Shown here: positions 1 through 62,836 of the stretch, piece after piece | How the letters are laid out: every line of letters starts with the position of its first letter | Numbering within the stretch: the first letter of the stretch is position 1 | Source: a virus | Direction: 5' to 3' (one strand) | Virus record (IMG/VR): IMGVR_UViG_3300036671_000167 | Location: 1 to 62,836 of that record | Length of the DNA: 62,836 bases | Notes under the pieces: model-generated | What the model saw: the letters and a program-made list of their open reading frames with translations, nothing else | The model's database searches: none | What the model was told of the DNA's origin: nothing | Made by a program: the position numbers and the translations under genes

Positions 1-18
1 CTGTTGTATGTTTTCCAT
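1..18 (-). CDS. Start of a truncated minus-strand gene
   Basis: An ATG at 18 reads MENIQQ to the window edge. It lies 2 bases after the stop of the next upstream gene and is preceded by an AAGGAAA ribosome binding site at about 5 bases. Only six codons are visible, so the product cannot be named. It shows that the small-gene operon continues past the window edge. Confidence 0.5.
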
Positions 19-20
19 TA

Positions 21-230
21 TTAATTTTCCTTTTCTTCGTTTAGTTGTGAAATCATTTCATCTTTTTCTTCTCTTACATTTTCACGCATTGTGTCCTCAA
101 AATCTAACAAGCCTTGATGATAAGCGATAGGGTCAAGGCGTTTGATAATTTCAGCGGGAGAAAAAACTAAATTGCCAAGCTTGATTTCTCCATAGCAATC
201 ATTAAGTAATTCATCATAGAAATCTTCCAT
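21..230 (-). CDS. Hypothetical acidic 69-aa protein
   Basis: The product is 69 aa and highly charged, with a Glu-rich C-terminal third (residues about 47-69) predicted to be helical. It has no Cys, signal peptide or membrane segment. The ATG at 230 is preceded by AAGGGAAA and overlaps the stop of the preceding zinc peptide gene (TAATG). The stop is followed 2 bases later by the next gene. It belongs to the minus-strand microprotein operon. I do not recognise the family. Confidence 0.7.
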   Translation of the reverse strand: MEDFYDELLNDCYGEIKLGNLVFSPAEIIKRLDPIAYHQGLLDFEDTMRENVREEKDEMISQLNEEKEN

Positions 231-349
231 TATTTTTTTCCCTTTTCTGTAACGCGTACCATACGCTGTGAAAACTTAGGTGTGCAAACCATGCACCAAA
301 CATCTTGAGGGTCTGCTATGTAACCACATTTTAAGCATTGACTAAACAT
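230..349 (-). CDS. 39-aa zinc-ribbon microprotein
   Basis: The 39-aa product has two CxxC knuckles (C5-L-K-C8 and C19-M-V-C22) and a basic C-terminus, the minimal pattern of a zinc ribbon. It overlaps its upstream neighbour at TAATG and its downstream neighbour the same way, so it is probably translated by coupling; its own ribosome binding site is poor. Partner or nucleic-acid target is unknown. Confidence 0.65.
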   Translation of the reverse strand: MFSQCLKCGYIADPQDVWCMVCTPKFSQRMVRVTEKGKK

Positions 350-528
350 TAGTTAGATACCTGCCAACCTGTAGCAAAAGGAAGTCTATCCTCATCATCA
401 AAAATCCAGAATTGCTCAATGTTAATTTCGCAAACTTCACAGAATGTGTATTCTGTATCTTGATAGAATGAGATAGCGCTCTCATTAGGTGTGTGCTCTA
501 AGCACTTATTTATTTTTAGTATTATCAT
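349..528 (-). CDS. 59-aa small protein with CxxH and CxxC pairs
   Basis: The product is 59 aa. A CLEH pair near residue 9 and a CEVC pair near residue 31 could bind one zinc ion; the C-terminal half is acidic and aromatic. It is the first gene after the minus-strand promoter at 569-597. A good ribosome binding site (AAAGAAAGG) precedes the ATG. Its stop overlaps the next start (TAATG). Function is unknown. Confidence 0.65.
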   Translation of the reverse strand: MIILKINKCLEHTPNESAISFYQDTEYTFCEVCEINIEQFWIFDDEDRLPFATGWQVSN

Positions 529-568
529 TTGATAACCTTTCTTTAAGTTAAACTTTAACTTTTCTTAT

Positions 569-597
569 ACTGTAAGAATACCAGAAGGGTCTGACAT
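569..597 (-). promoter_or_regulatory. Minus-strand sigma70-type promoter with TGTCAG block
   Basis: Read on the minus strand this is ATGTCA, 17 bases, TACAGT. It drives the genes 528 to 1. The block TGTCAGACCC around the -35 is shared with the promoter at 1986-2014. A perfect TGTGA-N6-TCACA palindrome lies about 83 bases upstream of the -10, similar to the arrangement at the other promoter. Confidence 0.55.
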
Positions 598-646
598 TAT
601 CCAATCCTAGCAAAATAATCTCATTATGTGGAGCGTGTAAATTGCG

Positions 647-662
647 TGTGAGATTACTCACA
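647..662. promoter_or_regulatory. CRP/GlxR-type operator, site 1
   Basis: This is a perfect TGTGA-N6-TCACA palindrome (TGTGAGATTACTCACA), the consensus of CRP-family regulators such as mycobacterial Crp and corynebacterial GlxR. Its centre is about 83 bases upstream of the -10 of the minus-strand promoter at 569-597, a class I activator-like position. Binding is inferred from sequence only. Confidence 0.55.
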
Positions 663-732
663 AATTTCAGGGTGTTTTATATCACACTCTTAACGACACG
701 CCCGACCCCGTACCAAGTGTGGGGGAGCTTGC

Positions 733-747
733 CGACTTGTCAAGTCG
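733..747. repeat. 15-bp palindrome, operator or weak terminator
   Basis: CGACTTG-T-CAAGTCG is a perfect 7-bp inverted repeat with a one-base centre. It sits in a locally GC-richer patch just past the 39-aa gene that ends at 761. It could be a protein-binding palindrome, since the loop is too short for an ordinary RNA hairpin. No U-tract follows. Confidence 0.3.
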
Positions 748-760
748 ACACGCCGTAGGG

Positions 761-880
761 CTAGTGTGATTTATCCCACTCTCTAAAATCGGCTACGATC
801 TCGCGCCACATCATACGCCCTAGGTATAGGGCGGGAATAGCAAGGGCTAATTGTACTAGGCTAGTAAGTAGTCTGTTCAT
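761..880 (-). CDS. 39-aa membrane microprotein
   Basis: The product is 39 aa: a hydrophobic helix (about residues 4-21) followed by a charged amphipathic tail rich in R, E, D and W, as in a one-span membrane peptide with a cytoplasmic tail. The start overlaps the stop of the preceding 35-aa peptide (TAATG). The gene ends inside a degenerate copy of the CRP-type block. Function unknown. Confidence 0.5.
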   Translation of the reverse strand: MNRLLTSLVQLALAIPALYLGRMMWREIVADFREWDKSH

Positions 881-987
881 TAGTTGCCCAATTTCTTATT
901 TTGTTTAATTACCCATAGTATTAAAGGCACTAGAAAAATAGCATTCAATAATTGTAAGGTTAGTAGGGCTATGATAAATTCTTTCAT
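880..987 (-). CDS. 35-aa membrane microprotein
   Basis: The product is 35 aa with one strongly hydrophobic segment (about residues 4-26) and a KQNKK tail, typical of a small inner-membrane peptide. The start lies directly after the stop of the upstream 60-aa gene, and the stop overlaps the next start (TAATG). That packing is the main evidence that the two membrane peptides are expressed together. Function unknown. Confidence 0.5.
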   Translation of the reverse strand: MKEFIIALLTLQLLNAIFLVPLILWVIKQNKKLGN

Positions 988-1170
988 TTATTTAACCCCT
1001 AGCATAGTAGCAATTTCATCTAGTTGTTCGTCTGTGAGATGGTCTATCTCAATAGCCTTAGAAAAATTAAAAATGTCATATTCATCACTATCTTTTTCCT
1101 CATCTACCTCATTGAGGTAAGCGTATTGGTCTTTTACATCATCTTGAATAGTGTCCCATACGGTCATCAT
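988..1170 (-). CDS. Hypothetical acidic 60-aa protein
   Basis: The product is 60 aa and strongly acidic (runs of D and E through the middle), with a predicted helical C-terminus. Two ATGs lie in tandem; the first is chosen because AAGGTGA sits 7 bases upstream. The start overlaps the stop of the upstream 55-aa gene (TAATG). Such acidic small phage proteins often mimic DNA or inhibit host enzymes, but nothing here proves that. Confidence 0.65.
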   Translation of the reverse strand: MMTVWDTIQDDVKDQYAYLNEVDEEKDSDEYDIFNFSKAIEIDHLTDEQLDEIATMLGVK

Positions 1171-1337
1171 TAGTTGGTCACCTTTATGTCTGAAATGTTA
1201 GCGTGAAATTTCTTTGTCTTGCCTAAGTCGCTAGCGTTTAGCGAATTTATTAAATGGTCAATCGCTTTAATTTCTGTAGCGACATTGTCTACGCTTAGTA
1301 AGCGTGAGCCTTGCCAAATTGAGTATTTGATAGTCAT
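1170..1337 (-). CDS. 55-aa protein, copy 1 of a tandem duplicate
   Basis: The product is 55 aa, starting MTIKYSIWQGSRLL. It is nearly identical over the first 45 codons to the protein at 1776-1943, at both DNA and protein level, and the C-termini differ. It is probably the first gene after a promoter near 1373. The family is not recognised. The duplication suggests the product is useful in two versions or at higher dose. Confidence 0.65.
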   Translation of the reverse strand: MTIKYSIWQGSRLLSVDNVATEIKAIDHLINSLNASDLGKTKKFHANISDIKVTN

Positions 1338-1372
1338 TATCTTTTCTGCTTTCGTTAGTAGTTATAGTAGGA

Positions 1373-1378
1373 ATTATA
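1373..1378 (-). promoter_or_regulatory. Possible -10 element for genes 1337 to 761
   Basis: The minus strand reads TATAAT here, about 30 bases before the ATG at 1337. No good -35 is present at normal spacing. A TGTCAG block and a CRP-type palindrome (1423-1438, centred about 65 bases upstream of the likely start) suggest an activator-dependent promoter. Confidence 0.35.
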
Positions 1379-1422
1379 GCGCATAGCACTGACATTTATA
1401 GCAACACGCCCTAGGGTTAGGG

Positions 1423-1438
1423 TGTGAGTTGTATCACA
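1423..1438. promoter_or_regulatory. CRP/GlxR-type operator, site 2
   Basis: This is a perfect TGTGA-N6-TCACA palindrome, extended to GTGTGA and TCACAC. It overlaps the last codons and stop of the 52-aa gene (TGA at 1434-1436). It is preceded by the block ACACGCC-N-TAGGG-N-TAG, which also occurs at 748 next to a decayed copy of the site. Its position fits activation of the promoter near 1373. Confidence 0.55.
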
Positions 1439-1592
1439 CTAGACAATTAATACACTCACAACCCATAGAGCGGATAAGATAGGAGAGGATCTCCTTGCGG
1501 GTATAAGTATCTAAACCATAAGATGACTTAATACCGCCGTTATGATAATCGTGAACAATAGTAGAAAATAAAGTTTCTGTAAGTTGATTCAT
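1434..1592 (-). CDS. 52-aa protein with C-terminal CECINC
   Basis: The product is 52 aa, with a polar N-terminal half and a C-terminal CxCxxC cluster that could bind metal or form a disulfide. The ATG at 1592 lies directly after the stop of the 60-aa gene upstream (TAA then ATG). The stop codon falls inside CRP-type site 2, so regulatory and coding sequence overlap. Function unknown. Confidence 0.55.
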   Translation of the reverse strand: MNQLTETLFSTIVHDYHNGGIKSSYGLDTYTRKEILSYLIRSMGCECINCLV

Positions 1593-1775
1593 TTATTGTA
1601 CCTCTGTTACTTTTATATAATAATCTTGCGCATTTGTAAACTCAGTACCGTTTTCTAAATTGTAAGAATTTTCCTTAGTAATCTCATCAGCGATAAAAGT
1701 TCTTGCCTTTTCTTCTGTTGTAAAATAATAATCTGGCTCTGAATAAGCACTGTCTGCTATTGCATAAATAATCAT
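1593..1775 (-). CDS. Hypothetical 60-aa protein
   Basis: The product is 60 aa, beginning MIIYAIADSAYSEPDYYF, rich in Tyr and acidic residues, with alternating beta and alpha tendency and no membrane segment or Cys. It starts directly after the stop of the 55-aa gene upstream and its stop touches the next ATG. It looks like the short host-takeover type proteins seen in early phage operons, but I do not recognise the family. Confidence 0.65.
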   Translation of the reverse strand: MIIYAIADSAYSEPDYYFTTEEKARTFIADEITKENSYNLENGTEFTNAQDYYIKVTEVQ

Positions 1776-1943
1776 TTATTTACCTACCTTAAGAGTCATA
1801 ACGTTAGCGTGAAATTTCTTTATCTTGCCTAAGTCGCTAGCGTTGAGTGATGAGATGAGTGTATCTATTGCCTTAATTTCTGTAGCGACATTATCTACGC
1901 TTAGTAAGCGTGAGCCTTGCCAAATTGAGTATGTGATAGTCAT
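1776..1943 (-). CDS. 55-aa protein, copy 2 of a tandem duplicate
   Basis: The product is 55 aa, starting MTITYSIWQGSRLL, and is the paralogue of the gene at 1170-1337. It is the first gene downstream of the promoter at 1986-2014. The last ten residues diverge from copy 1. Function unknown. Confidence 0.65.
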   Translation of the reverse strand: MTITYSIWQGSRLLSVDNVATEIKAIDTLISSLNASDLGKIKKFHANVMTLKVGK

Positions 1944-1985
1944 TATCTGTTCTTCTTTCTGTTAATCTAAGTTAATTTAACTTAT

Positions 1986-2014
1986 ACTATAATACTAGCA
2001 GGGGGGTCTGACAA
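1986..2014 (-). promoter_or_regulatory. Minus-strand promoter of the microprotein array
   Basis: Read on the minus strand this is TTGTCA, 17 bases, TATAGT, a good sigma70-type promoter. It drives the genes from 1943 downwards. The TGTCAGACCC block overlapping the -35 matches the promoter at 569-597. CRP-type site 3 is centred about 81 bases upstream of the -10. Confidence 0.65.
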
Positions 2015-2061
2015 ATAACAAGTTTAAATTCGGACATTAGGGACAAATTGAAAAATATCTT

Positions 2062-2077
2062 TGTGAAGTACATCACA
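2062..2077. promoter_or_regulatory. CRP/GlxR-type operator, site 3
   Basis: This is a perfect TGTGA-N6-TCACA palindrome in the region between the minus-strand array and the plus-strand zinc-finger gene. Its distance to the minus-strand -10 (about 81 bases) nearly equals that of site 1 to its promoter (about 83 bases). The stretch 1944-2214 holds this site, the promoter at 1986-2014 and the plus-strand promoter at 2180-2208, and no gene that I can see. Confidence 0.55.
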
Positions 2078-2179
2078 CTCACGCTCAGTATGTGCGGACT
2101 ATGTAAAAATAAAATTCATTTTTAGATACTGTATCATACATGTTAAAAATTTATTAACATTTTATAAAATCTCAAATAC

Positions 2180-2208
2180 TAGTCAACTAGGATTATCTGT
2201 GCTACAAT
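2180..2208 (+). promoter_or_regulatory. Promoter for leaderless zinc-finger gene
   Basis: TAGTCA, 17 bases, TACAAT. The -10 ends exactly 6 bases before the ATG at 2215, so transcription would begin at or next to the start codon. The same TANAAT-N6-ATG arrangement recurs across the window. Confidence 0.55.
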
Positions 2209-2214
2209 TTTAAT

Positions 2215-2316
2215 ATGCGAGTAATTGTGTGTGATATTTGTGGGCGGGAAGTCCAAGTAAAATCTTCTTTTGCCTACATGACATATAATAATCATATACG
2301 AATACATAACTCCTAA
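2215..2316 (+). CDS. 33-aa C2H2-like zinc-finger peptide
   Basis: The product is 33 aa with CDIC near the N-terminus and HIRIH near the C-terminus: C-x2-C-x17-H-x3-H, a C2H2-like finger with a longer than usual centre. There is no ribosome binding site, and the -10 spacing indicates a leaderless message. A tRNA gene follows 5 bases after the stop. It may be a small DNA-binding regulator. The clean motif and promoter support reality despite the length. Confidence 0.55.
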   Translation: MRVIVCDICGREVQVKSSFAYMTYNNHIRIHNS

Positions 2317-2321
2317 ATTAA

Positions 2322-2396
2322 GGGAGTGTAGCTTAGTCTGGTGAAAGCATTTGTCTTATATACAAAAGATCCTTGGTTCAAATCCAAGTACTCCTA
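2322..2396 (+). tRNA. tRNA-Ile (anticodon UAU, reads AUA)
   Basis: A full cloverleaf can be drawn. The acceptor stem is 2322-2328 with 2389-2395 (G-U pairs at both ends). The D-arm is GCTT/AAGC. The anticodon stem is TTTGT/ACAAA with loop CTTATAT, giving anticodon TAT. The T-arm is CTTGG/CCAAG with loop TTCAAAT. The discriminator is A at 2396, and CCA is not encoded. AUA codons are common in this AT-rich genome and would be rare in a GC-richer host, so the tRNA probably supplements host decoding. Confidence 0.85.
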
Positions 2397-2407
2397 CAAA
2401 TTAAAAA

Positions 2408-2416
2408 TGGTATAAT
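2408..2416 (+). promoter_or_regulatory. Extended -10 promoter, leaderless
   Basis: TGG-TATAAT ends 6 bases before the ATG at 2423. There is no recognisable -35; the extended -10 probably compensates. It lies directly after the tRNA gene and drives the sulfotransferase-like gene. Confidence 0.6.
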
Positions 2417-2422
2417 AAACAT

Positions 2423-3034
2423 ATGAGCAAAAAATTTATATCCTCCCCAGCGGGATCTGGAATTACTTTTGCGTCAAAGCTTTTACGCAGTTCTTTTCTA
2501 GGTGTTTCAGTACCTGCAACACATGAAATAAATAAAATAAAAAATGACGATAAGCAAATTGTTATTTTAAGAAACCCATACAACACAATTGCATCTGGTG
2601 CAGAAAGATGGGTAACAACATCTAATCACTATCCGTTTATTGGAAACAAACATTTAGTTGAGCCTGGTGACATCAAAGGGATAAAAAATGTAATTACATG
2701 GGAAGAACACAGATACATTGAGTTTTTTAAAGATATTGACAATGTAAATAATACAAAAATATTAACCTTTGAAATGCTTACCCTCAAACCAGATGAGTTT
2801 GTTAAACAATGCAAAGAATATTTAGAAATTTCTTGTGAGATAACTAAAATTTTGCCTTTAGAAATTTTTAAAGAAATGAAATATATTGAAAAATTAGGCA
2901 ATAGAATGCCTCGTGAAAAAGCAGAAGTTAGAAAAACTATTGATGAATTAGTTTTAGAGATGTACCCAAAAGAAACCTGGGAAGCTTGGAAAATTTATTC
3001 TGATCTTAAAGAAATACTAGAAAAAACAAAATAA
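2423..3034 (+). CDS. Sulfotransferase-like P-loop protein
   Basis: The product is 203 aa. Residues about 7-16 (SSPAGSGITF) resemble the 5'-phosphosulfate binding loop of PAPS sulfotransferases. Residues about 47-58 (VILRNPYNTIAS) match the 3'-phosphate motif with its RNP and conserved Ser. The remainder is helical and charged, as in short bacterial sulfotransferases, though the protein is shorter than the usual 250-300 aa. It would transfer sulfate from PAPS to a hydroxyl or amine; the acceptor is unknown, perhaps a surface glycan or virion residue. It is followed after 1 base by an SGNH-like gene, so the two probably act together. The message is leaderless. A related nucleotide-binding fold is the main alternative. 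Confidence 0.6.
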   Translation: MSKKFISSPAGSGITFASKLLRSSFLGVSVPATHEINKIKNDDKQIVILRNPYNTIASGAERWVTTSNHYPFIGNKHLVEPGDIKGIKNVITWEEHRYIEFFKDIDNVNNTKILTFEMLTLKPDEFVKQCKEYLEISCEITKILPLEIFKEMKYIEKLGNRMPREKAEVRKTIDELVLEMYPKETWEAWKIYSDLKEILEKTK

Positions 3035-3035
3035 A

Positions 3036-3701
3036 ATGAAAAATGTTTATATGATTAGCGATTGTCATTTGTCTAGGGCAATAGAACATTACTATCCAGA
3101 AAAACATGAAGTAACTTTTGTGCCATGGCCTAAAGCTGCTAAAAAAATGTATGGGTTTAGCATTGAGCAAATGCAAGAAGAAGATGAAATTTCTTCTGGT
3201 GTTGAAATTGCTAGAACAGTCAACCATAGTCCACAACCATTTTCAATAATTAAAGATGATGGGGTTTTAGCTTTATGGATGGGATATGTAGACACTAGAA
3301 CATTTTTGCCTAAATATAAAAATGCAGATGCTACAGTAAAAAGCTTTATTGATAATATTAAATTAAACTTTCCTAATTCTCGTGTTGTAGTTATAGAGCC
3401 ACTACCTCAGTTTACTGAGATGCTGCTAAAACATGAAGGGATTAGTCCATACTACACTGTAGAGCAGAGAATAGATCAAAATAGAGAGTTTTTAGCTGCA
3501 TTGCACAAATATTCAAAAAAAGCGGGATTTGAAATAATTATTACTCAACAAGATATACTAGATGCATTAGAAGTTCCTGAGCTAACTCCGTCTATGACAC
3601 ATAAAGATGCTCCTCATCCAGTAGATGGATTAAAACCTGAGTATATGGCAAAGATATGGAACTTATTTTCTACAAAGCTTAGTGATATTGCAGTTGACTA
3701 G
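3036..3701 (+). CDS. SGNH/GDSL-like hydrolase or acyltransferase
   Basis: The product is 221 aa. The N-terminus carries SDCHLSR in the position of block I of SGNH enzymes. Block III-like residues occur in LWMGYVDTR. The C-terminal KDAPHPVDGL fits the D-x-x-H block V. A central Rossmann-like strand (VVVIEPLPQF) is also typical. SGNH enzymes remove or transfer acyl groups on glycans and lipids. The gene is one base behind the sulfotransferase-like gene, suggesting joint surface or glycan modification. The GDS motif is not canonical, so catalysis is uncertain. Confidence 0.5.
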   Translation: MKNVYMISDCHLSRAIEHYYPEKHEVTFVPWPKAAKKMYGFSIEQMQEEDEISSGVEIARTVNHSPQPFSIIKDDGVLALWMGYVDTRTFLPKYKNADATVKSFIDNIKLNFPNSRVVVIEPLPQFTEMLLKHEGISPYYTVEQRIDQNREFLAALHKYSKKAGFEIIITQQDILDALEVPELTPSMTHKDAPHPVDGLKPEYMAKIWNLFSTKLSDIAVD

Positions 3702-3720
3702 AATATTTATATAGTATAAT
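3694..3720 (+). promoter_or_regulatory. Promoter for leaderless zinc peptide
   Basis: TTGACT, 15 bases, TATAAT; the -10 ends 6 bases before the ATG at 3727. The spacer is short for a normal -35, so the -10 is the firmer part. It overlaps the end of the SGNH-like gene. Confidence 0.5.
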
Positions 3721-3726
3721 TACTAT

Positions 3727-3858
3727 ATGAGACTATTACCCAGGCGTAAACCTAGATGTGCATATTGCAAAAACTTTGCGTATACATCTAAGCTAACTAA
3801 ACAAGGGGAGCTAATAAAATTATGCGGAGATCACATATATGAAAAAAAAGTACTTTAA
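3727..3858 (+). CDS. 43-aa zinc-binding peptide
   Basis: The product is 43 aa and basic, with CAYC near residue 11 and CGDH near residue 33, a CxxC...CxxH zinc site. It is leaderless (-10 six bases upstream) and overlaps the next membrane peptide gene by 20 bases. It may bind nucleic acid. The family is not recognised. Confidence 0.55.
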   Translation: MRLLPRRKPRCAYCKNFAYTSKLTKQGELIKLCGDHIYEKKVL

Positions 3859-3973
3859 TTTTATCTTAATAATTTCTGTAATACTGTCTCCAGTATTTAT
3901 ATTTTTATATGAAGTTAAAAAAATAGGCGGGATAAAAGATATCTTTGACATAGAAGACGATAATGAACTATAA
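3839..3973 (+). CDS. 44-aa membrane peptide
   Basis: The product is 44 aa: a KKK-positive N-terminus, a hydrophobic segment about residues 7-25, then an acidic tail (EDDNEL). This is the topology of a one-span peptide with N-in orientation. It overlaps both neighbours. It could be a small superinfection-exclusion or lysis helper, but nothing specific supports this. Confidence 0.5.
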   Translation: MKKKYFNFILIISVILSPVFIFLYEVKKIGGIKDIFDIEDDNEL

Positions 3974-4043
3974 CCTCTTACTAAAGCTATCCTTGTTCTT
4001 ATTTAGTCTATACCTTGTCTTACTTGTTCAATCTATATTGTAG
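3963..4043 (+). CDS. 26-aa hydrophobic peptide
   Basis: The product is 26 aa, almost entirely Leu/Phe/Val/Tyr. The ATG lies 8 bases before the upstream stop, so coupling is possible. Very short, low confidence. After it, 4044-4237 contains hairpins and the parS-like site but no gene. Confidence 0.3.
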   Translation: MNYNLLLKLSLFLFSLYLVLLVQSIL

Positions 4044-4096
4044 TATATGGATCTAAGGGGTCTTATTTGCTCCCGCCCGTCCTTGGATAGGCCAAA

Positions 4097-4131
4097 AGGC
4101 TAGTAAAGCCTAATTGAGCCTTTAGAAGGCT
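4097..4131. terminator. Paired small hairpins between convergent operons
   Basis: Two adjacent stems are seen: AGGCT/AGCCT (4097-4111) and AGCCTT/AAGGCT with a 3-base loop (4117-4131). They lie between plus-strand genes ending at 4043 and minus-strand genes ending at 4238, where a bidirectional terminator is expected. No clear U-run follows. Confidence 0.35.
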
Positions 4132-4155
4132 GCATATGGGTATTTGAAATAATAT

Positions 4156-4171
4156 TGTTTCACATGAAACA
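4156..4171. promoter_or_regulatory. parS-like ParB binding site
   Basis: The sequence TGTTTCACATGAAACA differs at one central base from the bacterial parS consensus TGTTTCACGTGAAACA; both TGTTTCA/TGAAACA arms are intact. It is in the only convergent intergenic gap of the window. No parA or parB gene is present here, so the host ParB would be the natural ligand. Confidence 0.5.
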
Positions 4172-4237
4172 TATAGATCCTAGTTGACTAAATGTGGTTC
4201 TTTCTCGCGGCGCACTTTTTTCGCACTATATGACTAA

Positions 4238-5086
4238 TTAATGTTCTTTAAATTCGCCCATAAATTTACTAGATAAATCAGTTCCTTCTAAACCAGAAGC
4301 CTGATATTTATTAATAAGAGCTCTTGTAAATTGAGGATTTTCTTTTAATGGCTGCATCCATGTTCCAATAAAATCTTTAAGGTTCATAGAATCTTTATCT
4401 TTAATTTGTTCGTAATATTCTGCAGTTTTATAATTATAAAAAGTTCCTGGATTATCTTCTGACTTTAATACAAAATTTGAAAAAGCATATCTTTTTCCAG
4501 ATGTTACTGGCTTAACTCCATGAGCGTGGGGATTAAATGCTCCATGAATTATTAAATCTCCTCTTTCTGGCTTTACTATTAGCTGGTTGTTTTCTTCAGA
4601 TGCATTTTTTTTGTTTCCGTCTTTGTCAATATTTACGTAAAAAACTTCTCCGCCTTTAAAATCTCCAAAATACGCTACGAGGCCATAGTCAAGTTCACAG
4701 CAAGTTTTCCAAACATCAACCTGTGACAATCTGTGGCATTCACCTTTTCCAGGAGAATCAGAATGAGTAAACATTCCTTCGTTCATTTCTGGAGTAATTA
4801 TAAGAACATTTGATTGAGGATGCATTACATATTCTGGATACAGCAAATCGCTTGCTTTTTCCCAAAGCTCGTGCAATTCTTTTAGTGGTGGACTGACTTT
4901 GTTTGCATACCAACTTATAAGAGTGTCTTTGTACTGATCTCCAAGATCGTAATCTCTTAATCCATCTTCTACTAGTTTACATTCTTCATCTGTATAAAAT
5001 CCTTTAAATATAAATACTCCACTAGGTGTTTCATAATCATCAGGAAAAAATGAAGCCTTAATACAATCTTCTCTATCATAAAACAT
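4238..5086 (-). CDS. 2OG-Fe(II) oxygenase (orphan, minus strand)
   Basis: The product is 282 aa with a double-stranded beta-helix of the prolyl-4-hydroxylase type. Iron ligands would be H108-x-D110 (THSDS) and H189 (HAHGV), with R199 (SGKRYAF) for 2-oxoglutarate. YFGDFKGGEVFY corresponds to the NDDYEGGxxxF strand of the five plus-strand oxygenases. It uses O2 and 2-oxoglutarate to hydroxylate a substrate, here unknown. It follows a 51-aa gene at a TAATG overlap and lies far from the main oxygenase operon. The C-terminal 70 residues are a helical extension. Confidence 0.85.
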   Translation of the reverse strand: MFYDREDCIKASFFPDDYETPSGVFIFKGFYTDEECKLVEDGLRDYDLGDQYKDTLISWYANKVSPPLKELHELWEKASDLLYPEYVMHPQSNVLIITPEMNEGMFTHSDSPGKGECHRLSQVDVWKTCCELDYGLVAYFGDFKGGEVFYVNIDKDGNKKNASEENNQLIVKPERGDLIIHGAFNPHAHGVKPVTSGKRYAFSNFVLKSEDNPGTFYNYKTAEYYEQIKDKDSMNLKDFIGTWMQPLKENPQFTRALINKYQASGLEGTDLSSKFMGEFKEH

Positions 5087-5241
5087 TATTTTATACCAGC
5101 CTTTCTTGTTATTTTTTTAAAATAAAACTTAATAAATCCTTCTTTACATCTTTCACAAATTTTTTTATGTTCTTTATTTTCCCTTTGTTCAAATTGAAAT
5201 TGGGGGCTCGCCATATATTTTGAAAAATGGTTCCTAGTCAT
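5086..5241 (-). CDS. 51-aa basic protein with CxxC
   Basis: The product is 51 aa, Lys-rich, with CERC near residue 29. It overlaps the oxygenase start at TAATG. The -10 (5251-5256) is only 9 bases before the ATG, so the message has almost no leader. It may be a small partner of the oxygenase or a nucleic-acid binder. Confidence 0.5.
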   Translation of the reverse strand: MTRNHFSKYMASPQFQFEQRENKEHKKICERCKEGFIKFYFKKITRKAGIK

Positions 5242-5250
5242 CACAATATT

Positions 5251-5256
5251 ATTATA
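5251..5256 (-). promoter_or_regulatory. -10 element of the minus-strand oxygenase operon
   Basis: TATAAT on the minus strand directly follows the terminator at 5262-5299, so the oxygenase operon is insulated from the lysis operon upstream and restarts here. The predicted start is about 3 bases before the ATG at 5241. Confidence 0.5.
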
Positions 5257-5261
5257 TCATG

Positions 5262-5299
5262 AATAAACCCTTACGGAGGCGGATCCGTAAGGGTTTATT
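5262..5299 (-). terminator. Strong 16-bp stem terminator
   Basis: A perfect 16-bp stem (5262-5277 with 5284-5299) with loop GGCGGA; the stem ends in AATAAA/TTTATT, giving a U-rich 3' edge in both directions. It terminates the minus-strand lysis operon. A second inverted repeat, TACGTTAG/CTAACGTA, lies at 5314-5340, between the operon end and this hairpin. Confidence 0.8.
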
Positions 5300-5378
5300 T
5301 GCATTTTCATGCATACGTTAGGATTTACTCAACTAACGTAAATTCAATGTTATTACATTTTAAATAAAAAAGCAATAT

Positions 5379-5561
5379 TTAAAAAATATTTTTTTCAAAC
5401 ATTTTTTCCACAACCTGTGAAAGAAGCATGCTTATTGAAAGTCGGTATTCAGAATTTTTTAAATCTGCTTCTGATTCACTTATTCCAGATCCAACCATGG
5501 CTTGTTTATTAGCCAATTCAAATTCTTCTATCATAAAACTTAATAGTTGTTCTTTATTCAT
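5379..5561 (-). CDS. Hypothetical 60-aa helical protein
   Basis: The product is 60 aa, amphipathic and helical, starting MNKEQLLSFMIEEF. The ATG at 5561 is chosen over a longer reading because AGGAG lies 6 bases upstream. It overlaps the preceding gene by 8 bases. It is the last gene before the terminator. Function unknown. Confidence 0.65.
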   Translation of the reverse strand: MNKEQLLSFMIEEFELANKQAMVGSGISESEADLKNSEYRLSISMLLSQVVEKMFEKNIF

Positions 5562-5715
5562 TTTCTTCTCCTGGGTTAAATGACGGAACTGGTCCCAGTA
5601 GGTACCCCGCCTCGTGATACTCAATCATTTTTTGAACATCATTTGAATCTGCAACTTTACTAGCAATTAAACTAAGTAAATCATAAATCCTATGAAGCAT
5701 AATATATGTAACCAT
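5554..5715 (-). CDS. Hypothetical 53-aa protein
   Basis: The product is 53 aa from ATG 5715 (MVTYIMLHRIYDLL). The frame stays open upstream to an ATG at 5793, which would give 79 aa but would overlap the 34-aa gene at 5735-5839. Neither start has a strong ribosome binding site, so the start is unsure. It is helical, with a C-terminal Pro/Gly/Glu tail. It belongs to the lysis operon. Function unknown. Confidence 0.6.
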   Translation of the reverse strand: MVTYIMLHRIYDLLSLIASKVADSNDVQKMIEYHEAGYLLGPVPSFNPGEENE

Positions 5716-5734
5716 AGGAAGGTTATCTTCTAAA

Positions 5735-5839
5735 TTATTTGATGTCTTCTGGTCTTCCTGCATCTTCCCACCAAATTTCTCTTCCCATAGCATCCGTTAC
5801 TGGAAGTATGTATGATTCAAAATCACTTAGCTTGCTCAT
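5735..5839 (-). CDS. 34-aa WWED microprotein (overlapping reading)
   Basis: The product is 34 aa, starting MSKLSDFESYILPV and containing GREIWWEDAGRPED. It overlaps the end of the zinc-ribbon gene by 17 bases and, in another frame, the extended form of the next gene. The compact, compositionally normal sequence suggests a real gene, but this is a judgement by eye. Confidence 0.45.
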   Translation of the reverse strand: MSKLSDFESYILPVTDAMGREIWWEDAGRPEDIK

Positions 5840-6035
5840 CTACTAATTTTACTATACTATCGTATTTTTGTAAACCTAATGTATTTTTATAATCGCAATC
5901 TAGGCAATATAAATAAACAAGAGATTCCCCATCCCCATTGCATAAAAGAAGACCTTGATCCTGTGGGCATGTAAGCTTTGGGACAAGGCCTTCTTTTGAA
6001 AGGTTTATGTATGTAGACACGTATTGTATCTTCAT
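5823..6035 (-). CDS. 70-aa zinc-ribbon protein
   Basis: The product is 70 aa. Cysteines at LTCPQDQ, LLLCNGD and YLYCLDCDYK form a plausible zinc ribbon followed by a helical tail. AAGGTTG precedes the ATG by 5 bases. It sits directly behind the lytic transglycosylase gene in one operon. The partner is unknown. Confidence 0.6.
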   Translation of the reverse strand: MKIQYVSTYINLSKEGLVPKLTCPQDQGLLLCNGDGESLVYLYCLDCDYKNTLGLQKYDSIVKLVDEQAK

Positions 6036-6047
6036 TTTACAACCTTT

Positions 6048-6596
6048 CTAGTTACTAGGAAAATTTAAATAAAATTCCATTGCTCTTGGGGTTAACCCCT
6101 TCCAAGCTGACCAATCGTTTCCGCCATTGGTCATGTGATACGCTATCTCTGCATTTTTAGTTGGGTCAAACAACTCATTGTTTGACTTCAAATTAAATTT
6201 TTCTTGACGATGTACGCCGAGATTACCCAGCATATTGATCTGAAAAATTCCGTAAGAACTGTCTCCAGTTGCTCTGTTACCATTATAAGCTAGTGGTCGT
6301 CCATTAGACTCCCGCTTTGCAATGGCCCAAGCCGTTTTAAGGGCTTTTCCTTCAAACCCTACAGTTAATAGAAGATTTTTTAGTTCTTCATCTGTAAGCA
6401 TTTCTGAAGGCTTATAAACAGTATTGCTGTACTTTTCTAAGGTTTCTTTCTTAAGTTGTACTTCTGTCTTTGGTTGTACTATTGTTGTTTGAGCTAAAGC
6501 AACTGTACTTGTATTTGAAAACAAAAACATTGTTGCTACTGCAATTGCCGTCCAGTGATGGATAACAGCACTCAAATTTTCTTTTATATTCTCCAT
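6048..6596 (-). CDS. Secreted lytic transglycosylase / endolysin
   Basis: The product is 182 aa. Residues 16-35 form a signal sequence ending ALA-Q. After a linker comes an SLT/lysozyme-like domain: AIAKRESNGRP with catalytic Glu 96, then DSSYGIFQINML and the C-terminal NDWSAW and FYLNFP segments. It would cleave glycan strands of peptidoglycan. The start at 6596 rather than 6602 is chosen because AGGAGG is 8 bases from 6596 but only 2 from 6602. The signal suggests Sec-dependent export. It could serve lysis, or be expressed early for entry or wall maintenance, because it is the first gene of its own minus-strand operon with a strong promoter. Confidence 0.8.
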   Translation of the reverse strand: MENIKENLSAVIHHWTAIAVATMFLFSNTSTVALAQTTIVQPKTEVQLKKETLEKYSNTVYKPSEMLTDEELKNLLLTVGFEGKALKTAWAIAKRESNGRPLAYNGNRATGDSSYGIFQINMLGNLGVHRQEKFNLKSNNELFDPTKNAEIAYHMTNGGNDWSAWKGLTPRAMEFYLNFPSN

Positions 6597-6629
6597 TGGC
6601 ATTTCCTCCTTTAGAGATAGCGAAATATA

Positions 6630-6659
6630 ATCATACCATTGATATTAAATCGTTGTCAA
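6630..6659 (-). promoter_or_regulatory. Strong minus-strand promoter of lysis operon
   Basis: On the minus strand: TTGACA, 18 bases, TATGAT with an extended TGG before the -10. It drives genes 6596 to 5379 up to the terminator at 5262. Confidence 0.7.
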
Positions 6660-6670
6660 ATAAATTTTTC

Positions 6671-6698
6671 TTGACAAAGAATATCAAAATAGTATACT
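6671..6698 (+). promoter_or_regulatory. Divergent plus-strand promoter P1 of reductase gene
   Basis: TTGACA, 16 bases, TATACT, back to back with the lysis promoter. It is followed by a G-run (6706-6719) and a very AT-rich leader of nearly 200 bases. I see no cobalamin riboswitch in the leader. Confidence 0.6.
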
Positions 6699-6837
6699 TC
6701 CAATAGGGGGGTCGGGGGGTCAGTAAATCAATACATAATACATATAAATCATATAATGCATATAAGAAGTATAACATAATTACAATTAACTAAAATATAA
6801 TAATAAAAATATTTTTCTTTTGTTTTATAAAAAACTT

Positions 6838-6846
6838 TGGTACAAT
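6838..6846 (+). promoter_or_regulatory. Extended -10 promoter P2 of reductase gene
   Basis: TGG-TACAAT, about 48 bases before the reductase ATG. The short leader carries a strong ribosome binding site (GGCGGAGG). Confidence 0.5.
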
Positions 6847-6894
6847 TAGAACTCACACAAACAATTAAACCGTTAGGCGGAGGAAAGAATACAC

Positions 6895-8826
6895 ATGAAA
6901 AATACTATTGAAAACCCATATGAAAACTTTATTGCACTATCAAGATATGCAAGATGGATACCTGAGGACAACAGAAGAGAAACTTGGGGAGAAACTGTAG
7001 ATAGATATTTTTCTTTTATGCTAGACCACCTTTTTGATAATCATGGGTATGAGCCAGAATCAAAATTAGTAGAAGAACTTAAAAGAGCAGTCTTTGAAAG
7101 AAATGTAATGCCATCTATGCGATCTGTAATGACTGCTGGAGTAGCATTAAATAGAGATAATGTAGCTGGATACAATTGTTCATTTATGCCAGTAGATTCA
7201 CCAAGATCTTTTGATGAAGCGATGTATATATCAATGTGTGGCACGGGAGTTGGGTTTTCTGTTGAATACAAATATGTTAATAAACTTCCTTCCCTTCCAG
7301 ATTCTTTTGAAAAATCAACAACCGTTATTACAGTAGAAGATTCAAAGCAAGGATGGGCAAAAGCTTATCGTGAACTGTTGGCTTTACTTTGGTCAGGACA
7401 AATTCCAATGATTGATGTTTCTAAGGTAAGACCATCAGGCGCAAGACTTAAAACAATGGGGGGAAGATCATCTGGGCCTCAACCACTTGTAAATCTATTT
7501 GATTTTACAATTGCAAAGTTTAAGTCTGCTGCTGGAAGACAACTAAAGCCTATTGAAGCACATGACATTATGTGTAAGGTTGGAGAAATTGTTGTTGTTG
7601 GAGGAGTTCGTCGTTCTGCAATGATTTCTTTGTCAAATATTAATGATATTGAAATGGCTTCTGCTAAATCAGGTAATTGGTGGGAAAATAATGGACAACG
7701 TGCTTTAGCAAATAATTCTGTTGCTTACTCTCGCAAGCCTCAGATGGAACAATTTATAACAGAGTGGAAAAATCTTTATGATTCTAAATCAGGGGAAAGA
7801 GGGATATACAATGTTGCAGCAGCGCAAGCACAAGCAGCTAAGTATGGCCGACGTGATCCAGAAATTCATTACGGAACAAATCCTTGTTCAGAAATAATTC
7901 TTCGTCCTTATCAATTTTGTAATCTTTCAGAAGTAGTCTTGCGCGAAAAAGATACAAAAGAAGATATTATTAATAAAGTAAGATTAGCAACAATTCTTGG
8001 TACATGGCAGTCAACAATTACAGACTTCAAGTACATTCGAAAGATTTGGAAAGACAATACAGAAGAAGAAAGGCTCTTGGGTGTTTCTTTAACTGGCCAG
8101 TTTGGTCATAAGTTTATGTCAGGAAAACAAGATTTAGTTGGCTTAGAAGCTTTTCTTATGACAGCAAGGGAAAGTGCAGTAAATGTAAATGTTTCTGAAG
8201 CTAAAAAAATTGGAATTAATCCATCTGCCGCAATTACCTGCGTAAAACCTTCTGGAACAGTTTCCCAGCTTGTTGGAGTTTCTTCTGGAATGCATGCTTG
8301 GCACTCAGAGTATTATATTCGAACTGTTCGTGGATCTAAAGCAGATCCAATTTCCGAATTTTTAAAATCAGTTGGAATTCCCGTAGAAGATGATGTAATG
8401 AAGCCAAATGAAACTTACGTTTTTTCATTTCCTGTAAAATCACCAGAAGGAGCAGTTACAAGAAATGATTTAACTGCAATTGAACATTTAAATTTATGGT
8501 TAGTTTATCAACGTGCATGGTGTGAGCATAAACCTTCTATTACAGTTTCTGTAAAAGAAGAAGAGTGGATGGAAGTTGGAGCATGGGTGTACAAGCATTT
8601 TGATGAATGTTCAGGTATATCATTTTTGCCTCACTCAGAACATTCTTATAAACAGGCTCCTTATCAAGAAGTAAGCAAAGAAGAATATGAGATTTTAGTT
8701 TCCAAAATGCCAAAAGATATTAGATGGGAAGATTTATCTTTTTATGAGACAGAAGACGGAACATCTCCAACAGGTACTTTAGCTTGCAGCTCGGATGGTA
8801 ACTGCGAGCTTGTAGATATATTTTAA
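6895..8826 (+). CDS. Adenosylcobalamin-dependent ribonucleotide reductase (class II)
   Basis: The product is 643 aa and reduces ribonucleotides to deoxyribonucleotides using a B12-derived radical. Visible landmarks are C95 in AGYNCSF (active-site pair), NPCSEI (C331, E333), FCNLSEV (C342) and the C-terminal redox pair C631/C637 in ACSSDGNCELVD. These fit the monomeric RTPR-type class II enzyme (about 640-740 aa). The GGCGGAGG ribosome binding site supports ATG 6895. No thioredoxin or cobalamin gene is nearby, so cofactor and reductant come from the host. It supplies dNTPs for phage replication and works in the presence or absence of oxygen. Confidence 0.92.
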   Translation: MKNTIENPYENFIALSRYARWIPEDNRRETWGETVDRYFSFMLDHLFDNHGYEPESKLVEELKRAVFERNVMPSMRSVMTAGVALNRDNVAGYNCSFMPVDSPRSFDEAMYISMCGTGVGFSVEYKYVNKLPSLPDSFEKSTTVITVEDSKQGWAKAYRELLALLWSGQIPMIDVSKVRPSGARLKTMGGRSSGPQPLVNLFDFTIAKFKSAAGRQLKPIEAHDIMCKVGEIVVVGGVRRSAMISLSNINDIEMASAKSGNWWENNGQRALANNSVAYSRKPQMEQFITEWKNLYDSKSGERGIYNVAAAQAQAAKYGRRDPEIHYGTNPCSEIILRPYQFCNLSEVVLREKDTKEDIINKVRLATILGTWQSTITDFKYIRKIWKDNTEEERLLGVSLTGQFGHKFMSGKQDLVGLEAFLMTARESAVNVNVSEAKKIGINPSAAITCVKPSGTVSQLVGVSSGMHAWHSEYYIRTVRGSKADPISEFLKSVGIPVEDDVMKPNETYVFSFPVKSPEGAVTRNDLTAIEHLNLWLVYQRAWCEHKPSITVSVKEEEWMEVGAWVYKHFDECSGISFLPHSEHSYKQAPYQEVSKEEYEILVSKMPKDIRWEDLSFYETEDGTSPTGTLACSSDGNCELVDIF

Positions 8827-8829
8827 TTA

Positions 8830-8838
8830 TGGTAAAAT
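8830..8838 (+). promoter_or_regulatory. Extended -10 promoter of holin-like gene
   Basis: TGG-TAAAAT directly after the reductase stop. Transcription would start near 8845, next to a TTG that is in frame with the downstream gene. Confidence 0.5.
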
Positions 8839-8896
8839 AACAATATTGGGTAAAACCAAAATTCATGAGCAACAATGCTCAAATGGAGATGATAAT

Positions 8897-9139
8897 ATGG
8901 CTGTCAAAAAATTTGATAAAGCTGATTTAAATAAAGATGGGAAAGTAACAATGCAAGAGCAAATTTTATCCGCATTAGGAACTTATGGAAGAGCATTTTT
9001 AGCCGCAGCAATGGCTTTATATATGACTGGCAACACAAAGCCCTCAGATCTAATTGCCGCAGGCTTTGCTGCAATTGCCCCAGTAATATTAAAAGCACTA
9101 TCACCAAGCGATAAAAGCTTTGGATTTAAGAAAGAGTAA
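8897..9139 (+). CDS. Holin-like protein with EF-hand-type loop
   Basis: The product is 80 aa from ATG 8897, which has GGAG 8 bases upstream. A leaderless TTG at 8846 would add 17 residues. Residues 9-20 (ADLNKDGKVTMQ) match a calcium-binding EF-hand loop D-x-N-x-D-G-x-(V)-x-x-x-E. Two hydrophobic segments follow (about 31-45 and 51-68) and a basic tail ends it, the layout of a two-span holin. If so it would permeabilise the membrane for the transglycosylase. Placement between the reductase and fibre genes is neutral evidence. An internal virion or other membrane protein is possible. Confidence 0.55.
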   Translation: MAVKKFDKADLNKDGKVTMQEQILSALGTYGRAFLAAAMALYMTGNTKPSDLIAAGFAAIAPVILKALSPSDKSFGFKKE

Positions 9140-9156
9140 TTATTAGTCAATTAGGA

Positions 9157-9196
9157 ATACCCTTATGCTAAAATAGTGTAAGGGTATCCCTTTTTT
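9157..9196 (+). terminator. Intrinsic terminator with U-tract
   Basis: ATACCCTTA (9157-9165) pairs with TAAGGGTAT (9179-9187), followed by CCC and six T. It ends transcription of the reductase/holin unit ahead of the fibre locus. The ribosome binding site of the next gene (AGGAG) follows within 12 bases. Confidence 0.75.
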
Positions 9197-9208
9197 AGGA
9201 GTAATTAA

Positions 9209-9553
9209 ATGGCAGCTCAAAAAAATTTTCAGGTAGACGAAAATGCAACATTTACATTTGAAATCCAATATTTGGACGAAGATAACTCTCCTATACAATT
9301 AAATCATCATACAGCAAAAATGCAAGTTAGAGATACTCAAGGTGGAAAAAAATTGGCATTTACTTTAACAGAAGAAGATGGAATAGTTATTACTCCATCT
9401 TTAGGCAAACTATCAATTTCAGTTTCTCCTTCTAGAACAAAAAAATTATTTTATCCAAAATCAGCATATGATTTAGTTTTAATTGACCCAAGCGTAAATA
9501 CAACTAGATTGTTAGAAGGATATTTAACATTAAATAGGGCGGTAACTTTATAG
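9209..9553 (+). CDS. Small beta-rich virion protein, start of fibre locus
   Basis: The product is 114 aa, with alternating beta strands (TFTFEIQYLD, KLSISVSP, YDLVLID) and a DxxGGKKLAF turn. It resembles N-terminal domains of baseplate or receptor-binding proteins (BppU-type) more than any enzyme. AGGAG precedes the start. Its last codon overlaps the GTG of the next gene, so the two are co-translated. Structural role inferred from location. Confidence 0.5.
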   Translation: MAAQKNFQVDENATFTFEIQYLDEDNSPIQLNHHTAKMQVRDTQGGKKLAFTLTEEDGIVITPSLGKLSISVSPSRTKKLFYPKSAYDLVLIDPSVNTTRLLEGYLTLNRAVTL

Positions 9554-9990
9554 TGGCAACCCGCCTAATTGTTACAGAAAATAATCCCTTAGTTGTAGTA
9601 AGAGCTTCAGGTTCTCCAGGAAGAACAATTATAAGTGGAGAAGGAAACCCTTTAAATACTTTAGGTGTTCCTGGAGACTTTTATTTTGATTTATTGACAA
9701 CAAGATTTTGGGGGCCAAAATCTGCAAGCACAGATACTTGGGATATTAATAGAAGCTTTATTTTAGATAAGCAAATATCGTATATTTATTCTTGGGAAAT
9801 GAGTCAAATTACTGGTCCAGTAGACGGAATATACTCAGTAGCAATAAATCACAATTTACAGTTTCACCCTAATGTATCTGTTAAGTCAAGTTCAGGGGAC
9901 TTGTTAGAAACAGGAATAGACTATAATAGTATTAACCAAATAACATTGACAATGGCCCAGCCATTTTCGGGGACAGCATACCTGTCCTAA
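9553..9990 (+). CDS. Fibre-locus structural protein (145 aa)
   Basis: It starts with GTG inside the stop of the preceding gene (TAGTG). The 145 aa contain a short GxPGDFYFD...FWGPK segment typical of phage tail-fibre attachment linkers, then a C-terminal beta domain (YSVAINHNLQF...NVSVKSSSGD) resembling small receptor-binding domains. No catalytic motif is visible. It probably forms part of the tail-tip complex encoded across 9209-29491. Confidence 0.55.
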   Translation: MATRLIVTENNPLVVVRASGSPGRTIISGEGNPLNTLGVPGDFYFDLLTTRFWGPKSASTDTWDINRSFILDKQISYIYSWEMSQITGPVDGIYSVAINHNLQFHPNVSVKSSSGDLLETGIDYNSINQITLTMAQPFSGTAYLS

Positions 9991-10004
9991 AAAGGAGATA
10001 AAAA

Positions 10005-11222
10005 ATGGCAAGAAAATTTTTAGTTAGCATTGATCTTAATAAAAACGAATTACTCAATGCTAGAATTCAAAACTTAGGGTCTGCTCCTTCAAGTCCAGTA
10101 TCTGGTCAAGTTTATTTTGATACATCAAACAATGTAATGTATTATTACAATGGACTAGCATCACCAAATGGCCCATGGATGCCGATGTCTGCTTCTGAGG
10201 AAGTTATTCAAGATGTTATTGGTCAAACAGTTGTTGGCGGAACTGGAATAACAGCAACATACAATGATTCCTCTTCTACAGAAACAATTAGAATTACAGA
10301 TACAACAGTAGATGCTGGAACTTATGGCTCTACTACAAAAATACCAACGTTTACAGTAAATGCTCAAGGACAATTAACTGAAGCATCAGAGGTAGACCTT
10401 GCAACCCAACTAGATCTTGGAGCAGACAATGCTCATGGCGGATATAAATTAGACCTTCTTACAGATTCAATTAAATTTGTTGGGGGAGAAGGTGTAGATA
10501 CACAGTATACAGTTTCTGGTGACCTACATACAATTACAATTTCTGGTGAAGATGCAACAAACACAAATAAAGGAATTGCAAGCTTTGATGGATTAGATTT
10601 TAATGTTGTAGATGGACTTGTATCTGTTAAAAATATTGATATTGATGGACAAACAACTGGAGACTATGTAGCAACAATTGTTGGAACAGAAAATGAAATA
10701 ACTGTTTCTCCAAATAGCGGACATAACGCAGCAGTAACTGTTGGATTGCCAGAAAATGTTGAAATAGTTGGAAATCTTCAAGTAGGCGGAAATCTAAATG
10801 TAATTGGAACAGTTAATTCTGTAAATACAACTCAGATAAACATCGAAGACAATAAAATAAACCTTAATAGCAATTTTACTGGAACTCCAACAACAGATGC
10901 AGGAATAGTTGTAGAGCGCGGAACAGAACTAGATGTTGAAATACTGTGGAATGAAACATCAGATAAATGGACATTGACAAATAATGGTTCTGATTACCAT
11001 TCAATTGCTAGGAAATATTCTCAAACACTGGGAGCTTCTGCAACATCATACACTATATCTCATAATTTAGGGACTACAGATGTAACGGTTCAAATATTTG
11101 AATCTGCAATACCTTATGCTCAAGTAGAAGCAGATGTTTTAAGATCAAGCAACGACACAGTAGTTATTAACTTTGCCTCTGCTCCATCTGCTGGAGAATA
11201 TAGAGTAGTTGTAGTAGGATAA
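10005..11222 (+). CDS. Tail-fibre-like protein (405 aa)
   Basis: GGAGAT precedes the ATG. The N-terminus (MARKFLVSIDLNKNELLNARIQNL) with GQVYFDTSNNVMYYYNG is the common phage fibre anchor domain. The middle is beta-repeat rich, with GGNLNVIGTVNSVNTT, a pattern shared with the 852-aa fibre. The C-terminal domain (SYTISHNLGTTDVTVQIFE) is a small beta-sandwich that may bind receptor. There is no enzymatic motif. Confidence 0.65.
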   Translation: MARKFLVSIDLNKNELLNARIQNLGSAPSSPVSGQVYFDTSNNVMYYYNGLASPNGPWMPMSASEEVIQDVIGQTVVGGTGITATYNDSSSTETIRITDTTVDAGTYGSTTKIPTFTVNAQGQLTEASEVDLATQLDLGADNAHGGYKLDLLTDSIKFVGGEGVDTQYTVSGDLHTITISGEDATNTNKGIASFDGLDFNVVDGLVSVKNIDIDGQTTGDYVATIVGTENEITVSPNSGHNAAVTVGLPENVEIVGNLQVGGNLNVIGTVNSVNTTQINIEDNKINLNSNFTGTPTTDAGIVVERGTELDVEILWNETSDKWTLTNNGSDYHSIARKYSQTLGASATSYTISHNLGTTDVTVQIFESAIPYAQVEADVLRSSNDTVVINFASAPSAGEYRVVVVG

Positions 11223-11225
11223 AAA

Positions 11226-11681
11226 ATGTCTAGGAAAATGCTGGTTCCCCTAAGACTTTTGGCTTTAATAGAGGACCCAGTTTTTGGACAAGTAGGCGAA
11301 GTTTATATAAATACTATAACTAAAAATTTACGTGTTCATAACGGAACTATTTGGATAGAGCTTACTCCACCAAGCACTGATCCAACACCATTTTATATGC
11401 ACACTCATACTTTTAATGGAGATGTTCACACAATAGATATTCAAAATCAAATTGATTTTAAAAATCTTGAAAACCCTAGCACTCCAGGGCTAGTTCTTCC
11501 AGAGATTATTGGCTACGACGGAGGATTACCCTTAAGCAATCTTAATAACCCCCTCTTTGTAGAAGAAACTTTATTTGATGCAGGGCTTTTTGACGGAATA
11601 GCAGAAACACAAGATACTATACTAGGAGGAGGAGGCTCAGAAGATTTTGATGCCCCTTCCCTTGACGGAGGAAATTCATAA
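11226..11681 (+). CDS. Small fibre-associated protein (151 aa)
   Basis: The 151 aa start with MSRKMLVPLRLLALIEDPVFGQVGEVYINT, the same anchor-like fold as the preceding fibre (GQVGEVYINTITKNLRVHNG). A His-rich patch (YMHTHTFNGDVHTIDIQ) and a Gly/Asp-rich C-terminus follow. Its stop overlaps the next start (TAATG). It may be an adaptor between fibre and tail tip. Exact role unknown. Confidence 0.5.
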   Translation: MSRKMLVPLRLLALIEDPVFGQVGEVYINTITKNLRVHNGTIWIELTPPSTDPTPFYMHTHTFNGDVHTIDIQNQIDFKNLENPSTPGLVLPEIIGYDGGLPLSNLNNPLFVEETLFDAGLFDGIAETQDTILGGGGSEDFDAPSLDGGNS

Positions 11682-13645
11682 TGGCAATTAAAATTCAACT
11701 AAGAAGAGATACCGCAATAAACTGGGTATCAAACAACCCATTACTTTTAAATGGTGAAATTGGAATAGAAACAGACACACTTAGGTTTAAAGTAGGAAAC
11801 GGTTCCCAAAGATGGAATGAAATTACTTCTTATGCTTTAAAGCCTGGTCTTCCAAATGGAGTTGCAAGCTTAGACGACACTGGAAAAGTGCCATCAAGTC
11901 AACTTCCTGATTTGGTTTTAGACAATGAAATTTTAGGATTAATTCAAAATGAAATAAGCCAAATAACAACTTCTTCTATTTCTGAAGGATTAAATTTATA
12001 TTTTACTCAAGAAAGAGTTGTAAACGCTGGCTCTGGAGTTTTTGATATTTCTGGTTCAGCTGCTAATGCAATAGCTGCAGCAGCTACAAATACTGCAAAT
12101 AAAATATCTGATTTAATTAACTCTGCCCCAGAAGCTTTAAATACATTAAGTGAATTATCTGCTGCATTAGAAGAAAATTCTGGATCAATTTCAAATATTA
12201 TAGATTTAATTTCTGAAAAATCTGACATTGTTTATGTAGATCAAGAAATATTAAGTTTATCAAACTTATCCTCTCAAGATGCTACAACTAAAGCAAATGC
12301 TGCTCAAACAGCAGCAATAGCTGCAGCAGCAGCAGACGCTACAACTAAAGCAAATGCTGCTCAAACAGCAGCAATAGCTGCAGCAGCAGCAGATGCTACA
12401 ACTAAATCTTCTTTATCTAAATCAGAATCAATAGCTGAAGCAGCAACAGATGCTACAACTAAAGCAAATGCTGCTCAAACAGCAGCAATAGCTGCAGCAG
12501 CAGCAGACGCTACAACTAAAGCAAATGCTGCTCAAACAGCAGCAATAGCTGCAGCAGCAGAAGATGCTACTTTAAAAAGCAATGAAATTTTAGATCAGTC
12601 AACCTTTTATTCAAATCAAAAATATCTAGACGCTATTGAAGCAGCAAATTTACACGCAGAAGGATTTATAGAAAGTTCCATTGATTTAATTACAACTTCA
12701 GAAATTGAAGAAGGATCTAATCTCTACTTTACAGATTTAAGAGCTAAGGAAGCGGTGGCACCAGAAATTGCAAATGCTATTGCCTCTATTCCTGGCGGAG
12801 GATCAAATATATCTTCTACTACCGATCTTGCCGAAGGAACTAATTTATACTTTACAAATGCTAGAGCAATTTCAGCAACAAATAATGCAAGAACTGCTAT
12901 TTTAATATCTGCAAATAGTACAGTTGATGATCTTCGAGTAGAAATAAATAACTCATTAAATTCCTATGCTCTTATTTCTGATAGAAATGCTGATGGAGGA
13001 TATTCTGGACTAGACTCATCTGGTAAGATTTTAGAGTCCTCAGTTCCAACATCAATAGCTAGATCTGCAGATGTTGCAGCACAAATAGCAAGCCTAGTGG
13101 GTTCTGCCCCAGAAACTTTAAATACATTATCCGAATTAGCAACAGCATTAGAACAAAATTCAGGATCTACTGATGTTTTAACAACGTTAGTTGAAACAAA
13201 ACTTTCTTCTGAATTAGCATCAGAAACATATCTTTCTAAACTAAATGCAGCAGACCAATATGCTACAAAAAGTTTGCTTAGTGAATCATTAATTCCTTAT
13301 TCAACAAAAATTGTTTCTGAAGCATATACTGATTCTGCTATTGCAGGAATTAACAACTCTTTAGACTCTTATGTTTTAGATTCTGATAGAAATCTTAATG
13401 GAGGATTTGCTGGTTTAGATTCATCTGGCAAAATTTTATCTTCTGCTTTGCCAACTATTACAAATTCAATGCTACAAAATAATTTTATAACCGTAAACGG
13501 ATCTGCAATTTCTCTTGGAAGCTCAGTAATTACTGGATATACAAATGGAGTAAGCGGATCAAATGTAAATAAAATAAGTTATGGAACAAATGCTACACCG
13601 CCATCTAGTGGAAATGCTGCTGGCGATATATACATACAATATTAA
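11681..13645 (+). CDS. Long tail fibre with Mtd-like N-terminus and Ala-rich coiled coil
   Basis: The product is 654 aa. Residues 1-50 (QLRRDTAINWVSNNPLLLNG, then FKVGNGSQRWNE) match the RRD/Mtd-type fibre head found also in the 852-aa fibre. Residues about 201-300 consist of 19-residue Ala-rich repeats (57-bp units, 12281-12565), predicted coiled coil. SEGLNLYFTQERV and SNLYFTDLRA motifs recur, as in large phage fibres. The C-terminus is Gly/Ser-rich. It probably trimerises to form a shaft. No reverse transcriptase or variable repeat is seen, so a diversity-generating system is not supported. Confidence 0.7.
   Translation: MAIKIQLRRDTAINWVSNNPLLLNGEIGIETDTLRFKVGNGSQRWNEITSYALKPGLPNGVASLDDTGKVPSSQLPDLVLDNEILGLIQNEISQITTSSISEGLNLYFTQERVVNAGSGVFDISGSAANAIAAAATNTANKISDLINSAPEALNTLSELSAALEENSGSISNIIDLISEKSDIVYVDQEILSLSNLSSQDATTKANAAQTAAIAAAAADATTKANAAQTAAIAAAAADATTKSSLSKSESIAEAATDATTKANAAQTAAIAAAAADATTKANAAQTAAIAAAAEDATLKSNEILDQSTFYSNQKYLDAIEAANLHAEGFIESSIDLITTSEIEEGSNLYFTDLRAKEAVAPEIANAIASIPGGGSNISSTTDLAEGTNLYFTNARAISATNNARTAILISANSTVDDLRVEINNSLNSYALISDRNADGGYSGLDSSGKILESSVPTSIARSADVAAQIASLVGSAPETLNTLSELATALEQNSGSTDVLTTLVETKLSSELASETYLSKLNAADQYATKSLLSESLIPYSTKIVSEAYTDSAIAGINNSLDSYVLDSDRNLNGGFAGLDSSGKILSSALPTITNSMLQNNFITVNGSAISLGSSVITGYTNGVSGSNVNKISYGTNATPPSSGNAAGDIYIQY
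12281..12565 (+). repeat. 57-bp tandem repeats in fibre gene
   Basis: Five 57-bp units encode a 19-residue Ala-rich heptad-like repeat beginning ATTKANAAQTA. The first, second, fourth and fifth are near identical; the third is diverged. A repeat of the same length and similar protein sequence occurs at 17111-17425 in another fibre gene. Confidence 0.85.
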
Positions 13646-13654
13646 GGAGTTCAT

Positions 13655-15511
13655 ATGCCGCTAAACATTTTTGACGGTTCTAGCTGGAATCCTTTCAAAA
13701 AAATACAAATTCATAATGGGACTAACTGGAATGAATCTAAAGCCTCATATATGTTTAATGGAACAGAGTGGAAACTTTTTTCTACTGGAGCTCCAACAAA
13801 TTTAACATTACCATCTTACTCTCAATCAAATACTGGAACCGCAATGGGATCAGTAGAACAAACTTTAGTTGCTACAAATGGAACCTGGGATAATTCTCCT
13901 ACCTCGTATAGATATGTTTGGGAAACAGCTCCTTATTCTAACTCTTCTTATAACTGGCAAGCATTAACATATAATGGAGTTGCTCAAACTAATCAAAGTG
14001 CTTACTTGTCAAGTAATTGGGTTGGATACCTAGTTAGAGTAAAAGTTTACGCTTCTAATGGAATTGGAGAATCAACGCTTCCAGCTATTTTTGAATCAGG
14101 ATTAATTTGGGGTCCTCAAGCAATACAAAGTTTTACAGCATATACAGTATCAGATGGAAGAATTTACATGCTATGGGAAAAATCAAAAGGAGCTAATGGA
14201 TATTATGTTCAATATCAAGGGTCAGAAGTTACATTTACAGAATTAATTTTACCAGCAATAAATGAAGAGCCTGGCACAAGCGTAGAGCCTTCTTTTGGGA
14301 ACAAATATTTAGAGCTAGGATCAACAAAAAGAGGAACACTTTTCATATCTATTTGGCCAACTAGCAACTCAAATCCTTTTTCAAACATCCTTGCATCAAG
14401 ATTGCAAGGAGGAGGAAAACAAGTAAGTTTGTCCACCATTAGAACATCAACCCCTCCTATTATAAATTCGTCATCTCTTACTGCTTCATCTGTTTCAGGG
14501 TATCCAGCATTAATAAGCTTAACAATGAATTTGTCGGTTAATAGTTATGGAAGTCCTGCTGGAACAGTAAACTACTCATGGCCTCAAGCAAGTTTTTATA
14601 ATGGATCAGCAAACGCTTTGTTTGATCAAAATGGAACAACTGTTTCATGTACCGCAACTATAACAAATTCAGAAGGGTCAGTAAGTACAACAGCATATTA
14701 TACTCTTCCAGTTTATGTTGCACCACCAAGTTTTGACGGGTTTTTTGTTTTTTCAGATCCTAATAATCCAGCAATGACTCTATCGGTAGAGGGCTCTGCA
14801 AATACAAATTCTTGGGCTGTCTATAGATCTGGAGGAGGATTAATTTCTTCTGGAAATGGAAGATATTCTCCTGGAATATATGATTCTGGTTTAGCATATA
14901 GCACAACATATACATATACAGCCTATGTTTACAGTGGTGCTAATCAAACTGGAGTTAGTGCAAGCGCTTCAACTTCTAGAACAACAATAAATCCTGCTCC
15001 AGTAACAACATATGGCTCTTGTACTTCATATGACACAAGTACTTCTTATTCTTCAGAATGTAGTGGAACTTACAGTAGAAATGTAATAACTACAACAACA
15101 TTTTATCAAAGACAAATATTGATTAATGGAAATTGGAATGGAAGTTACGATTATAATTGTGGAACTACGTCTTCTTATAGCTATAGCTCTTATTCTCAAA
15201 TAGATGGAGTTTGCGGTTATACAACTCCAGCACCACCAGCTTGTGTTTGCAATTACTCTACAACAGAAACTCAAAGCTATCACTATGCCCCTGAATGGTG
15301 TCCAGGTGGTTCGCAAAGAGCTGGATCTTTAAGTGGAAGAACCGTAAATGATGGTTGTCCAAATGTATCTAAAACACCATCAGGATATTATCAATGTTCA
15401 ACCTACGATGTTAATATCAGCTCGAGCACAAATTACTATCAATGCTATTCACCTGGAGCATGTACCGCCCCAAGAAACCCAGACGGAAGCAGAGCAAAAT
15501 GCTACTCTTAA
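13655..15511 (+). CDS. Fibronectin/Ig-like surface protein with Cys-rich C-terminus
   Basis: The product is 618 aa; AAGGAG precedes the ATG. The N-terminal short repeats (FDGSSWNPFKKIQIHNGTNW, YMFNGTEWK) resemble phage fibre caps. Several Ig or FnIII-like beta domains follow. The last 155 residues contain about 12 cysteines with many Ser, Tyr and Thr, unusual for a cytoplasmically assembled virion protein. A surface-exposed, perhaps host-binding module is likely. No catalytic motif is seen. Confidence 0.6.
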   Translation: MPLNIFDGSSWNPFKKIQIHNGTNWNESKASYMFNGTEWKLFSTGAPTNLTLPSYSQSNTGTAMGSVEQTLVATNGTWDNSPTSYRYVWETAPYSNSSYNWQALTYNGVAQTNQSAYLSSNWVGYLVRVKVYASNGIGESTLPAIFESGLIWGPQAIQSFTAYTVSDGRIYMLWEKSKGANGYYVQYQGSEVTFTELILPAINEEPGTSVEPSFGNKYLELGSTKRGTLFISIWPTSNSNPFSNILASRLQGGGKQVSLSTIRTSTPPIINSSSLTASSVSGYPALISLTMNLSVNSYGSPAGTVNYSWPQASFYNGSANALFDQNGTTVSCTATITNSEGSVSTTAYYTLPVYVAPPSFDGFFVFSDPNNPAMTLSVEGSANTNSWAVYRSGGGLISSGNGRYSPGIYDSGLAYSTTYTYTAYVYSGANQTGVSASASTSRTTINPAPVTTYGSCTSYDTSTSYSSECSGTYSRNVITTTTFYQRQILINGNWNGSYDYNCGTTSSYSYSSYSQIDGVCGYTTPAPPACVCNYSTTETQSYHYAPEWCPGGSQRAGSLSGRTVNDGCPNVSKTPSGYYQCSTYDVNISSSTNYYQCYSPGACTAPRNPDGSRAKCYS

Positions 15512-15514
15512 CGC

Positions 15515-15544
15515 TTGACAAAATTTATTGCAAAAGGATATAAT
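15515..15544 (+). promoter_or_regulatory. Internal promoter in fibre locus
   Basis: TTGACA, 18 bases, TATAAT; transcription would start within a base or so of the ATG at 15550, again giving a leaderless message. Confidence 0.65.
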
Positions 15545-15549
15545 AGATT

Positions 15550-15945
15550 ATGATTATTTATTCAGAAATTAATTGGTCTACTCCAGGAGTAAAACAAAAT
15601 AGAATTGATAATAATATTGAGGGCGGAAAACCTCTAGCTTTTATTATTGAAGATACTGTTGTAGAAACAATGGCAACAGATAGATGGTTTTCTGATTTAA
15701 TGGAAACAATAGACTCATTTGAAGAAGACCTTTCTTATTCAAAAGAAGACCTTTATGCAATTAATTTGATTAAAGATAATTTTATTATTGATACTTTAAT
15801 TTGTCCAGAAAAAATTAAAGCTATCCTTTTATCAAATCCTATTTTAGTAGGGTGGACATTAGAAAAACATAAATATGCTAAAATAATTGGTGTAGGCTGG
15901 AAATACATTAATGAAGATTTTATAATCCCAGGCGAAATGGAATAA
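15550..15945 (+). CDS. Hypothetical 131-aa protein
   Basis: The 131 aa are acidic with mixed alpha/beta content. The N-terminus (MIIYSEINWSTPGV) and a C-terminal IGVGWKYINEDFIIPG are the main conserved-looking parts. A strong own promoter and probable leaderless start precede it. It is followed by a zinc-ribbon gene 2 bases after its stop. The pair is inserted between fibre genes and may be an accessory or regulatory cassette. Family not recognised. Confidence 0.65.
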   Translation: MIIYSEINWSTPGVKQNRIDNNIEGGKPLAFIIEDTVVETMATDRWFSDLMETIDSFEEDLSYSKEDLYAINLIKDNFIIDTLICPEKIKAILLSNPILVGWTLEKHKYAKIIGVGWKYINEDFIIPGEME

Positions 15946-15947
15946 TA

Positions 15948-16184
15948 TTGAAAAGTGAATGGGACAAATATCAAGAAAAAGAATCTGCTAGAAAAGTAAA
16001 ACCATGGGATTTTTTAAATCCACATACTGAGTATACTACAGAAGAAATTGCTGAAAATAGATATAGTATATGTAAATCTTGTCCAGAGCTTATTAAGTTA
16101 ACTAAAACTTGTAAGAAATGTGGTTGTTTTATGGCAGCAAAAACAAAGCTTAAAGAAGCAACCTGTCCATTAAATAAGTGGTAA
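15948..16184 (+). CDS. 78-aa zinc-ribbon protein (DUF6171-like)
   Basis: It starts with TTG. Four cysteines in ICKSCPEL and CKKCGCF plus a fifth in EATCPLNKW form a zinc-ribbon pattern that I associate with DUF6171, small phage proteins of unknown role. A basic N-terminal helix precedes it. It is coupled to the 131-aa gene. The start is weakly supported because no good ribosome binding site is visible. Confidence 0.6.
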   Translation: MKSEWDKYQEKESARKVKPWDFLNPHTEYTTEEIAENRYSICKSCPELIKLTKTCKKCGCFMAAKTKLKEATCPLNKW

Positions 16185-16203
16185 ATTATAATTATATTTA
16201 GTG

Positions 16204-16209
16204 TATAAT
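16204..16209 (+). promoter_or_regulatory. -10 of the second fibre block
   Basis: TATAAT at 16204 lies 40 bases before the ATG at 16250. The leader carries an AAGGAGG ribosome binding site, unlike the leaderless genes. Confidence 0.45.
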
Positions 16210-16249
16210 TACATAAGTATTAATATATTATACATAAGGAGGTAGCCAC

Positions 16250-16807
16250 ATGGCCACCAGTTATCCAAACAATATAGACGAATTAATTAACCCAAATGGG
16301 TCTGATCAACTTTCTGCGCCGTCACATTCTGAGCAACACTCAAACGCTAATGATGCAATAGAAGCACTTCAAGAATTTGTTGGAACAATAGAATCATCTG
16401 ATCCAAATTCTTTGTCCTACAAAGTTGAACAAATAGAAACATCATTAATTGATCTGGACAACAACTCAGACACAATTTCAGAGCTTTTGGGATTAGACGG
16501 AAACAATGATCTAGAAGTTTATGGAATAGAAAATGTAACAACCATAGACAGCTTTGCTAAAAATACTTGGAGGTCAGCTTTTTATAAACTTCAAGTTACT
16601 AAAGGTTTTGACATTTATTCATCAGATTTAGCGGTAGTTCAAGATGGAACTAACGTACTAGTATCTGAATCAAACATAGTTTCAACAACGGATACAAATT
16701 TATTTTCTTATACCTTTGAAGAAACATCAGGTATAATTAATCTAAGAGTAGCACCAATATCTGGCTCAATCTCAGTTAGATTTATCAGAACAGCAATAAA
16801 AGTATAA
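16250..16807 (+). CDS. Tail-fibre-associated protein (185 aa)
   Basis: The 185 aa begin MATSYPNNIDELINPNGSDQ, then HSEQHSNANDAIEALQEFVG, a common phage fibre-connector pattern with a helical segment at residues 25-75, followed by a small C-terminal beta domain (VTKGFDIYSSDLAVVQDGTN). AAGGAGG gives it strong translation. It likely anchors or caps one of the fibres encoded downstream. Confidence 0.6.
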   Translation: MATSYPNNIDELINPNGSDQLSAPSHSEQHSNANDAIEALQEFVGTIESSDPNSLSYKVEQIETSLIDLDNNSDTISELLGLDGNNDLEVYGIENVTTIDSFAKNTWRSAFYKLQVTKGFDIYSSDLAVVQDGTNVLVSESNIVSTTDTNLFSYTFEETSGIINLRVAPISGSISVRFIRTAIKV

Positions 16808-16837
16808 TAAAATAAAGCAATAAGAGGAGTCATATAA

Positions 16838-18244
16838 ATGGCAACAGTAGTAAAAAACTTTAGAATTAAATCAGGTCTGATTGTTGAAGGCACAACAGCC
16901 ACAGTCAATGGTCAAAATATACTTTCAGAAACAGGCGGAGATGCCTATATCCTCAATCTTGTTGGAGGAGCTACTCTTGTAAAGTCTGTTGACTCAGGAG
17001 TATTTGGAGTAGATAGTGTTGGAAATCTTACTATCAATGCTAATACCTTTGATTCCTATGGATCAGCTTCTGCCGCTCAATCTGCTGCAGCAACAGATGC
17101 AACATCAAAGGCCAACGCAGCACAAGCCGCAGCAGAGGCCACAGCCTCAGCAGATGCAACATCAAAGGCCACCGCAGCACAAGCCGCAGCAGAGGCCACA
17201 GCCTCAGCAGATGCAACATCAAAGGCCAACGCAGCACAAGCCGCAGCAGAGGCCACAGCCTTAGCAGATGCAACATCAAAGGCCAACGCAGCACAAGCCG
17301 CAGCAGAGGCCACAGCCTCAGCAGATGCAACATCAAAGGCCAACGCAGCACAAGCCGCAGCAGAGGCCACAGCCTCAGCAGATGCAACATCAAAGGCCAA
17401 CGCAGCACAAGCCGCAGCAGAGGCTTACACAGACTCAGAAGTTGCAGCACTTGTTGATTCAGCACCAGAACTACTTGATACTCTTAATGAGTTAGCAGCA
17501 GCAATTGCAGATAATCCAAATTATGCATCAGATGTTGCTAACTTGGTTGCAACTAAAGCAGATACATCGTATGTTAACTCAGAGATTTCTGATCTTGATA
17601 TAGCCGCACAAGGTTATGCTTCAGCAGCACAGTCTGCAGCAGCATCAGATGCAATATTTAAGGCTAATGCAGCAAAGTCAGAGGCTAAATCTTACACAGA
17701 TGACAAAACATTAGCACTGGGAGATGCTTTTGTCATATATGCAAATGGTACTAAATCAGAAGCAATAGCTACATCGGCAGCGTATGTAGAAAATTTTACT
17801 ACAACAGCAATCAACGCACTTGACACAGACGATATTGAAGAGGGCTCAAACCTTTATTTCACAGATGCTCGTGCACGATATGCTCTTCAAGGCCAATCTC
17901 CAAACTTTGCAACAGTTGATTTAAATTTCATTGCTAAGCAAGTTGCTGCAAGATATTACCCCAGTGAAGCAGGAGTTCATACAGTATATACCTTCGCGGC
18001 GAATGAATATGGTTCAGCAGAATTTCTTGTTAAGGTTTCCCATGGAAGCCATACAGAAATCTCTAAGGTTCTTTTGACTGTAGATGATTCTTATAATATT
18101 GCTTTTACTGAATATGGAATTGTTGGAACCAATGGTTCATTATCAACAGTTTCTGCAGAAATGATTGGTAATAGTTTAAATCTATTAGTAACAGTAAATA
18201 CGGATAGATCAGAAGTTACTGTTGTAGGAACACTACTAATATAA
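16838..18244 (+). CDS. Tail fibre with Ala-rich coiled-coil repeats (468 aa)
   Basis: Residues 1-30 (MATVVKNFRIKSGLIVEGT) are paralogous to the 120-aa protein at 18314. Residues about 85-196 consist of 19-residue repeats of the type ADATSKANAAQAAAEATAS, predicted trimeric coiled coil. A SNLYFTDARARYALQG motif and a C-terminal beta domain follow. The gene is followed by an intrinsic terminator. It is probably a shaft fibre with a receptor-binding tip. Confidence 0.7.
   Translation: MATVVKNFRIKSGLIVEGTTATVNGQNILSETGGDAYILNLVGGATLVKSVDSGVFGVDSVGNLTINANTFDSYGSASAAQSAAATDATSKANAAQAAAEATASADATSKATAAQAAAEATASADATSKANAAQAAAEATALADATSKANAAQAAAEATASADATSKANAAQAAAEATASADATSKANAAQAAAEAYTDSEVAALVDSAPELLDTLNELAAAIADNPNYASDVANLVATKADTSYVNSEISDLDIAAQGYASAAQSAAASDAIFKANAAKSEAKSYTDDKTLALGDAFVIYANGTKSEAIATSAAYVENFTTTAINALDTDDIEEGSNLYFTDARARYALQGQSPNFATVDLNFIAKQVAARYYPSEAGVHTVYTFAANEYGSAEFLVKVSHGSHTEISKVLLTVDDSYNIAFTEYGIVGTNGSLSTVSAEMIGNSLNLLVTVNTDRSEVTVVGTLLI
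17111..17425 (+). repeat. 57-bp tandem repeats (Ala-rich coiled coil)
   Basis: Units start at 17111, 17168, 17225, 17282, 17339 and 17396 (last one partial) and are nearly identical. Each encodes 19 residues. The antisense frame is an open, Leu-rich artefact. Copy number could change by recombination or slippage. Confidence 0.9.
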
Positions 18245-18258
18245 AGTATTAAAGGTTA

Positions 18259-18281
18259 GGGGGATCCTTTCAAAATCCCCC
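18259..18281 (+). terminator. Intrinsic terminator after 468-aa fibre
   Basis: GGGGGAT pairs with ATCCCCC around a 9-base loop; the following sequence is A-rich on the plus strand rather than T-rich, so termination may be partial. Confidence 0.5.
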
Positions 18282-18313
18282 ACAAAAAACAATTAGGGGA
18301 TATGTGAACTTAA

Positions 18314-18676
18314 ATGGCACTAATAAATAAAAATTTTAGAGTAAAAAACGGGTTAAATGTAGCAGGAGATGCAACATTTGACTCTAATATAATTTTAGGC
18401 GAAACACCCTTATCTTTTGATACAACTACAAATAGGCTACAAGTTCAAATTAATGGAACTTGGCAGCCTATAGCTTTATACTCAGAAATTTCAAATGAGG
18501 CTTTAGTACTTTCATTTATGGATGTTGGATTAGCAATTGACTACAATGGCCAACCAACTTATATTATCCAAGCAAATGGAGTCACTCCATCAGAAACAAG
18601 CAAATTTGTTTCTGGCGGGGAACCAACAACAACAGAGTTTGGAATGACTTTTGATTCAGGAGCATTAGTAGCATGA
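18314..18676 (+). CDS. Small fibre protein (120 aa)
   Basis: The 120 aa begin MALINKNFRVKNGLNVAGDA, a paralogue of the first 30 residues of the 468-aa fibre. It then has LSFDTTTNRLQVQINGTWQP, the anchor pattern also found in the 405-aa fibre. It lacks a coiled coil, so it may be a short fibre or an assembly partner. TAGGGGATA before the start is a weak ribosome binding site. Confidence 0.55.
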   Translation: MALINKNFRVKNGLNVAGDATFDSNIILGETPLSFDTTTNRLQVQINGTWQPIALYSEISNEALVLSFMDVGLAIDYNGQPTYIIQANGVTPSETSKFVSGGEPTTTEFGMTFDSGALVA

Positions 18677-18698
18677 TGCTAAATTATAATAATTTAAA

Positions 18699-18707
18699 TG
18701 CTATAAT
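18699..18707 (+). promoter_or_regulatory. Extended -10 promoter of the 852-aa fibre
   Basis: TGC-TATAAT, 30 bases before the ATG at 18738. The leader holds a G-rich ribosome binding site (AGGGGTGG). Confidence 0.5.
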
Positions 18708-18737
18708 TTCAATATATAAGATAAAAGGGGTGGCATA

Positions 18738-21296
18738 ATGTCAACAGTAAGAATTCAAGTACGTAGAGGTTTGGCTTCAGAATGGACCATAGCAAATCCA
18801 ATATTAGCTGCAGGTGAAATGGGTGTTGAAACAAACACTAATTTATTCAAATTTGGTAACGGATCCAGTACATGGACAGCCCTTGTATATGCCAACAATT
18901 CCGATGTAGCAATTGCTGAGATTTCTCAAGATGCAATTGATGCTGCTCTTTCAATGGGTGCAGGATTAACAAAAACATACAACGATGGATCAAATACAAT
19001 TACGATTACTGTTGATACAGATGTTGTATCAACAAAAGCTTTTGCAACTTCAGAAGCAACATTAAAAGCCAATGCAGCACAAGCAGCTGCAGCAACAGAT
19101 GCTACAACTAAAGCAAATGTAGCACAAGCAGCTGCAGCAACAGATGCTACAACTAAAGCAAATGCAGCACAAGCTACGGCAATCATTACTGCACAAGATT
19201 ACACAGCCAGTGCAATAAGTGGAATAAATAACTCACTTTCAGACTACCTTGTTGTTGCAGACAGAGGATTGGCAAACGGAGTAGCCTCACTTGATGCAAG
19301 CGCAAAGATTCCGCAAAATCAGCTTCCTTTAAATTCTTTAGATGGAAACATTTATACATTAGGCTCAATTGGAGCAGACGAGATATTTTCAAATAACGTA
19401 ACCTCAGTTGTTTTATTAACAGCAAATGATGTAAATATTGGTGGAAATTTAACAGTCAATGGAACAACAACAACAGTAAATTCAACAAATGTTTCATATC
19501 AGGACCCAATGATATACCTTGGAGATGGAAACCAATCAAATGTTCTTGACCTTGGTTTTGTAGCAGCATTTAATGATGGAACCTATCAGCACTCTGGTTT
19601 TGTTCGTGATGCAACAGATGGAATTTGGAAATTATTTGCAGGTGTAACAAATGAACCTGGCCAAACAGTAGATTTTAATAGCTACACAAGAGAAGATTTA
19701 GAAGTTGGACGTTTAAACGCAACTTCGGCCAGAATTGGAGATATAACTAATTTAGAAATTCAACATTTAGCTGGAGTAAATTCACCAATTCAAGCACAGC
19801 TTTATTCTAAGCTAGAAGCAATTCCTGCTAATTCAATTGAAGCAATTAATATTCAAAACTCTGCAGTAACTACTGCAAAAATTGCAGACTCTGCAGTAAC
19901 TACTGCAAAAATTGCAGACTCTGCAGTAAGCGAAATTAAAATTGCAACAGATGCAGTAACTACTGCAAAAATTGCAAACTTTGCAGTAAGCGAAATTAAA
20001 ATTGCAACAGATGCAGTAACTACTGCAAAAATTGCAGACTCTGCAGTAAGCGAAATTAAAATTGCAACAGATGCAGTAACTACTGCAAAAATTGCAGACT
20101 CTGCAGTAAGCGAAATTAAAATTGCAACAAATGCAGTAACTACTGCAAAAATTGCAACAGATGCAGTAACTACTGCAAAAATTGCAAATCTATCTATAAC
20201 AAATGACAAAATATCTGATATGGCTTATATATCAACATCAAAAATTGATGGATTAGACAATTCCTTATCATTAAAATCAACAATTGATTCACCAACATTT
20301 ACTGGAAATGTTATTCTTCCAAGTACTACATCAATTGGAGATGTTTCTTCAACAGAAATTGGTTATTTAGATGGAATTACTTCTTCTGTACAAACACAAA
20401 TTACAGCAACAGCAACTAATTTATCTTCACATGCATCAAGTACAACAAATGTTCATGGAATTTCAGATACATCTGCCCTTGCCTTAACTGCTACAGTTAA
20501 CTCCGCCCTTAATCTAAAGGCCCCACTAGCATCACCAACCTTTACAGGCACTGTTAATGGTATTACTAAGACTATGGTTGGATTAGGTTCTGTAGATAAT
20601 ATTTCAGATGCTGCAAAGCCAGTATCGACTGCAACTCAGACAGAATTAAACCTTAAGGCCCCGCTTGCTTCACCAGCCCTTACTGGTGTACCAACTGCGC
20701 CAACAGCAACTGCAGGAACAGCAACTACACAAGTTGCTACTACAGCGTTTGTTGGAACAGCAGTTTCAAATCTTGTAGCATCTGCACCAGCAGCACTTGA
20801 CACTCTTAATGAGTTAGCAACTGCTCTTGGAAATGATGCAAACTTCTCAACAACATTAACAAACAATTTAGCTGCAAAAGCTCCTTTGGCCTCACCAGCA
20901 CTTACTGGTACAGCAACGGTAGTAAATCTTACAGCATCTGGAACAGTAACACTTCCAGCAGCAGGTATTGTATTTTCAGACGGAACTCAAGCCAAGGCTG
21001 GTGTCCCATCAGTAACAGCCTTTGCTACAGCAATCGCAGCATCTGCAACACTTGCAGCAGGACAAGCAGACAAATTTGTTCCACTAACTGGAGCAGTTGT
21101 TATCACCCTTCCAGCAACAGGATACGCAACTGGACAATCAGTTGATTTCTACCAAGTATCAGGAACTGGAGCATCATTTGCTTCAACCAACAGCGCGGTA
21201 GGTACCCCAGGATTAAAGTTTAGAACAACTAACTCAGTTGCAACAGCAATGAAGACTTCAAGTGGATGGTTGGTCTTTGGAGACCTATCAGCATAA
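18738..21296 (+). CDS. Large tail fibre (852 aa) with two repeat types
   Basis: The N-terminus (VRIQVRRGLASEW...FKFGNGSSTW) is paralogous to the 654-aa fibre. Residues about 105-150 have Ala-rich 15-residue repeats. Residues about 376-485 are eleven decapeptides alternating AVTTAKIADS and AVSEIKIATD. Later segments (SPTFTGNVILPS, LKAPLASPTFTGTVNG) are the classic fibre shaft repeats. The C-terminus (VFSDGTQAKAG, then KFRTTNSVATAMK) is the tip. It is the main long-fibre candidate. Confidence 0.75.
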   Translation: MSTVRIQVRRGLASEWTIANPILAAGEMGVETNTNLFKFGNGSSTWTALVYANNSDVAIAEISQDAIDAALSMGAGLTKTYNDGSNTITITVDTDVVSTKAFATSEATLKANAAQAAAATDATTKANVAQAAAATDATTKANAAQATAIITAQDYTASAISGINNSLSDYLVVADRGLANGVASLDASAKIPQNQLPLNSLDGNIYTLGSIGADEIFSNNVTSVVLLTANDVNIGGNLTVNGTTTTVNSTNVSYQDPMIYLGDGNQSNVLDLGFVAAFNDGTYQHSGFVRDATDGIWKLFAGVTNEPGQTVDFNSYTREDLEVGRLNATSARIGDITNLEIQHLAGVNSPIQAQLYSKLEAIPANSIEAINIQNSAVTTAKIADSAVTTAKIADSAVSEIKIATDAVTTAKIANFAVSEIKIATDAVTTAKIADSAVSEIKIATDAVTTAKIADSAVSEIKIATNAVTTAKIATDAVTTAKIANLSITNDKISDMAYISTSKIDGLDNSLSLKSTIDSPTFTGNVILPSTTSIGDVSSTEIGYLDGITSSVQTQITATATNLSSHASSTTNVHGISDTSALALTATVNSALNLKAPLASPTFTGTVNGITKTMVGLGSVDNISDAAKPVSTATQTELNLKAPLASPALTGVPTAPTATAGTATTQVATTAFVGTAVSNLVASAPAALDTLNELATALGNDANFSTTLTNNLAAKAPLASPALTGTATVVNLTASGTVTLPAAGIVFSDGTQAKAGVPSVTAFATAIAASATLAAGQADKFVPLTGAVVITLPATGYATGQSVDFYQVSGTGASFASTNSAVGTPGLKFRTTNSVATAMKTSSGWLVFGDLSA
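19863..20192 (+). repeat. Eleven 30-bp units encoding decapeptides
   Basis: Two alternating 30-bp units encode AVTTAKIADS and AVSEIKIATD, with small changes in single units. The region is 330 bases and exactly in frame, so unit gain or loss keeps the reading frame. Confidence 0.85.
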
Positions 21297-21319
21297 TACG
21301 AATTAAGGGAGAATAAAAT

Positions 21320-22156
21320 ATGTCAAAACAAGCAGGTAGAATGAGCCAAGGAGCAAATGACTTCTTAACACCATATGCACCAACAATTGGAACAGCAACA
21401 AATGTTGGAATAGGTCGTGCTTATGGGAATGGAGCAGTTACAGTAACATTTACCCCAACAGGGCCAAACACTGCAACATCTTTTACGGCATCAGGGTTTT
21501 GTAGCGTACACAATACAACACATTCTGCTACAGGATCATCTTCTCCACTAACTATTACTGGTTTTGGAGTAGGTGCTATTACAACTATTACAGTAACAGG
21601 AACAAATGCTGCAGGAACTGGTCCAGCATCGGCTGCCTCTAATTCTGTAACAGTTACAACAAAACCAAGTGCTCCAACAAGCGCATCTGCAACAGCTGGG
21701 GTTAACTCAAATACAGTTACATGGGTAGCTCCAGCAAATGGAGGAACTGCAATAACTAACTATTTTGTTGTTGGAAATGATGCAACAACTGGTAATACAA
21801 CCTCTTTATCTATATCAATTGCAGATACTGCTGGAACATCACAGTATTACAATGTATATGCAGATAACGCTAATGGAAGATCTGAGGCATCAAATAACAC
21901 AAACACTGTTACTACTTTGTCCCCAACATTTTTTGCGCCACCGTTTTTTCCACCGTTTTTTCCACCAAGCTTCTTCGCACCACCAAGCTTCTTCGCACCA
22001 CCAAGCTTCTTCGCACCACCAAGCTTCTTCGCACCACCAAGCTTCTTCGCACCACCAGTCTTCTTCGCACCACCAAGCTTCTTCGCACCACCAAGCTTCT
22101 TCGCACCACCATACTTCTTTGCACCACCCCGCTTTGGCGGACATAGATTCTACTAA
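21320..22156 (+). CDS. FnIII-domain protein with FFAPP-repeat tail
   Basis: The product is 278 aa. Two fibronectin-III-like domains span residues about 15-115 and 115-195. The C-terminal 80 residues are low complexity: FFAPPFFPPFFPP followed by nine hexapeptides (SFFAPP and variants), ending RFGGHRFY. The repeat has no enzymatic meaning; it could be an aromatic-proline adhesive or a folded PPII rod. A terminator follows, then the oxygenase operon, making this protein a natural candidate substrate for prolyl hydroxylation. The context suggests a virion surface protein. Confidence 0.65.
   Translation: MSKQAGRMSQGANDFLTPYAPTIGTATNVGIGRAYGNGAVTVTFTPTGPNTATSFTASGFCSVHNTTHSATGSSSPLTITGFGVGAITTITVTGTNAAGTGPASAASNSVTVTTKPSAPTSASATAGVNSNTVTWVAPANGGTAITNYFVVGNDATTGNTTSLSISIADTAGTSQYYNVYADNANGRSEASNNTNTVTTLSPTFFAPPFFPPFFPPSFFAPPSFFAPPSFFAPPSFFAPPSFFAPPVFFAPPSFFAPPSFFAPPYFFAPPRFGGHRFY
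21968..22129 (+). repeat. Nine 18-bp units encoding SFFAPP
   Basis: The unit AGCTTCTTCGCACCACCA is perfect in most copies; single copies encode VFFAPP and YFFAPP. The antisense frame is open (Trp/Glu-rich) but is an artefact of the repeat. Confidence 0.9.
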
Positions 22157-22161
22157 TAAAT

Positions 22162-22205
22162 TAAATCACAATAGCAAGGGGCCGTTCCCTTGCTATTGTG
22201 ATTTA
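22162..22205 (+). terminator. 19-bp stem terminator
   Basis: A perfect 19-bp stem (22162-22180 with 22187-22205) with loop GCCGTT separates the fibre genes from the oxygenase operon. Confidence 0.8.
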
Positions 22206-22215
22206 TGAGCATAAA

Positions 22216-22224
22216 TGATACAAT
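22216..22224 (+). promoter_or_regulatory. Leaderless promoter of the oxygenase operon
   Basis: TGA-TACAAT ends 6 bases before the ATG at 22231. It directly follows the terminator, so the operon has its own control. Confidence 0.6.
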
Positions 22225-22230
22225 GTACTT

Positions 22231-22944
22231 ATGACAAATTTAAACAACAATTATTTATTTTCCTCTAAAGAAGAGCTTTTCCCAGGTGTATGGGTATATA
22301 GAGATGTAATTAAAAAAGAAATTGACGTAATCAATAGACTTAATAAAATTGGTGAATCAGCAGCTAAAGAAGGAGAGTCAAGATTTGATTGGATTTTTGG
22401 ATATGTTGGTTATAGTGAAAAAAGGCCATCATACAGAGATTGCGAAGATATTAAAATTGCAGAAATAAAAAATCCAATTAATGAAACACAAAATTTAGTT
22501 TCAAGCCTATGGAATGATTTAAAAATATCTCAAAACATTGCCGTAGAAGATTATTGTTCAAGATACAATATAAAGATGAATTATTGGGAAGTTATGAATT
22601 GCATTCGCTATGGCGAAAAACAACATTTTCAAGAGCATGCTGATCATGGATTTTCTTATAGCGCAACAGTTTCTTTAGTAGCTTATGTTAATGATGATTA
22701 TGAAGGGGGAAACCTTTATTTTCCCAAGATTGGACTAGATATAAAGCCTAAAGCAGGAGACCTTTATATTTTTCCTTCTACTTATTTATTTTCTCATAGA
22801 GCAATGCCAGTAGAATCTGGAACAAAATTTTCTATTGTAACTATGTTAGATTATAACGACCATTCTCATAAACAAGAATTTATTCAAATGAGATCTAAAT
22901 GGCTAGAAGAAGATATTAAATCTGGCAAAAATCAAAATGCATAG
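22231..22944 (+). CDS. 2OG-Fe(II) oxygenase 1 (P4H-like)
   Basis: The product is 237 aa, fold as in prolyl-4-hydroxylase. Iron ligands H136-x-D138 (QEHADHG) and H189 (FSHRAMP), with K199 (SGTKFS) in place of the usual Arg for 2-oxoglutarate. NDDYEGGNLYF is the shared strand. It would hydroxylate a peptide or small molecule using O2 and 2-oxoglutarate. Leaderless first gene of the operon; overlaps the next gene by 8 bases. Confidence 0.85.
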   Translation: MTNLNNNYLFSSKEELFPGVWVYRDVIKKEIDVINRLNKIGESAAKEGESRFDWIFGYVGYSEKRPSYRDCEDIKIAEIKNPINETQNLVSSLWNDLKISQNIAVEDYCSRYNIKMNYWEVMNCIRYGEKQHFQEHADHGFSYSATVSLVAYVNDDYEGGNLYFPKIGLDIKPKAGDLYIFPSTYLFSHRAMPVESGTKFSIVTMLDYNDHSHKQEFIQMRSKWLEEDIKSGKNQNA

Positions 22945-23659
22945 CATAGAAGCTTATGTTATAAGAAAAGAATTAGGAAAAGTTGATTGCTTAACGGCTA
23001 AAAGAGATTGGATGAACGCAACTTTTGATGCTCACGCATATAAATGTTTTCCAGTTAGCTTAACAAATCAGTTAGGATGGGGAATATCTTTTCCAGAAGA
23101 TATATCTTTTATTTGGGATGGAATTTCAGATAGCACTTCAGATCATGTTAAAATTTTATCTGGAGATAAATATGCTTATTCTGGAAGAGCAAATGGAACT
23201 ATAAGCTTTAATACAGGCATAATGTTTAAAACAAATAAAGATATAAGCTTGCTTTCTATGCCAGTTCCAAATTTTTTTATTGACGGAGCAGTCCCATTTA
23301 CAACATTAATAAGCACATCATTTTTTGCAGGGGAGCTACCAGTAGCATGGATGATAACAAAACCAAATGAAGTTATAACAATAAAAGCCAACACTCCAAT
23401 TATTGCAATACTTCCAATAGATTTGGTTTCTATAAACAATTCAGAAATAACCTTAAAACCATTGTCTAGCTTAAAATCACCGCTATTTGATTCTGATGAA
23501 TATTCTAAGGCAATATACAACTTAAATAAAACAGCAAACTGGTCCAATTTTTATAGGGATGCAGTAGATCATTTAAAAAGAAAAATAGGTTCTCATCAAG
23601 TAAAATCAATAAGGCTAAAAATAAATGATGATATAATAAATAAAGGAGAAAATAAATGA
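22937..23659 (+). CDS. DUF6065-like protein in the oxygenase operon
   Basis: The product is 240 aa. The N-terminal pattern RDWMNATFDAHAYKCFPVSL, then NQLGWGISFPEDISFIWDG, resembles DUF6065: R-W-M, C-(F/L)-P-(L/V), N-x-x-GW, W-(D/N)-G. Members are known from phages and bacteria with unknown function. A middle part with PNEVITIKANTPIIAILPI is beta-rich. Both ends overlap oxygenase genes (8 and 4 bases), so it is likely made in step with them, perhaps as a substrate-binding or adaptor partner. The family assignment rests on memory of the pattern. Confidence 0.6.
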   Translation: MHSIEAYVIRKELGKVDCLTAKRDWMNATFDAHAYKCFPVSLTNQLGWGISFPEDISFIWDGISDSTSDHVKILSGDKYAYSGRANGTISFNTGIMFKTNKDISLLSMPVPNFFIDGAVPFTTLISTSFFAGELPVAWMITKPNEVITIKANTPIIAILPIDLVSINNSEITLKPLSSLKSPLFDSDEYSKAIYNLNKTANWSNFYRDAVDHLKRKIGSHQVKSIRLKINDDIINKGENK

Positions 23660-24330
23660 AATTAGAAAATAGCTGGAACGATAATAGACCAAAGTCAATT
23701 ACGCCATCTGGATTTTTTGGAAACTCCCCTGATAATATTGTAGAAATTAGAGATTTTTTAAGTTTAGATGAACGAGAAAGACTGATGAACTTTGCATTAA
23801 ATAATAAGATTTGGGATATAACAGAAACTCATAGAGATGAAGATGGATTAGTTTTATATGATCATAAAGTTTGGGAAGATAGAGTTTGCACTTACAATTC
23901 TTTAATGGCTTCAGACCCAGGCATACTTGATCTTGTGTATAGCATGATAGCAAGATTAAAAATTCAAGTTGATTCATTTTTTAATGTTGATGCAAAAGAA
24001 ACTGGTCCAGCAATTGTTAGGTGGCCAATTGGAACAAGACAAGAGCCTCATGCAGACAAAGAATTTCATTCTGGTCCAGAAAAAGGAAGACCAAATGATT
24101 TTCCGTGGTACGATCTAGCAGGATTATTTTATTTCAATGATGATTATGAAGGTGGAGAGCTATATTTTCCACAACATGGAATTGAATTTCAGCCAGTTGC
24201 TGGAGCAGCATATTTTTTCCCAGGCGATATGAATTATACGCATGGGGTACGCCCAATAAAATCTGGTAATAGATTTACGTCCCCATTTTTTTGGACAATA
24301 AATAAACATACAGGAGAAAAACAACCATGA
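23656..24330 (+). CDS. 2OG-Fe(II) oxygenase 2 (P4H-like)
   Basis: The product is 224 aa. Iron ligands H132-x-D134 (EPHADKE) and H196 (YTHGVRP); R206 (SGNRFTS) binds 2-oxoglutarate. NDDYEGGELYF precedes the catalytic core as in its neighbours. It is the most canonical of the five, close to phage prolyl-4-hydroxylase-like proteins. ATGA overlaps at both ends show coupled translation. Substrate unknown. Confidence 0.87.
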   Translation: MKLENSWNDNRPKSITPSGFFGNSPDNIVEIRDFLSLDERERLMNFALNNKIWDITETHRDEDGLVLYDHKVWEDRVCTYNSLMASDPGILDLVYSMIARLKIQVDSFFNVDAKETGPAIVRWPIGTRQEPHADKEFHSGPEKGRPNDFPWYDLAGLFYFNDDYEGGELYFPQHGIEFQPVAGAAYFFPGDMNYTHGVRPIKSGNRFTSPFFWTINKHTGEKQP

Positions 24331-25145
24331 ATAAATTAGATTACGTAGAGCTTTACCCAAATATTGATGTATATAGAAATGTTTTAAAAGATGTAGATCA
24401 AATGTATAGCGTCATGAATGATTCTGAAAAAAACTCCAAAGGAAAATATTTTTTAAAAACCTGGGATCCTTGGGCACATTTTGGAACCTACAGTCAAAAA
24501 AAAGATAGTAAAGAAATTTTAGCTGATACTTTATCTCATGAAATGTTTATTAAAGAAAAAAATTTTGTTGAAGAAGTTGAAGAAGCTTATAACAAAGTAA
24601 TCTTAGATTATGTACAAAGACATAAAATTAATTTGCCCGATGGCTGGCGATTTAGTGGATGCTCATATTCTAAGTATAACGCTAATATTGATACTTTACT
24701 AAACAACATGACAATGCAATACCACACAGACCACATAACTTCTCAAAAAGATATGCCTGGAGATAAATTTTTTATAACATGTACAATGTATATAAATGAT
24801 GATTACGAAGGTGGAGATATTGAGTTTTACGTAGACAAAAAGCTTATTAATCATAAGCCACAAGCAGGAGACATTTTGGTTTTTCCTTCAACTGAACCTT
24901 ATTTTCATGGAGTAAAAACAATTAACACAAATGAAAAGTTTTTTGTAAGAAATTTTATTATGACTCCCCACAATGGAACAGAGGAATGGCTTGAAAACCA
25001 AAGAAAATTTGGTGCATACAGATGGGCAAAAATGGAGCAGGAAAGAATAGATTACGATGATAAAAGAAACATGATTTATTTTAGTGATGAACAATTACTT
25101 CCTTACGAAGAATATGTAGCTTCTAAGAAAGGCCAAGGAAATTAA
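24327..25145 (+). CDS. 2OG-Fe(II) oxygenase 3
   Basis: The product is 272 aa. Iron ligands H133-x-D135 (QYHTDHI) and H194 (YFHGVKT), with K204 (NEKFFV) at the co-substrate position. NDDYEGGDIEF is present. A C-terminal helical extension (about 60 residues, rich in R, E and K) is unique to this one and could bind substrate or partners. Coupled by ATGA to oxygenase 2; oxygenase 4 begins 1 base after its stop. Confidence 0.83.
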   Translation: MNKLDYVELYPNIDVYRNVLKDVDQMYSVMNDSEKNSKGKYFLKTWDPWAHFGTYSQKKDSKEILADTLSHEMFIKEKNFVEEVEEAYNKVILDYVQRHKINLPDGWRFSGCSYSKYNANIDTLLNNMTMQYHTDHITSQKDMPGDKFFITCTMYINDDYEGGDIEFYVDKKLINHKPQAGDILVFPSTEPYFHGVKTINTNEKFFVRNFIMTPHNGTEEWLENQRKFGAYRWAKMEQERIDYDDKRNMIYFSDEQLLPYEEYVASKKGQGN

Positions 25146-25146
25146 A

Positions 25147-25896
25147 ATGAAAAGAAACATGATTATAACTAAACACAAAGAAGACATTACTGAGTATGAA
25201 AATTTTTTAACACCAGAAGAATGCAAATCAATAATTGATGTTTTGGCAATTAAAATGGAAAAAGAACAGTTAAAGTGGATGCCAATATCATTTTATGAGT
25301 CATATTCATCTGGTACTCCAGATATAGATGACCCAGATACAATTGCATCTAGACTTCCAGGAGATTTTTTTCAATTGCTTAGACAAAGAGTCATTGATGC
25401 AACAGCAGAAATGGCTGGCAAAGATCCAAAACAAATGTCACAAATAAGTTGGCACTCACAAAGATGGGCACCAGGTGCTTTTGCAAATATGCATTCTGAC
25501 AACACCTCTAATGATGGAGTCTCGGGTGCATTTACTAGAAGCAGATATGCAACCTTTCTTTATTTAAACGATGACTTTGAAGACGGGATTTTAAATTTTA
25601 AACATGGATTAAAAATTGTTCCAAAAACTGGAACTTTAGTAACATTTGCTGGAGGATTTCATAATATGCATGAAGTCACTACAGTAAAAAAAGCTATACG
25701 ATACACACTAGGATCATTTTGGGATGATAGAGAAGAAGAAGATTATCCGCAAGAAACAAGAGATAAATGGGCAGAAGAACTTTCAAAAGTAAGAGCTCAT
25801 CAAAAAATAGAAGCTTCAGAATGGGAAGCGGTTAGACAAGAAGGATTAAGAATAACCGCTCAAGGTAAAAAATATCCAGCAGAGGAAGTAGAGTGA
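25147..25896 (+). CDS. 2OG-Fe(II) oxygenase 4
   Basis: The product is 249 aa. Iron ligands H116-x-D118 (MHSDNTS) and H175 (NMHEVTT); R185 (AIRYTLG) for 2-oxoglutarate. The shared strand is altered to NDDFEDGILNF. A charged C-terminal helix follows the core. GTGA overlap with the next gene. The different loop before the core (SRLPGDFFQLL) suggests another substrate than oxygenases 1-3. Confidence 0.84.
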   Translation: MKRNMIITKHKEDITEYENFLTPEECKSIIDVLAIKMEKEQLKWMPISFYESYSSGTPDIDDPDTIASRLPGDFFQLLRQRVIDATAEMAGKDPKQMSQISWHSQRWAPGAFANMHSDNTSNDGVSGAFTRSRYATFLYLNDDFEDGILNFKHGLKIVPKTGTLVTFAGGFHNMHEVTTVKKAIRYTLGSFWDDREEEDYPQETRDKWAEELSKVRAHQKIEASEWEAVRQEGLRITAQGKKYPAEEVE

Positions 25897-26546
25897 TAAA
25901 AAATAATATTGAGTTTAAGCAGTTTGTGATGTTTGACTTACAAATTTTAAATCCTAATATATGGTATTGGGAAAATGCTTTAAGTTTCCCCGATCACCTT
26001 GTTGATTTTATTGAAGAAATCGATTTAAATGAGCTATCTTATAATAAAATTACAAAATGGAAAAATTGGACTGCAAGCGATGACACATCCATAATATATG
26101 GAGCAACAAAAAACATACTATCTTCTGAATTAAAAAGTAGTACGGGATCAGACGCAACAGACAAAAAAACTTTGTATATTAGCAATAGCTTTTTAATGGC
26201 TTTTGAAATGTGTTCAAATAGATATTTGGCTGGACATGGATTAGATGAAAATGATTATAGGCTAGAATTGAATCATGTTCCGATTAAAAAATGGAATCAA
26301 GGGCAATCTATGGGCCCACATTTTGACGGACAAGATGGCAATTCAGACCTTGCATTTTCTTTAGTTTCTTATCCAAACGATAATTATGAAGGAGGAGAAA
26401 TTAATTTTCCAAATCAAAACATTACTATTAAACCAAAAGCTGGGAGCATGATAATGTTTCCATCACAGTTACCTTATCTTCATGAGGTAAAGCCTATTAT
26501 TTCTGGAACTAGATATATGAGTTCGGTTCATGTATATATTAAGTAA
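25893..26546 (+). CDS. 2OG-Fe(II) oxygenase 5
   Basis: The product is 217 aa, starting with GTG inside the previous stop. Iron ligands H143-x-D145 (GPHFDGQ) and H197 (YLHEVKP); R207 (SGTRYMS). NDNYEGGEINF is present. It ends the operon; the collagen-like fibre follows with its own leaderless promoter 21 bases later. Substrate unknown, but the position directly before a Gly-x-Y protein is suggestive. Confidence 0.84.
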   Translation: MIKNNIEFKQFVMFDLQILNPNIWYWENALSFPDHLVDFIEEIDLNELSYNKITKWKNWTASDDTSIIYGATKNILSSELKSSTGSDATDKKTLYISNSFLMAFEMCSNRYLAGHGLDENDYRLELNHVPIKKWNQGQSMGPHFDGQDGNSDLAFSLVSYPNDNYEGGEINFPNQNITIKPKAGSMIMFPSQLPYLHEVKPIISGTRYMSSVHVYIK

Positions 26547-26551
26547 GATAA

Positions 26552-26560
26552 TGGTATAAT
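26552..26560 (+). promoter_or_regulatory. Leaderless promoter of collagen-like fibre
   Basis: TGG-TATAAT ends exactly 6 bases before the ATG at 26567. Confidence 0.6.
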
Positions 26561-26566
26561 AAAAAA

Positions 26567-27685
26567 ATGACTACAACAGGTAAAGGGTTTAGATATCCTC
26601 AGTATACAGACACTCCTGATGTTCCTAGAGACTTAGGTTATTTAGCTGCCGACGTAGATGCTTACTTAGACGCTCATCCAGGTCCACAGGGGCCTTCAGG
26701 CACCTTAGAGGTAGACCCTCTAGTTACTACAGTGCCAGCAGGTACAGCTGGATCTGTGCAAAATATTGGCACTGCTGAAAACGCTATATTAAAATTAACT
26801 CTTCCTAGAGGAATTGATGGAGTATTGGGTGGTCCTGGTCCGTCAAACGTTTTATCAGTAGGAAATATTGTTTCTGGAATTAACGCTAGTGCAACAATTA
26901 CTGGATCTAGTCCGTCTCAAGTTTTAAATCTTGTGTTGCCTCAAGGGCCACAAGGAATACAAGGGCCACAAGGAATACAAGGGCCTACCACTTTGGCAGT
27001 AAATGCTTTAACAATAACTGGAACCGCTGGAACAAATGCTTCTGTAACAAATACTGGGACATCCACAAATGCAGTATTTCAATTTACAATCCCTAGAGGA
27101 GCAACTGGAGCCACAGGTGCGCAAGGTATCCAAGGGGTTCCTGGATCAAGTGCAACAATTGATCCAATCCCAACAACAATATCGTTAAATATTCCAACTA
27201 CATCTGTTTATGGAGTAAACTCTAATTGGTACCCCCTTGCAACAAATCTTTACTCTATTGGACAACCAATAGATTCTGGCTCTGGAGTTCCTTCAAATAA
27301 ATTTTGGAAAACTATTTATTCTAATACAGGTACAATTAATACTTCTGACGAAAGATTAAAAACAGAAGTTTTTCCTACCGACCTAGGGCTTAATTTTATT
27401 AATTCTTTAAACCCAGTAAAATATAAATTTATTGAGGGAGGGAAAGAAATAGTTGACGGAGATCTAATATCAATACCTGGATCAAGAACACATTATGGAT
27501 TAATTGCTCAGGAAGTTAAAGAATCTCTAGTAGATGCCAAGATAGAAGATTTTGCTGGTTGGGTTCAAATAGACATGTCAGATGAAGATTCCATGCAAGG
27601 ATTAAGATATGATCAATTTGTATCCCCTTTAATTAAATCTGTGCAAGAATTAACTGCGAGAATTAAAGCACTAGAAGAGAAGTAA
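26567..27685 (+). CDS. Collagen-like fibre with S74 autoprocessing domain
   Basis: The product is 372 aa. Residues about 37-48 (HPGPQGPSGTLE) and 124-140 (QGPQGIQGPQGIQGP) are collagen-like Gly-x-Y blocks, with another at GATGATGAQGIQGVPG. A beta-rich middle follows. The last 110 residues fit Peptidase_S74 (intramolecular chaperone): TSDERLKTEV with the Ser and Lys, then GLIAQEV and YDQFVSPLIKSVQEL. The chaperone trimerises the fibre and then cleaves itself off. Proline and glycine content makes it a natural target for prolyl hydroxylation by the operon before it. Confidence 0.85.
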   Translation: MTTTGKGFRYPQYTDTPDVPRDLGYLAADVDAYLDAHPGPQGPSGTLEVDPLVTTVPAGTAGSVQNIGTAENAILKLTLPRGIDGVLGGPGPSNVLSVGNIVSGINASATITGSSPSQVLNLVLPQGPQGIQGPQGIQGPTTLAVNALTITGTAGTNASVTNTGTSTNAVFQFTIPRGATGATGAQGIQGVPGSSATIDPIPTTISLNIPTTSVYGVNSNWYPLATNLYSIGQPIDSGSGVPSNKFWKTIYSNTGTINTSDERLKTEVFPTDLGLNFINSLNPVKYKFIEGGKEIVDGDLISIPGSRTHYGLIAQEVKESLVDAKIEDFAGWVQIDMSDEDSMQGLRYDQFVSPLIKSVQELTARIKALEEK

Positions 27686-27688
27686 GAC

Positions 27689-29491
27689 ATGTCATATAAA
27701 TACACTGTCTTGCAAGATTATCCATTATCGTTTTTTTTATTAGATGAAGTACGCTCTGGAGAAGTTGGAGCATATTTAGGCTTAATATCAACCTACTCTA
27801 CCTATCAAGATTTAAAAGATAATGGAGTTTCCTATGCCGCAGTAAGCGGTTTGCCAATCATTGATTATTCTGGTAACTCAATGGAAGGATATGCAATTGA
27901 AACTTCTTCTATGGAAGTCCTTCCAATTGTTGCTGGTGGTAAAAGAGGTACAGAAATAAATGAAGCATCTGAAATATCCTTAAAGGCACTGGGTATAGCA
28001 ACAAATAAAAACCCAGATAGCCCATTTGCACTTGAAATATGGTTTAAAGCAGATAACGAAGACGTAGAAGAATATTGTATTTTTGGAGACATAAACAATG
28101 ACCTAGGAATATTTTATACAAATGAAAATATAACATTTAAAGTAAGCCAAGACAACTCTATATGCTATAAGGTTTCAAAAAACAAAGCAGTTCATATTGT
28201 TGGAATATACTCAAAAGATAAAATTTCTTTATTTGTTGATGGTAAATTAGTAAATGAGAAATCGTTATTTAATGAATTTAAGTTTTTAAACGAATCTATA
28301 TCTTTATCTTTAGGCCCTGCAAATATAGGGTCAAAATTTATTGTAGATGCAGCAGCAGTCTATAACTATGAGATTGAAGAAAATAGAATCCTGTCTCATT
28401 ATACTGCTGGATACAAAGACACTAAGCCTTCTCAAATTGTATATACAAATAACGGAATACTTTTTTCTTTAAACTCAAGCTCCTTGAAGCCTGGAATATC
28501 TTATAGGTATCCTGGAATTGAAGGTTTAGAAAGACTGTCTTCTCAGGATGGATATTATGATGCAGCAAATCAAAAAATTGTATTTAATAAAACCCTTACA
28601 ATAGAATCAAAAACTTTTTCTTTTACGGAAACCCTATACGTTGGCAATCCAGAAAAAATTGTTTCATCTAATTTAATATATGGACAAGATGTTGATAATG
28701 TAGTTGTTGAGATCATGGTTCCAGGAGAAGATTGGGCGGTATGTAAAAACAATTCACCGCTCCCATACTATAATAAAAATCAAAACTCTCATAGCGGCTT
28801 CTTTGATTTAAGAGTAACAATGACAACAAATGACTCCTCCTTTGATTTGCCGTATTTTAATCGGTTAGAAATAGACATGTATTTGAATAAAGATTTTTAC
28901 TCAGACAACTCAGGATTTAAAATTTATTCAGACTATGACTACACTATAGGAGAGTATAACTATCCAATAAGAATTCAAAATAAATATAATGGAATCTCTA
29001 TGTATGAGGGTCATGGTTTTTCTACAGATGTCTCTACATATCCACAAACAATTGAAATGTTTTTTTCTCCAGATGGGAATAGCAATGTCTTGTTTTCTTC
29101 TGCCGATTCTTATTTTAAATGGAATTCAAGCGGGGCCATTACAAAGTCTGGAATTTCTTCAATATACGTAAATGGTATAAATAGGACATCCTCTACAAAC
29201 ATATCTGATTTCTTTTTAAATGGAGTATCTCACTATTTGATAATAGCATTGTCTTCTCCAGCAACAAACATAAAGTTTAATCAAAATCAAGATGGTACAG
29301 AGTACGGGTATTCTAATGTTTATAACAACATAGCTTTCTACACCCAAGCATTTGTACAAAATGACGTATTAAAAAATTACAGTCTCTATCGCTCAGACAA
29401 TTCAAATATAATTCAAGGGCCAAGCCTAATTATATCTGAAGATGACAACGGAGTTGACAATACTCCAAACTACGTGAGAGTACTTGGATAA
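27689..29491 (+). CDS. LamG-like carbohydrate-binding tail protein (600 aa)
   Basis: Residues about 105-185 (FALEIWFKADN...ICYKV...IVGIYSKDKISLFVDGKL) match a concanavalin A/LamG jelly roll. A long beta-rich middle and a second, similar beta region at residues about 460-560 follow. It probably binds surface glycans. It is the last gene of the fibre locus and starts 3 bases after the collagen-like fibre. The N-terminus (YKYTVLQDYPLSFFLLDEV) is a LamG lead-in seen in phage tail-tip proteins. Confidence 0.65.
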   Translation: MSYKYTVLQDYPLSFFLLDEVRSGEVGAYLGLISTYSTYQDLKDNGVSYAAVSGLPIIDYSGNSMEGYAIETSSMEVLPIVAGGKRGTEINEASEISLKALGIATNKNPDSPFALEIWFKADNEDVEEYCIFGDINNDLGIFYTNENITFKVSQDNSICYKVSKNKAVHIVGIYSKDKISLFVDGKLVNEKSLFNEFKFLNESISLSLGPANIGSKFIVDAAAVYNYEIEENRILSHYTAGYKDTKPSQIVYTNNGILFSLNSSSLKPGISYRYPGIEGLERLSSQDGYYDAANQKIVFNKTLTIESKTFSFTETLYVGNPEKIVSSNLIYGQDVDNVVVEIMVPGEDWAVCKNNSPLPYYNKNQNSHSGFFDLRVTMTTNDSSFDLPYFNRLEIDMYLNKDFYSDNSGFKIYSDYDYTIGEYNYPIRIQNKYNGISMYEGHGFSTDVSTYPQTIEMFFSPDGNSNVLFSSADSYFKWNSSGAITKSGISSIYVNGINRTSSTNISDFFLNGVSHYLIIALSSPATNIKFNQNQDGTEYGYSNVYNNIAFYTQAFVQNDVLKNYSLYRSDNSNIIQGPSLIISEDDNGVDNTPNYVRVLG

Positions 29492-29526
29492 CAAACGGCT
29501 AAATACGGAATATAAGTTACAAAGAC

Positions 29527-29554
29527 TTGACAAAAACTGGACTTTGGCTACAAC
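29527..29554 (+). promoter_or_regulatory. Promoter of the head module
   Basis: TTGACA, 16 bases, TACAAC, with a second TGG-TAAACT just before the ATG at 29576. No ribosome binding site is seen, so the first gene is probably translated with little or no leader. Confidence 0.5.
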
Positions 29555-29575
29555 TAATGGTAAACTGTTATACAT

Positions 29576-29914
29576 ATGGAAATCTTAAATCAAAAAAGCC
29601 AGATTATTGAAGAAACTCGTCTAGGAATTTATGTCTGGGAGATGCCAGACGGTAGATGGATAGGAGACGATGATGGGAACTTCTTATCCGTAACCTCTAC
29701 AAAAGGAAATAGATCAAAGATTTCTTTTTTAACAGATGCCGTTAAGCATTATGGCATTTATGAGGGTCAGCCTAAATTTTTATCTGGACGGCGTAAAATT
29801 GATGATGAAGAATTTGAACATCAAAACCAAAGACTAAAATGGGGATTAACTCCAGACAAACTAGATATTGGTGAATATAAAGATTCAGTACTCAGAGGCG
29901 GGGAAATGCAATGA
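29576..29914 (+). CDS. Small protein before the portal gene (112 aa)
   Basis: The 112 aa contain WEMPDGRWIGDDDGNFLSV and a basic-acidic C-terminus (LTPDKLDIGEYKDSV). It overlaps the portal gene at ATGA. In many actinophages a short acidic protein precedes the portal and its role is unknown; this may be a portal- or terminase-associated factor. No known motif is present. Confidence 0.6.
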   Translation: MEILNQKSQIIEETRLGIYVWEMPDGRWIGDDDGNFLSVTSTKGNRSKISFLTDAVKHYGIYEGQPKFLSGRRKIDDEEFEHQNQRLKWGLTPDKLDIGEYKDSVLRGGEMQ

Positions 29915-31494
29915 CCCAGTTTGTTGAAGATAATAATGAAAAGCAATACGAAGTTGGAATTAAAAATAGCTCTGACATGTTTTCTTTTAAAAAAGAAGTA
30001 GAGCACGTAGACCCATTTGCAGTTGGGCTAGAGGAACTTAAAAAGGTAAGAGGACTAGGGTCTAATTTTAAAAGAAAAGTAAATAGAGATTTTGCTAAAG
30101 CGTTTACTGGACAAGACGGCTCAGGAACCCAACAAAATCTATTGCAGCAAGCAGTAACAGGCTATGCTATGTTTGATCTAGTTCAGCCAATTTATAACCA
30201 AGACTACTTATCTCAAATATATGAAGTTTCAACTTATAATTACGCAGCAATTAATGCAAAGGTTGCAAACATAGTTGGCCTTGGATACTCGTTTATGGAA
30301 ACAAGAAAAACTAATGATGCTATTGATTCTATTACAGATGCTGTTCAGCTAAATAGAGCAAGAAAAAAATTAAACAAGTTAAAGCAAGATCTGCAAGACT
30401 GGCTTGATTCCACCAACGATGAAGATACATTTACAGAAACCCTAATTAAGGTATACACAGATTTAGAATCAACTGGCAACGGCTACCTTGAAATAGGAAG
30501 AACTACTGCTGGAGATATTGGATACATTGGGCATATCCCCGCAAAGACAATGAGAGTCAGAAGACTCAGAGATGGCTTTATGCAATTGCTTTATGGAAAG
30601 GCTGTCTTTTTTAGAAACTTTGGAGATACAGAAACAGTAAATCCAATTGGCGAGTCTGAAGATAGACCAAATGAGATTATCCATTTGAAGAAGTATACAC
30701 CAATGAATAACTATTATGGAATTCCAGATATTGTTGCAGCACAGGTTGCTTTAACTGGAAATGAATTTGCTGGCAGATACAACCTTGACTATTTTGAAAA
30801 CAAAGCGGTTCCAAGATATATTATTACTGTAAAGGGAGCCAAGCTTTCTCCAGAGTCAGAGCGTAAATTATTAGAGTTTTTTCAGGTTGGTCTAAAAGGG
30901 AAAAACCATAGGTCACTTTATATTCCCTTGCCAGCAGATACTCCAGATAGCAAAGTAGAATTTAAGATGGAGCCCGTAGAAGCTGGCTCACAAGAATCAT
31001 CATTTAACATTTATCGACAATCAAATAGAGACGAAATCTTGCTAGCACACAGAGTTCCAATTAATAAAATTGGAGTACCAGAGGGAGTATCCTTGGCAAA
31101 TGCCAGAGATGCGGATAAAACATTTAAAGAACAAGTTTGTCGTCCAGCTCAAATGAGATTAGAAAAAAGAATTAACTCTATTATTCAGGAAAAAACAGAT
31201 GCCCTTAAAATTAAATTTGAAGAGCTTACTTTGACAGACGAAGATACTCAATCTCAAATAGATGAAAGATATTTAAGAATGCAGGTATTAACTCCAAATG
31301 AGGTTAGAATTAGAAAAGGTATGATTCCTATTGATGGTGGAGACGAAGTAGTTGAATTAAAACCTCAACAAGCCGCAGATCAAAAAGCCACGGCTGGGAA
31401 AACAAGAGCTAGAGATTCTGAAAGATCAGCCACTTCTTCCGATAAAGTGGGAGAAGGAAGAAATGCTAAAGGTGAAGGAAGTAAAGTAGATTAA
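29911..31494 (+). CDS. Portal protein
   Basis: The product is 527 aa, typical of PBSX/HK97-type portals. Landmarks are NYAAINAKVANIVGLGYSF in the stem/wing region, YGIPDIVAAQVALTGNEFA, SSFNIYRQSNRDEILLAHRVP and a charged C-terminal tail. It forms the dodecameric ring through which DNA enters and exits and to which the tail connector binds. Its start overlaps the small gene before it (ATGA). Followed by the promoter at 31511. Confidence 0.85.
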   Translation: MTQFVEDNNEKQYEVGIKNSSDMFSFKKEVEHVDPFAVGLEELKKVRGLGSNFKRKVNRDFAKAFTGQDGSGTQQNLLQQAVTGYAMFDLVQPIYNQDYLSQIYEVSTYNYAAINAKVANIVGLGYSFMETRKTNDAIDSITDAVQLNRARKKLNKLKQDLQDWLDSTNDEDTFTETLIKVYTDLESTGNGYLEIGRTTAGDIGYIGHIPAKTMRVRRLRDGFMQLLYGKAVFFRNFGDTETVNPIGESEDRPNEIIHLKKYTPMNNYYGIPDIVAAQVALTGNEFAGRYNLDYFENKAVPRYIITVKGAKLSPESERKLLEFFQVGLKGKNHRSLYIPLPADTPDSKVEFKMEPVEAGSQESSFNIYRQSNRDEILLAHRVPINKIGVPEGVSLANARDADKTFKEQVCRPAQMRLEKRINSIIQEKTDALKIKFEELTLTDEDTQSQIDERYLRMQVLTPNEVRIRKGMIPIDGGDEVVELKPQQAADQKATAGKTRARDSERSATSSDKVGEGRNAKGEGSKVD

Positions 31495-31510
31495 ATCTGC
31501 TCAACTGCTA

Positions 31511-31542
31511 TTTGCCTTTTTAGATAACTAAGTATAAAATTA
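31511..31542 (+). promoter_or_regulatory. Two-block promoter, copy 1
   Basis: TTTGCCTTTT, 13 bases, ATAAAATTA. The identical arrangement occurs at 37192-37223 before the major tail gene. A start at about 31548 would make the protease message leaderless. Confidence 0.55.
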
Positions 31543-31547
31543 AGCAT

Positions 31548-32915
31548 ATGAACATAGAAAAAAGTCAGTGGTCTTCTGACGGACAAAACCTTCATTTATC
31601 TGTTCCTTTTACAAAAGTAAACAGAGAAAATAGAACCGTATCTGGATTTGCCACACTTGATAATATTGATCAAACAGGCGATGTCGTAACAGCAGAAGCA
31701 AGCATGAAAGCATTTGAAGCATTTAGAGGAAACCTTCGTGAGATGCATCAGCCACTTGCAGTAGGAAAGGTTATATCATTTAAACCAGAAACTTACTACG
31801 ATCAAAAAACAAAAGAATTTTATAACGGAGTTTATGTAACATCATACATCTCTAAAGGCGCTCAAGATACATGGGAAAAAATTTTAGACGGAACCCTTTC
31901 TGGATTTTCAATTGGCGGAAAGATCAAAGAATCAGATGATGAAATGAATAAAGCAACAGGGCAGACTATAAGATTTATTAAGGACTATGATTTAGTTGAA
32001 CTATCAATAGTTGATTCTCCCGCAAATGAAATGTGCAATATCATCTCTATTGAAAAAATGAATGGTCAACTTATATTTAAAGGAATGGCAGCAGATGTTG
32101 TCACAGAAAATATTTTTTATTGTGAAGATAGCGAATCTGTTTTTATCTCAACAGACAAGACATACTCATCTCCAATTACTGGAAAAGATGCTACGCTAAT
32201 TGGTTGGGTTGAAAGCTCAGATCAAAATAAATCCAAAGAGATAGATAAGATTCTTGCTTCATTTAAGAAGTCAAGAGTTCCGTTGCCTGCAACACAAACA
32301 ATAGCAAAACAGGCAAACGTACAAGGAGGTAATGAAATGGAAAAACTAAACGTACATGGTACAGATTCAGTTGCAGCAGAGACACCAGTTGTTGAAGCCC
32401 CAGTAGTTGAAGAAGTTGAAGTCGTTGAAGAGACCATGGTAGATGCAACCGCATCTGCCGTTGAAGAAGCACCAGCTGTAGAAACAGCAGATGCTGAATC
32501 TGCTTCTGTAGATATCTTTAAGTCAGTTGATGCAGAAGCACCAGCTGCAGTTGAAGTTGAACAGCCTGATTTTGCAAAAATGTTAGTGGACCTAAAGGGA
32601 TTCTTTGCAGATACTCTTAGCAAGGCTACAGAGACAAATGCATTGCAGGTTTCAGAAATCAAAGAAACTGTAGAAACTTTTAGCAAGGGCTTAAATGCTC
32701 AGATCACAGAATTAGCAGAAAAGCACAGCGCACTTAGTGTAGCTGTAATAGAAATAAAGGGCACTATTGATGGTGTTCAGAAGCGTGTAGATGCCGTTGA
32801 AGGCGATACAGCAATTAAGAAGTCTTCAGACCTTGGCGGGTCTGCAGAAGCAACAATCACAAAATCAAAATGGAACGGTTCTTTCCTCGGTTCCGTAAAC
32901 GAAATATTTAACTAG
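31548..32915 (+). CDS. Prohead protease with C-terminal scaffold region
   Basis: The product is 455 aa. Residues 1-165 form an HK97/XkdF-type U35 serine protease: H67 (REMHQP), S121 (GFSIGG) and E151 (ELSIVDSPAN), the same spacing as HK97 (H65, S114, E148). Residues 264-455 are acidic, Ala/Val/Glu-rich and helical, as in scaffolding proteins. An internal start at 32337 would make the scaffold alone. The protease matures the capsid and is itself degraded. A promoter lies directly upstream. Confidence 0.85.
   Translation: MNIEKSQWSSDGQNLHLSVPFTKVNRENRTVSGFATLDNIDQTGDVVTAEASMKAFEAFRGNLREMHQPLAVGKVISFKPETYYDQKTKEFYNGVYVTSYISKGAQDTWEKILDGTLSGFSIGGKIKESDDEMNKATGQTIRFIKDYDLVELSIVDSPANEMCNIISIEKMNGQLIFKGMAADVVTENIFYCEDSESVFISTDKTYSSPITGKDATLIGWVESSDQNKSKEIDKILASFKKSRVPLPATQTIAKQANVQGGNEMEKLNVHGTDSVAAETPVVEAPVVEEVEVVEETMVDATASAVEEAPAVETADAESASVDIFKSVDAEAPAAVEVEQPDFAKMLVDLKGFFADTLSKATETNALQVSEIKETVETFSKGLNAQITELAEKHSALSVAVIEIKGTIDGVQKRVDAVEGDTAIKKSSDLGGSAEATITKSKWNGSFLGSVNEIFN
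32337..32915 (+). CDS. Probable separate scaffold protein from internal start
   Basis: An in-frame ATG (codon 264 of the protease gene) is preceded 7 bases upstream by AAGGAGG, the best ribosome binding site in the head module. It yields a 192-aa acidic, coiled-coil-like scaffold (MEKLNVHGTD...). This is the arrangement of lambda C/Nu3, where one gene makes both protease and scaffold. Translation is inferred from the site alone. Confidence 0.65.
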   Translation: MEKLNVHGTDSVAAETPVVEAPVVEEVEVVEETMVDATASAVEEAPAVETADAESASVDIFKSVDAEAPAAVEVEQPDFAKMLVDLKGFFADTLSKATETNALQVSEIKETVETFSKGLNAQITELAEKHSALSVAVIEIKGTIDGVQKRVDAVEGDTAIKKSSDLGGSAEATITKSKWNGSFLGSVNEIFN

Positions 32916-32930
32916 GGTAGGTAAAAAAAT

Positions 32931-33980
32931 ATGAGCAATGAAACATTAGAAAAAGCAATCGCAGCTGGCACAACAGCTACTGCAGGATTTGCATCAAACA
33001 CAGGTGGTTCAGGAGTACACGTAGCGTCAGAAGCTGGCAACGGTGGACTTCTAAACCCAGAACAATCAGCTCGCTTCCTAGACTATTTGTTCGACGCAAC
33101 CGTAATTGGTAAGGTCGCACGTACAGTTCGAATGAAGTCAGACACAACAGAAATTGATCGCATGTCAGTAGGCGAAAAGCTTATGAAGCTTGCAACAGAG
33201 GGTGACGACACTTCTTCAAACAAGGGTGTTACTTTCTCAAAGATTTCTCTTACAACTAAGAAGCTACGTCTTGACTGGGAGCTCTCAACAGAGTCACTAG
33301 AAGATAACATTGAAGGAGCCGACCTTGAAGATCACATTGCACGTTTGATGGCAACTCAAGCTGGTAACGACATTGAAGATGTTCTACTTAATGGTAACAC
33401 AGCACTTTCAAGCGATTCTCTATACAAGGCCTTTGATGGTGTTGTAAAGAAAGCTAAAGCATCAGGCCACGTCGTAGACGCAGCTGGAGCAGCAGTTTCT
33501 CGTGAAGTCTTTAACAAGGCACTCAAAGCAATGCCTCGTAAGTACAAGCAGCGTCGTGGAGACCTTCGTTTCCTAGCTGGCTCAAACTTAATTCAGGACT
33601 TCCTATACAACAACAGCATTGGTACAAACCAGACAATTCCACAGGATATTGCATCAAGCGTAATCCGTGGTGGAGTTGCACCACTTGGTGGACCAGCAGG
33701 ATACGTAGCGCCATTTGCGTTTGGTATTCCAGTTGTTGAAGTTCCACTACTTCCAGAAACACAGGCTGGAGATTACGCATCTCCAACAGGCTCACACGGT
33801 GACATCCACTTGACATTCCCAAATAACGTAGTTATTGGTATCAAGCGTGACGTAACTGTTTACCGCTTCTTCTGGCCACGCAAGGACTCAATTGAGTACA
33901 CAATGTACACAAGAGTAGGCGTACAGATTGAACAAGCAGATGCTTGGGTAGTCGTAAAGAACGTTAAAGTTGCTTCTTAA
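32931..33980 (+). CDS. Major capsid protein (HK97 fold)
   Basis: The product is 349 aa. The order N-arm, E-loop-like segment (VGEKLMKLATEGDD), SLTTKKLRLDWELSTESLED, DIEDVLLNGNT and the C-terminal PNNVVIGIKRDVTVYRFFWP is that of HK97-fold capsids. The reading uses many CGT/CGC and CTT codons, unlike most neighbours (AGA, TTA), which fits translational selection on an abundant protein. It is preceded by the scaffold and followed by a terminator. Confidence 0.9.
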   Translation: MSNETLEKAIAAGTTATAGFASNTGGSGVHVASEAGNGGLLNPEQSARFLDYLFDATVIGKVARTVRMKSDTTEIDRMSVGEKLMKLATEGDDTSSNKGVTFSKISLTTKKLRLDWELSTESLEDNIEGADLEDHIARLMATQAGNDIEDVLLNGNTALSSDSLYKAFDGVVKKAKASGHVVDAAGAAVSREVFNKALKAMPRKYKQRRGDLRFLAGSNLIQDFLYNNSIGTNQTIPQDIASSVIRGGVAPLGGPAGYVAPFAFGIPVVEVPLLPETQAGDYASPTGSHGDIHLTFPNNVVIGIKRDVTVYRFFWPRKDSIEYTMYTRVGVQIEQADAWVVVKNVKVAS

Positions 33981-33996
33981 TTAAGAATTAACTATC

Positions 33997-34028
33997 GAAA
34001 GGCCCCTAATTAATTTTAGGGGCTTTTC
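33997..34028 (+). terminator. Terminator after capsid gene
   Basis: A 13-bp stem (33997-34009 with 34016-34028, one G-U pair), loop TTAATT region, ending in TTTT. It limits capsid-level transcription reaching the connector genes. Confidence 0.75.
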
Positions 34029-34043
34029 ATTTTAATTATACAA

Positions 34044-34052
34044 TGCTATAAT
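34044..34052 (+). promoter_or_regulatory. Extended -10 promoter of connector genes
   Basis: TGC-TATAAT, followed by a leader with AAGGAGA before the ATG at 34080. Confidence 0.5.
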
Positions 34053-34079
34053 AGTTTTACCTAGAAAAAGGAGAATTAA

Positions 34080-34475
34080 ATGTCATTTGACACTTTAAAA
34101 GTAGCCGAATTAAAATCAATTGCAGAGGACTTTGCAGTTGAAACAGAAGGCCTAAAAAACAAACAAGAAATTATTGCGGCTTTAGCAGAAGAGGGCGTAA
34201 CCTATTCAGTATATGCTAAGACTATCAAAGATGTAGAAGAAGCAAAAGAAGAGATTGAAATTATTCCAGTATTTGATCCAAAGGCACAGCGTCCAGAAGA
34301 TAATGTACTGGTTATGATGACAAGAGAAAATTTTAGATATGATATTTTAGGGCAAACATTTACTCAGCAACACCCTTATGTATCAATGCACAAAGATCAA
34401 GCTCAACAAATTTTTGATATAGAGGAGGGCTTTCGTTTAGCAACGCCTAAAGAAGTTCAGGATTACTACAGCTAA
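34080..34475 (+). CDS. SAP/LEM-like head-tail region protein (131 aa)
   Basis: Residues 1-40 (FDTLKVAELKSIAEDF...GLKNKQEIIAALAEEG) form a helix-extended-helix (SAP, Rho-N or LEM-like) motif that often binds DNA. The second half (DPKAQRPEDNVLVMMTRENF...GQTFTQQHPY) is a small beta domain. Similar proteins follow the capsid gene in many actinophages. It may be a capsid-associated or completion protein. Confidence 0.6.
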   Translation: MSFDTLKVAELKSIAEDFAVETEGLKNKQEIIAALAEEGVTYSVYAKTIKDVEEAKEEIEIIPVFDPKAQRPEDNVLVMMTRENFRYDILGQTFTQQHPYVSMHKDQAQQIFDIEEGFRLATPKEVQDYYS

Positions 34476-34490
34476 ACCCAAGCATAAAAA

Positions 34491-35471
34491 ATGGAAATTA
34501 TAGTAGGAACAAATTCCCCAGTAAAGCAAAGAGTATTTTGGAAGGGCGGAATAAGCCAAGCTGACTATTTGCCAACTGTTAGTTTTTATGACATAACTGA
34601 AGACCCAGCAATTGCCCCTTCTATAAATCCAAGTACTATTTTGTCAACGCAAGTAGCAGAAGAAGCCGAAACAGATAGAGGCGTGTATCTTGTTTATCCT
34701 CCACTATCTTTAACTGATAGACCTAGATCATTAAAGTTAGTTTGGGAATATGAGGTTGAGGGAGAGCAGGTTGTAAAAGAGCATAATCTATTTGTGGTAA
34801 AGCCATACACTGATCTTACTCAAGCAGCAGATGCACTAGGCTTTGGATTTGATCAATCTGATCCAAACTATAAAACATTTGCTGATTTAACAACAGCAGA
34901 AAGATATGCAAGAAAGCTAATTGAAAATTATACTCAACAAAAATTTTATTTGTATGACGATGTAACTATTGTATATTCAACTGGAGCAGATGTTCTTCCA
35001 CTTTCTACAAAAATTAATCAACTACACGAGCTATATTTAAATGATTTATTATTAATAGACAACATTAATAATATTAATAATTTTAGTGCAGATGTGGGAG
35101 TATCTGAAAGTGGCTTTGGAATTAGAGTAAATCGTGCTAACCAAATAGACAACATAGTGTATTCTGCAAACGGAATGATTCCTCCAAGCATAAGAGATTA
35201 TTACCAAGGAGCATTTGTTAATGGTGGTATTTACAGAGTGTCAGGTGTATTTGGATGGTCAGAAATTCCAGACGAGGTAGAGCTTGCATGCATAGAATTA
35301 ATGAAAGATTTTTTCTCTAAGGATAAAGAATGGAGAAACAAGTACATAAAGAGCATTCAAACATTTGATTGGCAATTCCAGTACGACACATCCTCATTTG
35401 CAGGAACTGGAAATAATTATGCAGATCAGCTATTGCTTCCTTATGTAATAAATAAAATGGTTGTGATTTAA
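34491..35471 (+). CDS. Head-tail connector protein (gp6-like)
   Basis: The product is 326 aa. The N-terminal third (VKQRVFWKGG...YPPLSLTDRP) is a beta domain. Residues about 140-320 (YKTFADLTTAERYARKLIENYT...VELACIELMKDFFSKD) fit the helical gp6-like head-tail adaptor. Adaptors bind the portal and the stopper. The size is larger than typical gp6 because of the N-terminal domain. No strong ribosome binding site is visible. Confidence 0.65.
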   Translation: MEIIVGTNSPVKQRVFWKGGISQADYLPTVSFYDITEDPAIAPSINPSTILSTQVAEEAETDRGVYLVYPPLSLTDRPRSLKLVWEYEVEGEQVVKEHNLFVVKPYTDLTQAADALGFGFDQSDPNYKTFADLTTAERYARKLIENYTQQKFYLYDDVTIVYSTGADVLPLSTKINQLHELYLNDLLLIDNINNINNFSADVGVSESGFGIRVNRANQIDNIVYSANGMIPPSIRDYYQGAFVNGGIYRVSGVFGWSEIPDEVELACIELMKDFFSKDKEWRNKYIKSIQTFDWQFQYDTSSFAGTGNNYADQLLLPYVINKMVVI

Positions 35472-35472
35472 T

Positions 35473-35901
35473 ATGAATAGCCTAGTTGATTCTATATTTA
35501 GTATGAAGCTAGATGTTTATGTTCAAGAAGACTATCAAGACCAAAATACAGGAGCTATTAAAAAAAGTTGGGTCTATCAAAGAACTGTCCCATGTTTTGC
35601 AAAGGGAATTATAACTAACTCTGCAGGATCAAGAGGCGGAGATAATCAAACTATTACTGGCAAGTATGTTGATAAACAAACAATTGAAATTAGAACTGAG
35701 TCAAGATTAACATATAGAGAAAAGGTTTCTAATGTTAGAGACAGTGCTAACAACCCAATTTGGATAGAATTAAATTATCCTAATGATACTCCAACGGTAT
35801 TTGAAATAGCTAGCTCAACTCCAATTACCGACCCCTTTGGAACTTTAATGGCATACAATTCAATTGCTAAAAGATCAGAGAGCCAGATAATTGGAGACTA
35901 G
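35473..35901 (+). CDS. Head closure/stopper protein (142 aa)
   Basis: The 142 aa have a beta-rich stopper layout (KLDVYVQEDYQDQNTGAIKK, then GKYVDKQTIEIRTESRLTYREKV), matching the position and size of HK97 gp7 or SPP1 gp16-type stoppers. It directly follows the adaptor (1 base). It closes the portal channel after packaging and joins the tail. Confidence 0.6.
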   Translation: MNSLVDSIFSMKLDVYVQEDYQDQNTGAIKKSWVYQRTVPCFAKGIITNSAGSRGGDNQTITGKYVDKQTIEIRTESRLTYREKVSNVRDSANNPIWIELNYPNDTPTVFEIASSTPITDPFGTLMAYNSIAKRSESQIIGD

Positions 35902-36685
35902 TGGAATAGCTTTACTACAAGCTTCTTCTGGCCTAGAAAGATTAATGGTTGGAACAACGGCGGCAGGAGTTTTAAAAGATAGTACAGTAGCACAGATATC
36001 AGCATTCTTGTATTATCAAGCAAACGTCGCTGCAAAATTAGAATCCAACAAGGCATTTCAAAGGCTATTTAAAACAACAATATTTAAACAAATAGAAAAA
36101 GACTTTGGTCAGTTTATTGATTCACAGGCTAGAACAAAGCCAAAGTCATTACATCATGTTTATGAATGGAATAAAACTGGGCAAGCAACCAATAGACTTT
36201 TTAAATTAAATAAAATTGAAGGAATTGGATTGTCATTTAGAATAGATTATGAATTCAAGCTATCCAAATCATCTGTTCCTTCAAAAAATAAAGAGCAAAC
36301 AAGTAGATATGTATTTGAAAACAAAGCGGCAGTAATGGAAAAAGGAATGCCTATAACCATTAGACCTAAGTCAGCAGAGAGACTAGTATTTGAAATTGAT
36401 GGAGAAAAAGTATTTATGCCTAAAGGGAAATCAGTTACAGTAAAAAGTCCTGGAGGCAGAGCATCTACTAATCAGTTTGACTTAACATATAGCAGATATT
36501 TTAGTGGACCATTAGTAAGTAATTCTATTAAGATGTCAGGGTTTCAAAATCTATTTGGATCTAAATTTGAAAAGGCAATGAGAGTTCCATCTTCTATATC
36601 CAAGGTGCGTTATTCTTTTAGTCCAGGTACAATTAGACTGCAGGCGGACTCATCATTAACAAAACAATTTGGAGGAGTAGCATAA
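35891..36685 (+). CDS. Neck / tail-completion protein (264 aa)
   Basis: It starts with TTG 11 bases inside the previous gene. The 264 aa are basic and beta-rich in the middle (EGIGLSFRIDYEFKLSKSSV), with a C-terminal SISKVRYSFSPGTIRLQADS. It occupies the place of HK97 gp10-like completion proteins between stopper and tail terminator, though it is longer than that family. The start is uncertain; an ATG at about 35943 is the alternative. Confidence 0.5.
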   Translation: METSGIALLQASSGLERLMVGTTAAGVLKDSTVAQISAFLYYQANVAAKLESNKAFQRLFKTTIFKQIEKDFGQFIDSQARTKPKSLHHVYEWNKTGQATNRLFKLNKIEGIGLSFRIDYEFKLSKSSVPSKNKEQTSRYVFENKAAVMEKGMPITIRPKSAERLVFEIDGEKVFMPKGKSVTVKSPGGRASTNQFDLTYSRYFSGPLVSNSIKMSGFQNLFGSKFEKAMRVPSSISKVRYSFSPGTIRLQADSSLTKQFGGVA

Positions 36686-37191
36686 TGACAGATTATAGTA
36701 TAGATGCCATGTATGAAGTAAGAAGACACCTATGGCAGGAACTTCTTGAGAATAACATCATTGATGCAAATGCATACTATAGCGATAATCTAGGAGAGTC
36801 AATTATTCCTATTATCCCTGTTCAGCAAGCTCCAGAAATGAATCAATTTTTAAGTGGTAAAACACATATTGTCTATGACAAAATGGGGAGCACCTATGAA
36901 GAAAACTGGATGATATGTTGTGAGAAAATATCATTTACTATTTATTCCTTAGACTATTCTGAAATTAATACTATTAGAAATATGATGGTAGATGTATTTA
37001 GACGAATGGATGATTCCGCCAAAGACTTAAATGAGTCTAAAAATACAGACAAAATCATATTCCATAATACTCTTATTTTAGAAATGTCTCCAACTGAGCC
37101 ATCTACAGAATTAGCAGGATTTTTATCGGCAGATGTAATACTTGAAGTTAAGTACTCTAGAACAATAGGGCCAAAAGGTAGATTTGATTAG
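36685..37191 (+). CDS. Tail terminator protein (168 aa)
   Basis: The product is 168 aa. Features are a helix at residues 9-25, a strand with EENWMICCEKISFTIYSLDY and DVFRRMDDSAKDLN. This alpha/beta layout and the location just before the tail tube gene match tail terminators (lambda gpU type), which cap the tail at its final length. TAATG overlap with the gene before. Confidence 0.65.
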   Translation: MTDYSIDAMYEVRRHLWQELLENNIIDANAYYSDNLGESIIPIIPVQQAPEMNQFLSGKTHIVYDKMGSTYEENWMICCEKISFTIYSLDYSEINTIRNMMVDVFRRMDDSAKDLNESKNTDKIIFHNTLILEMSPTEPSTELAGFLSADVILEVKYSRTIGPKGRFD

Positions 37192-37223
37192 TTTGCCTTT
37201 TGGTTGATTGTAAGATAAAATTA
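37192..37223 (+). promoter_or_regulatory. Two-block promoter, copy 2
   Basis: TTTGCCTTTT, 13 bases, ATAAAATTA, as at 31511-31542. It is followed by an 80-base leader ending in CAGGAGG before the tail tube ATG. Confidence 0.55.
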
Positions 37224-37303
37224 TACCAAGAGGAAATGAGCCTAGCCAGCTTGATTTAAAGTAAGTCAATATATATATATTTATTTAACAGGAGGTTTTA
37301 CAA

Positions 37304-38002
37304 ATGGCACAAAATACAGGTAATGCTAAAAATATTCTTGTTGGTGCGTCACCACTGTTCCTTTCGAACACTGACGTCACTATAGCAGGATACTTAGAAA
37401 ACCAATCTCCAGGCGAAGGCGCTTATGCTTTTGCTCCTGGAGTTTCTTTTACCAAGACACTTAATGATATCGACCAGGTAGCTGGTACATTTGGATATCG
37501 CAACGTAGGTTTTACAAATAACGGTCTTCAGGTAACATATAACCCATCATACGGTTCAGTTACAGTAGATCAGCTTCTTGATACAGCAAAGCTTTTCAAG
37601 GAGTCGATGGAAGTTATGATCGCAACAGAAATGGCAGAAGGTACTCTAGAGAACGTTCTTATAGTATTTGGTCAGAGCCAAGGTACTCTTGACTTAGATG
37701 TGGGATTAGGTTTATCAACTACTGATAAGCTTGGTATTGCTGGAGGTGCACTAGGTGAGGCCCCAACAGAGCGTCAGCTAATTGCAGTTGGTCAAGCTCC
37801 AACATCTCAAGCAACAAAAACTGAGCGCGTATATTATGCACGCCGTGTTCTTTCTGTACAACAGTCACAGTTCTCTTTGGCTCGTAACGCAGCATCAACA
37901 TTCCCAGTTACATTTCGTTTGCTTCCAGACGGTGCGACCGCAAACGTTAATAAAGAATATGGTTTCATCGTAGACCGCGTTCTAGCTCTACCAAGTAATT
38001 AA
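37304..38002 (+). CDS. Major tail (tube) protein
   Basis: The 232 aa include KNILVGASPLFLSN, then VTYNPSYGSVTVDQLLDTAK and an RRVLSVQQSQFSLARNAAST segment, with the beta-barrel layout of siphovirus tube proteins. It carries CGT-biased codons like the capsid, which fits high expression. Placement between tail terminator and tail chaperones is diagnostic. The CAGGAGG ribosome binding site supports the start. Confidence 0.85.
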   Translation: MAQNTGNAKNILVGASPLFLSNTDVTIAGYLENQSPGEGAYAFAPGVSFTKTLNDIDQVAGTFGYRNVGFTNNGLQVTYNPSYGSVTVDQLLDTAKLFKESMEVMIATEMAEGTLENVLIVFGQSQGTLDLDVGLGLSTTDKLGIAGGALGEAPTERQLIAVGQAPTSQATKTERVYYARRVLSVQQSQFSLARNAASTFPVTFRLLPDGATANVNKEYGFIVDRVLALPSN

Positions 38003-38016
38003 TACAATTAAATAAT

Positions 38017-38048
38017 AAAATACCCCCTAAGAAATTAGGGGGTATTTT
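38017..38048 (+). terminator. Terminator after tail tube gene
   Basis: A perfect 14-bp stem (38017-38030 with 38035-38048), loop GAAA, ending TATTTT. Confidence 0.8.
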
Positions 38049-38069
38049 ATTGCTATGATATTTTCATTA

Positions 38070-38078
38070 TGATACAAT
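38070..38078 (+). promoter_or_regulatory. Extended -10 promoter of tail chaperone genes
   Basis: TGA-TACAAT, 28 bases before the TTG start at 38107; AGGAGG lies in the leader. Confidence 0.5.
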
Positions 38079-38106
38079 AATATAGACGATCCTAGGAGGA
38101 TATAAA

Positions 38107-38439
38107 TTGGCAACAACAGTATACGATGTAGAAGAAATTCAGCTACAAAATGGAGCAACAGTAAAGCTAAAGCCTTTAACTATTAAAGAGCTTAGAAAAT
38201 TTATGGCGGCAATTGCAAAAACAGCTGATGTAACTACAGAAGATGAAACCCTTACAATTTTGATTGATGCATGTGCAGTAGCACTAGAAAAGCAGCTACC
38301 AGAATTAACAGCAGATAGAGATGCATTTGAAGACGTACTTGACGTACCGACTATCAATAGAATCCTTGAAGTGTGTGGTGGAATAAAGATGGATGATCCA
38401 AATTTGTTAGCAGCAGCGGTTCTAGCTGGTCAGAACTAG
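38107..38439 (+). CDS. Tail assembly chaperone G (110 aa)
   Basis: It starts with TTG behind AGGAGG. The 110 aa include NGATVKLKPLTIKELRKFMAAI and a C-terminal GGIKMDDPNLLAAAVLAGQN; small size, acidic character and position between tube and tape measure are those of gpG-type chaperones. The frame ends at 38439, but a slippery heptamer at 38400 lets some ribosomes shift into the -1 frame. Confidence 0.8.
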   Translation: MATTVYDVEEIQLQNGATVKLKPLTIKELRKFMAAIAKTADVTTEDETLTILIDACAVALEKQLPELTADRDAFEDVLDVPTINRILEVCGGIKMDDPNLLAAAVLAGQN

Positions 38440-38768
38440 ATCTAGCTGCGCTAGAAGGAGAAGTATTCTTAATAGGAAACTATAAGAATTACGAGGAATT
38501 GGAAGATAGTCTTTCAATGCCAGAATTGATTCAAACTTTTAAATCAATGCAAAAGTCTGAATCAGAAAAAAGAAAGTTTCTGGCCGCCATACAAGGAGTA
38601 GAACTTGAAGGTGGCGAGCAAGAAGAACAAAACACTAGCTTTGAAGATGTAAGAAGAAAAGCTTTAGGAATTACCGCAAATGCGTCAGATGTAGTTTCGC
38701 TACAAGGACAGTTTGCATCAGAAGCAGGTTTTGGTATCGGAGCGGGACTTGGATACAAAAGGGAGTAG
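38107..38768 (+). CDS. Frameshifted tail chaperone GT (220 aa)
   Basis: A -1 shift at 38400-38406 joins the first 100 codons of G to a -1 frame open through the G stop up to 38768. The T part (NYKNYEELEDSLSMPEL...QEEQNTSFEDVRRKA) is acidic and helical. GT binds the tape measure and G coats it, as in lambda. The reading frame between 38406 and 38499 has no stop, which supports a fusion rather than a separate gene starting at a TTG at 38499. Confidence 0.8.
38400..38406 (+). other. Slippery heptamer A AAT TTG (-1 frameshift)
   Basis: The zero frame reads CCA AAT TTG, so A-AAT-TTG fits X-XXY-YYZ exactly, 11 codons before the G stop. A possible stem TCTAGC/GCTAGA (38421-38426 with 38450-38455) lies 14 bases downstream and could stimulate the slip. 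Confidence 0.75.
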
Positions 38769-38771
38769 TAG

Positions 38772-41700
38772 TTGGCAGATCAAAATATAGTCACCAACAT
38801 AACCGCGACGGCTAATTTTTCTAGCCTAACAGCGCAGTTACAAGCAGTGACGGCACAAATGCTAAAACTGCAGACTACTACTGTAGGTTTAAACAAAAAC
38901 TTAACTAGCCAGGTAGGAGTCATGAATCGTCAGTTTGACGATACCATGCGCTCCACTGGCCAGTTTTCTAGACACTTTGTAACACTAACATCAGATGTAT
39001 CTAAGTTTGGTCAGAACTTAGATAGCGGAAAAATGAAGCTTGGCCAATACTTTAAAACATGGCAAGGCCACACACAAAAGACTAGCTCATTAGTTAAAGA
39101 TTTAGCTAAACAGCAGGTAATGCTTGAGAACGCAGTTGTTCAACCACTTGGTAAAAATGCTCAAGGTCTAATGCAGTATAACGTAATGGTTCAATCTGGA
39201 CTAGATGCTACTAAAAATAAAACAGCTTTATTAAGACAAGAACTTTCAATCATGAACAAAGTGATGAATAATGGCGCAGGACAATTAATTAACTGGGGTA
39301 AAAATACTCAGTGGGCGGGTCGTCAGTTAACAGTAGGACTTACAGTACCCCTAGCAGCATTTGGTATGGCTGCAGCAAAAGCATTCAAGCAAGCAGATGA
39401 AGCGCTTGTAAGACTTACAAAAGTTTATGGTGGATTAACAGCAACCTCAACAGAAGATCTTCTTCAGGTTAGAAGAGATGTATCTGCTTTATCTAGAGAA
39501 CTTGCTTCAAGCCTAGGCGCAAACTTTACAGAAACAATATCATTGGCTGCAGATATTGCTGCAACTGGTAAGGAAGGAGCCGAGTTACTAGATTCTACTA
39601 GACAGACAACTAGACTTGCCGTACTTGGTGAAGTTGATAGACAAGATGCAATGAAAGCTACTTTAGCAATTCAAACTGCTTTTGGCCAAAGTACATTACA
39701 GCTTGCAGAATCAATTGACTTTCTTAACGCTGTAGAAAACCAGACATCTACCACACTTGAAGATTTAGTAACAGCAATTCCAAAAGCGGGACCAGTTGTT
39801 AAAGCATTAGGTGGAGATATTCAAGATTTAGCTTTATACCTCACCGCAATGAGAGAAGGCGGAATTAATGCGTCTGAAGGAGCTAACGCATTAAAGTCAG
39901 CACTTGCATCTATAATCAATCCAACTAAAGTGGCAAAAGACATGTTTAACGGACTTGGAATTGATCTATCAGGAATTGTAGATAAAAATGCTGGAAACTT
40001 AACTGGCACAATCATGGCGCTCAAAGACTCATTGGATTCTTTAGAGCCACTACAAAGAGCAAGAGCAATTGAACAACTTTTTGGTAAGTTTCAGTTTGCA
40101 AGAATTAATGCTTTGTTTGAAAACTTAGGCAAGCAAGGAAGCCAGACGCTACAAGTATTAGACTTAATGAAAGCAAGCACACAAGACCTTGCAAGTATTT
40201 CTGAACGAGAATTAAAGACCCTTACTGAATCGGCATCTGGTAAATATAGAAGAGCACTAGAGTCAGTCAAAGCAGAGCTTGCAACCGTTGGAGAGCAGTT
40301 CTTAAAGGTTGGAGCATTTGTATTAAATGCAATAGATGGAATCCTTAAGTTTATTGGAAATCTTCCAGGCCCAATCAAAGCAGTGCTTGGATTTATTGGT
40401 GGGCTAACAGCAATCGCTGGTCCTATAATCATGCTTACGGGTGTGCTTGCAAACTTTTTTGGTTACATAATCAAGGGTATATTTGCTTTAAAGAATATTG
40501 GCAAGGGCGGGACAGGATTTAAATTATTAACTCCAGAGTTAGTGGCTGCTTCAGCAGCAGCTAAAACAGTAGAAGAATCATTTTACAGCGACACAAAAGC
40601 TGCGGCAACATTTTCTGATGCGGTAATGACCTTAGCAGCCTCATTTGAAAAGCTAAAACAATCAGCAATGTCATCTACAATTGCAACTTCAAATAGTATG
40701 TCCACCGTTGCAGGAAATCCAGTAATGGGTGTTGGTGGAAGAATTGTAGATAAAAATAATCCGTTGGCTGGCAAGCCATATTCAAGAGACATGTCCCATA
40801 TGATTCCAACTGGATCAAAAACCGCAGAGCAAAGAGCTAACGAAACAATATTCTCAACCGTTCCTGGACCAAAGCCTGTAAATCAAAGAATTTCGAATGC
40901 GCCACAAGTGTACATGAATACAGATATGCCTAAGATTCCTGGAGTAACATCTATAAATGGAATTTCAACTGGAGTAGTTTCAGCAGAAGCTGCCAAATGG
41001 CACTCAATGACTGCAGCTATTGCAATGCAGTCAAAAGCAGAGATTGCTCTTCTTAAAACAGAAATTGCTGCAACTGGAACAATGACTGCTTCAATTACTG
41101 ATTCTTATCAGGCTCTTCTTCCACAAATGACAAAGATAACTTCTTTAGCAGCCAAAGAAACAGGAATGATAGTAGATCAACTTCAAGCTGGCAAGCTAAC
41201 TGTTGAAGCAGCAAGAACTAAAATATTTGCATTAAATGCAAGAGTAGAAGCGATGATGGCTCAAACAGCTCAGGGTATTGCTACGGCTCAAGCAAGAACA
41301 TTAAATTTAGGAATGGTTCCCCTTACAAATCAGCCAGTAGTAAGCGCTCTTGGAAAATCAAACATGAAGGAATTATTTCACAAAACAGAAACTTCAAAAC
41401 TTGTTGATCAAATAGCAAGAGGTTTAGGGGTTAGAACTTCAGGCGCTGGATACAGTATTCAAACAACAAAGCCAAGAGGATTAAATAGCGGAGGATACGT
41501 TTACCATCCAGGGAAAGATGGAGCGGTAGTACCAGGAGATACAAGCATTAACTATGATAATACTATGGCAAAAGTCCCCCTTGGTGGATTTGTATTAAAT
41601 CAAGAAGCTTCTAAAAATAATCCAAAATTAGTATCAACCGCAAGACAAGGATATAATTCAGGCGGAATGATTGATGCAATATTAACTCCAGGAGAAACAG

Positions 41701-44700
41701 TTGTTAGCCCAGAGATATATCAGCAAAATAAACAATCTTATGATGTAGCAAATAAAACAAAGCGTCCAATCTCTTTAATTAGTACTGGAGAAGCTGTTGG
41801 CGGAATGGTTATGTCTAATAAAAATAGATACGGCCTACAACCACCAGAAATATTTAGCAACTCAAGCTCACAATATGTAGGCATGTCTGCACTAACACGC
41901 ACAAAAGAATATCTAGATTATTTAACATCTTCATCTTATCAGGCGGACGCTAAGCCAAACTTAATATTAAATGATGCAACTGCAATATTAAGAAATTCAA
42001 AAGATCCTAGAATGACGCCAGAAATTGCAGTTAAAAAAGCCACACTTCTTGTAGAATCTTCTTTAGCTAGTCATGAATCATTTTTAAGAGATGGTGTAGG
42101 GCTTTCTTATACAGACTCTCAACAAAAATTAATGAAAGAAAATTTTCCAGATCTTGTTGAAACAAGACCCGCTGGGATGAATGATAAAGAATGGGCAGCA
42201 AGACGTAGAGCTATATCTCAATCTGATGTAAAAAACAGAGAAGCAAAACTTGATATATTAAATATATTAAAAAGAAAATTTCCACGTTCTACTCTTTATC
42301 CAAATGCAGATAGAGCTCATATAGAAAGATCAATTGGGCCAATAGCAACACGGGGTTATGCTGGATCAGCTATGCATGACCCATTTAATAATTTTTCCGC
42401 ATCCCTTACAGCTAGACTTGGAATTGATGATTATGTGCCATTAACAAAAGATGAAGCAATCTTAAGAGCAAAACGAGTTTCACAATATTTAGGCTTTAAA
42501 AATGTAAATGATTTTATGAAAAATTTACCAAAAATAGAAGAATTTATTTCTACTGGCAAATGGAATGGGAAAGGCCCAATACCAGAATCCTTGGTAAAAG
42601 CGCTAGGTGGAAACATGAGGGTCTTTGAAGCTTCTAAAATCCGATCAATAAAACCAAAGCCAGTCGCACCTACTCCACGCGCTAATTTCTTTGGCCGCGG
42701 AAGACTTGCCATGAACTCTGGCGGAGAAATTGGAGGAGCAGTAAAACCTGGTAAATATAACTATGGAAGAATGTTCCTTGGAATGCCTAGAGGGATCAAA
42801 GCAGTTGAAACTCAAAGAAAAGCAAGAAAAAACATGGAAGACATCAATGCTTCTCTTATGTCTGGAAGATTTGCCAAAATGAAGCCAACAGATTTTGGAA
42901 CTTTAAGATCTCCTACATCTGGAAGAAGTTTTCCTGTTTCAGGAATTGGCGGAGTTTATGAAAAGCCAGATGGATCAGTAGTATTTGTTAAACCAGTTAT
43001 GGATGAAAGAGCGGCACTAGCAGAACAAAGAGCTACTATTATTGCAAGAGAAGCCCATGGACTTAAAACACCAGTTCAAACAATAAGGACTATGATTGAC
43101 CCAACAGACCCGACTGGCAAAAGAAAGCTATTGGTATTGGAGTCCCCATACGATAAAGCATTTGTAAAACAGTCTGGAAAATTTACAGAAAAAGACTACT
43201 TTAAGCAATTAGTTGCAGCCAATTTAAGAGGCGATAAAGATTTAAGTAGAGATAATTTATCTGGCGGAACATTAAACGATATGGGAAATGCTGGTGTATT
43301 TAAAATGGCATCTGGACTTAGACCATATGAACCAAATATGCCATCAATGTCTGATCAAGCAAGGATAAACCTTCTTGGAGTTAAGGGCGGTGCAAAAAGA
43401 TTCTTTGCCGAATCAACTTTAGAAATACCAAAAGGAATGACGGCAAAACAATATCACGAAAAAATGATTTCCGAAATTGATCAAGTTCTTCCAAAACTGA
43501 AAGCAACAATTAAATCATTTGATTTAAACAAAGAAGAAGCTATTTTTTATAAAGCCATGACAAAAAGACTTGAAGATGGAAGAAAAGTAAATTGGGAGGA
43601 ATTCCATGGAATTCATTCTGCTGTAAAAACTTCTGCATCCAAGCAATTAACTCCAGCTGCTCTACTTAAATTAAAAACAGAAACTGATTTAAGAATAAGA
43701 CAAAGAGGACACGCAAGATCGTTAAGCGATAATGCATTTAAATCAAACGCTAATGAATTTAATGCTGGAGGCGTAATTGGCAATGTCATGAAATCTATGG
43801 CTATGCGCAGAATTGGTGCAGGCTTTGGACCAACAGGTGCGCCTAAGCCAAGCATGTATGAGTCAGCCCCATGGGGAGTAAATTCTCTTACAATTGGAAT
43901 GGGAAACAAACTATTTGGTACATCTGGCCTAACTAAAAATACACAAAATTTATTCTATGATAAATTTGCGGCAGCATTAGCTAAAGAAAAGCCATATGGA
44001 TATTTAAAGGATTCAAGCGGGTCTCTTAAAAATGCATTAGAGCCACACGTAATGGATTCTGTAGTTAGATCTGCTGCATCAAATTTAATCTCAGATCGTA
44101 ATTTTATTAGACAGCTTTCCCCAATAGATAAAGACATTCTTAGAAAAAAATATTTAAATTGGGATTCTAAAAAAGATACTCCATTAACAGCATTACTACA
44201 GAAAGAAATATTTGGCATTGCTGGTAAAAGAGAAATGGGTGGTCCAGTCTTAGCAGGACAAAAATATATAGTTGGAGAAAAAGGTCCAGAACTATTTAGT
44301 CCTCAGCAAAGTGGTACTATAGTTCCAAACTATGAGCTTGGCGGAATAATTAAAGCTGGAAAGTATGCTTATGGTCGCAGTGGAAATCCAGCACAAAGAG
44401 CCATGCAGGAGGCAGAAAAACGTGCTAAAGCGGCAGCATATGTTCCAGCCCCAGTTGCACAACCAGAATATAAAGATGGTCCGCTATCTGGGTCAAGAAC
44501 AACATTTGTAGGAAATCGTGGAGTTAGAACAAATTCTTATGGAGTTCAAGGATCTTTGCCTTACATGCCAGGGCTTACATTAGGGCATGAATCTTTAAAT
44601 AAAACACAAGCGGCACTTAAATCAGCCGCAAAACAGATAGAGATGTCATTATATGCATTAGGCACTAGTGTTAAAAAAGATGCAATTACATTAGGCAAAA

Positions 44701-47693
44701 ACATTAAATTTAGTGCTACTACTTTAAAGTATTCTGCAAATCAATTAATTGTAGGTGCTAGAATGTATGGATCTGATTTGTCTGCAGGCATAAGTTTATT
44801 AGGATCTAAGCTAGCTGACTCTTCACGTAGAACATTATCAAAGATGGAGCAAGTTAGAAAATCATATTTTAGTCCACAAACAATGGCATCTAGGCCACCA
44901 GGAGTTGCTTTCAATCCAGGGTACATTGACGCAAGTGGTAACAAAGTTGAGGCCTCAAGAGTTCCAAATGCAGCTAGACTTGGCTTCAAAGCAAACCTTG
45001 GGTATACAACAAGAGCTATGCTAAATCCGATTCAATACGGAAGAGCTGTTTTAAATAAGCCTAGGCCTCTAGACGGTCAAGGAAATCCAATTTCCCGTGG
45101 TTCTGGAGCTGGCGGAATGATGTTGGGCACCATCGGTGGAATGGCAGCAGGAACGGCTATTGGAGGAAAGATTGGAGGCTCAAGTGGCGCAATGATGGGA
45201 AGCATGGTTGGAATGATGGCGGGCCCTCAATTAATGCAATCAGCTGGCAAAATGATCGCTGGCAGAGCTCTGCTTAGTGCTGGTTCTGGAGCAGTTACAG
45301 CTGGATTTGGTGCTACCGCTGCCGCTGCAGCAGGAGTGATACTTCCATTGGCTGCTGTTGCTGCAGCATTGTATGGAGGGTATAAAGCATTTAAGCATTA
45401 TAAAGAAGGACAAGAACTAAACCTATCAACCTTTGGATTAACTGCTGAAGCTGCTAAAAAAGCTAATCTTAGATTCACAGATTTTGGTTCAAAAATTAAA
45501 GAGACCATTCAAGATTCAAAAGACATGGCCGCTGCAAATAAACTTGTTTATGAAAGCATGAAGGATGGCGGAACTCCTTTTCAAATGACTATTGCAGAAT
45601 ACAAAAAATTAAAAGTTGAAGTTAAAGAAACTTTTGCTGAACAAATTAAAGCATTAGATAGACAGCCTTCTACTAAAGTTCCAGATGCTGTTCGTAGAAT
45701 TAAAGAGCAGCTAATCGCTGCTGGAATGTCTGCTGATGAAGCAACTAAAAAAGTATTTACTATGCTTCAATTATCTAACAAAAAAGATCAATCAATTACA
45801 GCAACAATGGGTAACTCAAAATTTAGATCAATAATAGATGCTCAAACTGCTGCTGTTTCATCTGTAGAAAGCTTTGGAACAGATACTAAAACCCAAGGCA
45901 ATAAAGAAAAAGCGGCTTCATTAAATACTGCTCTTATGGCTACAGAAACTGGAATCAACGACTTGATTGAAAAAAGAGAAAGGCTTGTAGCCAAAGATTT
46001 AACTGGGAAAACAAAATCATTGACTTATGCAGAAGCTGAAAAAATAATGATTGATAAAATCAATAAGTCTAAAGAAGCTGGAGCTATAATTACTCAAGGT
46101 ACAGTTGATGAAATGGCTAAAACAAATCCAGAAGTTAAAAAAATGATTAACGGACTGGATACTGTTGTTAGTGTGTATCAAAAGATTAGACTTCAGGCAC
46201 AGGGATATAAAGGAGACTTATCTGAATTAAATGCAGCACAAACTGCTGTGCTTTCTCAAGCATTTAGTAAAATTAGATCAGTCGTTGAATCTACAAATAA
46301 AATTGGCATATTAAAAGAACAGTATACAAGCTTAGGGCTACTAGAAGAAAAAATTAAGTCGTATACCAGGGCGCTAAAGGGACAGTCTGTAGCAGAACAA
46401 ATATCTGACAAAGATAGAATTAAATCTCTTAATAAGCAGGTTGACGCTAATAACAAGTTAGCGGATGCACGAAAGAAAGCCTTAACTGCTGCACAATCAG
46501 ATGCAGATCTTGGAAGACAAATTGAAAAAACAAGACTTGAAATGGAAAACGCTTCTTCAACTGGAGACACTGCAAAAGCACAATCTTTAAGAATTGATTT
46601 AGAGTCACTGACTTCACAACAACAAACAGAATCTCAAGTACGAGCAATTGATAAAGCAACTGAGGCTGCAAATAAACCATTGCAAGCTGCTTTGGAAGCA
46701 ATGGCAAATAAACAAGAAAAGCTTGCAAATTCAGCAGCCCTAGCTGGTGAAAGCTTAGATAAGATTAGAGACAAATACACTAAACAAGAAGCTGCAATAA
46801 ATAAAGTAAATGATGCTATGACTGCTTTGTATGGTAATGCAGCTGCTGCAGGGAAAACAATTGAGCAGTATGTTGCAACAGTTGAGGGCGGCAGAGAAGC
46901 TGCGGGGCTTGTAGGAGCAACAGAAGCAACAACTGGAGTTAAGTCTCCAAAATATGCAACTCAAACAGGATATGTGGGCTCAGAGCTTATGACTAGAAAG
47001 GTTGCAGTATCTCCTGAACAAAACGCACTAGGAATACTTGCAAAATCTGGAGCTTCTTCTGGAGTTAATCAGGCATTAGCTGATAGCATCAAGGGTGGCA
47101 AGACTTTGGCAGATGTTGTTAACGCTGTAAAAGGGATTGATCCACAAGCAAAAAAGAATGTAAAGGTTACTGGAGATTATTCTAAAAGCATGGAGTCAAA
47201 AACATTTGATGGTAAAAAAGTTGATGTTCTTAATGCTCAAGCTAGAAATGCAATCGTTGAAAGAGAAAAATTAAATTCGGGAGACACATTTGAAATAAAT
47301 GGCCAAAAGTATAAAGTTGGTGGCGCTGGTGGTGGGCAAGTTGTTTATATGGGCAAAGCAGCAACAGGAGTCATGGGCGGAAAAGGAATGTTCTTGGTTG
47401 GAGAAAAGGGTCCAGAGATGGTTCACCTTGGATCTCCTGCAAATATAATGCCAAATGACATAATGAATAAGTTGGCAGCCGCCTCTCCACGATATAAGAT
47501 TCCTCAATCATCATTTAATGTAAGTGGCCAATCAACATCAGGGGCGTCATATGTTGTAAACCAAAATATTTATGCATCTGATGGGATGGATGTTGAAGCA
47601 CTATCGAATATGATTATTCAAAAAGCACAGGTTGTTATTGGACAAAAAGCTAAGGTTAATGTTAAAATGGTTGGACAGGGGAAAAATATATAA
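38772..47693 (+). CDS. Tape measure protein (2973 aa)
   Basis: It starts with TTG behind GGGAG. The N-terminal 530 residues are helical coiled coil with the TP901-type region (QADEALVRLTKVYGG). Hydrophobic segments lie at about 537-573, 2112-2152 and 2177-2206. VGEKGPE motifs near 1827 and 2876 are typical of tape measures. Between GG-linker motifs (near 904, 960, 1314, 1664, 1820 and 1854) lie folded insertions of unknown function, at about 1020-1310, 1320-1660 and 1665-1815. One looks kinase-like. At roughly 1.5 angstrom per residue a tail near 450 nm would result. The product sets tail length and is ejected into the cell. Confidence 0.95.
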   Translation: MADQNIVTNITATANFSSLTAQLQAVTAQMLKLQTTTVGLNKNLTSQVGVMNRQFDDTMRSTGQFSRHFVTLTSDVSKFGQNLDSGKMKLGQYFKTWQGHTQKTSSLVKDLAKQQVMLENAVVQPLGKNAQGLMQYNVMVQSGLDATKNKTALLRQELSIMNKVMNNGAGQLINWGKNTQWAGRQLTVGLTVPLAAFGMAAAKAFKQADEALVRLTKVYGGLTATSTEDLLQVRRDVSALSRELASSLGANFTETISLAADIAATGKEGAELLDSTRQTTRLAVLGEVDRQDAMKATLAIQTAFGQSTLQLAESIDFLNAVENQTSTTLEDLVTAIPKAGPVVKALGGDIQDLALYLTAMREGGINASEGANALKSALASIINPTKVAKDMFNGLGIDLSGIVDKNAGNLTGTIMALKDSLDSLEPLQRARAIEQLFGKFQFARINALFENLGKQGSQTLQVLDLMKASTQDLASISERELKTLTESASGKYRRALESVKAELATVGEQFLKVGAFVLNAIDGILKFIGNLPGPIKAVLGFIGGLTAIAGPIIMLTGVLANFFGYIIKGIFALKNIGKGGTGFKLLTPELVAASAAAKTVEESFYSDTKAAATFSDAVMTLAASFEKLKQSAMSSTIATSNSMSTVAGNPVMGVGGRIVDKNNPLAGKPYSRDMSHMIPTGSKTAEQRANETIFSTVPGPKPVNQRISNAPQVYMNTDMPKIPGVTSINGISTGVVSAEAAKWHSMTAAIAMQSKAEIALLKTEIAATGTMTASITDSYQALLPQMTKITSLAAKETGMIVDQLQAGKLTVEAARTKIFALNARVEAMMAQTAQGIATAQARTLNLGMVPLTNQPVVSALGKSNMKELFHKTETSKLVDQIARGLGVRTSGAGYSIQTTKPRGLNSGGYVYHPGKDGAVVPGDTSINYDNTMAKVPLGGFVLNQEASKNNPKLVSTARQGYNSGGMIDAILTPGETVVSPEIYQQNKQSYDVANKTKRPISLISTGEAVGGMVMSNKNRYGLQPPEIFSNSSSQYVGMSALTRTKEYLDYLTSSSYQADAKPNLILNDATAILRNSKDPRMTPEIAVKKATLLVESSLASHESFLRDGVGLSYTDSQQKLMKENFPDLVETRPAGMNDKEWAARRRAISQSDVKNREAKLDILNILKRKFPRSTLYPNADRAHIERSIGPIATRGYAGSAMHDPFNNFSASLTARLGIDDYVPLTKDEAILRAKRVSQYLGFKNVNDFMKNLPKIEEFISTGKWNGKGPIPESLVKALGGNMRVFEASKIRSIKPKPVAPTPRANFFGRGRLAMNSGGEIGGAVKPGKYNYGRMFLGMPRGIKAVETQRKARKNMEDINASLMSGRFAKMKPTDFGTLRSPTSGRSFPVSGIGGVYEKPDGSVVFVKPVMDERAALAEQRATIIAREAHGLKTPVQTIRTMIDPTDPTGKRKLLVLESPYDKAFVKQSGKFTEKDYFKQLVAANLRGDKDLSRDNLSGGTLNDMGNAGVFKMASGLRPYEPNMPSMSDQARINLLGVKGGAKRFFAESTLEIPKGMTAKQYHEKMISEIDQVLPKLKATIKSFDLNKEEAIFYKAMTKRLEDGRKVNWEEFHGIHSAVKTSASKQLTPAALLKLKTETDLRIRQRGHARSLSDNAFKSNANEFNAGGVIGNVMKSMAMRRIGAGFGPTGAPKPSMYESAPWGVNSLTIGMGNKLFGTSGLTKNTQNLFYDKFAAALAKEKPYGYLKDSSGSLKNALEPHVMDSVVRSAASNLISDRNFIRQLSPIDKDILRKKYLNWDSKKDTPLTALLQKEIFGIAGKREMGGPVLAGQKYIVGEKGPELFSPQQSGTIVPNYELGGIIKAGKYAYGRSGNPAQRAMQEAEKRAKAAAYVPAPVAQPEYKDGPLSGSRTTFVGNRGVRTNSYGVQGSLPYMPGLTLGHESLNKTQAALKSAAKQIEMSLYALGTSVKKDAITLGKNIKFSATTLKYSANQLIVGARMYGSDLSAGISLLGSKLADSSRRTLSKMEQVRKSYFSPQTMASRPPGVAFNPGYIDASGNKVEASRVPNAARLGFKANLGYTTRAMLNPIQYGRAVLNKPRPLDGQGNPISRGSGAGGMMLGTIGGMAAGTAIGGKIGGSSGAMMGSMVGMMAGPQLMQSAGKMIAGRALLSAGSGAVTAGFGATAAAAAGVILPLAAVAAALYGGYKAFKHYKEGQELNLSTFGLTAEAAKKANLRFTDFGSKIKETIQDSKDMAAANKLVYESMKDGGTPFQMTIAEYKKLKVEVKETFAEQIKALDRQPSTKVPDAVRRIKEQLIAAGMSADEATKKVFTMLQLSNKKDQSITATMGNSKFRSIIDAQTAAVSSVESFGTDTKTQGNKEKAASLNTALMATETGINDLIEKRERLVAKDLTGKTKSLTYAEAEKIMIDKINKSKEAGAIITQGTVDEMAKTNPEVKKMINGLDTVVSVYQKIRLQAQGYKGDLSELNAAQTAVLSQAFSKIRSVVESTNKIGILKEQYTSLGLLEEKIKSYTRALKGQSVAEQISDKDRIKSLNKQVDANNKLADARKKALTAAQSDADLGRQIEKTRLEMENASSTGDTAKAQSLRIDLESLTSQQQTESQVRAIDKATEAANKPLQAALEAMANKQEKLANSAALAGESLDKIRDKYTKQEAAINKVNDAMTALYGNAAAAGKTIEQYVATVEGGREAAGLVGATEATTGVKSPKYATQTGYVGSELMTRKVAVSPEQNALGILAKSGASSGVNQALADSIKGGKTLADVVNAVKGIDPQAKKNVKVTGDYSKSMESKTFDGKKVDVLNAQARNAIVEREKLNSGDTFEINGQKYKVGGAGGGQVVYMGKAATGVMGGKGMFLVGEKGPEMVHLGSPANIMPNDIMNKLAAASPRYKIPQSSFNVSGQSTSGASYVVNQNIYASDGMDVEALSNMIIQKAQVVIGQKAKVNVKMVGQGKNI

Positions 47694-48142
47694 TGGCAGC
47701 TTTAGTTTTACCAGTAGGTTCCGCATTGTTTTTACAAGATGCCGTTGGAACCTGGCAAAAATTAACTGAGCATAATAGATCCCCAATATCAATAGATACC
47801 CAAAGGTTTGAGCAGACTTCTAGAATGGCCAATGGGAGCCTTAGAAAGCTGTTTATAGCCGACAAGAAGACTTTATCTACCTCATGGAGCATGCTTCCTT
47901 CATACTCTACAATGACCGTAGACGGCGGCTGGGGGGCAGAAGACATAAAGTCGTTTTATTTAGGAGCTAAAGGCCAAGGGTCATTTAATGCCAGAATTGC
48001 ATATAACTCTACTAGGACTGAAGATTTTGTAGCTTCATTTACCTCATGCTCATTTAATTTAATTAAAAGAAATGTTAAAGAAAAAATAGCGGATACAGCA
48101 CAAGCTTTTTGGGACGTATCAATTTCATTGGAAGAAATTTAA
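47693..48142 (+). CDS. Tail protein after tape measure (149 aa)
   Basis: The 149 aa (MAALVLPVGSALFLQDAVG...SISLEEI) have the order of beta strands seen in small tail-tip proteins that follow the tape measure in actinophages. It overlaps the tape measure stop (TAATG) and the next gene start (TAATG), so the three are translated in step. No catalytic motif. Distal tail or minor tail component. Confidence 0.6.
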   Translation: MAALVLPVGSALFLQDAVGTWQKLTEHNRSPISIDTQRFEQTSRMANGSLRKLFIADKKTLSTSWSMLPSYSTMTVDGGWGAEDIKSFYLGAKGQGSFNARIAYNSTRTEDFVASFTSCSFNLIKRNVKEKIADTAQAFWDVSISLEEI

Positions 48143-51100
48143 TGCAAACGGTAAGCCCAACAACTTTAGATAAAATAAACCAATCCACATCCTATTCCAT
48201 GTCTGGAGGATGCTGGCTTGAATATAATATGAATGACCTAATTGATGGAGCAAAAATAACTTCTCCAGTAGAAACTGCGTCTAAAACAGATCCTGTAACA
48301 GGAAAAGTATATTATCCTTTTAAAAAACTATTTCCTCTTACTAATATAATAGATCCAAGAAGACCAGCAGTAGCTGGAATAAATTACTTTATAAATAATC
48401 CAAGTGTAACTCAAACAATTCCTAAGTATAACGTTTCTGGAGATTTAAAAACAAGAATTTATTTTTCTAGCTCTAAGCTTCAATACAAATTTTGGCTTTC
48501 CCCTCAAGCGCTAGGAACATCTTTATCTAATTGCAATTTTACTGTTGAGTACCCAGCTGCTAAAACTGCGGTTACAAATAATATTGTTGTTAAATTTGAA
48601 ACTTCTTACTCTAAGCCAACAGTATGGACCATTGAAGTTGAAAATCATGCAGGAGTAAAAACAACTATATCTACAAATGGAGTGGTCCCAGATGATGGGG
48701 TATTTAATCTTTATTACAATGGGTCTACCTGGAGCACCACAAAATTTTTATCTCCAGCTATTCCATTTAACATTAAGAAAATAATTATTACAGTTACGTC
48801 AATAAATACTGCAAACTCATTTTTAGGAGTAATAGAGGTAAGCGCAAGATATATTCAAGACGTTTCAGATAGAATAGTTGCTTTTCAAATATCAAAGATG
48901 TCTTCTGATGATTCTGCTGGCATAGTCCCAGTTGGAATAGTTACATCAAATGCACTTACTTTAAATCTGGAAGGATTTGACAGAAAAGGCATAGAATACG
49001 ACAAGACAAAAACATTTGATAAATCAAATATAAATCTTTATAAGAATGTAAAGGTAATGCCATTTAATATAATAGGCTCAGACACAATACCTCAAGGAGT
49101 ATTTTACATAGACTCATTTACTATATCTGAGTTTGGAGATATTGATATCCAGGGCTTAGACGGAGCAAAATTTTTACAAGAAATAATAGCCCCAGACATA
49201 GTAATTCAAAATGCTCCTTCTCAGGCTATTATTAGAAGACTTCTAGATGGAGTTGGATTTACAAGCTATAACTTTAATACCTATGGAAAAAATAATTTAT
49301 CTGTTGTGGACTCTGCAACTATTGTTCCCCTTTATTGGTTTACAGATGATACTAAAACTGTTTGGCAGCATATACAAGATCTGTGCAGAGATACTCAAAT
49401 GATTGCTACATTTGATAACTACGATAAACTTCAGTTTTATCCAAGAGATTATTTGTTTGATAAAGAAAGACCTTCTAGCTTTAAGCTTAGAAGCGAAAAA
49501 AAATCTTCTAATCTTCCTAACATTATTTCTTTGACAAAAGAAACTGTTCCTTCTGTTAAAGCTGCTAAGGTTATATACACTCCAATTATTAGTACAAACT
49601 ATACTGGAGCTTCAGATAACCTATATGTCTCCCCTCCTTCTGCGTTAGGGGCAGCGGCACTACAAGAAACTTTAAATGCATCTGCACCAGTTGATTTAGT
49701 AAATGATCCAACAGCTAAACTAGGAACAATATCTTTGTCGCCAATAACAGTATACAGCGGACTAACAGACACTTCTTTTTACAATAAGAGCGGTTACTTT
49801 TTAATAAACAAAGAGATTATTGAGTATGACGCAATTCAATTTCAATATAAGCCCATCAGCGCTCCAAATACAATTGTAAATAAGTGGATCACGTCTGACT
49901 CCGACATTGCAAAATTTTTAGGAGAAAGCGTAATTGGTTCATTCAAGCCAACGTTAAAATATAGAATTAAAGAAAGAAATGCATTTGATGCAACTGGCAA
50001 AGGAATAGGGGTAGGAGATTCTCACGAAGTAAGCCTAGATAGCATTAAAAGTTTATGGTCTGGATCCAAAGTAAATATTCCAACGGCAAAGTCAGTAACA
50101 AAAACTAATACGCTAGAACAATCAATTTTTTCTTTACAGGAAACAGACGGATCTGCAAAAAAAATATCCAGATCTTTGTTAAAGATAGTCGTTCCACCTA
50201 AAAGCGATTACTATTATTACGCAACTACAACATCAGAACCATTTGCAGCAGAACAATATTTTTCTATTGGCACAGCAATGTTTTTTAAATTAGCCACAGA
50301 TTCCAATGGAAGAATTACTGGAGAGCAAAGTGTGTCTGCAGGACTAGGTATTGGATTGTCTGCAAACAACTTAGATGGATATATATTAAAAATGTCTACT
50401 TCTCAAAACGTTGCAAACAAAGGATTAAGTTCTAGAGACGTACAATTAGTTAAAATAAAAAATGGAATTGAAACACCAATATCTGATACTCAAAAAACTG
50501 AAGACAATTCAATTACTGGAGTATCTGGCGGAGAACTTTACAGAATAGAAGTTAAGGTTTCTCAAAGTGTTGGAAAAAGAATATTTAAGATTAAATTTAA
50601 TAACACTACAATTACTGCAACAGATACTTCCGTGGGGAATGAATCAATAACTATGACAAACAAGGTAGGACTGATAGGAATTTCAGGTGAGTCTGCATTT
50701 GATTATATATATACTTCAGTTTTAAGCAAAGATGATTTTCTTAAGCCCTCTAGCTACGACAATTATGGGTCTTATATAGGAGCAGCAACTTCTTTAAAAA
50801 ATATATTTGGAGATTTTTTAGCTAGCGGAACTTCATCAAGTACTGCAAAAGCTCCCTGGGTTCAAGAGTTTGGCCCAGTTGCTAGAGAGATTAAAAAAAT
50901 ATCTACCAGATATGCCACCCGCCCAGGATTTGTAAAATACCCACAAATTATATTAAACCCAAATGTTTCCCTGCTTGGATACAATGCCACATCCTTTGGA
51001 ATTGATGCATACATTTTAAATAACACAGGAACATTTGTTGATTTAGCAGACGGCGGAGAAAAAAGCTTTATAGTTGTAGGAGAAACAATAGCTCCTTTAG

Positions 51101-51438
51101 ACCCATTTGAGTACATTGATCCAGAGTTTTCGTCTACAAAAAATGAGGAGCAGGTAGCATTTGAATCTACATGGATTCAAAAAGAATCAGAGGCTAAAGC
51201 TCTTTCAGATTGGATGAGAACACAATGGTCTAAACAACAAACTGTTTTATCTCTAGATATATTTCCAAACCCATTAATAGAAACTGGAGATATTGTAGAG
51301 ATATCTTACCCAAGTAACCTAGTATATTCAACAGAGGATGTAGGTCAGGTATCTGGCAAATATATAGTCTTGGATATTGAGCAAGGGTACAGTCAGTCGC
51401 CATCAACAAAAATAGTTTGTAGGTCGATTTATGTTTAA
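48142..51438 (+). CDS. Baseplate hub / tail-tip protein (1098 aa)
   Basis: The start is ATG 48142 (MQTVSPTTLDKINQS), chosen because of GGAAG upstream and the TAATG overlap with the previous stop; a TTG 33 bases earlier is unlikely. The region FYIDSFTISEFGDIDIQGLD, then QAIIRRLLDGVGF and WQHIQDLCRDTQMIATFDNY resembles gp27/gp44-type hub domains of phage tips. A LamG-like domain follows in the middle and a hub-type domain at the end (PLIETGDIVEISYPS). It would form the ring closing the tail. Confidence 0.7.
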   Translation: MQTVSPTTLDKINQSTSYSMSGGCWLEYNMNDLIDGAKITSPVETASKTDPVTGKVYYPFKKLFPLTNIIDPRRPAVAGINYFINNPSVTQTIPKYNVSGDLKTRIYFSSSKLQYKFWLSPQALGTSLSNCNFTVEYPAAKTAVTNNIVVKFETSYSKPTVWTIEVENHAGVKTTISTNGVVPDDGVFNLYYNGSTWSTTKFLSPAIPFNIKKIIITVTSINTANSFLGVIEVSARYIQDVSDRIVAFQISKMSSDDSAGIVPVGIVTSNALTLNLEGFDRKGIEYDKTKTFDKSNINLYKNVKVMPFNIIGSDTIPQGVFYIDSFTISEFGDIDIQGLDGAKFLQEIIAPDIVIQNAPSQAIIRRLLDGVGFTSYNFNTYGKNNLSVVDSATIVPLYWFTDDTKTVWQHIQDLCRDTQMIATFDNYDKLQFYPRDYLFDKERPSSFKLRSEKKSSNLPNIISLTKETVPSVKAAKVIYTPIISTNYTGASDNLYVSPPSALGAAALQETLNASAPVDLVNDPTAKLGTISLSPITVYSGLTDTSFYNKSGYFLINKEIIEYDAIQFQYKPISAPNTIVNKWITSDSDIAKFLGESVIGSFKPTLKYRIKERNAFDATGKGIGVGDSHEVSLDSIKSLWSGSKVNIPTAKSVTKTNTLEQSIFSLQETDGSAKKISRSLLKIVVPPKSDYYYYATTTSEPFAAEQYFSIGTAMFFKLATDSNGRITGEQSVSAGLGIGLSANNLDGYILKMSTSQNVANKGLSSRDVQLVKIKNGIETPISDTQKTEDNSITGVSGGELYRIEVKVSQSVGKRIFKIKFNNTTITATDTSVGNESITMTNKVGLIGISGESAFDYIYTSVLSKDDFLKPSSYDNYGSYIGAATSLKNIFGDFLASGTSSSTAKAPWVQEFGPVAREIKKISTRYATRPGFVKYPQIILNPNVSLLGYNATSFGIDAYILNNTGTFVDLADGGEKSFIVVGETIAPLDPFEYIDPEFSSTKNEEQVAFESTWIQKESEAKALSDWMRTQWSKQQTVLSLDIFPNPLIETGDIVEISYPSNLVYSTEDVGQVSGKYIVLDIEQGYSQSPSTKIVCRSIYV

Positions 51439-51443
51439 CGAAA

Positions 51444-51452
51444 TGGTAGAAT
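51444..51452 (+). promoter_or_regulatory. Leaderless promoter of tail-tip genes
   Basis: TGG-TAGAAT ends exactly 6 bases before the ATG at 51459. Confidence 0.55.
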
Positions 51453-51458
51453 CTTAAT

Positions 51459-51881
51459 ATGGTAAATAAGAAAAACCCAAAAATTGGTAATGCTCAGGTA
51501 GCAGGTGGAGTAAAGGTTCAACTACCACTAGACTCTGATTTAATTGGTATATTAAAAACAGATCAATATGATTTAGTAAATCTATATACTGGTGCCACAA
51601 ATAAGACTTATGTTGAAAGTGTTCCTGGAGATGAAAATCTAGAAGATCTAGAAAATCTAAACAATTCAGATGAACCTAAAGATCCAGAGGTAGTTCCACT
51701 ACCATCGCCAAACTTAGAAGATATTACTTTAATAGGAAAAACTGGAGCTAGATACTCATCTGGTCAAACAATATTAGACCCAGACATATACTACGATTCG
51801 AATAACAATAGATTCTTAAAAGTAAAATTTGAAGTAAAAAATAGTGCAGGAGATTTAGTGACAGGTGTGATTATAATATGA
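51459..51881 (+). CDS. Small tail-tip protein (140 aa)
   Basis: The 140 aa start MVNKKNPKIGNAQVAGGVKV; the middle is acidic (DENLEDLENLNNSDEPKDPE) and the end forms a beta strand region (RFLKVKFEVKNSAGDLVTGV). Leaderless start. It overlaps the next gene at ATGA. It is probably a connector in the tail tip. Function not recognised. Confidence 0.55.
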   Translation: MVNKKNPKIGNAQVAGGVKVQLPLDSDLIGILKTDQYDLVNLYTGATNKTYVESVPGDENLEDLENLNNSDEPKDPEVVPLPSPNLEDITLIGKTGARYSSGQTILDPDIYYDSNNNRFLKVKFEVKNSAGDLVTGVIII

Positions 51882-52762
51882 TAACAAAATTTGGTAAAAG
51901 ATTTATAACTTCTTACCTATCTAATGGATTAAACTTTAACCAAAAAGATATTGCAGTAGGCATAGGTCCTCAAGCTGAAAATGACAACGACAAAGACATG
52001 CAGTTTGAGTTTTACAGATCAGGTGTTTTTTTAGGAAGCTCCGACATACAAACAAATACATCTACTGGAGAAACAACCTACTCAATAGTTTATAAAACTA
52101 CTCTGCCTCCAGACGTAGAAGGTATTATTTCAGAGATAGGTCTATTCCCTACAGCAAATCTTCAAAATACAGACTATTCATCTCAGTATATATCGTCCTT
52201 TGAAAATGTTTCTTCTTGGTATGATGAAAATGGAGACCAACCTGCTTTGGCTTTATCTCCAGCTCCAAGGATTGGATCATCTTATTTTATCGTATCCGCT
52301 TTGTCTAATTCATCAAAATCATATAGCCTAGATACAATATTTGATATTTCTGGTTATGGAGTAAATGATGGATTAACTATTGCTTTTAGGCAACAAGATT
52401 TAAACCTAGACTATATTTATGTTAGGTTTTATAGCTCTCCCACGAATTACAAAGAAATAAGATTTAATTCCGATACAACAGTAGGAAATAAAATTATTAA
52501 AAAACCCTTGTCTGATTTATTTAACTCTGGATTTTTTTCTGGCTCAGTTGATTTTTCTTTAATTACAAGAATAGAAGTTGGCGCCAAAGCAAAAAATACT
52601 GGTACCTGCATTATATTGCTAGATGGATTAAGGCTAAACGATGAAGACTCGTACAATACTCAATATGGATTAATAAGTAGATCAGTTTTGTCCACTCCAA
52701 TAGTAAAAGCACTAGGTGTTGAGATGGACATAGAATATAAAATTAATTTAGGGTTTTTATAA
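51878..52762 (+). CDS. Minor tail protein (294 aa)
   Basis: The 294 aa begin MITKFGKRFITSYLSNGLNF, then KDIAVGIGPQAENDNDKDMQ, a pattern that I associate with minor tail proteins next to fibre adaptors. A jelly-roll carbohydrate-binding-like middle (SYSLDTIFDISGYGVNDGLT) follows. It overlaps the next gene by TAATG. Likely part of the tail tip. Confidence 0.55.
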   Translation: MITKFGKRFITSYLSNGLNFNQKDIAVGIGPQAENDNDKDMQFEFYRSGVFLGSSDIQTNTSTGETTYSIVYKTTLPPDVEGIISEIGLFPTANLQNTDYSSQYISSFENVSSWYDENGDQPALALSPAPRIGSSYFIVSALSNSSKSYSLDTIFDISGYGVNDGLTIAFRQQDLNLDYIYVRFYSSPTNYKEIRFNSDTTVGNKIIKKPLSDLFNSGFFSGSVDFSLITRIEVGAKAKNTGTCIILLDGLRLNDEDSYNTQYGLISRSVLSTPIVKALGVEMDIEYKINLGFL

Positions 52763-55566
52763 TGGTTTTTAAAATATCTGCTTTAGACGGAGGAGAAAAC
52801 AATGTCCCTGCAGAACAACAAAGTAATCCTGCAATTGCTGCTTCAAAACAAACAGCAGGTTCTTTTATAGTAGAAAGATCTGGATTAAATGTAATAGCAA
52901 ATGGAGTGTACCCATTTTCTTTTGCTTATGCTTATCAGGATACAGAAAATCCATCTCAGGTTATATATGGACCAAGATCAGCAAACTTTATATTTACTTT
53001 AGAGGTTCCAGATTTTACTATGCCAGTTACAAATTTAGTTGTTACCCCAGGGCTTTTGCTGTATGGCGTTAAGTGGGATGCAATAGATAAAAGCTTGGCC
53101 AACAATAAATGGTTTATTGATGCACAAATTTATGAAAGTTTGACTGGAACGTTTACTGGAGAAGAATATCTTGTTTGGAATGGTACTGGAAATTCAGCAA
53201 CAATATTAGTTTCAAATACAAACAATAGATGGATACGTGTAGACACAAGAGATCAGGACTATCATAAAAAAAGTGTTGTGTTTGGTCCATTTCAAGCTAC
53301 CGATCCAATTACAGTAGATACGGTTGGTCCTGAAAACGTTTCTTTAGTTACTACTAGTGGAGGAATAGACGCATCTGGAAGCATAGGATTTAATTCTTTT
53401 GCCTTAGTATCTTGGGCACCAGTTACAGGCGGCGGTATTAGAGGATATAGAATTAGGTTTACTAGTGATATTGGAGCATCCCCAGTATATTCATATGTTG
53501 ATTCTCCAGGAACTGGAACTTCATATAAAATTGCAGGGTTAGCAGCAGGGGCTACATATAAAATAGCAGTTGCTACATATGACGAGTACAATAACATATC
53601 ATCTTCATATATTTCTGGAGGAAATGTTGTTTCATCAGGCACTCCTTATATTGGAACTAACGTAACAACTACTGGATATTTTGGTGCAAGTTCAACGGGT
53701 GACATAGGAATGTTTAAGTTTGGATATGGCGTAGAGCCTGGCAAAAGAGGACTCTCCTTCAATGCAAACAATTACTGGTACATAGACTCTAATCAGTCAG
53801 CTTTGCTTAAAGTAGGAGGAAGTACGTCCAATTACATTTCTTGGGACGGAACTAAATTTACTGTAGATGGGGATGTAAATGCTAAAGGCGGAACTTTTAG
53901 TGGTAATATCTTTATGTCTACAACAGGAGCTTCTATATATAACGGAACAATAGATAATGCTACTGGAAATTTAACTGGGAACGGATTTGCACTTAACTCA
54001 ACTGGATTAAAAGTTGCAAGTGGAACAAACTCAGTAACACTTTCAGCAGCAACTGGAACAATAACTGCAAATGCTGGAGCTATTGCGGGATGGAATTTAA
54101 GTGGCACCACGCTATCTAAAAACAATGTTATTTTAGACAGCACTGGCTTTATACAATTAGGAGCAAACGCAACAACAGCATTTTATTTACATAATGGATA
54201 CCCATTTGCTTCTTCTACTTGGCTTGCATGGGCAGGAAACAATATTCCAGATGCAAATGCAAAATTTAGAGTTAGATCCGATGGAACGCTTTTTGTGAAT
54301 GGTGCGGTATTTGGCTCAGGAACAACAATTTCTGGATATGCAACTACTGATCAACTAACAACAACTAATACAAATTTAACAACAACTAATACAAATTTAA
54401 CAACAACTAATACAAATGTGACAGCAGCAAACAATGCTATATCTACAAAACTAACAAAAAGCACTAGCACAATAACAGACTCTAATAATAATATAACTGC
54501 AATAAATTCAGCGGGAATTACTGTATTTTCTAATGGTAATGCTAATGCAGCGGCTCCAGGGACTGGAGCAAGAGTTGTTATGAATAGTGCTGGAATAGCA
54601 GCATACAATTCTTTAAATCAATCAACATTTTCTATAGACGCTTTTAATGGAAGCGCAACATTTAAAGGAGATATAACTGGAGCCTCTGGTGTATTTAGTG
54701 GAGCTGTAAGACTTGTTTCTGGAACAAAAACTACAGTACTAGGTAGTGATGCTACGCTTAGACTAACAGATAGTTCATCTGAATTTTTATCAGGAGGGGC
54801 AATTACTGTTACTTCTGCCGCACAAAGTTTAACCATTGGTTCCTCTGCATTACTTTTTAACAGTAATTCAGGACTTTTTACAAATACTAGTTTCGGCGGC
54901 TATGGAGAGAATGACCTTATATTAACTCCACAAAATGGCGCTGATCTTTATCTTGGCGGTTATAGCCAAAGTGGAAAGATTTATTCAAATAGACCAATAA
55001 TTAACTGGTATTATTCTATATCTGCTGGATTTGCTACTTCCACGCCGTCTGATCCAAATACTAGTGCGTCATTAAACCCTAATGGATCTATGGTTACAAA
55101 AAGAACTGATGGGCCTGCAGGTTGGTTTGGAAGATATGCAACAAGCGGAACAGTAGAAGCTATTAGATTCATGTACTCATCAAGTTTTAATAGTATGTCT
55201 GATGCTGGAGGCATAAATATAAGTACTGGGACTCCTTCTTTTAGAGGTCCTTCAGATTATAGACTAAAAGACAATATACAAGATTACTCTGGCGGGCTTG
55301 AAAAAATTAATATGGCTAAAGTAAGAACCTTTATTATGAAATCAGACTCTGAGCGTAACACTCAGATAGGTTTTATTGCACACGAGTTTGCCGAACCGTT
55401 TCCAGATTTTGTGCAGGGAGCAAAAGATGGGGTAGATGAAAATGGAGATCCAGATTATCAATCAGTCATGACAACAAATCTAATTCCATATATTGTTTCA
55501 GCAATACAAGAGATTAGCTCTGCCCTAACATCTATTTCTGCCAGGCTTGACGTACTTGAATCATAA
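52762..55566 (+). CDS. Tail fibre / central tip protein with FnIII and S74 domains (934 aa)
   Basis: Residues about 190-290 form an FnIII domain (TVGPENVSLVTTSGG...AGLAAGATYKIAVATYDEYN). A long beta-helix-like region with TVDGDVNAKGGTFSGNI repeats follows, a TTTNTNL repeat near residue 533, and a C-terminal Peptidase_S74 chaperone (SDYRLKDNIQDY, then IGFIAHEFAEPFP and a helical end). The chaperone trimerises and cleaves itself. It is the second S74 fibre in the window and probably the main tip fibre. Confidence 0.8.
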   Translation: MVFKISALDGGENNVPAEQQSNPAIAASKQTAGSFIVERSGLNVIANGVYPFSFAYAYQDTENPSQVIYGPRSANFIFTLEVPDFTMPVTNLVVTPGLLLYGVKWDAIDKSLANNKWFIDAQIYESLTGTFTGEEYLVWNGTGNSATILVSNTNNRWIRVDTRDQDYHKKSVVFGPFQATDPITVDTVGPENVSLVTTSGGIDASGSIGFNSFALVSWAPVTGGGIRGYRIRFTSDIGASPVYSYVDSPGTGTSYKIAGLAAGATYKIAVATYDEYNNISSSYISGGNVVSSGTPYIGTNVTTTGYFGASSTGDIGMFKFGYGVEPGKRGLSFNANNYWYIDSNQSALLKVGGSTSNYISWDGTKFTVDGDVNAKGGTFSGNIFMSTTGASIYNGTIDNATGNLTGNGFALNSTGLKVASGTNSVTLSAATGTITANAGAIAGWNLSGTTLSKNNVILDSTGFIQLGANATTAFYLHNGYPFASSTWLAWAGNNIPDANAKFRVRSDGTLFVNGAVFGSGTTISGYATTDQLTTTNTNLTTTNTNLTTTNTNVTAANNAISTKLTKSTSTITDSNNNITAINSAGITVFSNGNANAAAPGTGARVVMNSAGIAAYNSLNQSTFSIDAFNGSATFKGDITGASGVFSGAVRLVSGTKTTVLGSDATLRLTDSSSEFLSGGAITVTSAAQSLTIGSSALLFNSNSGLFTNTSFGGYGENDLILTPQNGADLYLGGYSQSGKIYSNRPIINWYYSISAGFATSTPSDPNTSASLNPNGSMVTKRTDGPAGWFGRYATSGTVEAIRFMYSSSFNSMSDAGGINISTGTPSFRGPSDYRLKDNIQDYSGGLEKINMAKVRTFIMKSDSERNTQIGFIAHEFAEPFPDFVQGAKDGVDENGDPDYQSVMTTNLIPYIVSAIQEISSALTSISARLDVLES

Positions 55567-55599
55567 TGGTATTCTTAATTAAATCAAAAAGGAGATATA

Positions 55600-55746
55600 A
55601 TGGATAAATTAGAACTAGTAGTACAAGCTTTACAAGAACGCATAGGCCAACTAGTCTCACAATATGAGACTCATGTTGCAATTCTTCGTGCTGAAATCAC
55701 ACAGCTTCAAGAAACACAAAAAAATATGGAGTCTGAGGAGAAATAG
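55600..55746 (+). CDS. 48-aa coiled-coil protein
   Basis: The 48 aa (MDKLELVVQALQERIGQLVS...ESEEK) are a near-perfect heptad coiled coil. AAGGAGATATA gives a good ribosome binding site. The next gene starts directly after the stop. It may be a small tail-tip trimerisation element. Too short for assignment. Confidence 0.65.
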   Translation: MDKLELVVQALQERIGQLVSQYETHVAILRAEITQLQETQKNMESEEK

Positions 55747-56157
55747 ATGGCAGCACAACTAGAACCAATGCAGATAAATGATGGGGACCCTATTACCTCA
55801 GAAGTAATGAGAAGTATTATAGCCAACATCAATACAATTAATAAGCTATCAAATGCAACATTTGAAACTGGCGGATCAGAAAATGCACCAGTTACTAAAA
55901 GCATTAAATCTAGCAGACTTAAGGTTCCAGTAAATACTGCAGGTACAGGCAAGGCAACAGTAACATTTGATGCACCTTTTAATGCTCAGCCAAATATAAC
56001 ATGCACCATATGGCAAGCAAGCACTGCAAACTTTTTAAAGCATAAATATCTTCCAGTAGTTACATCTCTAACAGCTTCTGGATTTACAATAAGCATGCTT
56101 CCAATTGGAGCAACCTCAAACGGGGAAGTAAATGTTCAATGGATTGCTGTAGGATAA
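55747..56157 (+). CDS. H-type-lectin-like receptor-binding protein (136 aa)
   Basis: The 136 aa have an N-terminal helix (EVMRSIIANINTINKLSN) and a C-terminal beta-sandwich with ATVTFDAPFNAQPNITCTIW and SGFTISMLPIG, like H-type lectin domains of phage tips. GTAG and GxPQ-type loops are absent. It may bind glycan receptors. It ends the structural module. Confidence 0.6.
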   Translation: MAAQLEPMQINDGDPITSEVMRSIIANINTINKLSNATFETGGSENAPVTKSIKSSRLKVPVNTAGTGKATVTFDAPFNAQPNITCTIWQASTANFLKHKYLPVVTSLTASGFTISMLPIGATSNGEVNVQWIAVG

Positions 56158-56166
56158 TATAAAGTA

Positions 56167-56194
56167 TTGACAATCTAAACCCATATGCTACAAT
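56167..56194 (+). promoter_or_regulatory. Strong promoter of the replication module
   Basis: TTGACA, 16 bases, TACAAT (TGC before the -10). The start near 56201 places a perfect palindrome at the 5' end of the message. Confidence 0.75.
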
Positions 56195-56206
56195 TTGATG
56201 TAGCGT

Positions 56207-56232
56207 ATAGGCCATGAATATTCATGGCCTAT
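56207..56232 (+). other. 26-bp palindrome at the 5' end of the replication mRNA
   Basis: ATAGGCCATGAAT/ATTCATGGCCTAT is a perfect inverted repeat with no spacer. As RNA it would form a hairpin of about 11 bp within 10 bases of the 5' end, before the ribosome binding site (GAGGAA). It may protect the message, act as operator, or attenuate. There is no U-tract. Confidence 0.55.
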
Positions 56233-56248
56233 TAACATTGAGGAAATA

Positions 56249-57049
56249 ATGTCTAACGATTTAAAATGGATGCTCTCATCTGATCAGCAATTCCCCTATC
56301 AAGATGATAAAATGATTGAGCTTTGGTTTAAGGTTATGAAGTGGTTTAAGCCAGATGTTGTAGACTACCTTGGTGATACAGATGATCAAGCATGTTATAG
56401 TAAATATACTGAAGGGCGTTCTGCAGAATTTATGCAACTTCACAAAGATGATAGTCGTGATTTAATTGTTCCAATGATGCGACATGAAGCAAAAGGCGCA
56501 CGAGATTTTTATGCAAAGACAAGAGAAATGCTTCCACAAGCTCAATTGTTTTCTGCTTTAGGAAATCACGACATCAGAATATTTGATTATATTGACAAGA
56601 AGCTTCCAGATTATGCAAAAGAAGTAACACCAGAAGCTTTGTGGAGTTTAGATTCTTTAGGCTACGATTATATATTTTATGATGCACTTCCAAAGCGTCG
56701 TTTTGGAGACATTCACGTCCACCACGGACTTTCAATTGCAGCAGGTGGATCAGTAAAAAAAGATATGGAAGACATGCAGGTATCTTTAATTAGAGGACAC
56801 TCTCATAGAATTGCTTCTCATATGGTAACTTATGAACTCAGAAACAATGGACAAGGAGAAGTTCTTCGTGGATATGAGATTGGTCACATGTGTGATGAAA
56901 AGGGTCCAGGCATGAAGTATACTCAGCACCATGATTGGCAAAAAGGATTTGCGGTTGCTCATATTGTTAATGACTATCCACACATTCAGATGATTCATGT
57001 TTCCCCAGATTACTCATGCGTAGTAGATGGAAAAGTATTTCAAGTATGA
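56249..57049 (+). CDS. Calcineurin-like metallophosphoesterase
   Basis: The product is 266 aa. Motifs in order: SSDQQFP (D12-x-Q14), YLGDTDD, GNHD, a HHG segment and GHSHR, covering the five blocks of the superfamily. This fits a phosphatase or Mre11/SbcD-like nuclease. It is the first gene of the replication module behind a strong promoter, consistent with DNA processing or repair. The substrate is unknown. Confidence 0.85.
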   Translation: MSNDLKWMLSSDQQFPYQDDKMIELWFKVMKWFKPDVVDYLGDTDDQACYSKYTEGRSAEFMQLHKDDSRDLIVPMMRHEAKGARDFYAKTREMLPQAQLFSALGNHDIRIFDYIDKKLPDYAKEVTPEALWSLDSLGYDYIFYDALPKRRFGDIHVHHGLSIAAGGSVKKDMEDMQVSLIRGHSHRIASHMVTYELRNNGQGEVLRGYEIGHMCDEKGPGMKYTQHHDWQKGFAVAHIVNDYPHIQMIHVSPDYSCVVDGKVFQV

Positions 57050-57234
57050 TAACTTGTGATAAATGCAGAGGCAGAGTATTTGTAGATAGGGTATTCTCTC
57101 AAAAAATGCATATAGAGTTGTTTTGCATCATGTGCGGCAAGCGCTGGATGATGAATAAGAATACAAATAAGTTGGGAAAATGGCTGGAAAATATAGAAGA
57201 AGATCACTCAAAGCGATACGGTATTTCTTCTTAA
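57046..57234 (+). CDS. 62-aa zinc-ribbon protein
   Basis: Start at ATG 57046 (MITCDKCRGRVF), overlapping the previous stop (ATGA). CDKC and CIMC form a zinc ribbon; the rest is basic. It overlaps the next gene by 55 bases. It may be a DNA-binding accessory. An upstream in-frame start is unlikely. Confidence 0.6.
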   Translation: MITCDKCRGRVFVDRVFSQKMHIELFCIMCGKRWMMNKNTNKLGKWLENIEEDHSKRYGISS

Positions 57235-57662
57235 ACGAAAAGATACATAAAGTTTTAAGCTCTTCAAGAGCAAAAGACCAGTTGTTTGCGTGGTGTTATC
57301 CAGACAATAAAAGAGTTTTGTACCCATACTCTGAAGTAAATAAAAGCATGGGTAATGCCTATAGCATTGTTCAAGTAGGAAATATGCTTAACAAGCATAG
57401 AGTAACAATTCAAGATTATATTTTAGAGGAAAAAATTAAGACTCCTCAAAAAATTTATCCAATAGGCAATGAGCCAGGCCAAGGTTGGTATAAGTATATG
57501 TTTAGCGATAAGGATGTACTTGACTTACATGAGTATATTTTGGAGTCTGGGCATTCCAAAAATGTTCCATCTAAAGCTGAGCTATTAGCTCTTCTCAAAC
57601 ATAGTTTTATATTGTATACTAAGACAGACAGCGGGTTTGTACCAGTATGGAAGGCGGAGTAA
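57180..57662 (+). CDS. HTH-like protein (160 aa)
   Basis: The 160 aa have a central VQVGNMLNKHRVTIQDYILE segment that looks like a MerR/excisionase-type helix-turn-helix, and a C-terminal helical part. It could bind the origin or regulate the module. The start lies within the preceding gene and has only a weak ribosome binding site (GGGAAA). Function inferred. Confidence 0.5.
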   Translation: MAGKYRRRSLKAIRYFFLNEKIHKVLSSSRAKDQLFAWCYPDNKRVLYPYSEVNKSMGNAYSIVQVGNMLNKHRVTIQDYILEEKIKTPQKIYPIGNEPGQGWYKYMFSDKDVLDLHEYILESGHSKNVPSKAELLALLKHSFILYTKTDSGFVPVWKAE

Positions 57663-57865
57663 TGACAACAAGAGTTAAAGTAGATCTATCATTTACTAGA
57701 AATTTAGGTAACTATGAGAGCATTAAGATTGGCGTAGGCATTGAAGATGATGTTAGGCAGGGAGAAACAGTAGATGCTGCCACAGAAAGAATATACGCTT
57801 TTGTAGAAAGCAAGCTAATTCAAAAAACAAGTGAGGTAGAAGAAGAGCTTAAGAATGGCAAATAA
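57662..57865 (+). CDS. Conserved 67-aa phage protein
   Basis: From ATG 57662 (MTTRVKVDLSFTRNLGNYES), which overlaps the previous stop (TAATG) and has GGCGGAG upstream. IGVGIEDDVRQGETVDAATE and a helical C-terminus make a compact pattern that I have seen in actinophage replication modules, but the function is unknown to me. Coupled with neighbours. Confidence 0.6.
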   Translation: MTTRVKVDLSFTRNLGNYESIKIGVGIEDDVRQGETVDAATERIYAFVESKLIQKTSEVEEELKNGK

Positions 57866-58175
57866 TAAAGAGCCATATATCCTTATGACGCTTTATCAAA
57901 ACTTGTATAGAGATAAATATAATAAGCCAGCTACTTTAAATAAATTTAGAGAAAAATGGGCTATGCAGGATGTAATAGATAGCGTTGGATTTGATAAAGC
58001 CTCAGATCTATTAAGCTATTATTTTTCATTAGAAAAAACTGGCCACCCTCTACAGTTCTTCTATTATAACTTTGACAAAATGGATCAAGCTAGGATAGAA
58101 TTAAAAAAAGATTTTGAAACTCGTCGTTTACTGCGAGAGCATACTAAAAAAATGGTGGAAGAAGGCGGATTATGA
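57855..58175 (+). CDS. Hypothetical 106-aa protein before the helicase
   Basis: The 106 aa are helical and basic at the C-terminus (RRLLREHTKKMVEEGGL), with LYRDKYNKPATLNKFREKWA in the middle. It overlaps its neighbours by 11 and 4 bases. Its place directly before a DnaB-type helicase and its size recall helicase-loader or accessory proteins, but no ATPase motif is seen. Confidence 0.55.
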   Translation: MANNKEPYILMTLYQNLYRDKYNKPATLNKFREKWAMQDVIDSVGFDKASDLLSYYFSLEKTGHPLQFFYYNFDKMDQARIELKKDFETRRLLREHTKKMVEEGGL

Positions 58176-59419
58176 ATACAGAAGCTACGTTAATTTCTGC
58201 TATATGCAAGAATAAAGATATCAGCACAGTCATGGCTGAAAATGTAGATGAGTTATTTACCTCCCACGGAGATGTTTGGGATGGATTAAAATCCTATTAC
58301 AATAAGTTTAAGGCAATACCTGAAGTTGGAATACTGCAAGAAAAGTTTAAAGACTTTGAGCCAGATTTAAATGCTACTGCAGAAACAGCATACTATTTAG
58401 ATAATCTTAAGAATGAATTTCTTTCTCATAAACTAAAGAGTATTCTTATTCGAGGCGGCTCAATGCTAAAAGAAGATGTAGCCTCCAGAGTAATTGGAGA
58501 ATTGCAATCTCAGCTTTCTAGTTTAAACAAATATACTAATAACGTAAGAGACCTAGATGTAACTGATGCAGATAATGCAATTAAGCATTTAATGGCTCTG
58601 AAGGTCCGTACAGACGAGATGGGTGGCTCTCCAGGTATTAGGACAGGATTTCAGTCAATCGATTTAGCATACCCCACTGGAATGGCTCCAGGACACCTTA
58701 TCGTAGCCATTGGTTGGCCAGGAAGAGGAAAGACATGGTTTACCTCATATTTAGCTTGCAAAGCTTGGGAGCAAGGATTTAAGCCAATGATTGTTTCTCT
58801 TGAAATGACTCCAGAGAATATGCGTGATCGTATTTATACTATGCTTGGATCTGGTTTATTTAAGGCCAGTGATTTTTCTAAAGGCGATATTAATATTGAT
58901 GACTTCAGAACATGGTCTAGTAAAAAGTTTGCGGACAAGAATAAGTTTATTTTAGTTTCAAATGAAGGCTCTGGAAACGTAACTCCAAATGCTATTCAAG
59001 CTAAGATTGATCAGCATAAGCCAGACATTGTTATCCTTGATTACCATCAGCTATTTACAGATAATAATAATTCTAAGGCACCAACAGAACGCAATATGAA
59101 TATTTCTCGTGAGTTTAAAAACTTAGCGGTAAGAAACAATATTCCTATTATCGATATTACTGCTGCCACAGCAGATGATATTACAGATCAAGATAACCCT
59201 CCAATGATGAGTCAGGTTGCATGGTCTAAAGCAATTGAGTATGATGCAGATATGGCTATGGCTATTCATAAGTACAAGGGTACCGATATGATTGAAATTG
59301 TTTCTAGAAAAAATAGACATGGACATGACTTTGGAGTATTTTTAGATTGGGATATCAACAGAGGTATTGTCAAAGAAATTTATGAAAACCCTTTTGCCAA
59401 TGACGCACAAAAAAATTAA
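58172..59419 (+). CDS. DnaB-type replicative helicase
   Basis: The product is 415 aa. A short N-terminal helical domain is followed by a RecA-like core: Walker A GWPGRGKT (K187, T188), E211 after LSL, Walker B IVILD (D290) and a C-terminal SRKNRHG region. It unwinds DNA at the fork and works with the primase two genes downstream. It is shorter than bacterial DnaB, as in phage helicases. Starts by ATGA overlap. Confidence 0.85.
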   Translation: MNTEATLISAICKNKDISTVMAENVDELFTSHGDVWDGLKSYYNKFKAIPEVGILQEKFKDFEPDLNATAETAYYLDNLKNEFLSHKLKSILIRGGSMLKEDVASRVIGELQSQLSSLNKYTNNVRDLDVTDADNAIKHLMALKVRTDEMGGSPGIRTGFQSIDLAYPTGMAPGHLIVAIGWPGRGKTWFTSYLACKAWEQGFKPMIVSLEMTPENMRDRIYTMLGSGLFKASDFSKGDINIDDFRTWSSKKFADKNKFILVSNEGSGNVTPNAIQAKIDQHKPDIVILDYHQLFTDNNNSKAPTERNMNISREFKNLAVRNNIPIIDITAATADDITDQDNPPMMSQVAWSKAIEYDADMAMAIHKYKGTDMIEIVSRKNRHGHDFGVFLDWDINRGIVKEIYENPFANDAQKN

Positions 59420-59702
59420 AAGATTTCAAATTGAAGTAGAGTTTTATGACAATGCACAACTTATAAGTTTAAGGCCACAGTATGAAAACTTGTTGGTACA
59501 AGACATGCGTGGCAAAGGCTATATAAGAGTTTTAGATATGGACCCAGCATTCTCAATAGAGTTTACGGGCGAGACATGGAGATTCTTAATGACTCTTCAT
59601 GGTATATATGTAGGAAAGAAGAAGTCATGGCAATTAGAGGGTACAACTCAAAACAAATTAATACCACGGAGTATGCCCCCAGCCACATCAAATCAATATT
59701 AA
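59400..59702 (+). CDS. Hypothetical 100-aa protein between helicase and primase
   Basis: From ATG 59400 (MTHKKIKRFQIEVEFYDNAQ); a start 33 bases earlier would lie deeper in the helicase gene. The sequence is basic and beta-rich. It overlaps the helicase by 20 bases and the primase by 76 bases. Function unknown; a helicase-primase accessory is possible. Confidence 0.5.
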   Translation: MTHKKIKRFQIEVEFYDNAQLISLRPQYENLLVQDMRGKGYIRVLDMDPAFSIEFTGETWRFLMTLHGIYVGKKKSWQLEGTTQNKLIPRSMPPATSNQY

Positions 59703-60622
59703 AAGAAATCGGTTTAGATATTGTTGGTGAAACTGGAAATGACTTTCTATGCTATTGCCCATTTCATTCTAATAGAAATACCTCTAGCTTTAGCGTAAGC
59801 CAAAGATCTGGAGCATTTATTTGTTTTAATCCAGCATGCAGTGAGGTTGGAACCCTGATTGAATTAATTAAAAGAACTATGCACAAGAATGACTTTGAAT
59901 CATTAAGGCTAATAGCAAATAAAGAAACAGAGTCACTAAATAATTTTGATGAGCTAATGTCAGATATGCTAGAAGACAAGCCAAAGTTTGAAGAGTTTTC
60001 TCAGGAGATACTAGATAGGCTTCATACAGAATTAGGCTCTAATATCCTAGCAATAAACTATTTAAAAAGCAGGGGAATAGATAAAGATTCCTCAGATCAT
60101 TTTGGACTAGGATATTCATCATCAATGAGCATGGTTATCACTCCAGTACACAGTCCAGACGGAAAACCAATTGGGTTAGTGGGAAGATCTATAGAGGGTA
60201 AATCTTTTAAAAATAGCACTAGCCTTCCTAAAAGCAAGACATTGTTCAATGTTCATAGGGCAAAGAAAATTGGAGAGCAAGTAATTGTGTGTGAGTCTAA
60301 CTTTGATGCTATAAGAATTCATCAAGCTGGATTCCCAAATGTAGTTGCTACTTTAGGAGGATTTTTATCTAATGAACAACAAAACTTATTGAATAGATTT
60401 TTTAACAAGATCATCATAATGACTGATGCTGATGAAGCTGGAAGAGAATTAGGAAAGTCAATTTCAAGCAAATTAAGGAACAAAGATATTATGTGGGCAG
60501 CATTTGATTACAATAAAGTTTATCCACATGATGCAAAAGATGCAGGGGACTTAACAGATGAAGAGATCAAATACTGTATAAAAAACTCAGTATCAGATAT
60601 TGAATATCGTTCTTGGATATGA
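59627..60622 (+). CDS. DnaG-type primase
   Basis: The product is 331 aa from ATG 59627, supported by GGAAAG upstream. Zinc-binding CPFH (C44, H47) with C66 and C71; a TOPRIM fold with CESNFDAI (Glu) and MTDADEAGRE (DxD). It makes RNA primers for the DNA polymerase encoded downstream. It lacks the bacterial C-terminal helicase-binding domain, as is common in phage versions. Confidence 0.85.
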   Translation: MAIRGYNSKQINTTEYAPSHIKSILKEIGLDIVGETGNDFLCYCPFHSNRNTSSFSVSQRSGAFICFNPACSEVGTLIELIKRTMHKNDFESLRLIANKETESLNNFDELMSDMLEDKPKFEEFSQEILDRLHTELGSNILAINYLKSRGIDKDSSDHFGLGYSSSMSMVITPVHSPDGKPIGLVGRSIEGKSFKNSTSLPKSKTLFNVHRAKKIGEQVIVCESNFDAIRIHQAGFPNVVATLGGFLSNEQQNLLNRFFNKIIIMTDADEAGRELGKSISSKLRNKDIMWAAFDYNKVYPHDAKDAGDLTDEEIKYCIKNSVSDIEYRSWI

Positions 60623-60628
60623 TATAAT
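60620..60628 (+). promoter_or_regulatory. Extended -10 promoter of SSB gene
   Basis: TGA-TATAAT overlaps the end of the primase gene. The leader has a short GATGG/CCATC hairpin (60638-60654) and AGAGGA before the ATG. Confidence 0.5.
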
Positions 60629-60678
60629 AAAATAACAGATGGATCTATACCATCACCTACAAATAAGAAGAGGATAAC

Positions 60679-61353
60679 ATGGGTATCGTAAAAGGGTTAA
60701 AAGGACTAAATCAAGTAATGGACAGGCCACAACCAAGTGGCGATGGCACCAAAGCACGTTGGGCAAAGCTGGAAGATGCAGAAAGCGTTAAAGTAAGGTT
60801 TTTGCAGGAACTCGATCCAGATTCACCATCCTATAACGAAAAAAACGGACTAGGGTTTATTGCAGTAGAGCACACTAACCCAAAAGATTATAAGCGCAAG
60901 GCGCTATGCTCAATGGAAGACCAAGGAAAGTGTTATGGTTGTGAGCAACACCGTAAAGACTACAAGGCAGGATGGAAAGGTCGTTCACGACTTTACATGA
61001 ATGTTTTAATTGATGATGGAAAAGAAGAGCCATATGTTGCAATTCTTTCCCAAGGTTCAAGCGGGAAAACAATTACACCTACACTAATTGAATATGCTGG
61101 AGAAATGGGATCTATCACAAATCTCATGTGGCGTATTAAACGTACAGGAACAAAAACAGACACAAGCTATACTATTATTCCTCTTGCAAAAGATGAAGTG
61201 AAGTTTGATGACTCTACCTTAGAACTCTATGACCTAGAGACTTTGGCTGTTCGTGACATGCCTTACACGGAACAAGAAGCTTTCTTTAATGGTGAAGGCG
61301 GAAGTCATGAACCAGAATCTGATTCTGCTACTAGCAGCAATTTAGACTGGTAA
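60679..61353 (+). CDS. gp32-like single-strand DNA-binding protein
   Basis: The product is 224 aa. The OB-like region has a zinc pattern C77, C85, C88, H91 (CSMEDQGKCYGCEQH). The C-terminus is acidic and ends in NLDW, as expected of SSB tails that recruit partners. It coats single-stranded DNA during replication. It has its own promoter, consistent with high need. Confidence 0.75.
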   Translation: MGIVKGLKGLNQVMDRPQPSGDGTKARWAKLEDAESVKVRFLQELDPDSPSYNEKNGLGFIAVEHTNPKDYKRKALCSMEDQGKCYGCEQHRKDYKAGWKGRSRLYMNVLIDDGKEEPYVAILSQGSSGKTITPTLIEYAGEMGSITNLMWRIKRTGTKTDTSYTIIPLAKDEVKFDDSTLELYDLETLAVRDMPYTEQEAFFNGEGGSHEPESDSATSSNLDW

Positions 61354-61376
61354 TATGATTTTGGCGGAGAATTAAG

Positions 61377-62836
61377 ATGTCATTTACACACTTACATGTG
61401 CATAGTTACTATTCTTTAATGGATGGTCTTAATTCTCCTGCCGAATTATGTCAAGCTGCTTTAGATGCTGGACAAACAGCAATTGCAATAACTGATCATG
61501 GGACTTTGTCTTCTCATAGAGAAATGCAGATAGCCGCTAAAAATTTAGGAATCAAACCTATTCTTGGGGTAGAGGCTTACATATCTCCCACAGATAGGTT
61601 TGACAGATCTTCCAAAACAGATAAATCTATTCAAGCTTATAACCACATTATATTGTTGGCTAAAAACAAAAAAGGTTTAGAAAACATTAATACTCTGCAA
61701 GAAATTGCGTGGAACGAAGGTTTTTATCATAAGCCTCGTATAGATAAAGAAATTTTGAGGGAATATGCAGAAGGCATTATTGTATTGTCTGGATGTCTTA
61801 ATGGACTTATTAGCAAGGCTATTGCTAAAGGAGATATGTCTGAAGCACGACTTATGCTCAAAGACTTTAAGAAAACTTTTCAAGAAGATTTTTATGTTGA
61901 GGTACAATCTCACAATCCGCTAGAAATAAATAATGCTTTATTAGATTTAGCGGATGAGCTAGGGATTAAATCTGTTGCAACAGGTGACGCACATTTTGCT
62001 AAAGAAGAAGATAGAGTTCTTGAAGAAGCATTACTTATTCTTTCTACTTCACCCAAAATAGACAAAGACTCTGATTTTGATATGTCTCGTAACATAAAAG
62101 ATATGATGGAAAGGTTTAATTACCTTTATCCAGATCGTAGAATTTCTTTTCAAGATATGAATTTATTTATTCAAAGTCGTTCTGAGATAGAGTCTGATTT
62201 TAATAAGGCTGGAATAACAAGAATAGACATCTATGAAAACACTATAGAGATATCAGATAAAATTGGAGACTACAATTTTAGTCAAAATTTAGATCTTCTT
62301 CCTGTTCCTAAAACAGATGCAGATGAAAAATTAAGGGATATGGCTTATGACGGATTAAATTCCCTAGGCTTTGGAGATAATCAAGTTTATATTGATAGAG
62401 TACAAGAAGAGCTTGGTGTGATTGCATCTAAAAACTTTGCATCTTATTTTTTAGTTATTGCTGATATGATTAACTGGGCAAAAACAAATGACATTAGAGT
62501 TGGTCCAGGACGAGGATCGGCAGCAGGCTCATTGGTATGTTACACACTAGGAATAACAGACGTAGATCCAATTAAATATGATCTACTGTTTTTTAGATTT
62601 ATTAACCCAGAGCGCAATGACTTTCCAGATATCGATACAGACTTTGAAGATCGCAGAAGAAAAGAAGTCAAAGATTATTTAAAGAAAAAGTTTAAGCATG
62701 TTGCTTCTATTTCAACCTACACTTATTTTAAAGATAAGGGTGTAATTAGAGATGCTGCACGTATTTTTATGGTTCCTTTACAGGAAGTAAATCGTGCAAT
62801 GAAATCAATTGACACTTTTGAAGATTTTATTTCATC
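61377..62836 (+). CDS. dnaE: DNA polymerase III alpha subunit (family C), 3' truncated
   Basis: Open to the window end (486 codons seen). GGCGGAG precedes the ATG. The N-terminus is an intact PHP domain: HLHVH (H5, H7, H9), D16, TDHG, GVEAY, YNHI, SGC and GDAH. Then GPGRGSAAGS and PDIDTD, the first two catalytic aspartates of family C polymerases. All metal ligands of the PHP domain seem present, so it may proofread. Phages usually use family A or B enzymes, so this is a notable choice. Confidence 0.93.
   Translation, partial: MSFTHLHVHSYYSLMDGLNSPAELCQAALDAGQTAIAITDHGTLSSHREMQIAAKNLGIKPILGVEAYISPTDRFDRSSKTDKSIQAYNHIILLAKNKKGLENINTLQEIAWNEGFYHKPRIDKEILREYAEGIIVLSGCLNGLISKAIAKGDMSEARLMLKDFKKTFQEDFYVEVQSHNPLEINNALLDLADELGIKSVATGDAHFAKEEDRVLEEALLILSTSPKIDKDSDFDMSRNIKDMMERFNYLYPDRRISFQDMNLFIQSRSEIESDFNKAGITRIDIYENTIEISDKIGDYNFSQNLDLLPVPKTDADEKLRDMAYDGLNSLGFGDNQVYIDRVQEELGVIASKNFASYFLVIADMINWAKTNDIRVGPGRGSAAGSLVCYTLGITDVDPIKYDLLFFRFINPERNDFPDIDTDFEDRRRKEVKDYLKKKFKHVASISTYTYFKDKGVIRDAARIFMVPLQEVNRAMKSIDTFEDFIS

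Follow-up and report, generated by a model that had tools for sequence, protein, structure and literature searches.

CRP/GlxR-type palindromes at helically phased distances from a composite promoter in a lineage of probable actinophages

Exact copies of the CRP/GlxR-type palindrome TGTGA-N6-TCACA stand upstream of each of three promoters of a composite type in the 62,836-base virus record analysed here (the window, by which we mean this whole stretch of DNA). The same arrangement recurs in related phages, where the distance between palindrome and promoter varies largely by whole turns of the helix. On the strength of these sequence patterns we consider it probable (roughly 0.6) that a CRP/GlxR-type dimer of the host binds the palindromes as activator sites of an early-promoter regulon.

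A pattern search located the exact palindrome at three positions (Table 1) and nowhere else in the 62.8 kb, precisely where an earlier note on this DNA had placed it, at 647, 1423 and 2062. One hundred dinucleotide shuffles of the window contained a mean of 0.05 perfect palindromes and never three; the earlier estimate was about 0.06 random matches, and the observed number is far above chance. Allowing one mismatch added a single site, at 56873, and the resulting four sites, against 2.2 expected, are no excess. All three perfect palindromes lie in intervals upstream of minus-strand groups of micro-ORFs, and the one at 1423 overlaps the stop codon of the ORF at 1434-1592.

The earlier note had held that lack of conservation in related phages would count against a regulatory role. 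The palindromes proved to be conserved: the 55-aa protein encoded at 1776-1943 has 151 relatives in IMG/VR, and the 80 related phage loci that were the best of these (687 kb, partly redundant) contain 304 perfect copies. On long contigs (up to 115 kb) the palindromes are confined to a single block of small genes, which occupies 105-113 kb of 114 kb in one relative (G010) and extends from 15.5 kb to approximately 23.3 kb of 115 kb in another (G012). A second set of loci was found by the promoter pattern alone, and 72 of its 80 contigs carry relatives of the early genes. Two of the relatives (L043/L044) have tandem perfect sites 23 bp apart; in the window, the weaker site at 671-686 is possibly a second site next to the P1 palindrome. 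The small genes in the early block of G012 (L194-L195) include GP88, DUF932 and an Api92-like (DUF1281_C) protein. Some palindromes on L009, L010 and L011 adjoin TTATCCACA/CTGTGGA stretches that resemble DnaA boxes.

Alignment of 131 non-redundant palindromes revealed a fixed downstream core, AA[A/T]TGTCAG followed after 10 nt by TAtaaT, which is usually preceded by TGn. The order of the composite promoter is palindrome, spacer, [A/T]TGTCAG, 10 nt and extended -10 (TGnTAtaaT); the gap from hexamer to -10 is 11 in 84 of 95 cases, and a purine-rich ribosome-binding stretch, AACGAAAGGA, lies downstream of the -10. A search for -10 elements without an anchor gave no total excess (180 versus 177 in shuffles), yet showed peaks at 10-bp steps; using TGTCAG as the anchor resolved the promoter signal. 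Among 195 non-redundant promoters the palindrome matches at 9-10 of its 10 positions in 137, where shuffles lead one to expect 0.6, and 58 promoters of the same type are without a palindrome of at least 9/10. Exact TGTGA-N6-TCACA occurs in 97 of the 195 and versions with gaps of 3-5 or 7-9 in none, while a reversed-palindrome control never exceeded 8/10. Mismatches in the weaker half-sites fall on T1 and A5 and almost never on the GTG core (48 versus 4). Inverted TGTGA half-sites, a gap of six and a GTG core that is best conserved are the properties of a CRP/GlxR-type operator. Also enriched upstream of the promoters is CGACACGCC, in either orientation (20 and 13 of 137, 0 in shuffles); it lies in the spacer between palindrome and box, for example at L013, L016 and L027.

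Scanned with a weight matrix of the core, the window yields exactly three promoters, P1-P3; all are on the minus strand and each has a perfect palindrome. The shuffled window yields none: P1 scores 36.6, whereas nothing there exceeds 14. These alignment-based cores bear out the earlier placement of each palindrome upstream of a minus-strand promoter. Applied to G012, the matrix finds 16 promoters, all on the same strand within 15.6-26.3 kb, and none in the remaining 104 kb. A near-identical contig (98.8-99.3%) extends the left end of the window and contributes nine further promoters, and a palindrome of 9-10/10 accompanies six of these. The TGTCAG box is 49 nt from the near edge of the palindrome in P1, 27 nt in P2 and 47 nt in P3; the P2 site is two helical turns nearer its promoter than the other two, for which the distances of about 83 and 81 bases to the -10 given previously agree within 1-2 nt with those re-measured here. 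Some promoters have TGTCC repeats (TTTGTCCctaATGTCCgaatt) in the spacer between palindrome and box, as at approximately 2025-2045 of the window (minus strand) and at L012, L013 and L031; such elements are present in 30 of 137 promoters, against 8.6 in shuffles.

Table 1. Palindromes, promoter cores and micro-ORF groups at the left end of the window.
Feature	Position	Strand	Basis
P1: CRP/GlxR-type palindrome, TGTGAGTAATCTCACA on minus strand	647..662	-	exact match; alignment with relatives
P1: weaker CRP-like site (8/10), its centre 24 bp from that of the P1 site	671..686	-	
P1: core, ATGTCAG 597-591, extended -10 TGG-TATTCT (TATTCT 580-575)	575..597	-	alignment of relatives; weight matrix
P1: micro-ORFs 349-528 (59 aa), 230-349 (39 aa, CxxC pairs), 21-230 (69 aa, PHROG 9294)	21..528	-	
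P2: CRP/GlxR-type palindrome, TGTGATACAACTCACA	1423..1438	-	exact match; alignment with relatives
P2: core, ATGTCAG 1395-1389, -10 TATAAT 1378-1373	1373..1395	-	alignment of relatives; weight matrix
P2: micro-ORFs 1170-1337 (55 aa), 988-1170 (60 aa, acidic), 880-987 (35 aa), 761-880 (39 aa, hydrophobic N-terminal stretch)	761..1337	-	
Weaker CRP-like site (8/10) of uncertain significance, at end of ORF 761-880	765..780	-	
P3: CRP/GlxR-type palindrome, TGTGATGTACTTCACA	2062..2077	-	exact match; alignment with relatives
P3: core, TTGTCAG 2014-2008, extended -10 TGC-TAGTAT (TAGTAT 1997-1992)	1992..2014	-	alignment of relatives; weight matrix
P3: micro-ORFs 1776-1943 (55 aa, paralogue of 1170-1337), 1593-1775 (60 aa), 1434-1592 (52 aa)	1434..1943	-	

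The ORFs behind P1 overlap, which suggests that they form an operon. The two 55-aa paralogues are 92-93% alike at the DNA level, and each stands first behind a palindrome promoter. A Pfam search of the window's microproteins returned no significant family, one microprotein matches PHROG families annotated without function, and blastn of the early block against known phages gave no match. A tRNA-Ile gene (anticodon TAT) at 2322-2397 separates this minus-strand block from the plus-strand genes. Elsewhere in the window, 22231-26546 holds a run of related genes which, judged by eye, resemble 2-oxoglutarate/Fe(II) oxygenases, families also present in G012; the tail-region proteins encoded at 11681-13645 and 16838-18244 contain long near-identical repeats (ATTKANAAQTA...; TSKANAAQAAAEATASADA...).

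The spacer between palindrome and box is 17, 27, 37, 47 or 57 (+/-1) nt in 115 of 137 non-redundant promoters. A minority of 16, mostly from one promoter family, have spacers of 31-33 nt and are half a turn out. As a guard against kinship, promoters were grouped by the family of their first protein; over the resulting 64 family-distance combinations the best period is 10.3 bp (R = 0.71), a value reached by none of 5,000 random sets. Orthologous promoters shift by whole turns, a single gene family being represented at 17, 27, 37 and 48 nt, and the pattern-only loci, searched with a free spacer of 15-45 nt, have the same preferred spacings, including the 32-33 class. Whole-turn spacing is typical of activator sites, which have to be turned towards the polymerase. 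In this, and in having the site upstream of the -35 position of a weak promoter, the phage promoters resemble the E. coli class I CRP promoters (lac and its derivatives), whose activity peaks at -61.5, -71.5/-72.5 and -81.5/-82.5 (PMC6301791). If the start sites lie 12 nt from the first base of the -10, the palindrome centres would fall near -54.5, -64.5, -74.5, -84.5 and -94.5, and the register measured from the -10 would exceed the E. coli optimum by 2-3 bp. Because of this offset we do not claim identity with class I; the additional TGTCAG box and the half-turn-shifted minority are further differences.

The TGTCAG box lies 10-11 nt from the -10, where a sigma-70 -35 element cannot be. In T4 middle promoters, a MotA box approximately 12 bp upstream of the -10 likewise stands in for the -35; the likeness concerns geometry only, and the phage promoters described here differ in box sequence, in their spacing of 10-11 and in serving presumed early rather than middle genes. 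The geometry is rare in the Nanopelagicales, yet several species keep it before carD, which encodes a polymerase-binding protein (TGTCAG-N10-TAGAAT in L205, L206 and L208). Because the same geometry is conserved there, the reader of the box is possibly host-encoded.

In its portal and capsid proteins the window shares 56-59% identity with Streptomyces phages such as LukeCage (Stanwilliamsviridae), and close capsid relatives occur on hundreds of uncultured contigs. WhiB is encoded on 12 of 20 related phage contigs, including one with an identical capsid protein (G002); the same search was positive in C. glutamicum only among 14 control genomes. Given the WhiB genes and the kinship to Streptomyces phages, the host is probably an actinobacterium, and GC content and habitat point to a low-GC freshwater group such as the Nanopelagicales. 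The capsid gene had no match in 394 genomes of the actinobacterial class and a genome collection, an empty answer that says little. Eight Nanopelagicales genomes were reached via the acI probe sequence printed in PMC3699509. These streamlined genomes, G020, G021, G022, G024 and G026-G029, each encode a single CRP, with the helix sequence GASRETVNKALADF. We take this helix to match the recognition-helix type of actinobacterial CRP/GlxR. No class III adenylate cyclase (PF00211) was detected in the eight CRP-bearing genomes, although the C. glutamicum control was positive. Perfect palindromes are scarce in the Nanopelagicales: 121 genomes contain about 14, and the reversed control is commoner. 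This would reflect either avoidance of strong sites or a different true regulator or host. A chromosomal regulon of the candidate hosts was also sought, but perfect sites are too scarce to define one.

In LukeCage the leftmost genes are duplicated at the right end (genes 1-26 and 264-289), and this direct terminal repeat is the equivalent of the palindrome block; in BE1 phages such repeats measure approximately 11 kb (PMC5764925). From the shared strand and place, we infer that the genes behind the palindromes are early genes. LukeCage shares the gene-by-gene promoters with a repeated upstream element, but its element is CCGCCCCGG, not a CRP site; this lies for the most part 39-58 nt upstream of the -10, and the LukeCage genome contains zero perfect palindromes. 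Within 1-11.7 kb of LukeCage (L329) a terminator hairpin precedes most early genes and is followed by CCGCCCCGG and a TGTTAGACT-like -10; the distances of CCGCCCCGG (39, 46-50 and 54-58) also look phased.

Searches for the cNMP-binding domain PF00027 and the Crp-type HTH PF13545 found neither in 20 phage records, some of them fragments, and a phage-encoded CRP was set aside on that basis. A phage-encoded regulator unrelated to CRP, with phasing imposed by contact with polymerase or a TGTCAG-bound factor, is the strongest competitor, though in our view unlikely. In its favour, candidate host genomes are almost without a perfect site, most phage proteins match no family, and the array is specific to a lineage, as both its absence from LukeCage and the 72 pattern-found contigs with early-gene relatives indicate. 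The motif nevertheless matches the consensus of a regulator already known from actinobacteria, and WhiB is the sole transcription factor among the families listed (25 of 40) for 60 proteins of G012. Since early genes need factors present at entry, as a host protein is and a newly made phage protein is not, a host protein is favoured.

Host CRP might instead bind and repress or delay the early genes, with infection held back until CRP dissociates. Proteins of this family can repress, and the palindromes of some loci are paired or near other repeats, but repressor sites usually overlap the promoter; here they lie well upstream of the -10 rather than over it, and the whole-turn shifts fit activation. 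We regard repression as improbable. More improbable still is that the palindrome is a feature of RNA or DNA structure (a terminator, or a packaging or restriction site) and no protein operator. It is an inverted repeat, and its bipartite 5-6-5 shape recalls restriction sites; a 5-bp stem with a 6-nt loop, no U-tract and a position upstream of the start site nonetheless led us to dismiss a terminator or RNA structure, and the motif is tied to promoters at fixed phase with invariant bases and no compensatory change. Chance is refuted by the shuffle expectation of 0.05 and by conservation in 80 loci.

Activation by host CRP, the preferred reading, would operate as follows. On entry of the DNA, the RNA polymerase and CRP that the host cell already contains would assemble on the early promoters, and CRP would recruit polymerase where the -35 is poor, in the manner of class I activation. 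TGTCAG would be read by another protein: a subunit of the polymerase, a factor associated with sigma, or a host or phage factor such as WhiB. The proteins of 35-70 aa encoded by the micro-ORF operons would be early takeover proteins. The proposal in the earlier note that a host CRP-family regulator controls early microproteins is retained as the best explanation: the putative binding sites are conserved in relatives and tied to promoters, and no CRP domain was found in 20 phage records. Its suggested link to lysis finds no support, the genes being microproteins without known function in a presumed early block. A link to host nutrition through cAMP is doubtful given the eight candidate hosts with CRP; because no class III cyclase is recognisable in these, CRP may be independent of cAMP and serve as a constitutive "on" signal, not a nutrient sensor.

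Chromosomal CRP/GlxR regulons use mainly imperfect sites; the phage sites are mostly perfect, belong to early promoters and are paired with a TGTCAG box. They share TGTGA-N6-TCACA with the sites of C. glutamicum GlxR and Mycobacterium CRP, and the core of the palindrome agrees with the GlxR consensus TGTGANNTANNTCACA, whose sites are mostly activator sites (PMC4254451). Many copies of a single operator per genome also recall the stoperators of cluster A mycobacteriophages, which are asymmetric and scattered over the genome (PMC9283540); those described here are palindromic and restricted to one block and to early promoters. In the open-access literature we found no prior report of CRP sites in actinophage early promoters.

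Taken further, and only tentatively, an array of a dozen or more composite early promoters, needing host CRP (free of cAMP, the cyclase having been lost) and a TGTCAG factor, might run the whole early programme of a common freshwater actinophage lineage, with an upstream slot exchangeable between phages of different hosts (a CRP site here, CCGCCCCGG in the Streptomyces relatives). If the host-CRP reading is true, the signature of a palindrome at variable distance from TGTCAG-N10-TGnTAtaaT would find early blocks and takeover genes in uncultured actinophages, the orthologous series would constitute natural promoter variants displaying helical phasing, and one could ask what role CRP has in bacteria from which adenylate cyclase seems to have been lost. 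A host regulator would then act as master switch for infection by freshwater phages of a widespread group.

Follow-up and report, generated by a model that had tools for sequence, protein, structure and literature searches.

A phage operon of five P4H-type 2OG-Fe(II) oxygenases tied to an FFxPP-repeat protein: a candidate peptidyl-hydroxylation cassette

Architecture of the operon

The DNA examined is the IMG/VR record IMGVR_UViG_3300036671_000167, positions 1 to 62,836—the whole stretch, hereafter the window—and the host of this virus is probably to be found among freshwater actinobacteria. Positions 22,231 to 26,546 feature five intact 2OG-Fe(II) oxygenases and one DUF6065 gene, which form a single translationally coupled operon (Table 1). 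The junctions are, in order, overlaps of 8, 4, and 4 nt, a gap of 1 nt, and an overlap of 4 nt. An earlier note, made from the sequence alone, had described five P4H-like oxygenases with intact iron ligands in one overlapping operon, interrupted by a DUF6065-like gene, and this description holds. The same gene neighbourhood is also present in related phages: the complete gene order of the locus is repeated in approximately 40 other IMG/VR contigs and, hence, the arrangement is not a matter of chance. As to the two proline-rich flanks named in the same note, the upstream FFxPP repeat is clearly present, and the downstream fibre is collagen-like only weakly, with 14 Gly-X-Y triplets spread over three short stretches and a match to Pfam Collagen at E = 0.85.

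The operon appears, as judged by its upstream sequence, to be transcribed from a leaderless promoter of its own. The extended -10 motif occurs at 5 sites compared with 0.47 expected; in relatives, it precedes the first oxygenase in 27 of 53 cases, internal oxygenases in 21 of 310, and Gly-X-Y genes in 57 of 72. The Gly-X-Y fibre gene of the window likewise carries its own promoter and is therefore a separate transcription unit.

Table 1. Features of the window, with positions, strand, and the evidence for each assignment
Feature	Positions	Strand	Evidence
OXa, sixth oxygenase, remote from the operon, more divergent	4238..5086	-	PF13640 E 4e-4, below cut-off
Ribonucleotide reductase	6895..8826		
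FFxPP-repeat protein, proposed substrate; C-terminal FFAPP/FFPP repeats	21320..22156	+	Tandem repeats; homologue directly upstream of operon in relatives
FFPP/SFFAPP tandem repeat region, 12-nt and 18-nt units	21929..22129	+	TRF 21938-21966 and 21962-22128
19-bp inverted repeat between FFxPP gene and operon, possible transcription terminator	22162..22205	.	
Extended -10 promoter TGATACAAT, 6 nt ahead of OX1 ATG, leaderless	22216..22230	+	Motif count, conservation in relatives
OX1, P4H-like 2OG-Fe(II) oxygenase, H136xD138...H189...K199	22231..22944	+	PF13640 E 2e-13
DUF6065 protein, predicted dUTPase-like fold	22937..23659	+	PF19541 E 3e-29; model pLDDT 93.2
OX3 oxygenase	23656..24330	+	PF13640 E 6e-7; profile matches P3H1, bacterial P4H
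OX4 oxygenase	24327..25145	+	PF13640 E 1e-8; PDB matches weak only
OX5 oxygenase	25147..25896	+	PF13640 E 2e-7; P3H1 E 4e-10, bacterial P4H
OX6 oxygenase	25893..26546	+	PF13640 E 1e-11; PBCV-1 vCPH 5c5t E 1e-9, bacterial P4H
Extended -10 promoter TGGTATAAT ahead of Gly-X-Y fibre gene	26552..26566	+	Motif count, conservation in relatives
Weakly collagen-like fibre, Peptidase_S74 chaperone end, not the consistent partner	26567..27685	+	Domain matches, co-occurrence

The oxygenases and the DUF6065 protein

All five operon oxygenases score above the Pfam gathering score of 27 bits for PF13640 (2OG-Fe(II) dioxygenase superfamily), and the sixth, OXa, falls below this cut-off. The HxD...H triad and a basic residue for 2-oxoglutarate are present in all six: the operon enzymes carry a Lys or Arg 10 residues past the second His, and OXa keeps H108xD110, H189, and R199. 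Many clade mates of OXa are located in oxygenase clusters of other phages.

The five operon enzymes belong to five separate clades, each conserved in 74 to 85 loci, with an intact motif in 427 of 439 clade members and a dN/dS of 0.05 to 0.07, which indicates purifying selection. A recent tandem duplication was considered and rejected because each enzyme of the window has its own clade across these loci; the enzymes are non-redundant.

The AlphaFold model of OX1 (pLDDT 91.5) was compared with the PDB by Foldseek. The top 50 matches are prolyl hydroxylases throughout (E 2e-11 to 2e-9), with PBCV-1 vCPH and the (Ser-Pro)5-bound algal P4H among them; this bears out the likeness to prolyl 4-hydroxylase suggested previously. 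The double-stranded beta-helix fold is nearest to solved prolyl hydroxylases by model for OX1 and by profile for OX3, OX5, and OX6, with OX4 weak. Profiles, together with the predicted structure in the case of OX1, hence point to peptidyl (prolyl) hydroxylases as the closest branch for the operon enzymes.

The model of the DUF6065 protein matches dUTPases at E about 1e-3, with a TM score (target) of up to 0.69. Together with the weak resemblance of OX1 to Tet_JBP (E 0.027) and the location of some cyanophage 2OG oxygenases among replication genes, this fold would suit a set of enzymes acting in the synthesis or repair of modified nucleotides or DNA, DUF6065 being their nucleotide-binding partner. 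Such a function is nevertheless very improbable: the operon lies in a structural locus, the nearest solved relatives of its oxygenases are peptidyl hydroxylases, and no dUTPase signature was recognised in the conserved DUF6065 columns on inspection by eye.

Co-occurrence with the fibre-locus genes

The FFxPP-repeat protein is encoded in the fibre/structural locus, as judged by gene position. It features an fn3-like N-terminal part in relatives, and in some phages the (F)FxPP repeat is followed by a Hint-like domain. Among portal-matched relatives, the oxygenase cluster and the FFPP gene are both present in 22, both absent in 14, and discordant in none. Along the portal tree, the two traits change 4 times and jointly every time; no more than these 4 joint changes are resolved, 2 of them on well-supported branches. 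A search for relatives with oxygenases but without a proline-rich fibre found none, the FFPP gene occurring in every cluster with enough upstream sequence.

A repeat scan of 2.9 million viral contigs, blind to oxygenases, gave 111 FFPP stretches; 94 of these hold an oxygenase and 109 lie in oxygenase-carrying records. Of the 90 distinct FFPP ORFs followed by 2 kb or more of sequence, 75 have an oxygenase within 3 kb on the same strand. FFPP genes without an adjacent oxygenase exist, and the majority of second copies are of this kind, which counts against a strict pairing. A true FFPP-repeat protein was not found in 84,980 bacterial and archaeal species; the 10 pattern matches there were all due to chance: some lie in frames that are non-coding or interrupted, and the others are isolated matches outside any repeat array. 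No description of such a phage protein was found in the literature (open-licence papers).

Adjacent genes may also occur together because they are transferred as a linked unit. The FFPP gene and the oxygenases are adjacent in most loci, and one transfer therefore moves both, so that the two might be co-inherited solely as neighbours in a mobile fibre cassette and share no functional link. This account is given very little weight, since the pairing holds up where the genes are arranged differently, in phages of other types (L098/L099/L144; L126/L106/L162, whose records carry 12 oxygenases; and L087), and where a second FFPP gene is followed by an oxygenase of its own (L066, L146, and L152). Moreover, the adjoining Gly-X-Y gene is gained and lost freely, unlike the FFPP-oxygenase pair.

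The latter behaviour also bears on the reading preferred in the earlier note, namely that the oxygenases hydroxylate the Gly-X-Y fibre; animal collagen and mimivirus offer parallels. In close relatives of the window, the fibre gene comes immediately after the operon, and the oxygenases are homologous to P4H and lysyl hydroxylase. However, its presence among relatives is independent of the oxygenase cluster (14/7/8/5, p = 1). Seven loci keep the oxygenases with no Gly-X-Y gene detected (L040, L049, L202, L204, L227, L234, and L251), and Gly-X-Y fibres occur without oxygenase clusters in L188, L195, L200, L210, and L219. Collagen prolyl 4-hydroxylases would call for a co-occurring Gly-X-Y substrate with Pro at the Y position; Pro occupies this position in 82 of 2147 triplets and in 1 of 14 in the fibre of the window. 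The gene is, in addition, under its own promoter. The collagen-like fibre was rejected as partner on co-occurrence and Y-position counts, and its role as substrate is considered unlikely. Since the oxygenases travel with the FFPP protein across related and unrelated phages, this protein is the likely substrate instead.

Modification of a host protein or surface component to aid infection, for instance of EF-Tu as by the prolyl hydroxylases of P. putida and B. anthracis, is in keeping with the P4H/EF-Tu complexes among the best Foldseek matches of the OX1 model. On this reading, neither a link with a phage repeat protein in the fibre locus nor the joint gain and loss would be expected, and we hold it to be improbable.

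Relation to known systems

The mimivirus protein L593 is a prolyl hydroxylase. Mimivirus uses 2OG hydroxylases to modify repetitive structural proteins of its own, L230 being a lysyl hydroxylase/glucosyltransferase (PMC9546862). The system proposed here resembles it in this respect, and the pattern that would mark such self-modification—enzymes and repeat protein co-occurring and being gained and lost together—is found. In contrast, mimivirus is a eukaryotic giant virus with true collagen substrates and no FFPP repeat, and a tandem operon is not described there.

PBCV-1 vCPH (5c5t) is likewise a P4H encoded by a virus; profile comparison relates it to OX6, and its fold relates it to OX1. It differs in being the single enzyme of an algal virus, whereas in the present phages one repeat protein is linked with five to twelve enzymes. 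The PBCV-1 enzyme is active on Pro-containing peptides, yet hydroxyproline was not detected in virions (PMC7019647), which counts against the cassette model set out below.

The best Foldseek matches of OX1 include Chlamydomonas Cr-P4H-1 (2jig, 3gze), solved with a (Ser-Pro)5 peptide; this is, however, a cellular enzyme of cell-wall glycoproteins with a sequence identity of about 16%. The bacterial P4H/EF-Tu prolyl hydroxylases (B. anthracis 3itq, P. putida 4iw3) are closest by sequence profile and fold but are single cellular enzymes, not part of a phage operon with a repeat protein.

The cyanophage and pelagiphage 2OG-Fe(II) oxygenases (phrog_61) belong to the same broad family, albeit at an identity of about 28–31%. 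Several such enzymes occur in 14 of 16 T4-like cyanophages, with suggested roles in DNA repair or 2OG/N sensing (PMC3037559). The 2OG oxygenase examined in S-B64 lies among replication genes, and that of S-CAM7 adjoins a tail protein. In environmental phages these enzymes are common, their role being described as undetermined or cryptic (PMC11561400, PMC9301287). Cultured phages gave no DNA match over 20–44 kb of the window and no DUF6065 match; in LukeCage, a cultured phage related through its portal (56%), the stretch from the RNR gene to the portal gene contains no fibre cassette.

Proposed function and implications

On the comparative evidence, the operon is rather probably a phage-encoded peptidyl-hydroxylation cassette with the (F)FxPP repeat of the fn3/Hint fibre protein as substrate. 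Five P4H-type 2OG-Fe(II) dioxygenases would be expressed from their own leaderless promoter and would hydroxylate the repeats in the product of the adjoining upstream gene, a fibre-locus protein of the phage itself; within the repeat, the proline pair is the most likely site. Each enzyme may be specialised for a position, residue, or step, and DUF6065 would be an accessory. The modified repeat would probably tune how stiff, soluble, or adhesive a tail-associated fibre is. The earlier idea of a phage hydroxylating its own fibres is thereby retained with respect to the peptidyl-hydroxylase branch, the non-redundant enzymes, and the tie to a proline-rich fibre-locus protein, and given up with respect to collagen. 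The cassette model leaves the dUTPase-like fold of DUF6065 unexplained, and the solely weak PDB matches of OX4 are a counterpoint to it.

A broader proposal is put forward tentatively: a virus-only system whose 5 to 12 hydroxylases, together with DUF6065 and, in certain phages, tailoring genes, might turn the hydrophobic (F)FxPP repeat into an adhesive fibre that is multiply hydroxylated and possibly further decorated; mussel foot and plant cell-wall repeat proteins would be loose parallels. Sulfotransferase-like genes in L085 and a methyltransferase-like gene in L155 are possible tailoring genes but are leads only, because Pfam gave no confirmation for them.

The adjacent FFxPP-repeat protein provides phage 2OG oxygenases with one specific, testable candidate substrate, the repeat being short and easily synthesised (peptides such as FFPPFFPP and SFFAPPSFFAPP). 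If the cassette model is true, a phage would hydroxylate a structural protein of its own by means of several non-redundant peptidyl hydroxylases; if the virus-only modification system is true, many 2OG oxygenases of environmental phages would share one role.

Genomic setting and transcription

The window comes from an uncultured tailed phage and includes portal, protease, capsid, and tape-measure genes. Its portal is 56% identical to those of Streptomyces phages such as LukeCage (Stanwilliamsviridae) and, hence, the host is likely an actinobacterium; a freshwater origin is a guess from the phage type. LukeCage features the order RNR–short genes–portal without the fibre cassette, and in the window this interval is filled by a large fibre locus. 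Several neighbouring fibre genes contain long in-frame tandem repeats with units of 57 nt and 30/60 nt. The window also encodes a tRNA-Ile with anticodon TAT, which is unusual for bacteria, where AUA is normally read by a modified CAT anticodon.

Inside the fibre locus, translational coupling joins five PF13640 2OG-Fe(II) oxygenases (OX1, OX3, OX4, OX5, and OX6) and one DUF6065 gene. All five enzymes retain the HxD...H ligands, and in each a Lys/Arg follows the last His by 10 residues, confirming the coupled, ligand-intact oxygenases described in the earlier note. Between the operon and the upstream gene of the FFxPP-repeat (FFPP) protein lies a 19-bp inverted repeat. The ends of TGATACAAT and TGGTATAAT lie 6 nt upstream of the ATG of OX1 and of the collagen-like Gly-X-Y gene, respectively. 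The pattern TGNTANAAT-N6-ATG, an extended −10 motif, occurs five times in the window versus 0.47 expected, and these sites are predicted leaderless promoters, a type known from actinobacteria. Among relatives, the motif stands before the first oxygenase in 27/53 cases and before Gly-X-Y genes in 57/72, and is far rarer before internal oxygenases (21/310) and FFPP genes (0/73). Judging from this placement, the operon and the Gly-X-Y gene are probably transcribed separately, each as a leaderless unit.

Coordinates of features in the window and in other viral stretches (L-numbers)
Feature	Location
Oxygenase operon	window 22231-26546
DUF6065 gene	window 22937-23659
Portal to tape-measure genes	window 29911-47693
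TGNTANAAT, exactly 6 nt before ATG	window 2200, 2408, 22216, 26552, 51444
Tandem repeats in fibre genes	window 12277-12570, 17094-17424, 19857-20187
tRNA-Ile (TAT)	window 2322-2397
Sulfotransferase-like gene	window 2423-3034
HIPKTSG/HIPRTSG genes	L085:10205-11723
DUF6065 gene or look-alike in a relative	L049:7022-7735
Hint/intein-like ends of FFPP proteins	L050:12110-13024, L050:3034-4371, L029:4838-6214, L040:1-852
Ten-oxygenase fragment	L155:316-11199

Conservation and type of the oxygenases

OX6 as the sole query matches 46 viral loci; in nearly all window-type loci with enough flanking DNA, the order fibre–FFPP protein–OX1–DUF6065–OX3–OX4–OX5–OX6 is kept. In a tree of 189 representative oxygenases, the window enzymes fall in five separate clades (local supports 0.77-0.99), each covering 74-85 loci. 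The strict motif is present in 427/439 clade members, and median dN/dS is 0.05-0.07, these ratios being rough because dS is near 1. The simplest reading would be five distinct enzyme functions under retention.

The profiles of OX1, OX3, OX5, and OX6 match prolyl 4-hydroxylases, prolyl 3-hydroxylase 1, lysyl hydroxylase LH3, and PKHD-type hydroxylases in the PDB, with no match of other named function; OX4 gives weak matches only. Fold evidence concerns OX1 among the operon enzymes: the top 50 Foldseek matches of its AlphaFold model (pLDDT 91.5) are all prolyl hydroxylases, including an algal enzyme with (Ser-Pro)5, PBCV-1 vCPH, and EF-Tu prolyl hydroxylases. These matches support, but do not prove, a peptide substrate.

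The FFPP protein and its co-occurrence with oxygenases

The repeat units of 125 distinct FFPP proteins are mostly FFAPP (548), FFPP (525), and FFSPP (232); the region that holds them has a median length of 63 residues and consists to 76% of Pro, Phe, or Tyr. The repeat block of the window and that of L008, a near-identical phage (OX6 99% identical), differ in length and in the mix of units; a surface element that evolves fast would be expected to vary in this way. Several FFPP proteins feature recognisable fn3 domains, and in 68/125 a tail of >100 residues follows the last repeat. Several long tails resemble Hint/intein splicing domains (best Pfam match under cut-off); in L045/L050 the N-terminal Cys, TxxH, and terminal HNK are kept, and elsewhere these residues look degenerate. 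One L050 copy carries a PASTA-like domain.

Among records gathered by portal, blind to oxygenases and repeats, with enough upstream DNA and with the window and LukeCage added, cluster and FFPP protein are both present in 22 and both absent in 14 (Fisher p 3e-10, uncorrected for kinship). Each trait changes four times on the portal tree, always together with the other; only two independent pairs sit on branches with good support, and a test corrected for kinship is therefore unable to reach significance. Joint inheritance, possible for adjacent genes, could stand in for a functional link.

With the FFPP repeat as the only DNA pattern sought, 111 stretches with an FFPP ORF are recovered. An oxygenase lies within 94, and all but two of the remainder belong to oxygenase-bearing records; the exceptions are L134, whose FFPP gene reaches the stretch end, and L078, a 7.8-kb fragment. 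Such absences are provisional because most records are fragments. Against 84,980 cellular genomes, the pattern gives ten matches, no repeat protein among them. In other phage types, oxygenases accompany fn3-FFPP-Cys-rich proteins (L098/L099/L144), and the records behind L126, L106, and L162 (51-172 kb; portal, where found, only 22% similar) each encode twelve PF13640 genes and an FFPP protein. In L066, L146, and L152, a second FFPP gene is paired with an oxygenase of its own; ten other second copies are not. The L155 fragment combines ten oxygenases with the end of an FFPP-Hint protein, a PF00106 short-chain dehydrogenase, and a gene resembling an FkbM methyltransferase by eye.

Substrate of the operon

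Classical collagen P4H requires Pro in the Y position. In the Gly-X-Y proteins of these loci, Pro occupies X in 822 and Y in 82 of 2147 triplets, and Gly-X-Y presence is not associated with the cluster (14/7/8/5, p=1). The idea of the earlier note that the oxygenases hydroxylate the phage's own proline-rich fibres is favoured in its broad form by the FFPP concordance, and its emphasis on collagen falls away. An X-rich, Y-poor Pro pattern is reported for bacterial and viral collagens without hydroxylation (PMC3368898).

A nucleotide-related role of the oxygenase set is kept alive by DUF6065, whose model (pLDDT 93.2) bears weak likeness to dUTPases and strong likeness to unnamed phage proteins. 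In some relatives, the oxygenases are accompanied by two DUF6065 genes or by a second, more divergent look-alike. A sulfotransferase-like gene occurs in the window (PF00685 E 0.005, under cut-off), and in L085/L081 two genes with a similar HIPKTSG/HIPRTSG motif, for which Pfam gives no sulfotransferase confirmation, lie between FFPP-linked oxygenases. The position of the latter two genes hints at decoration of the hydroxyl groups.

The most likely reading, which we consider moderately probable, is that the operon is a phage-encoded hydroxylation cassette for the FFxPP-repeat fibre protein; the residue targeted on the repeat could be Pro or Phe.
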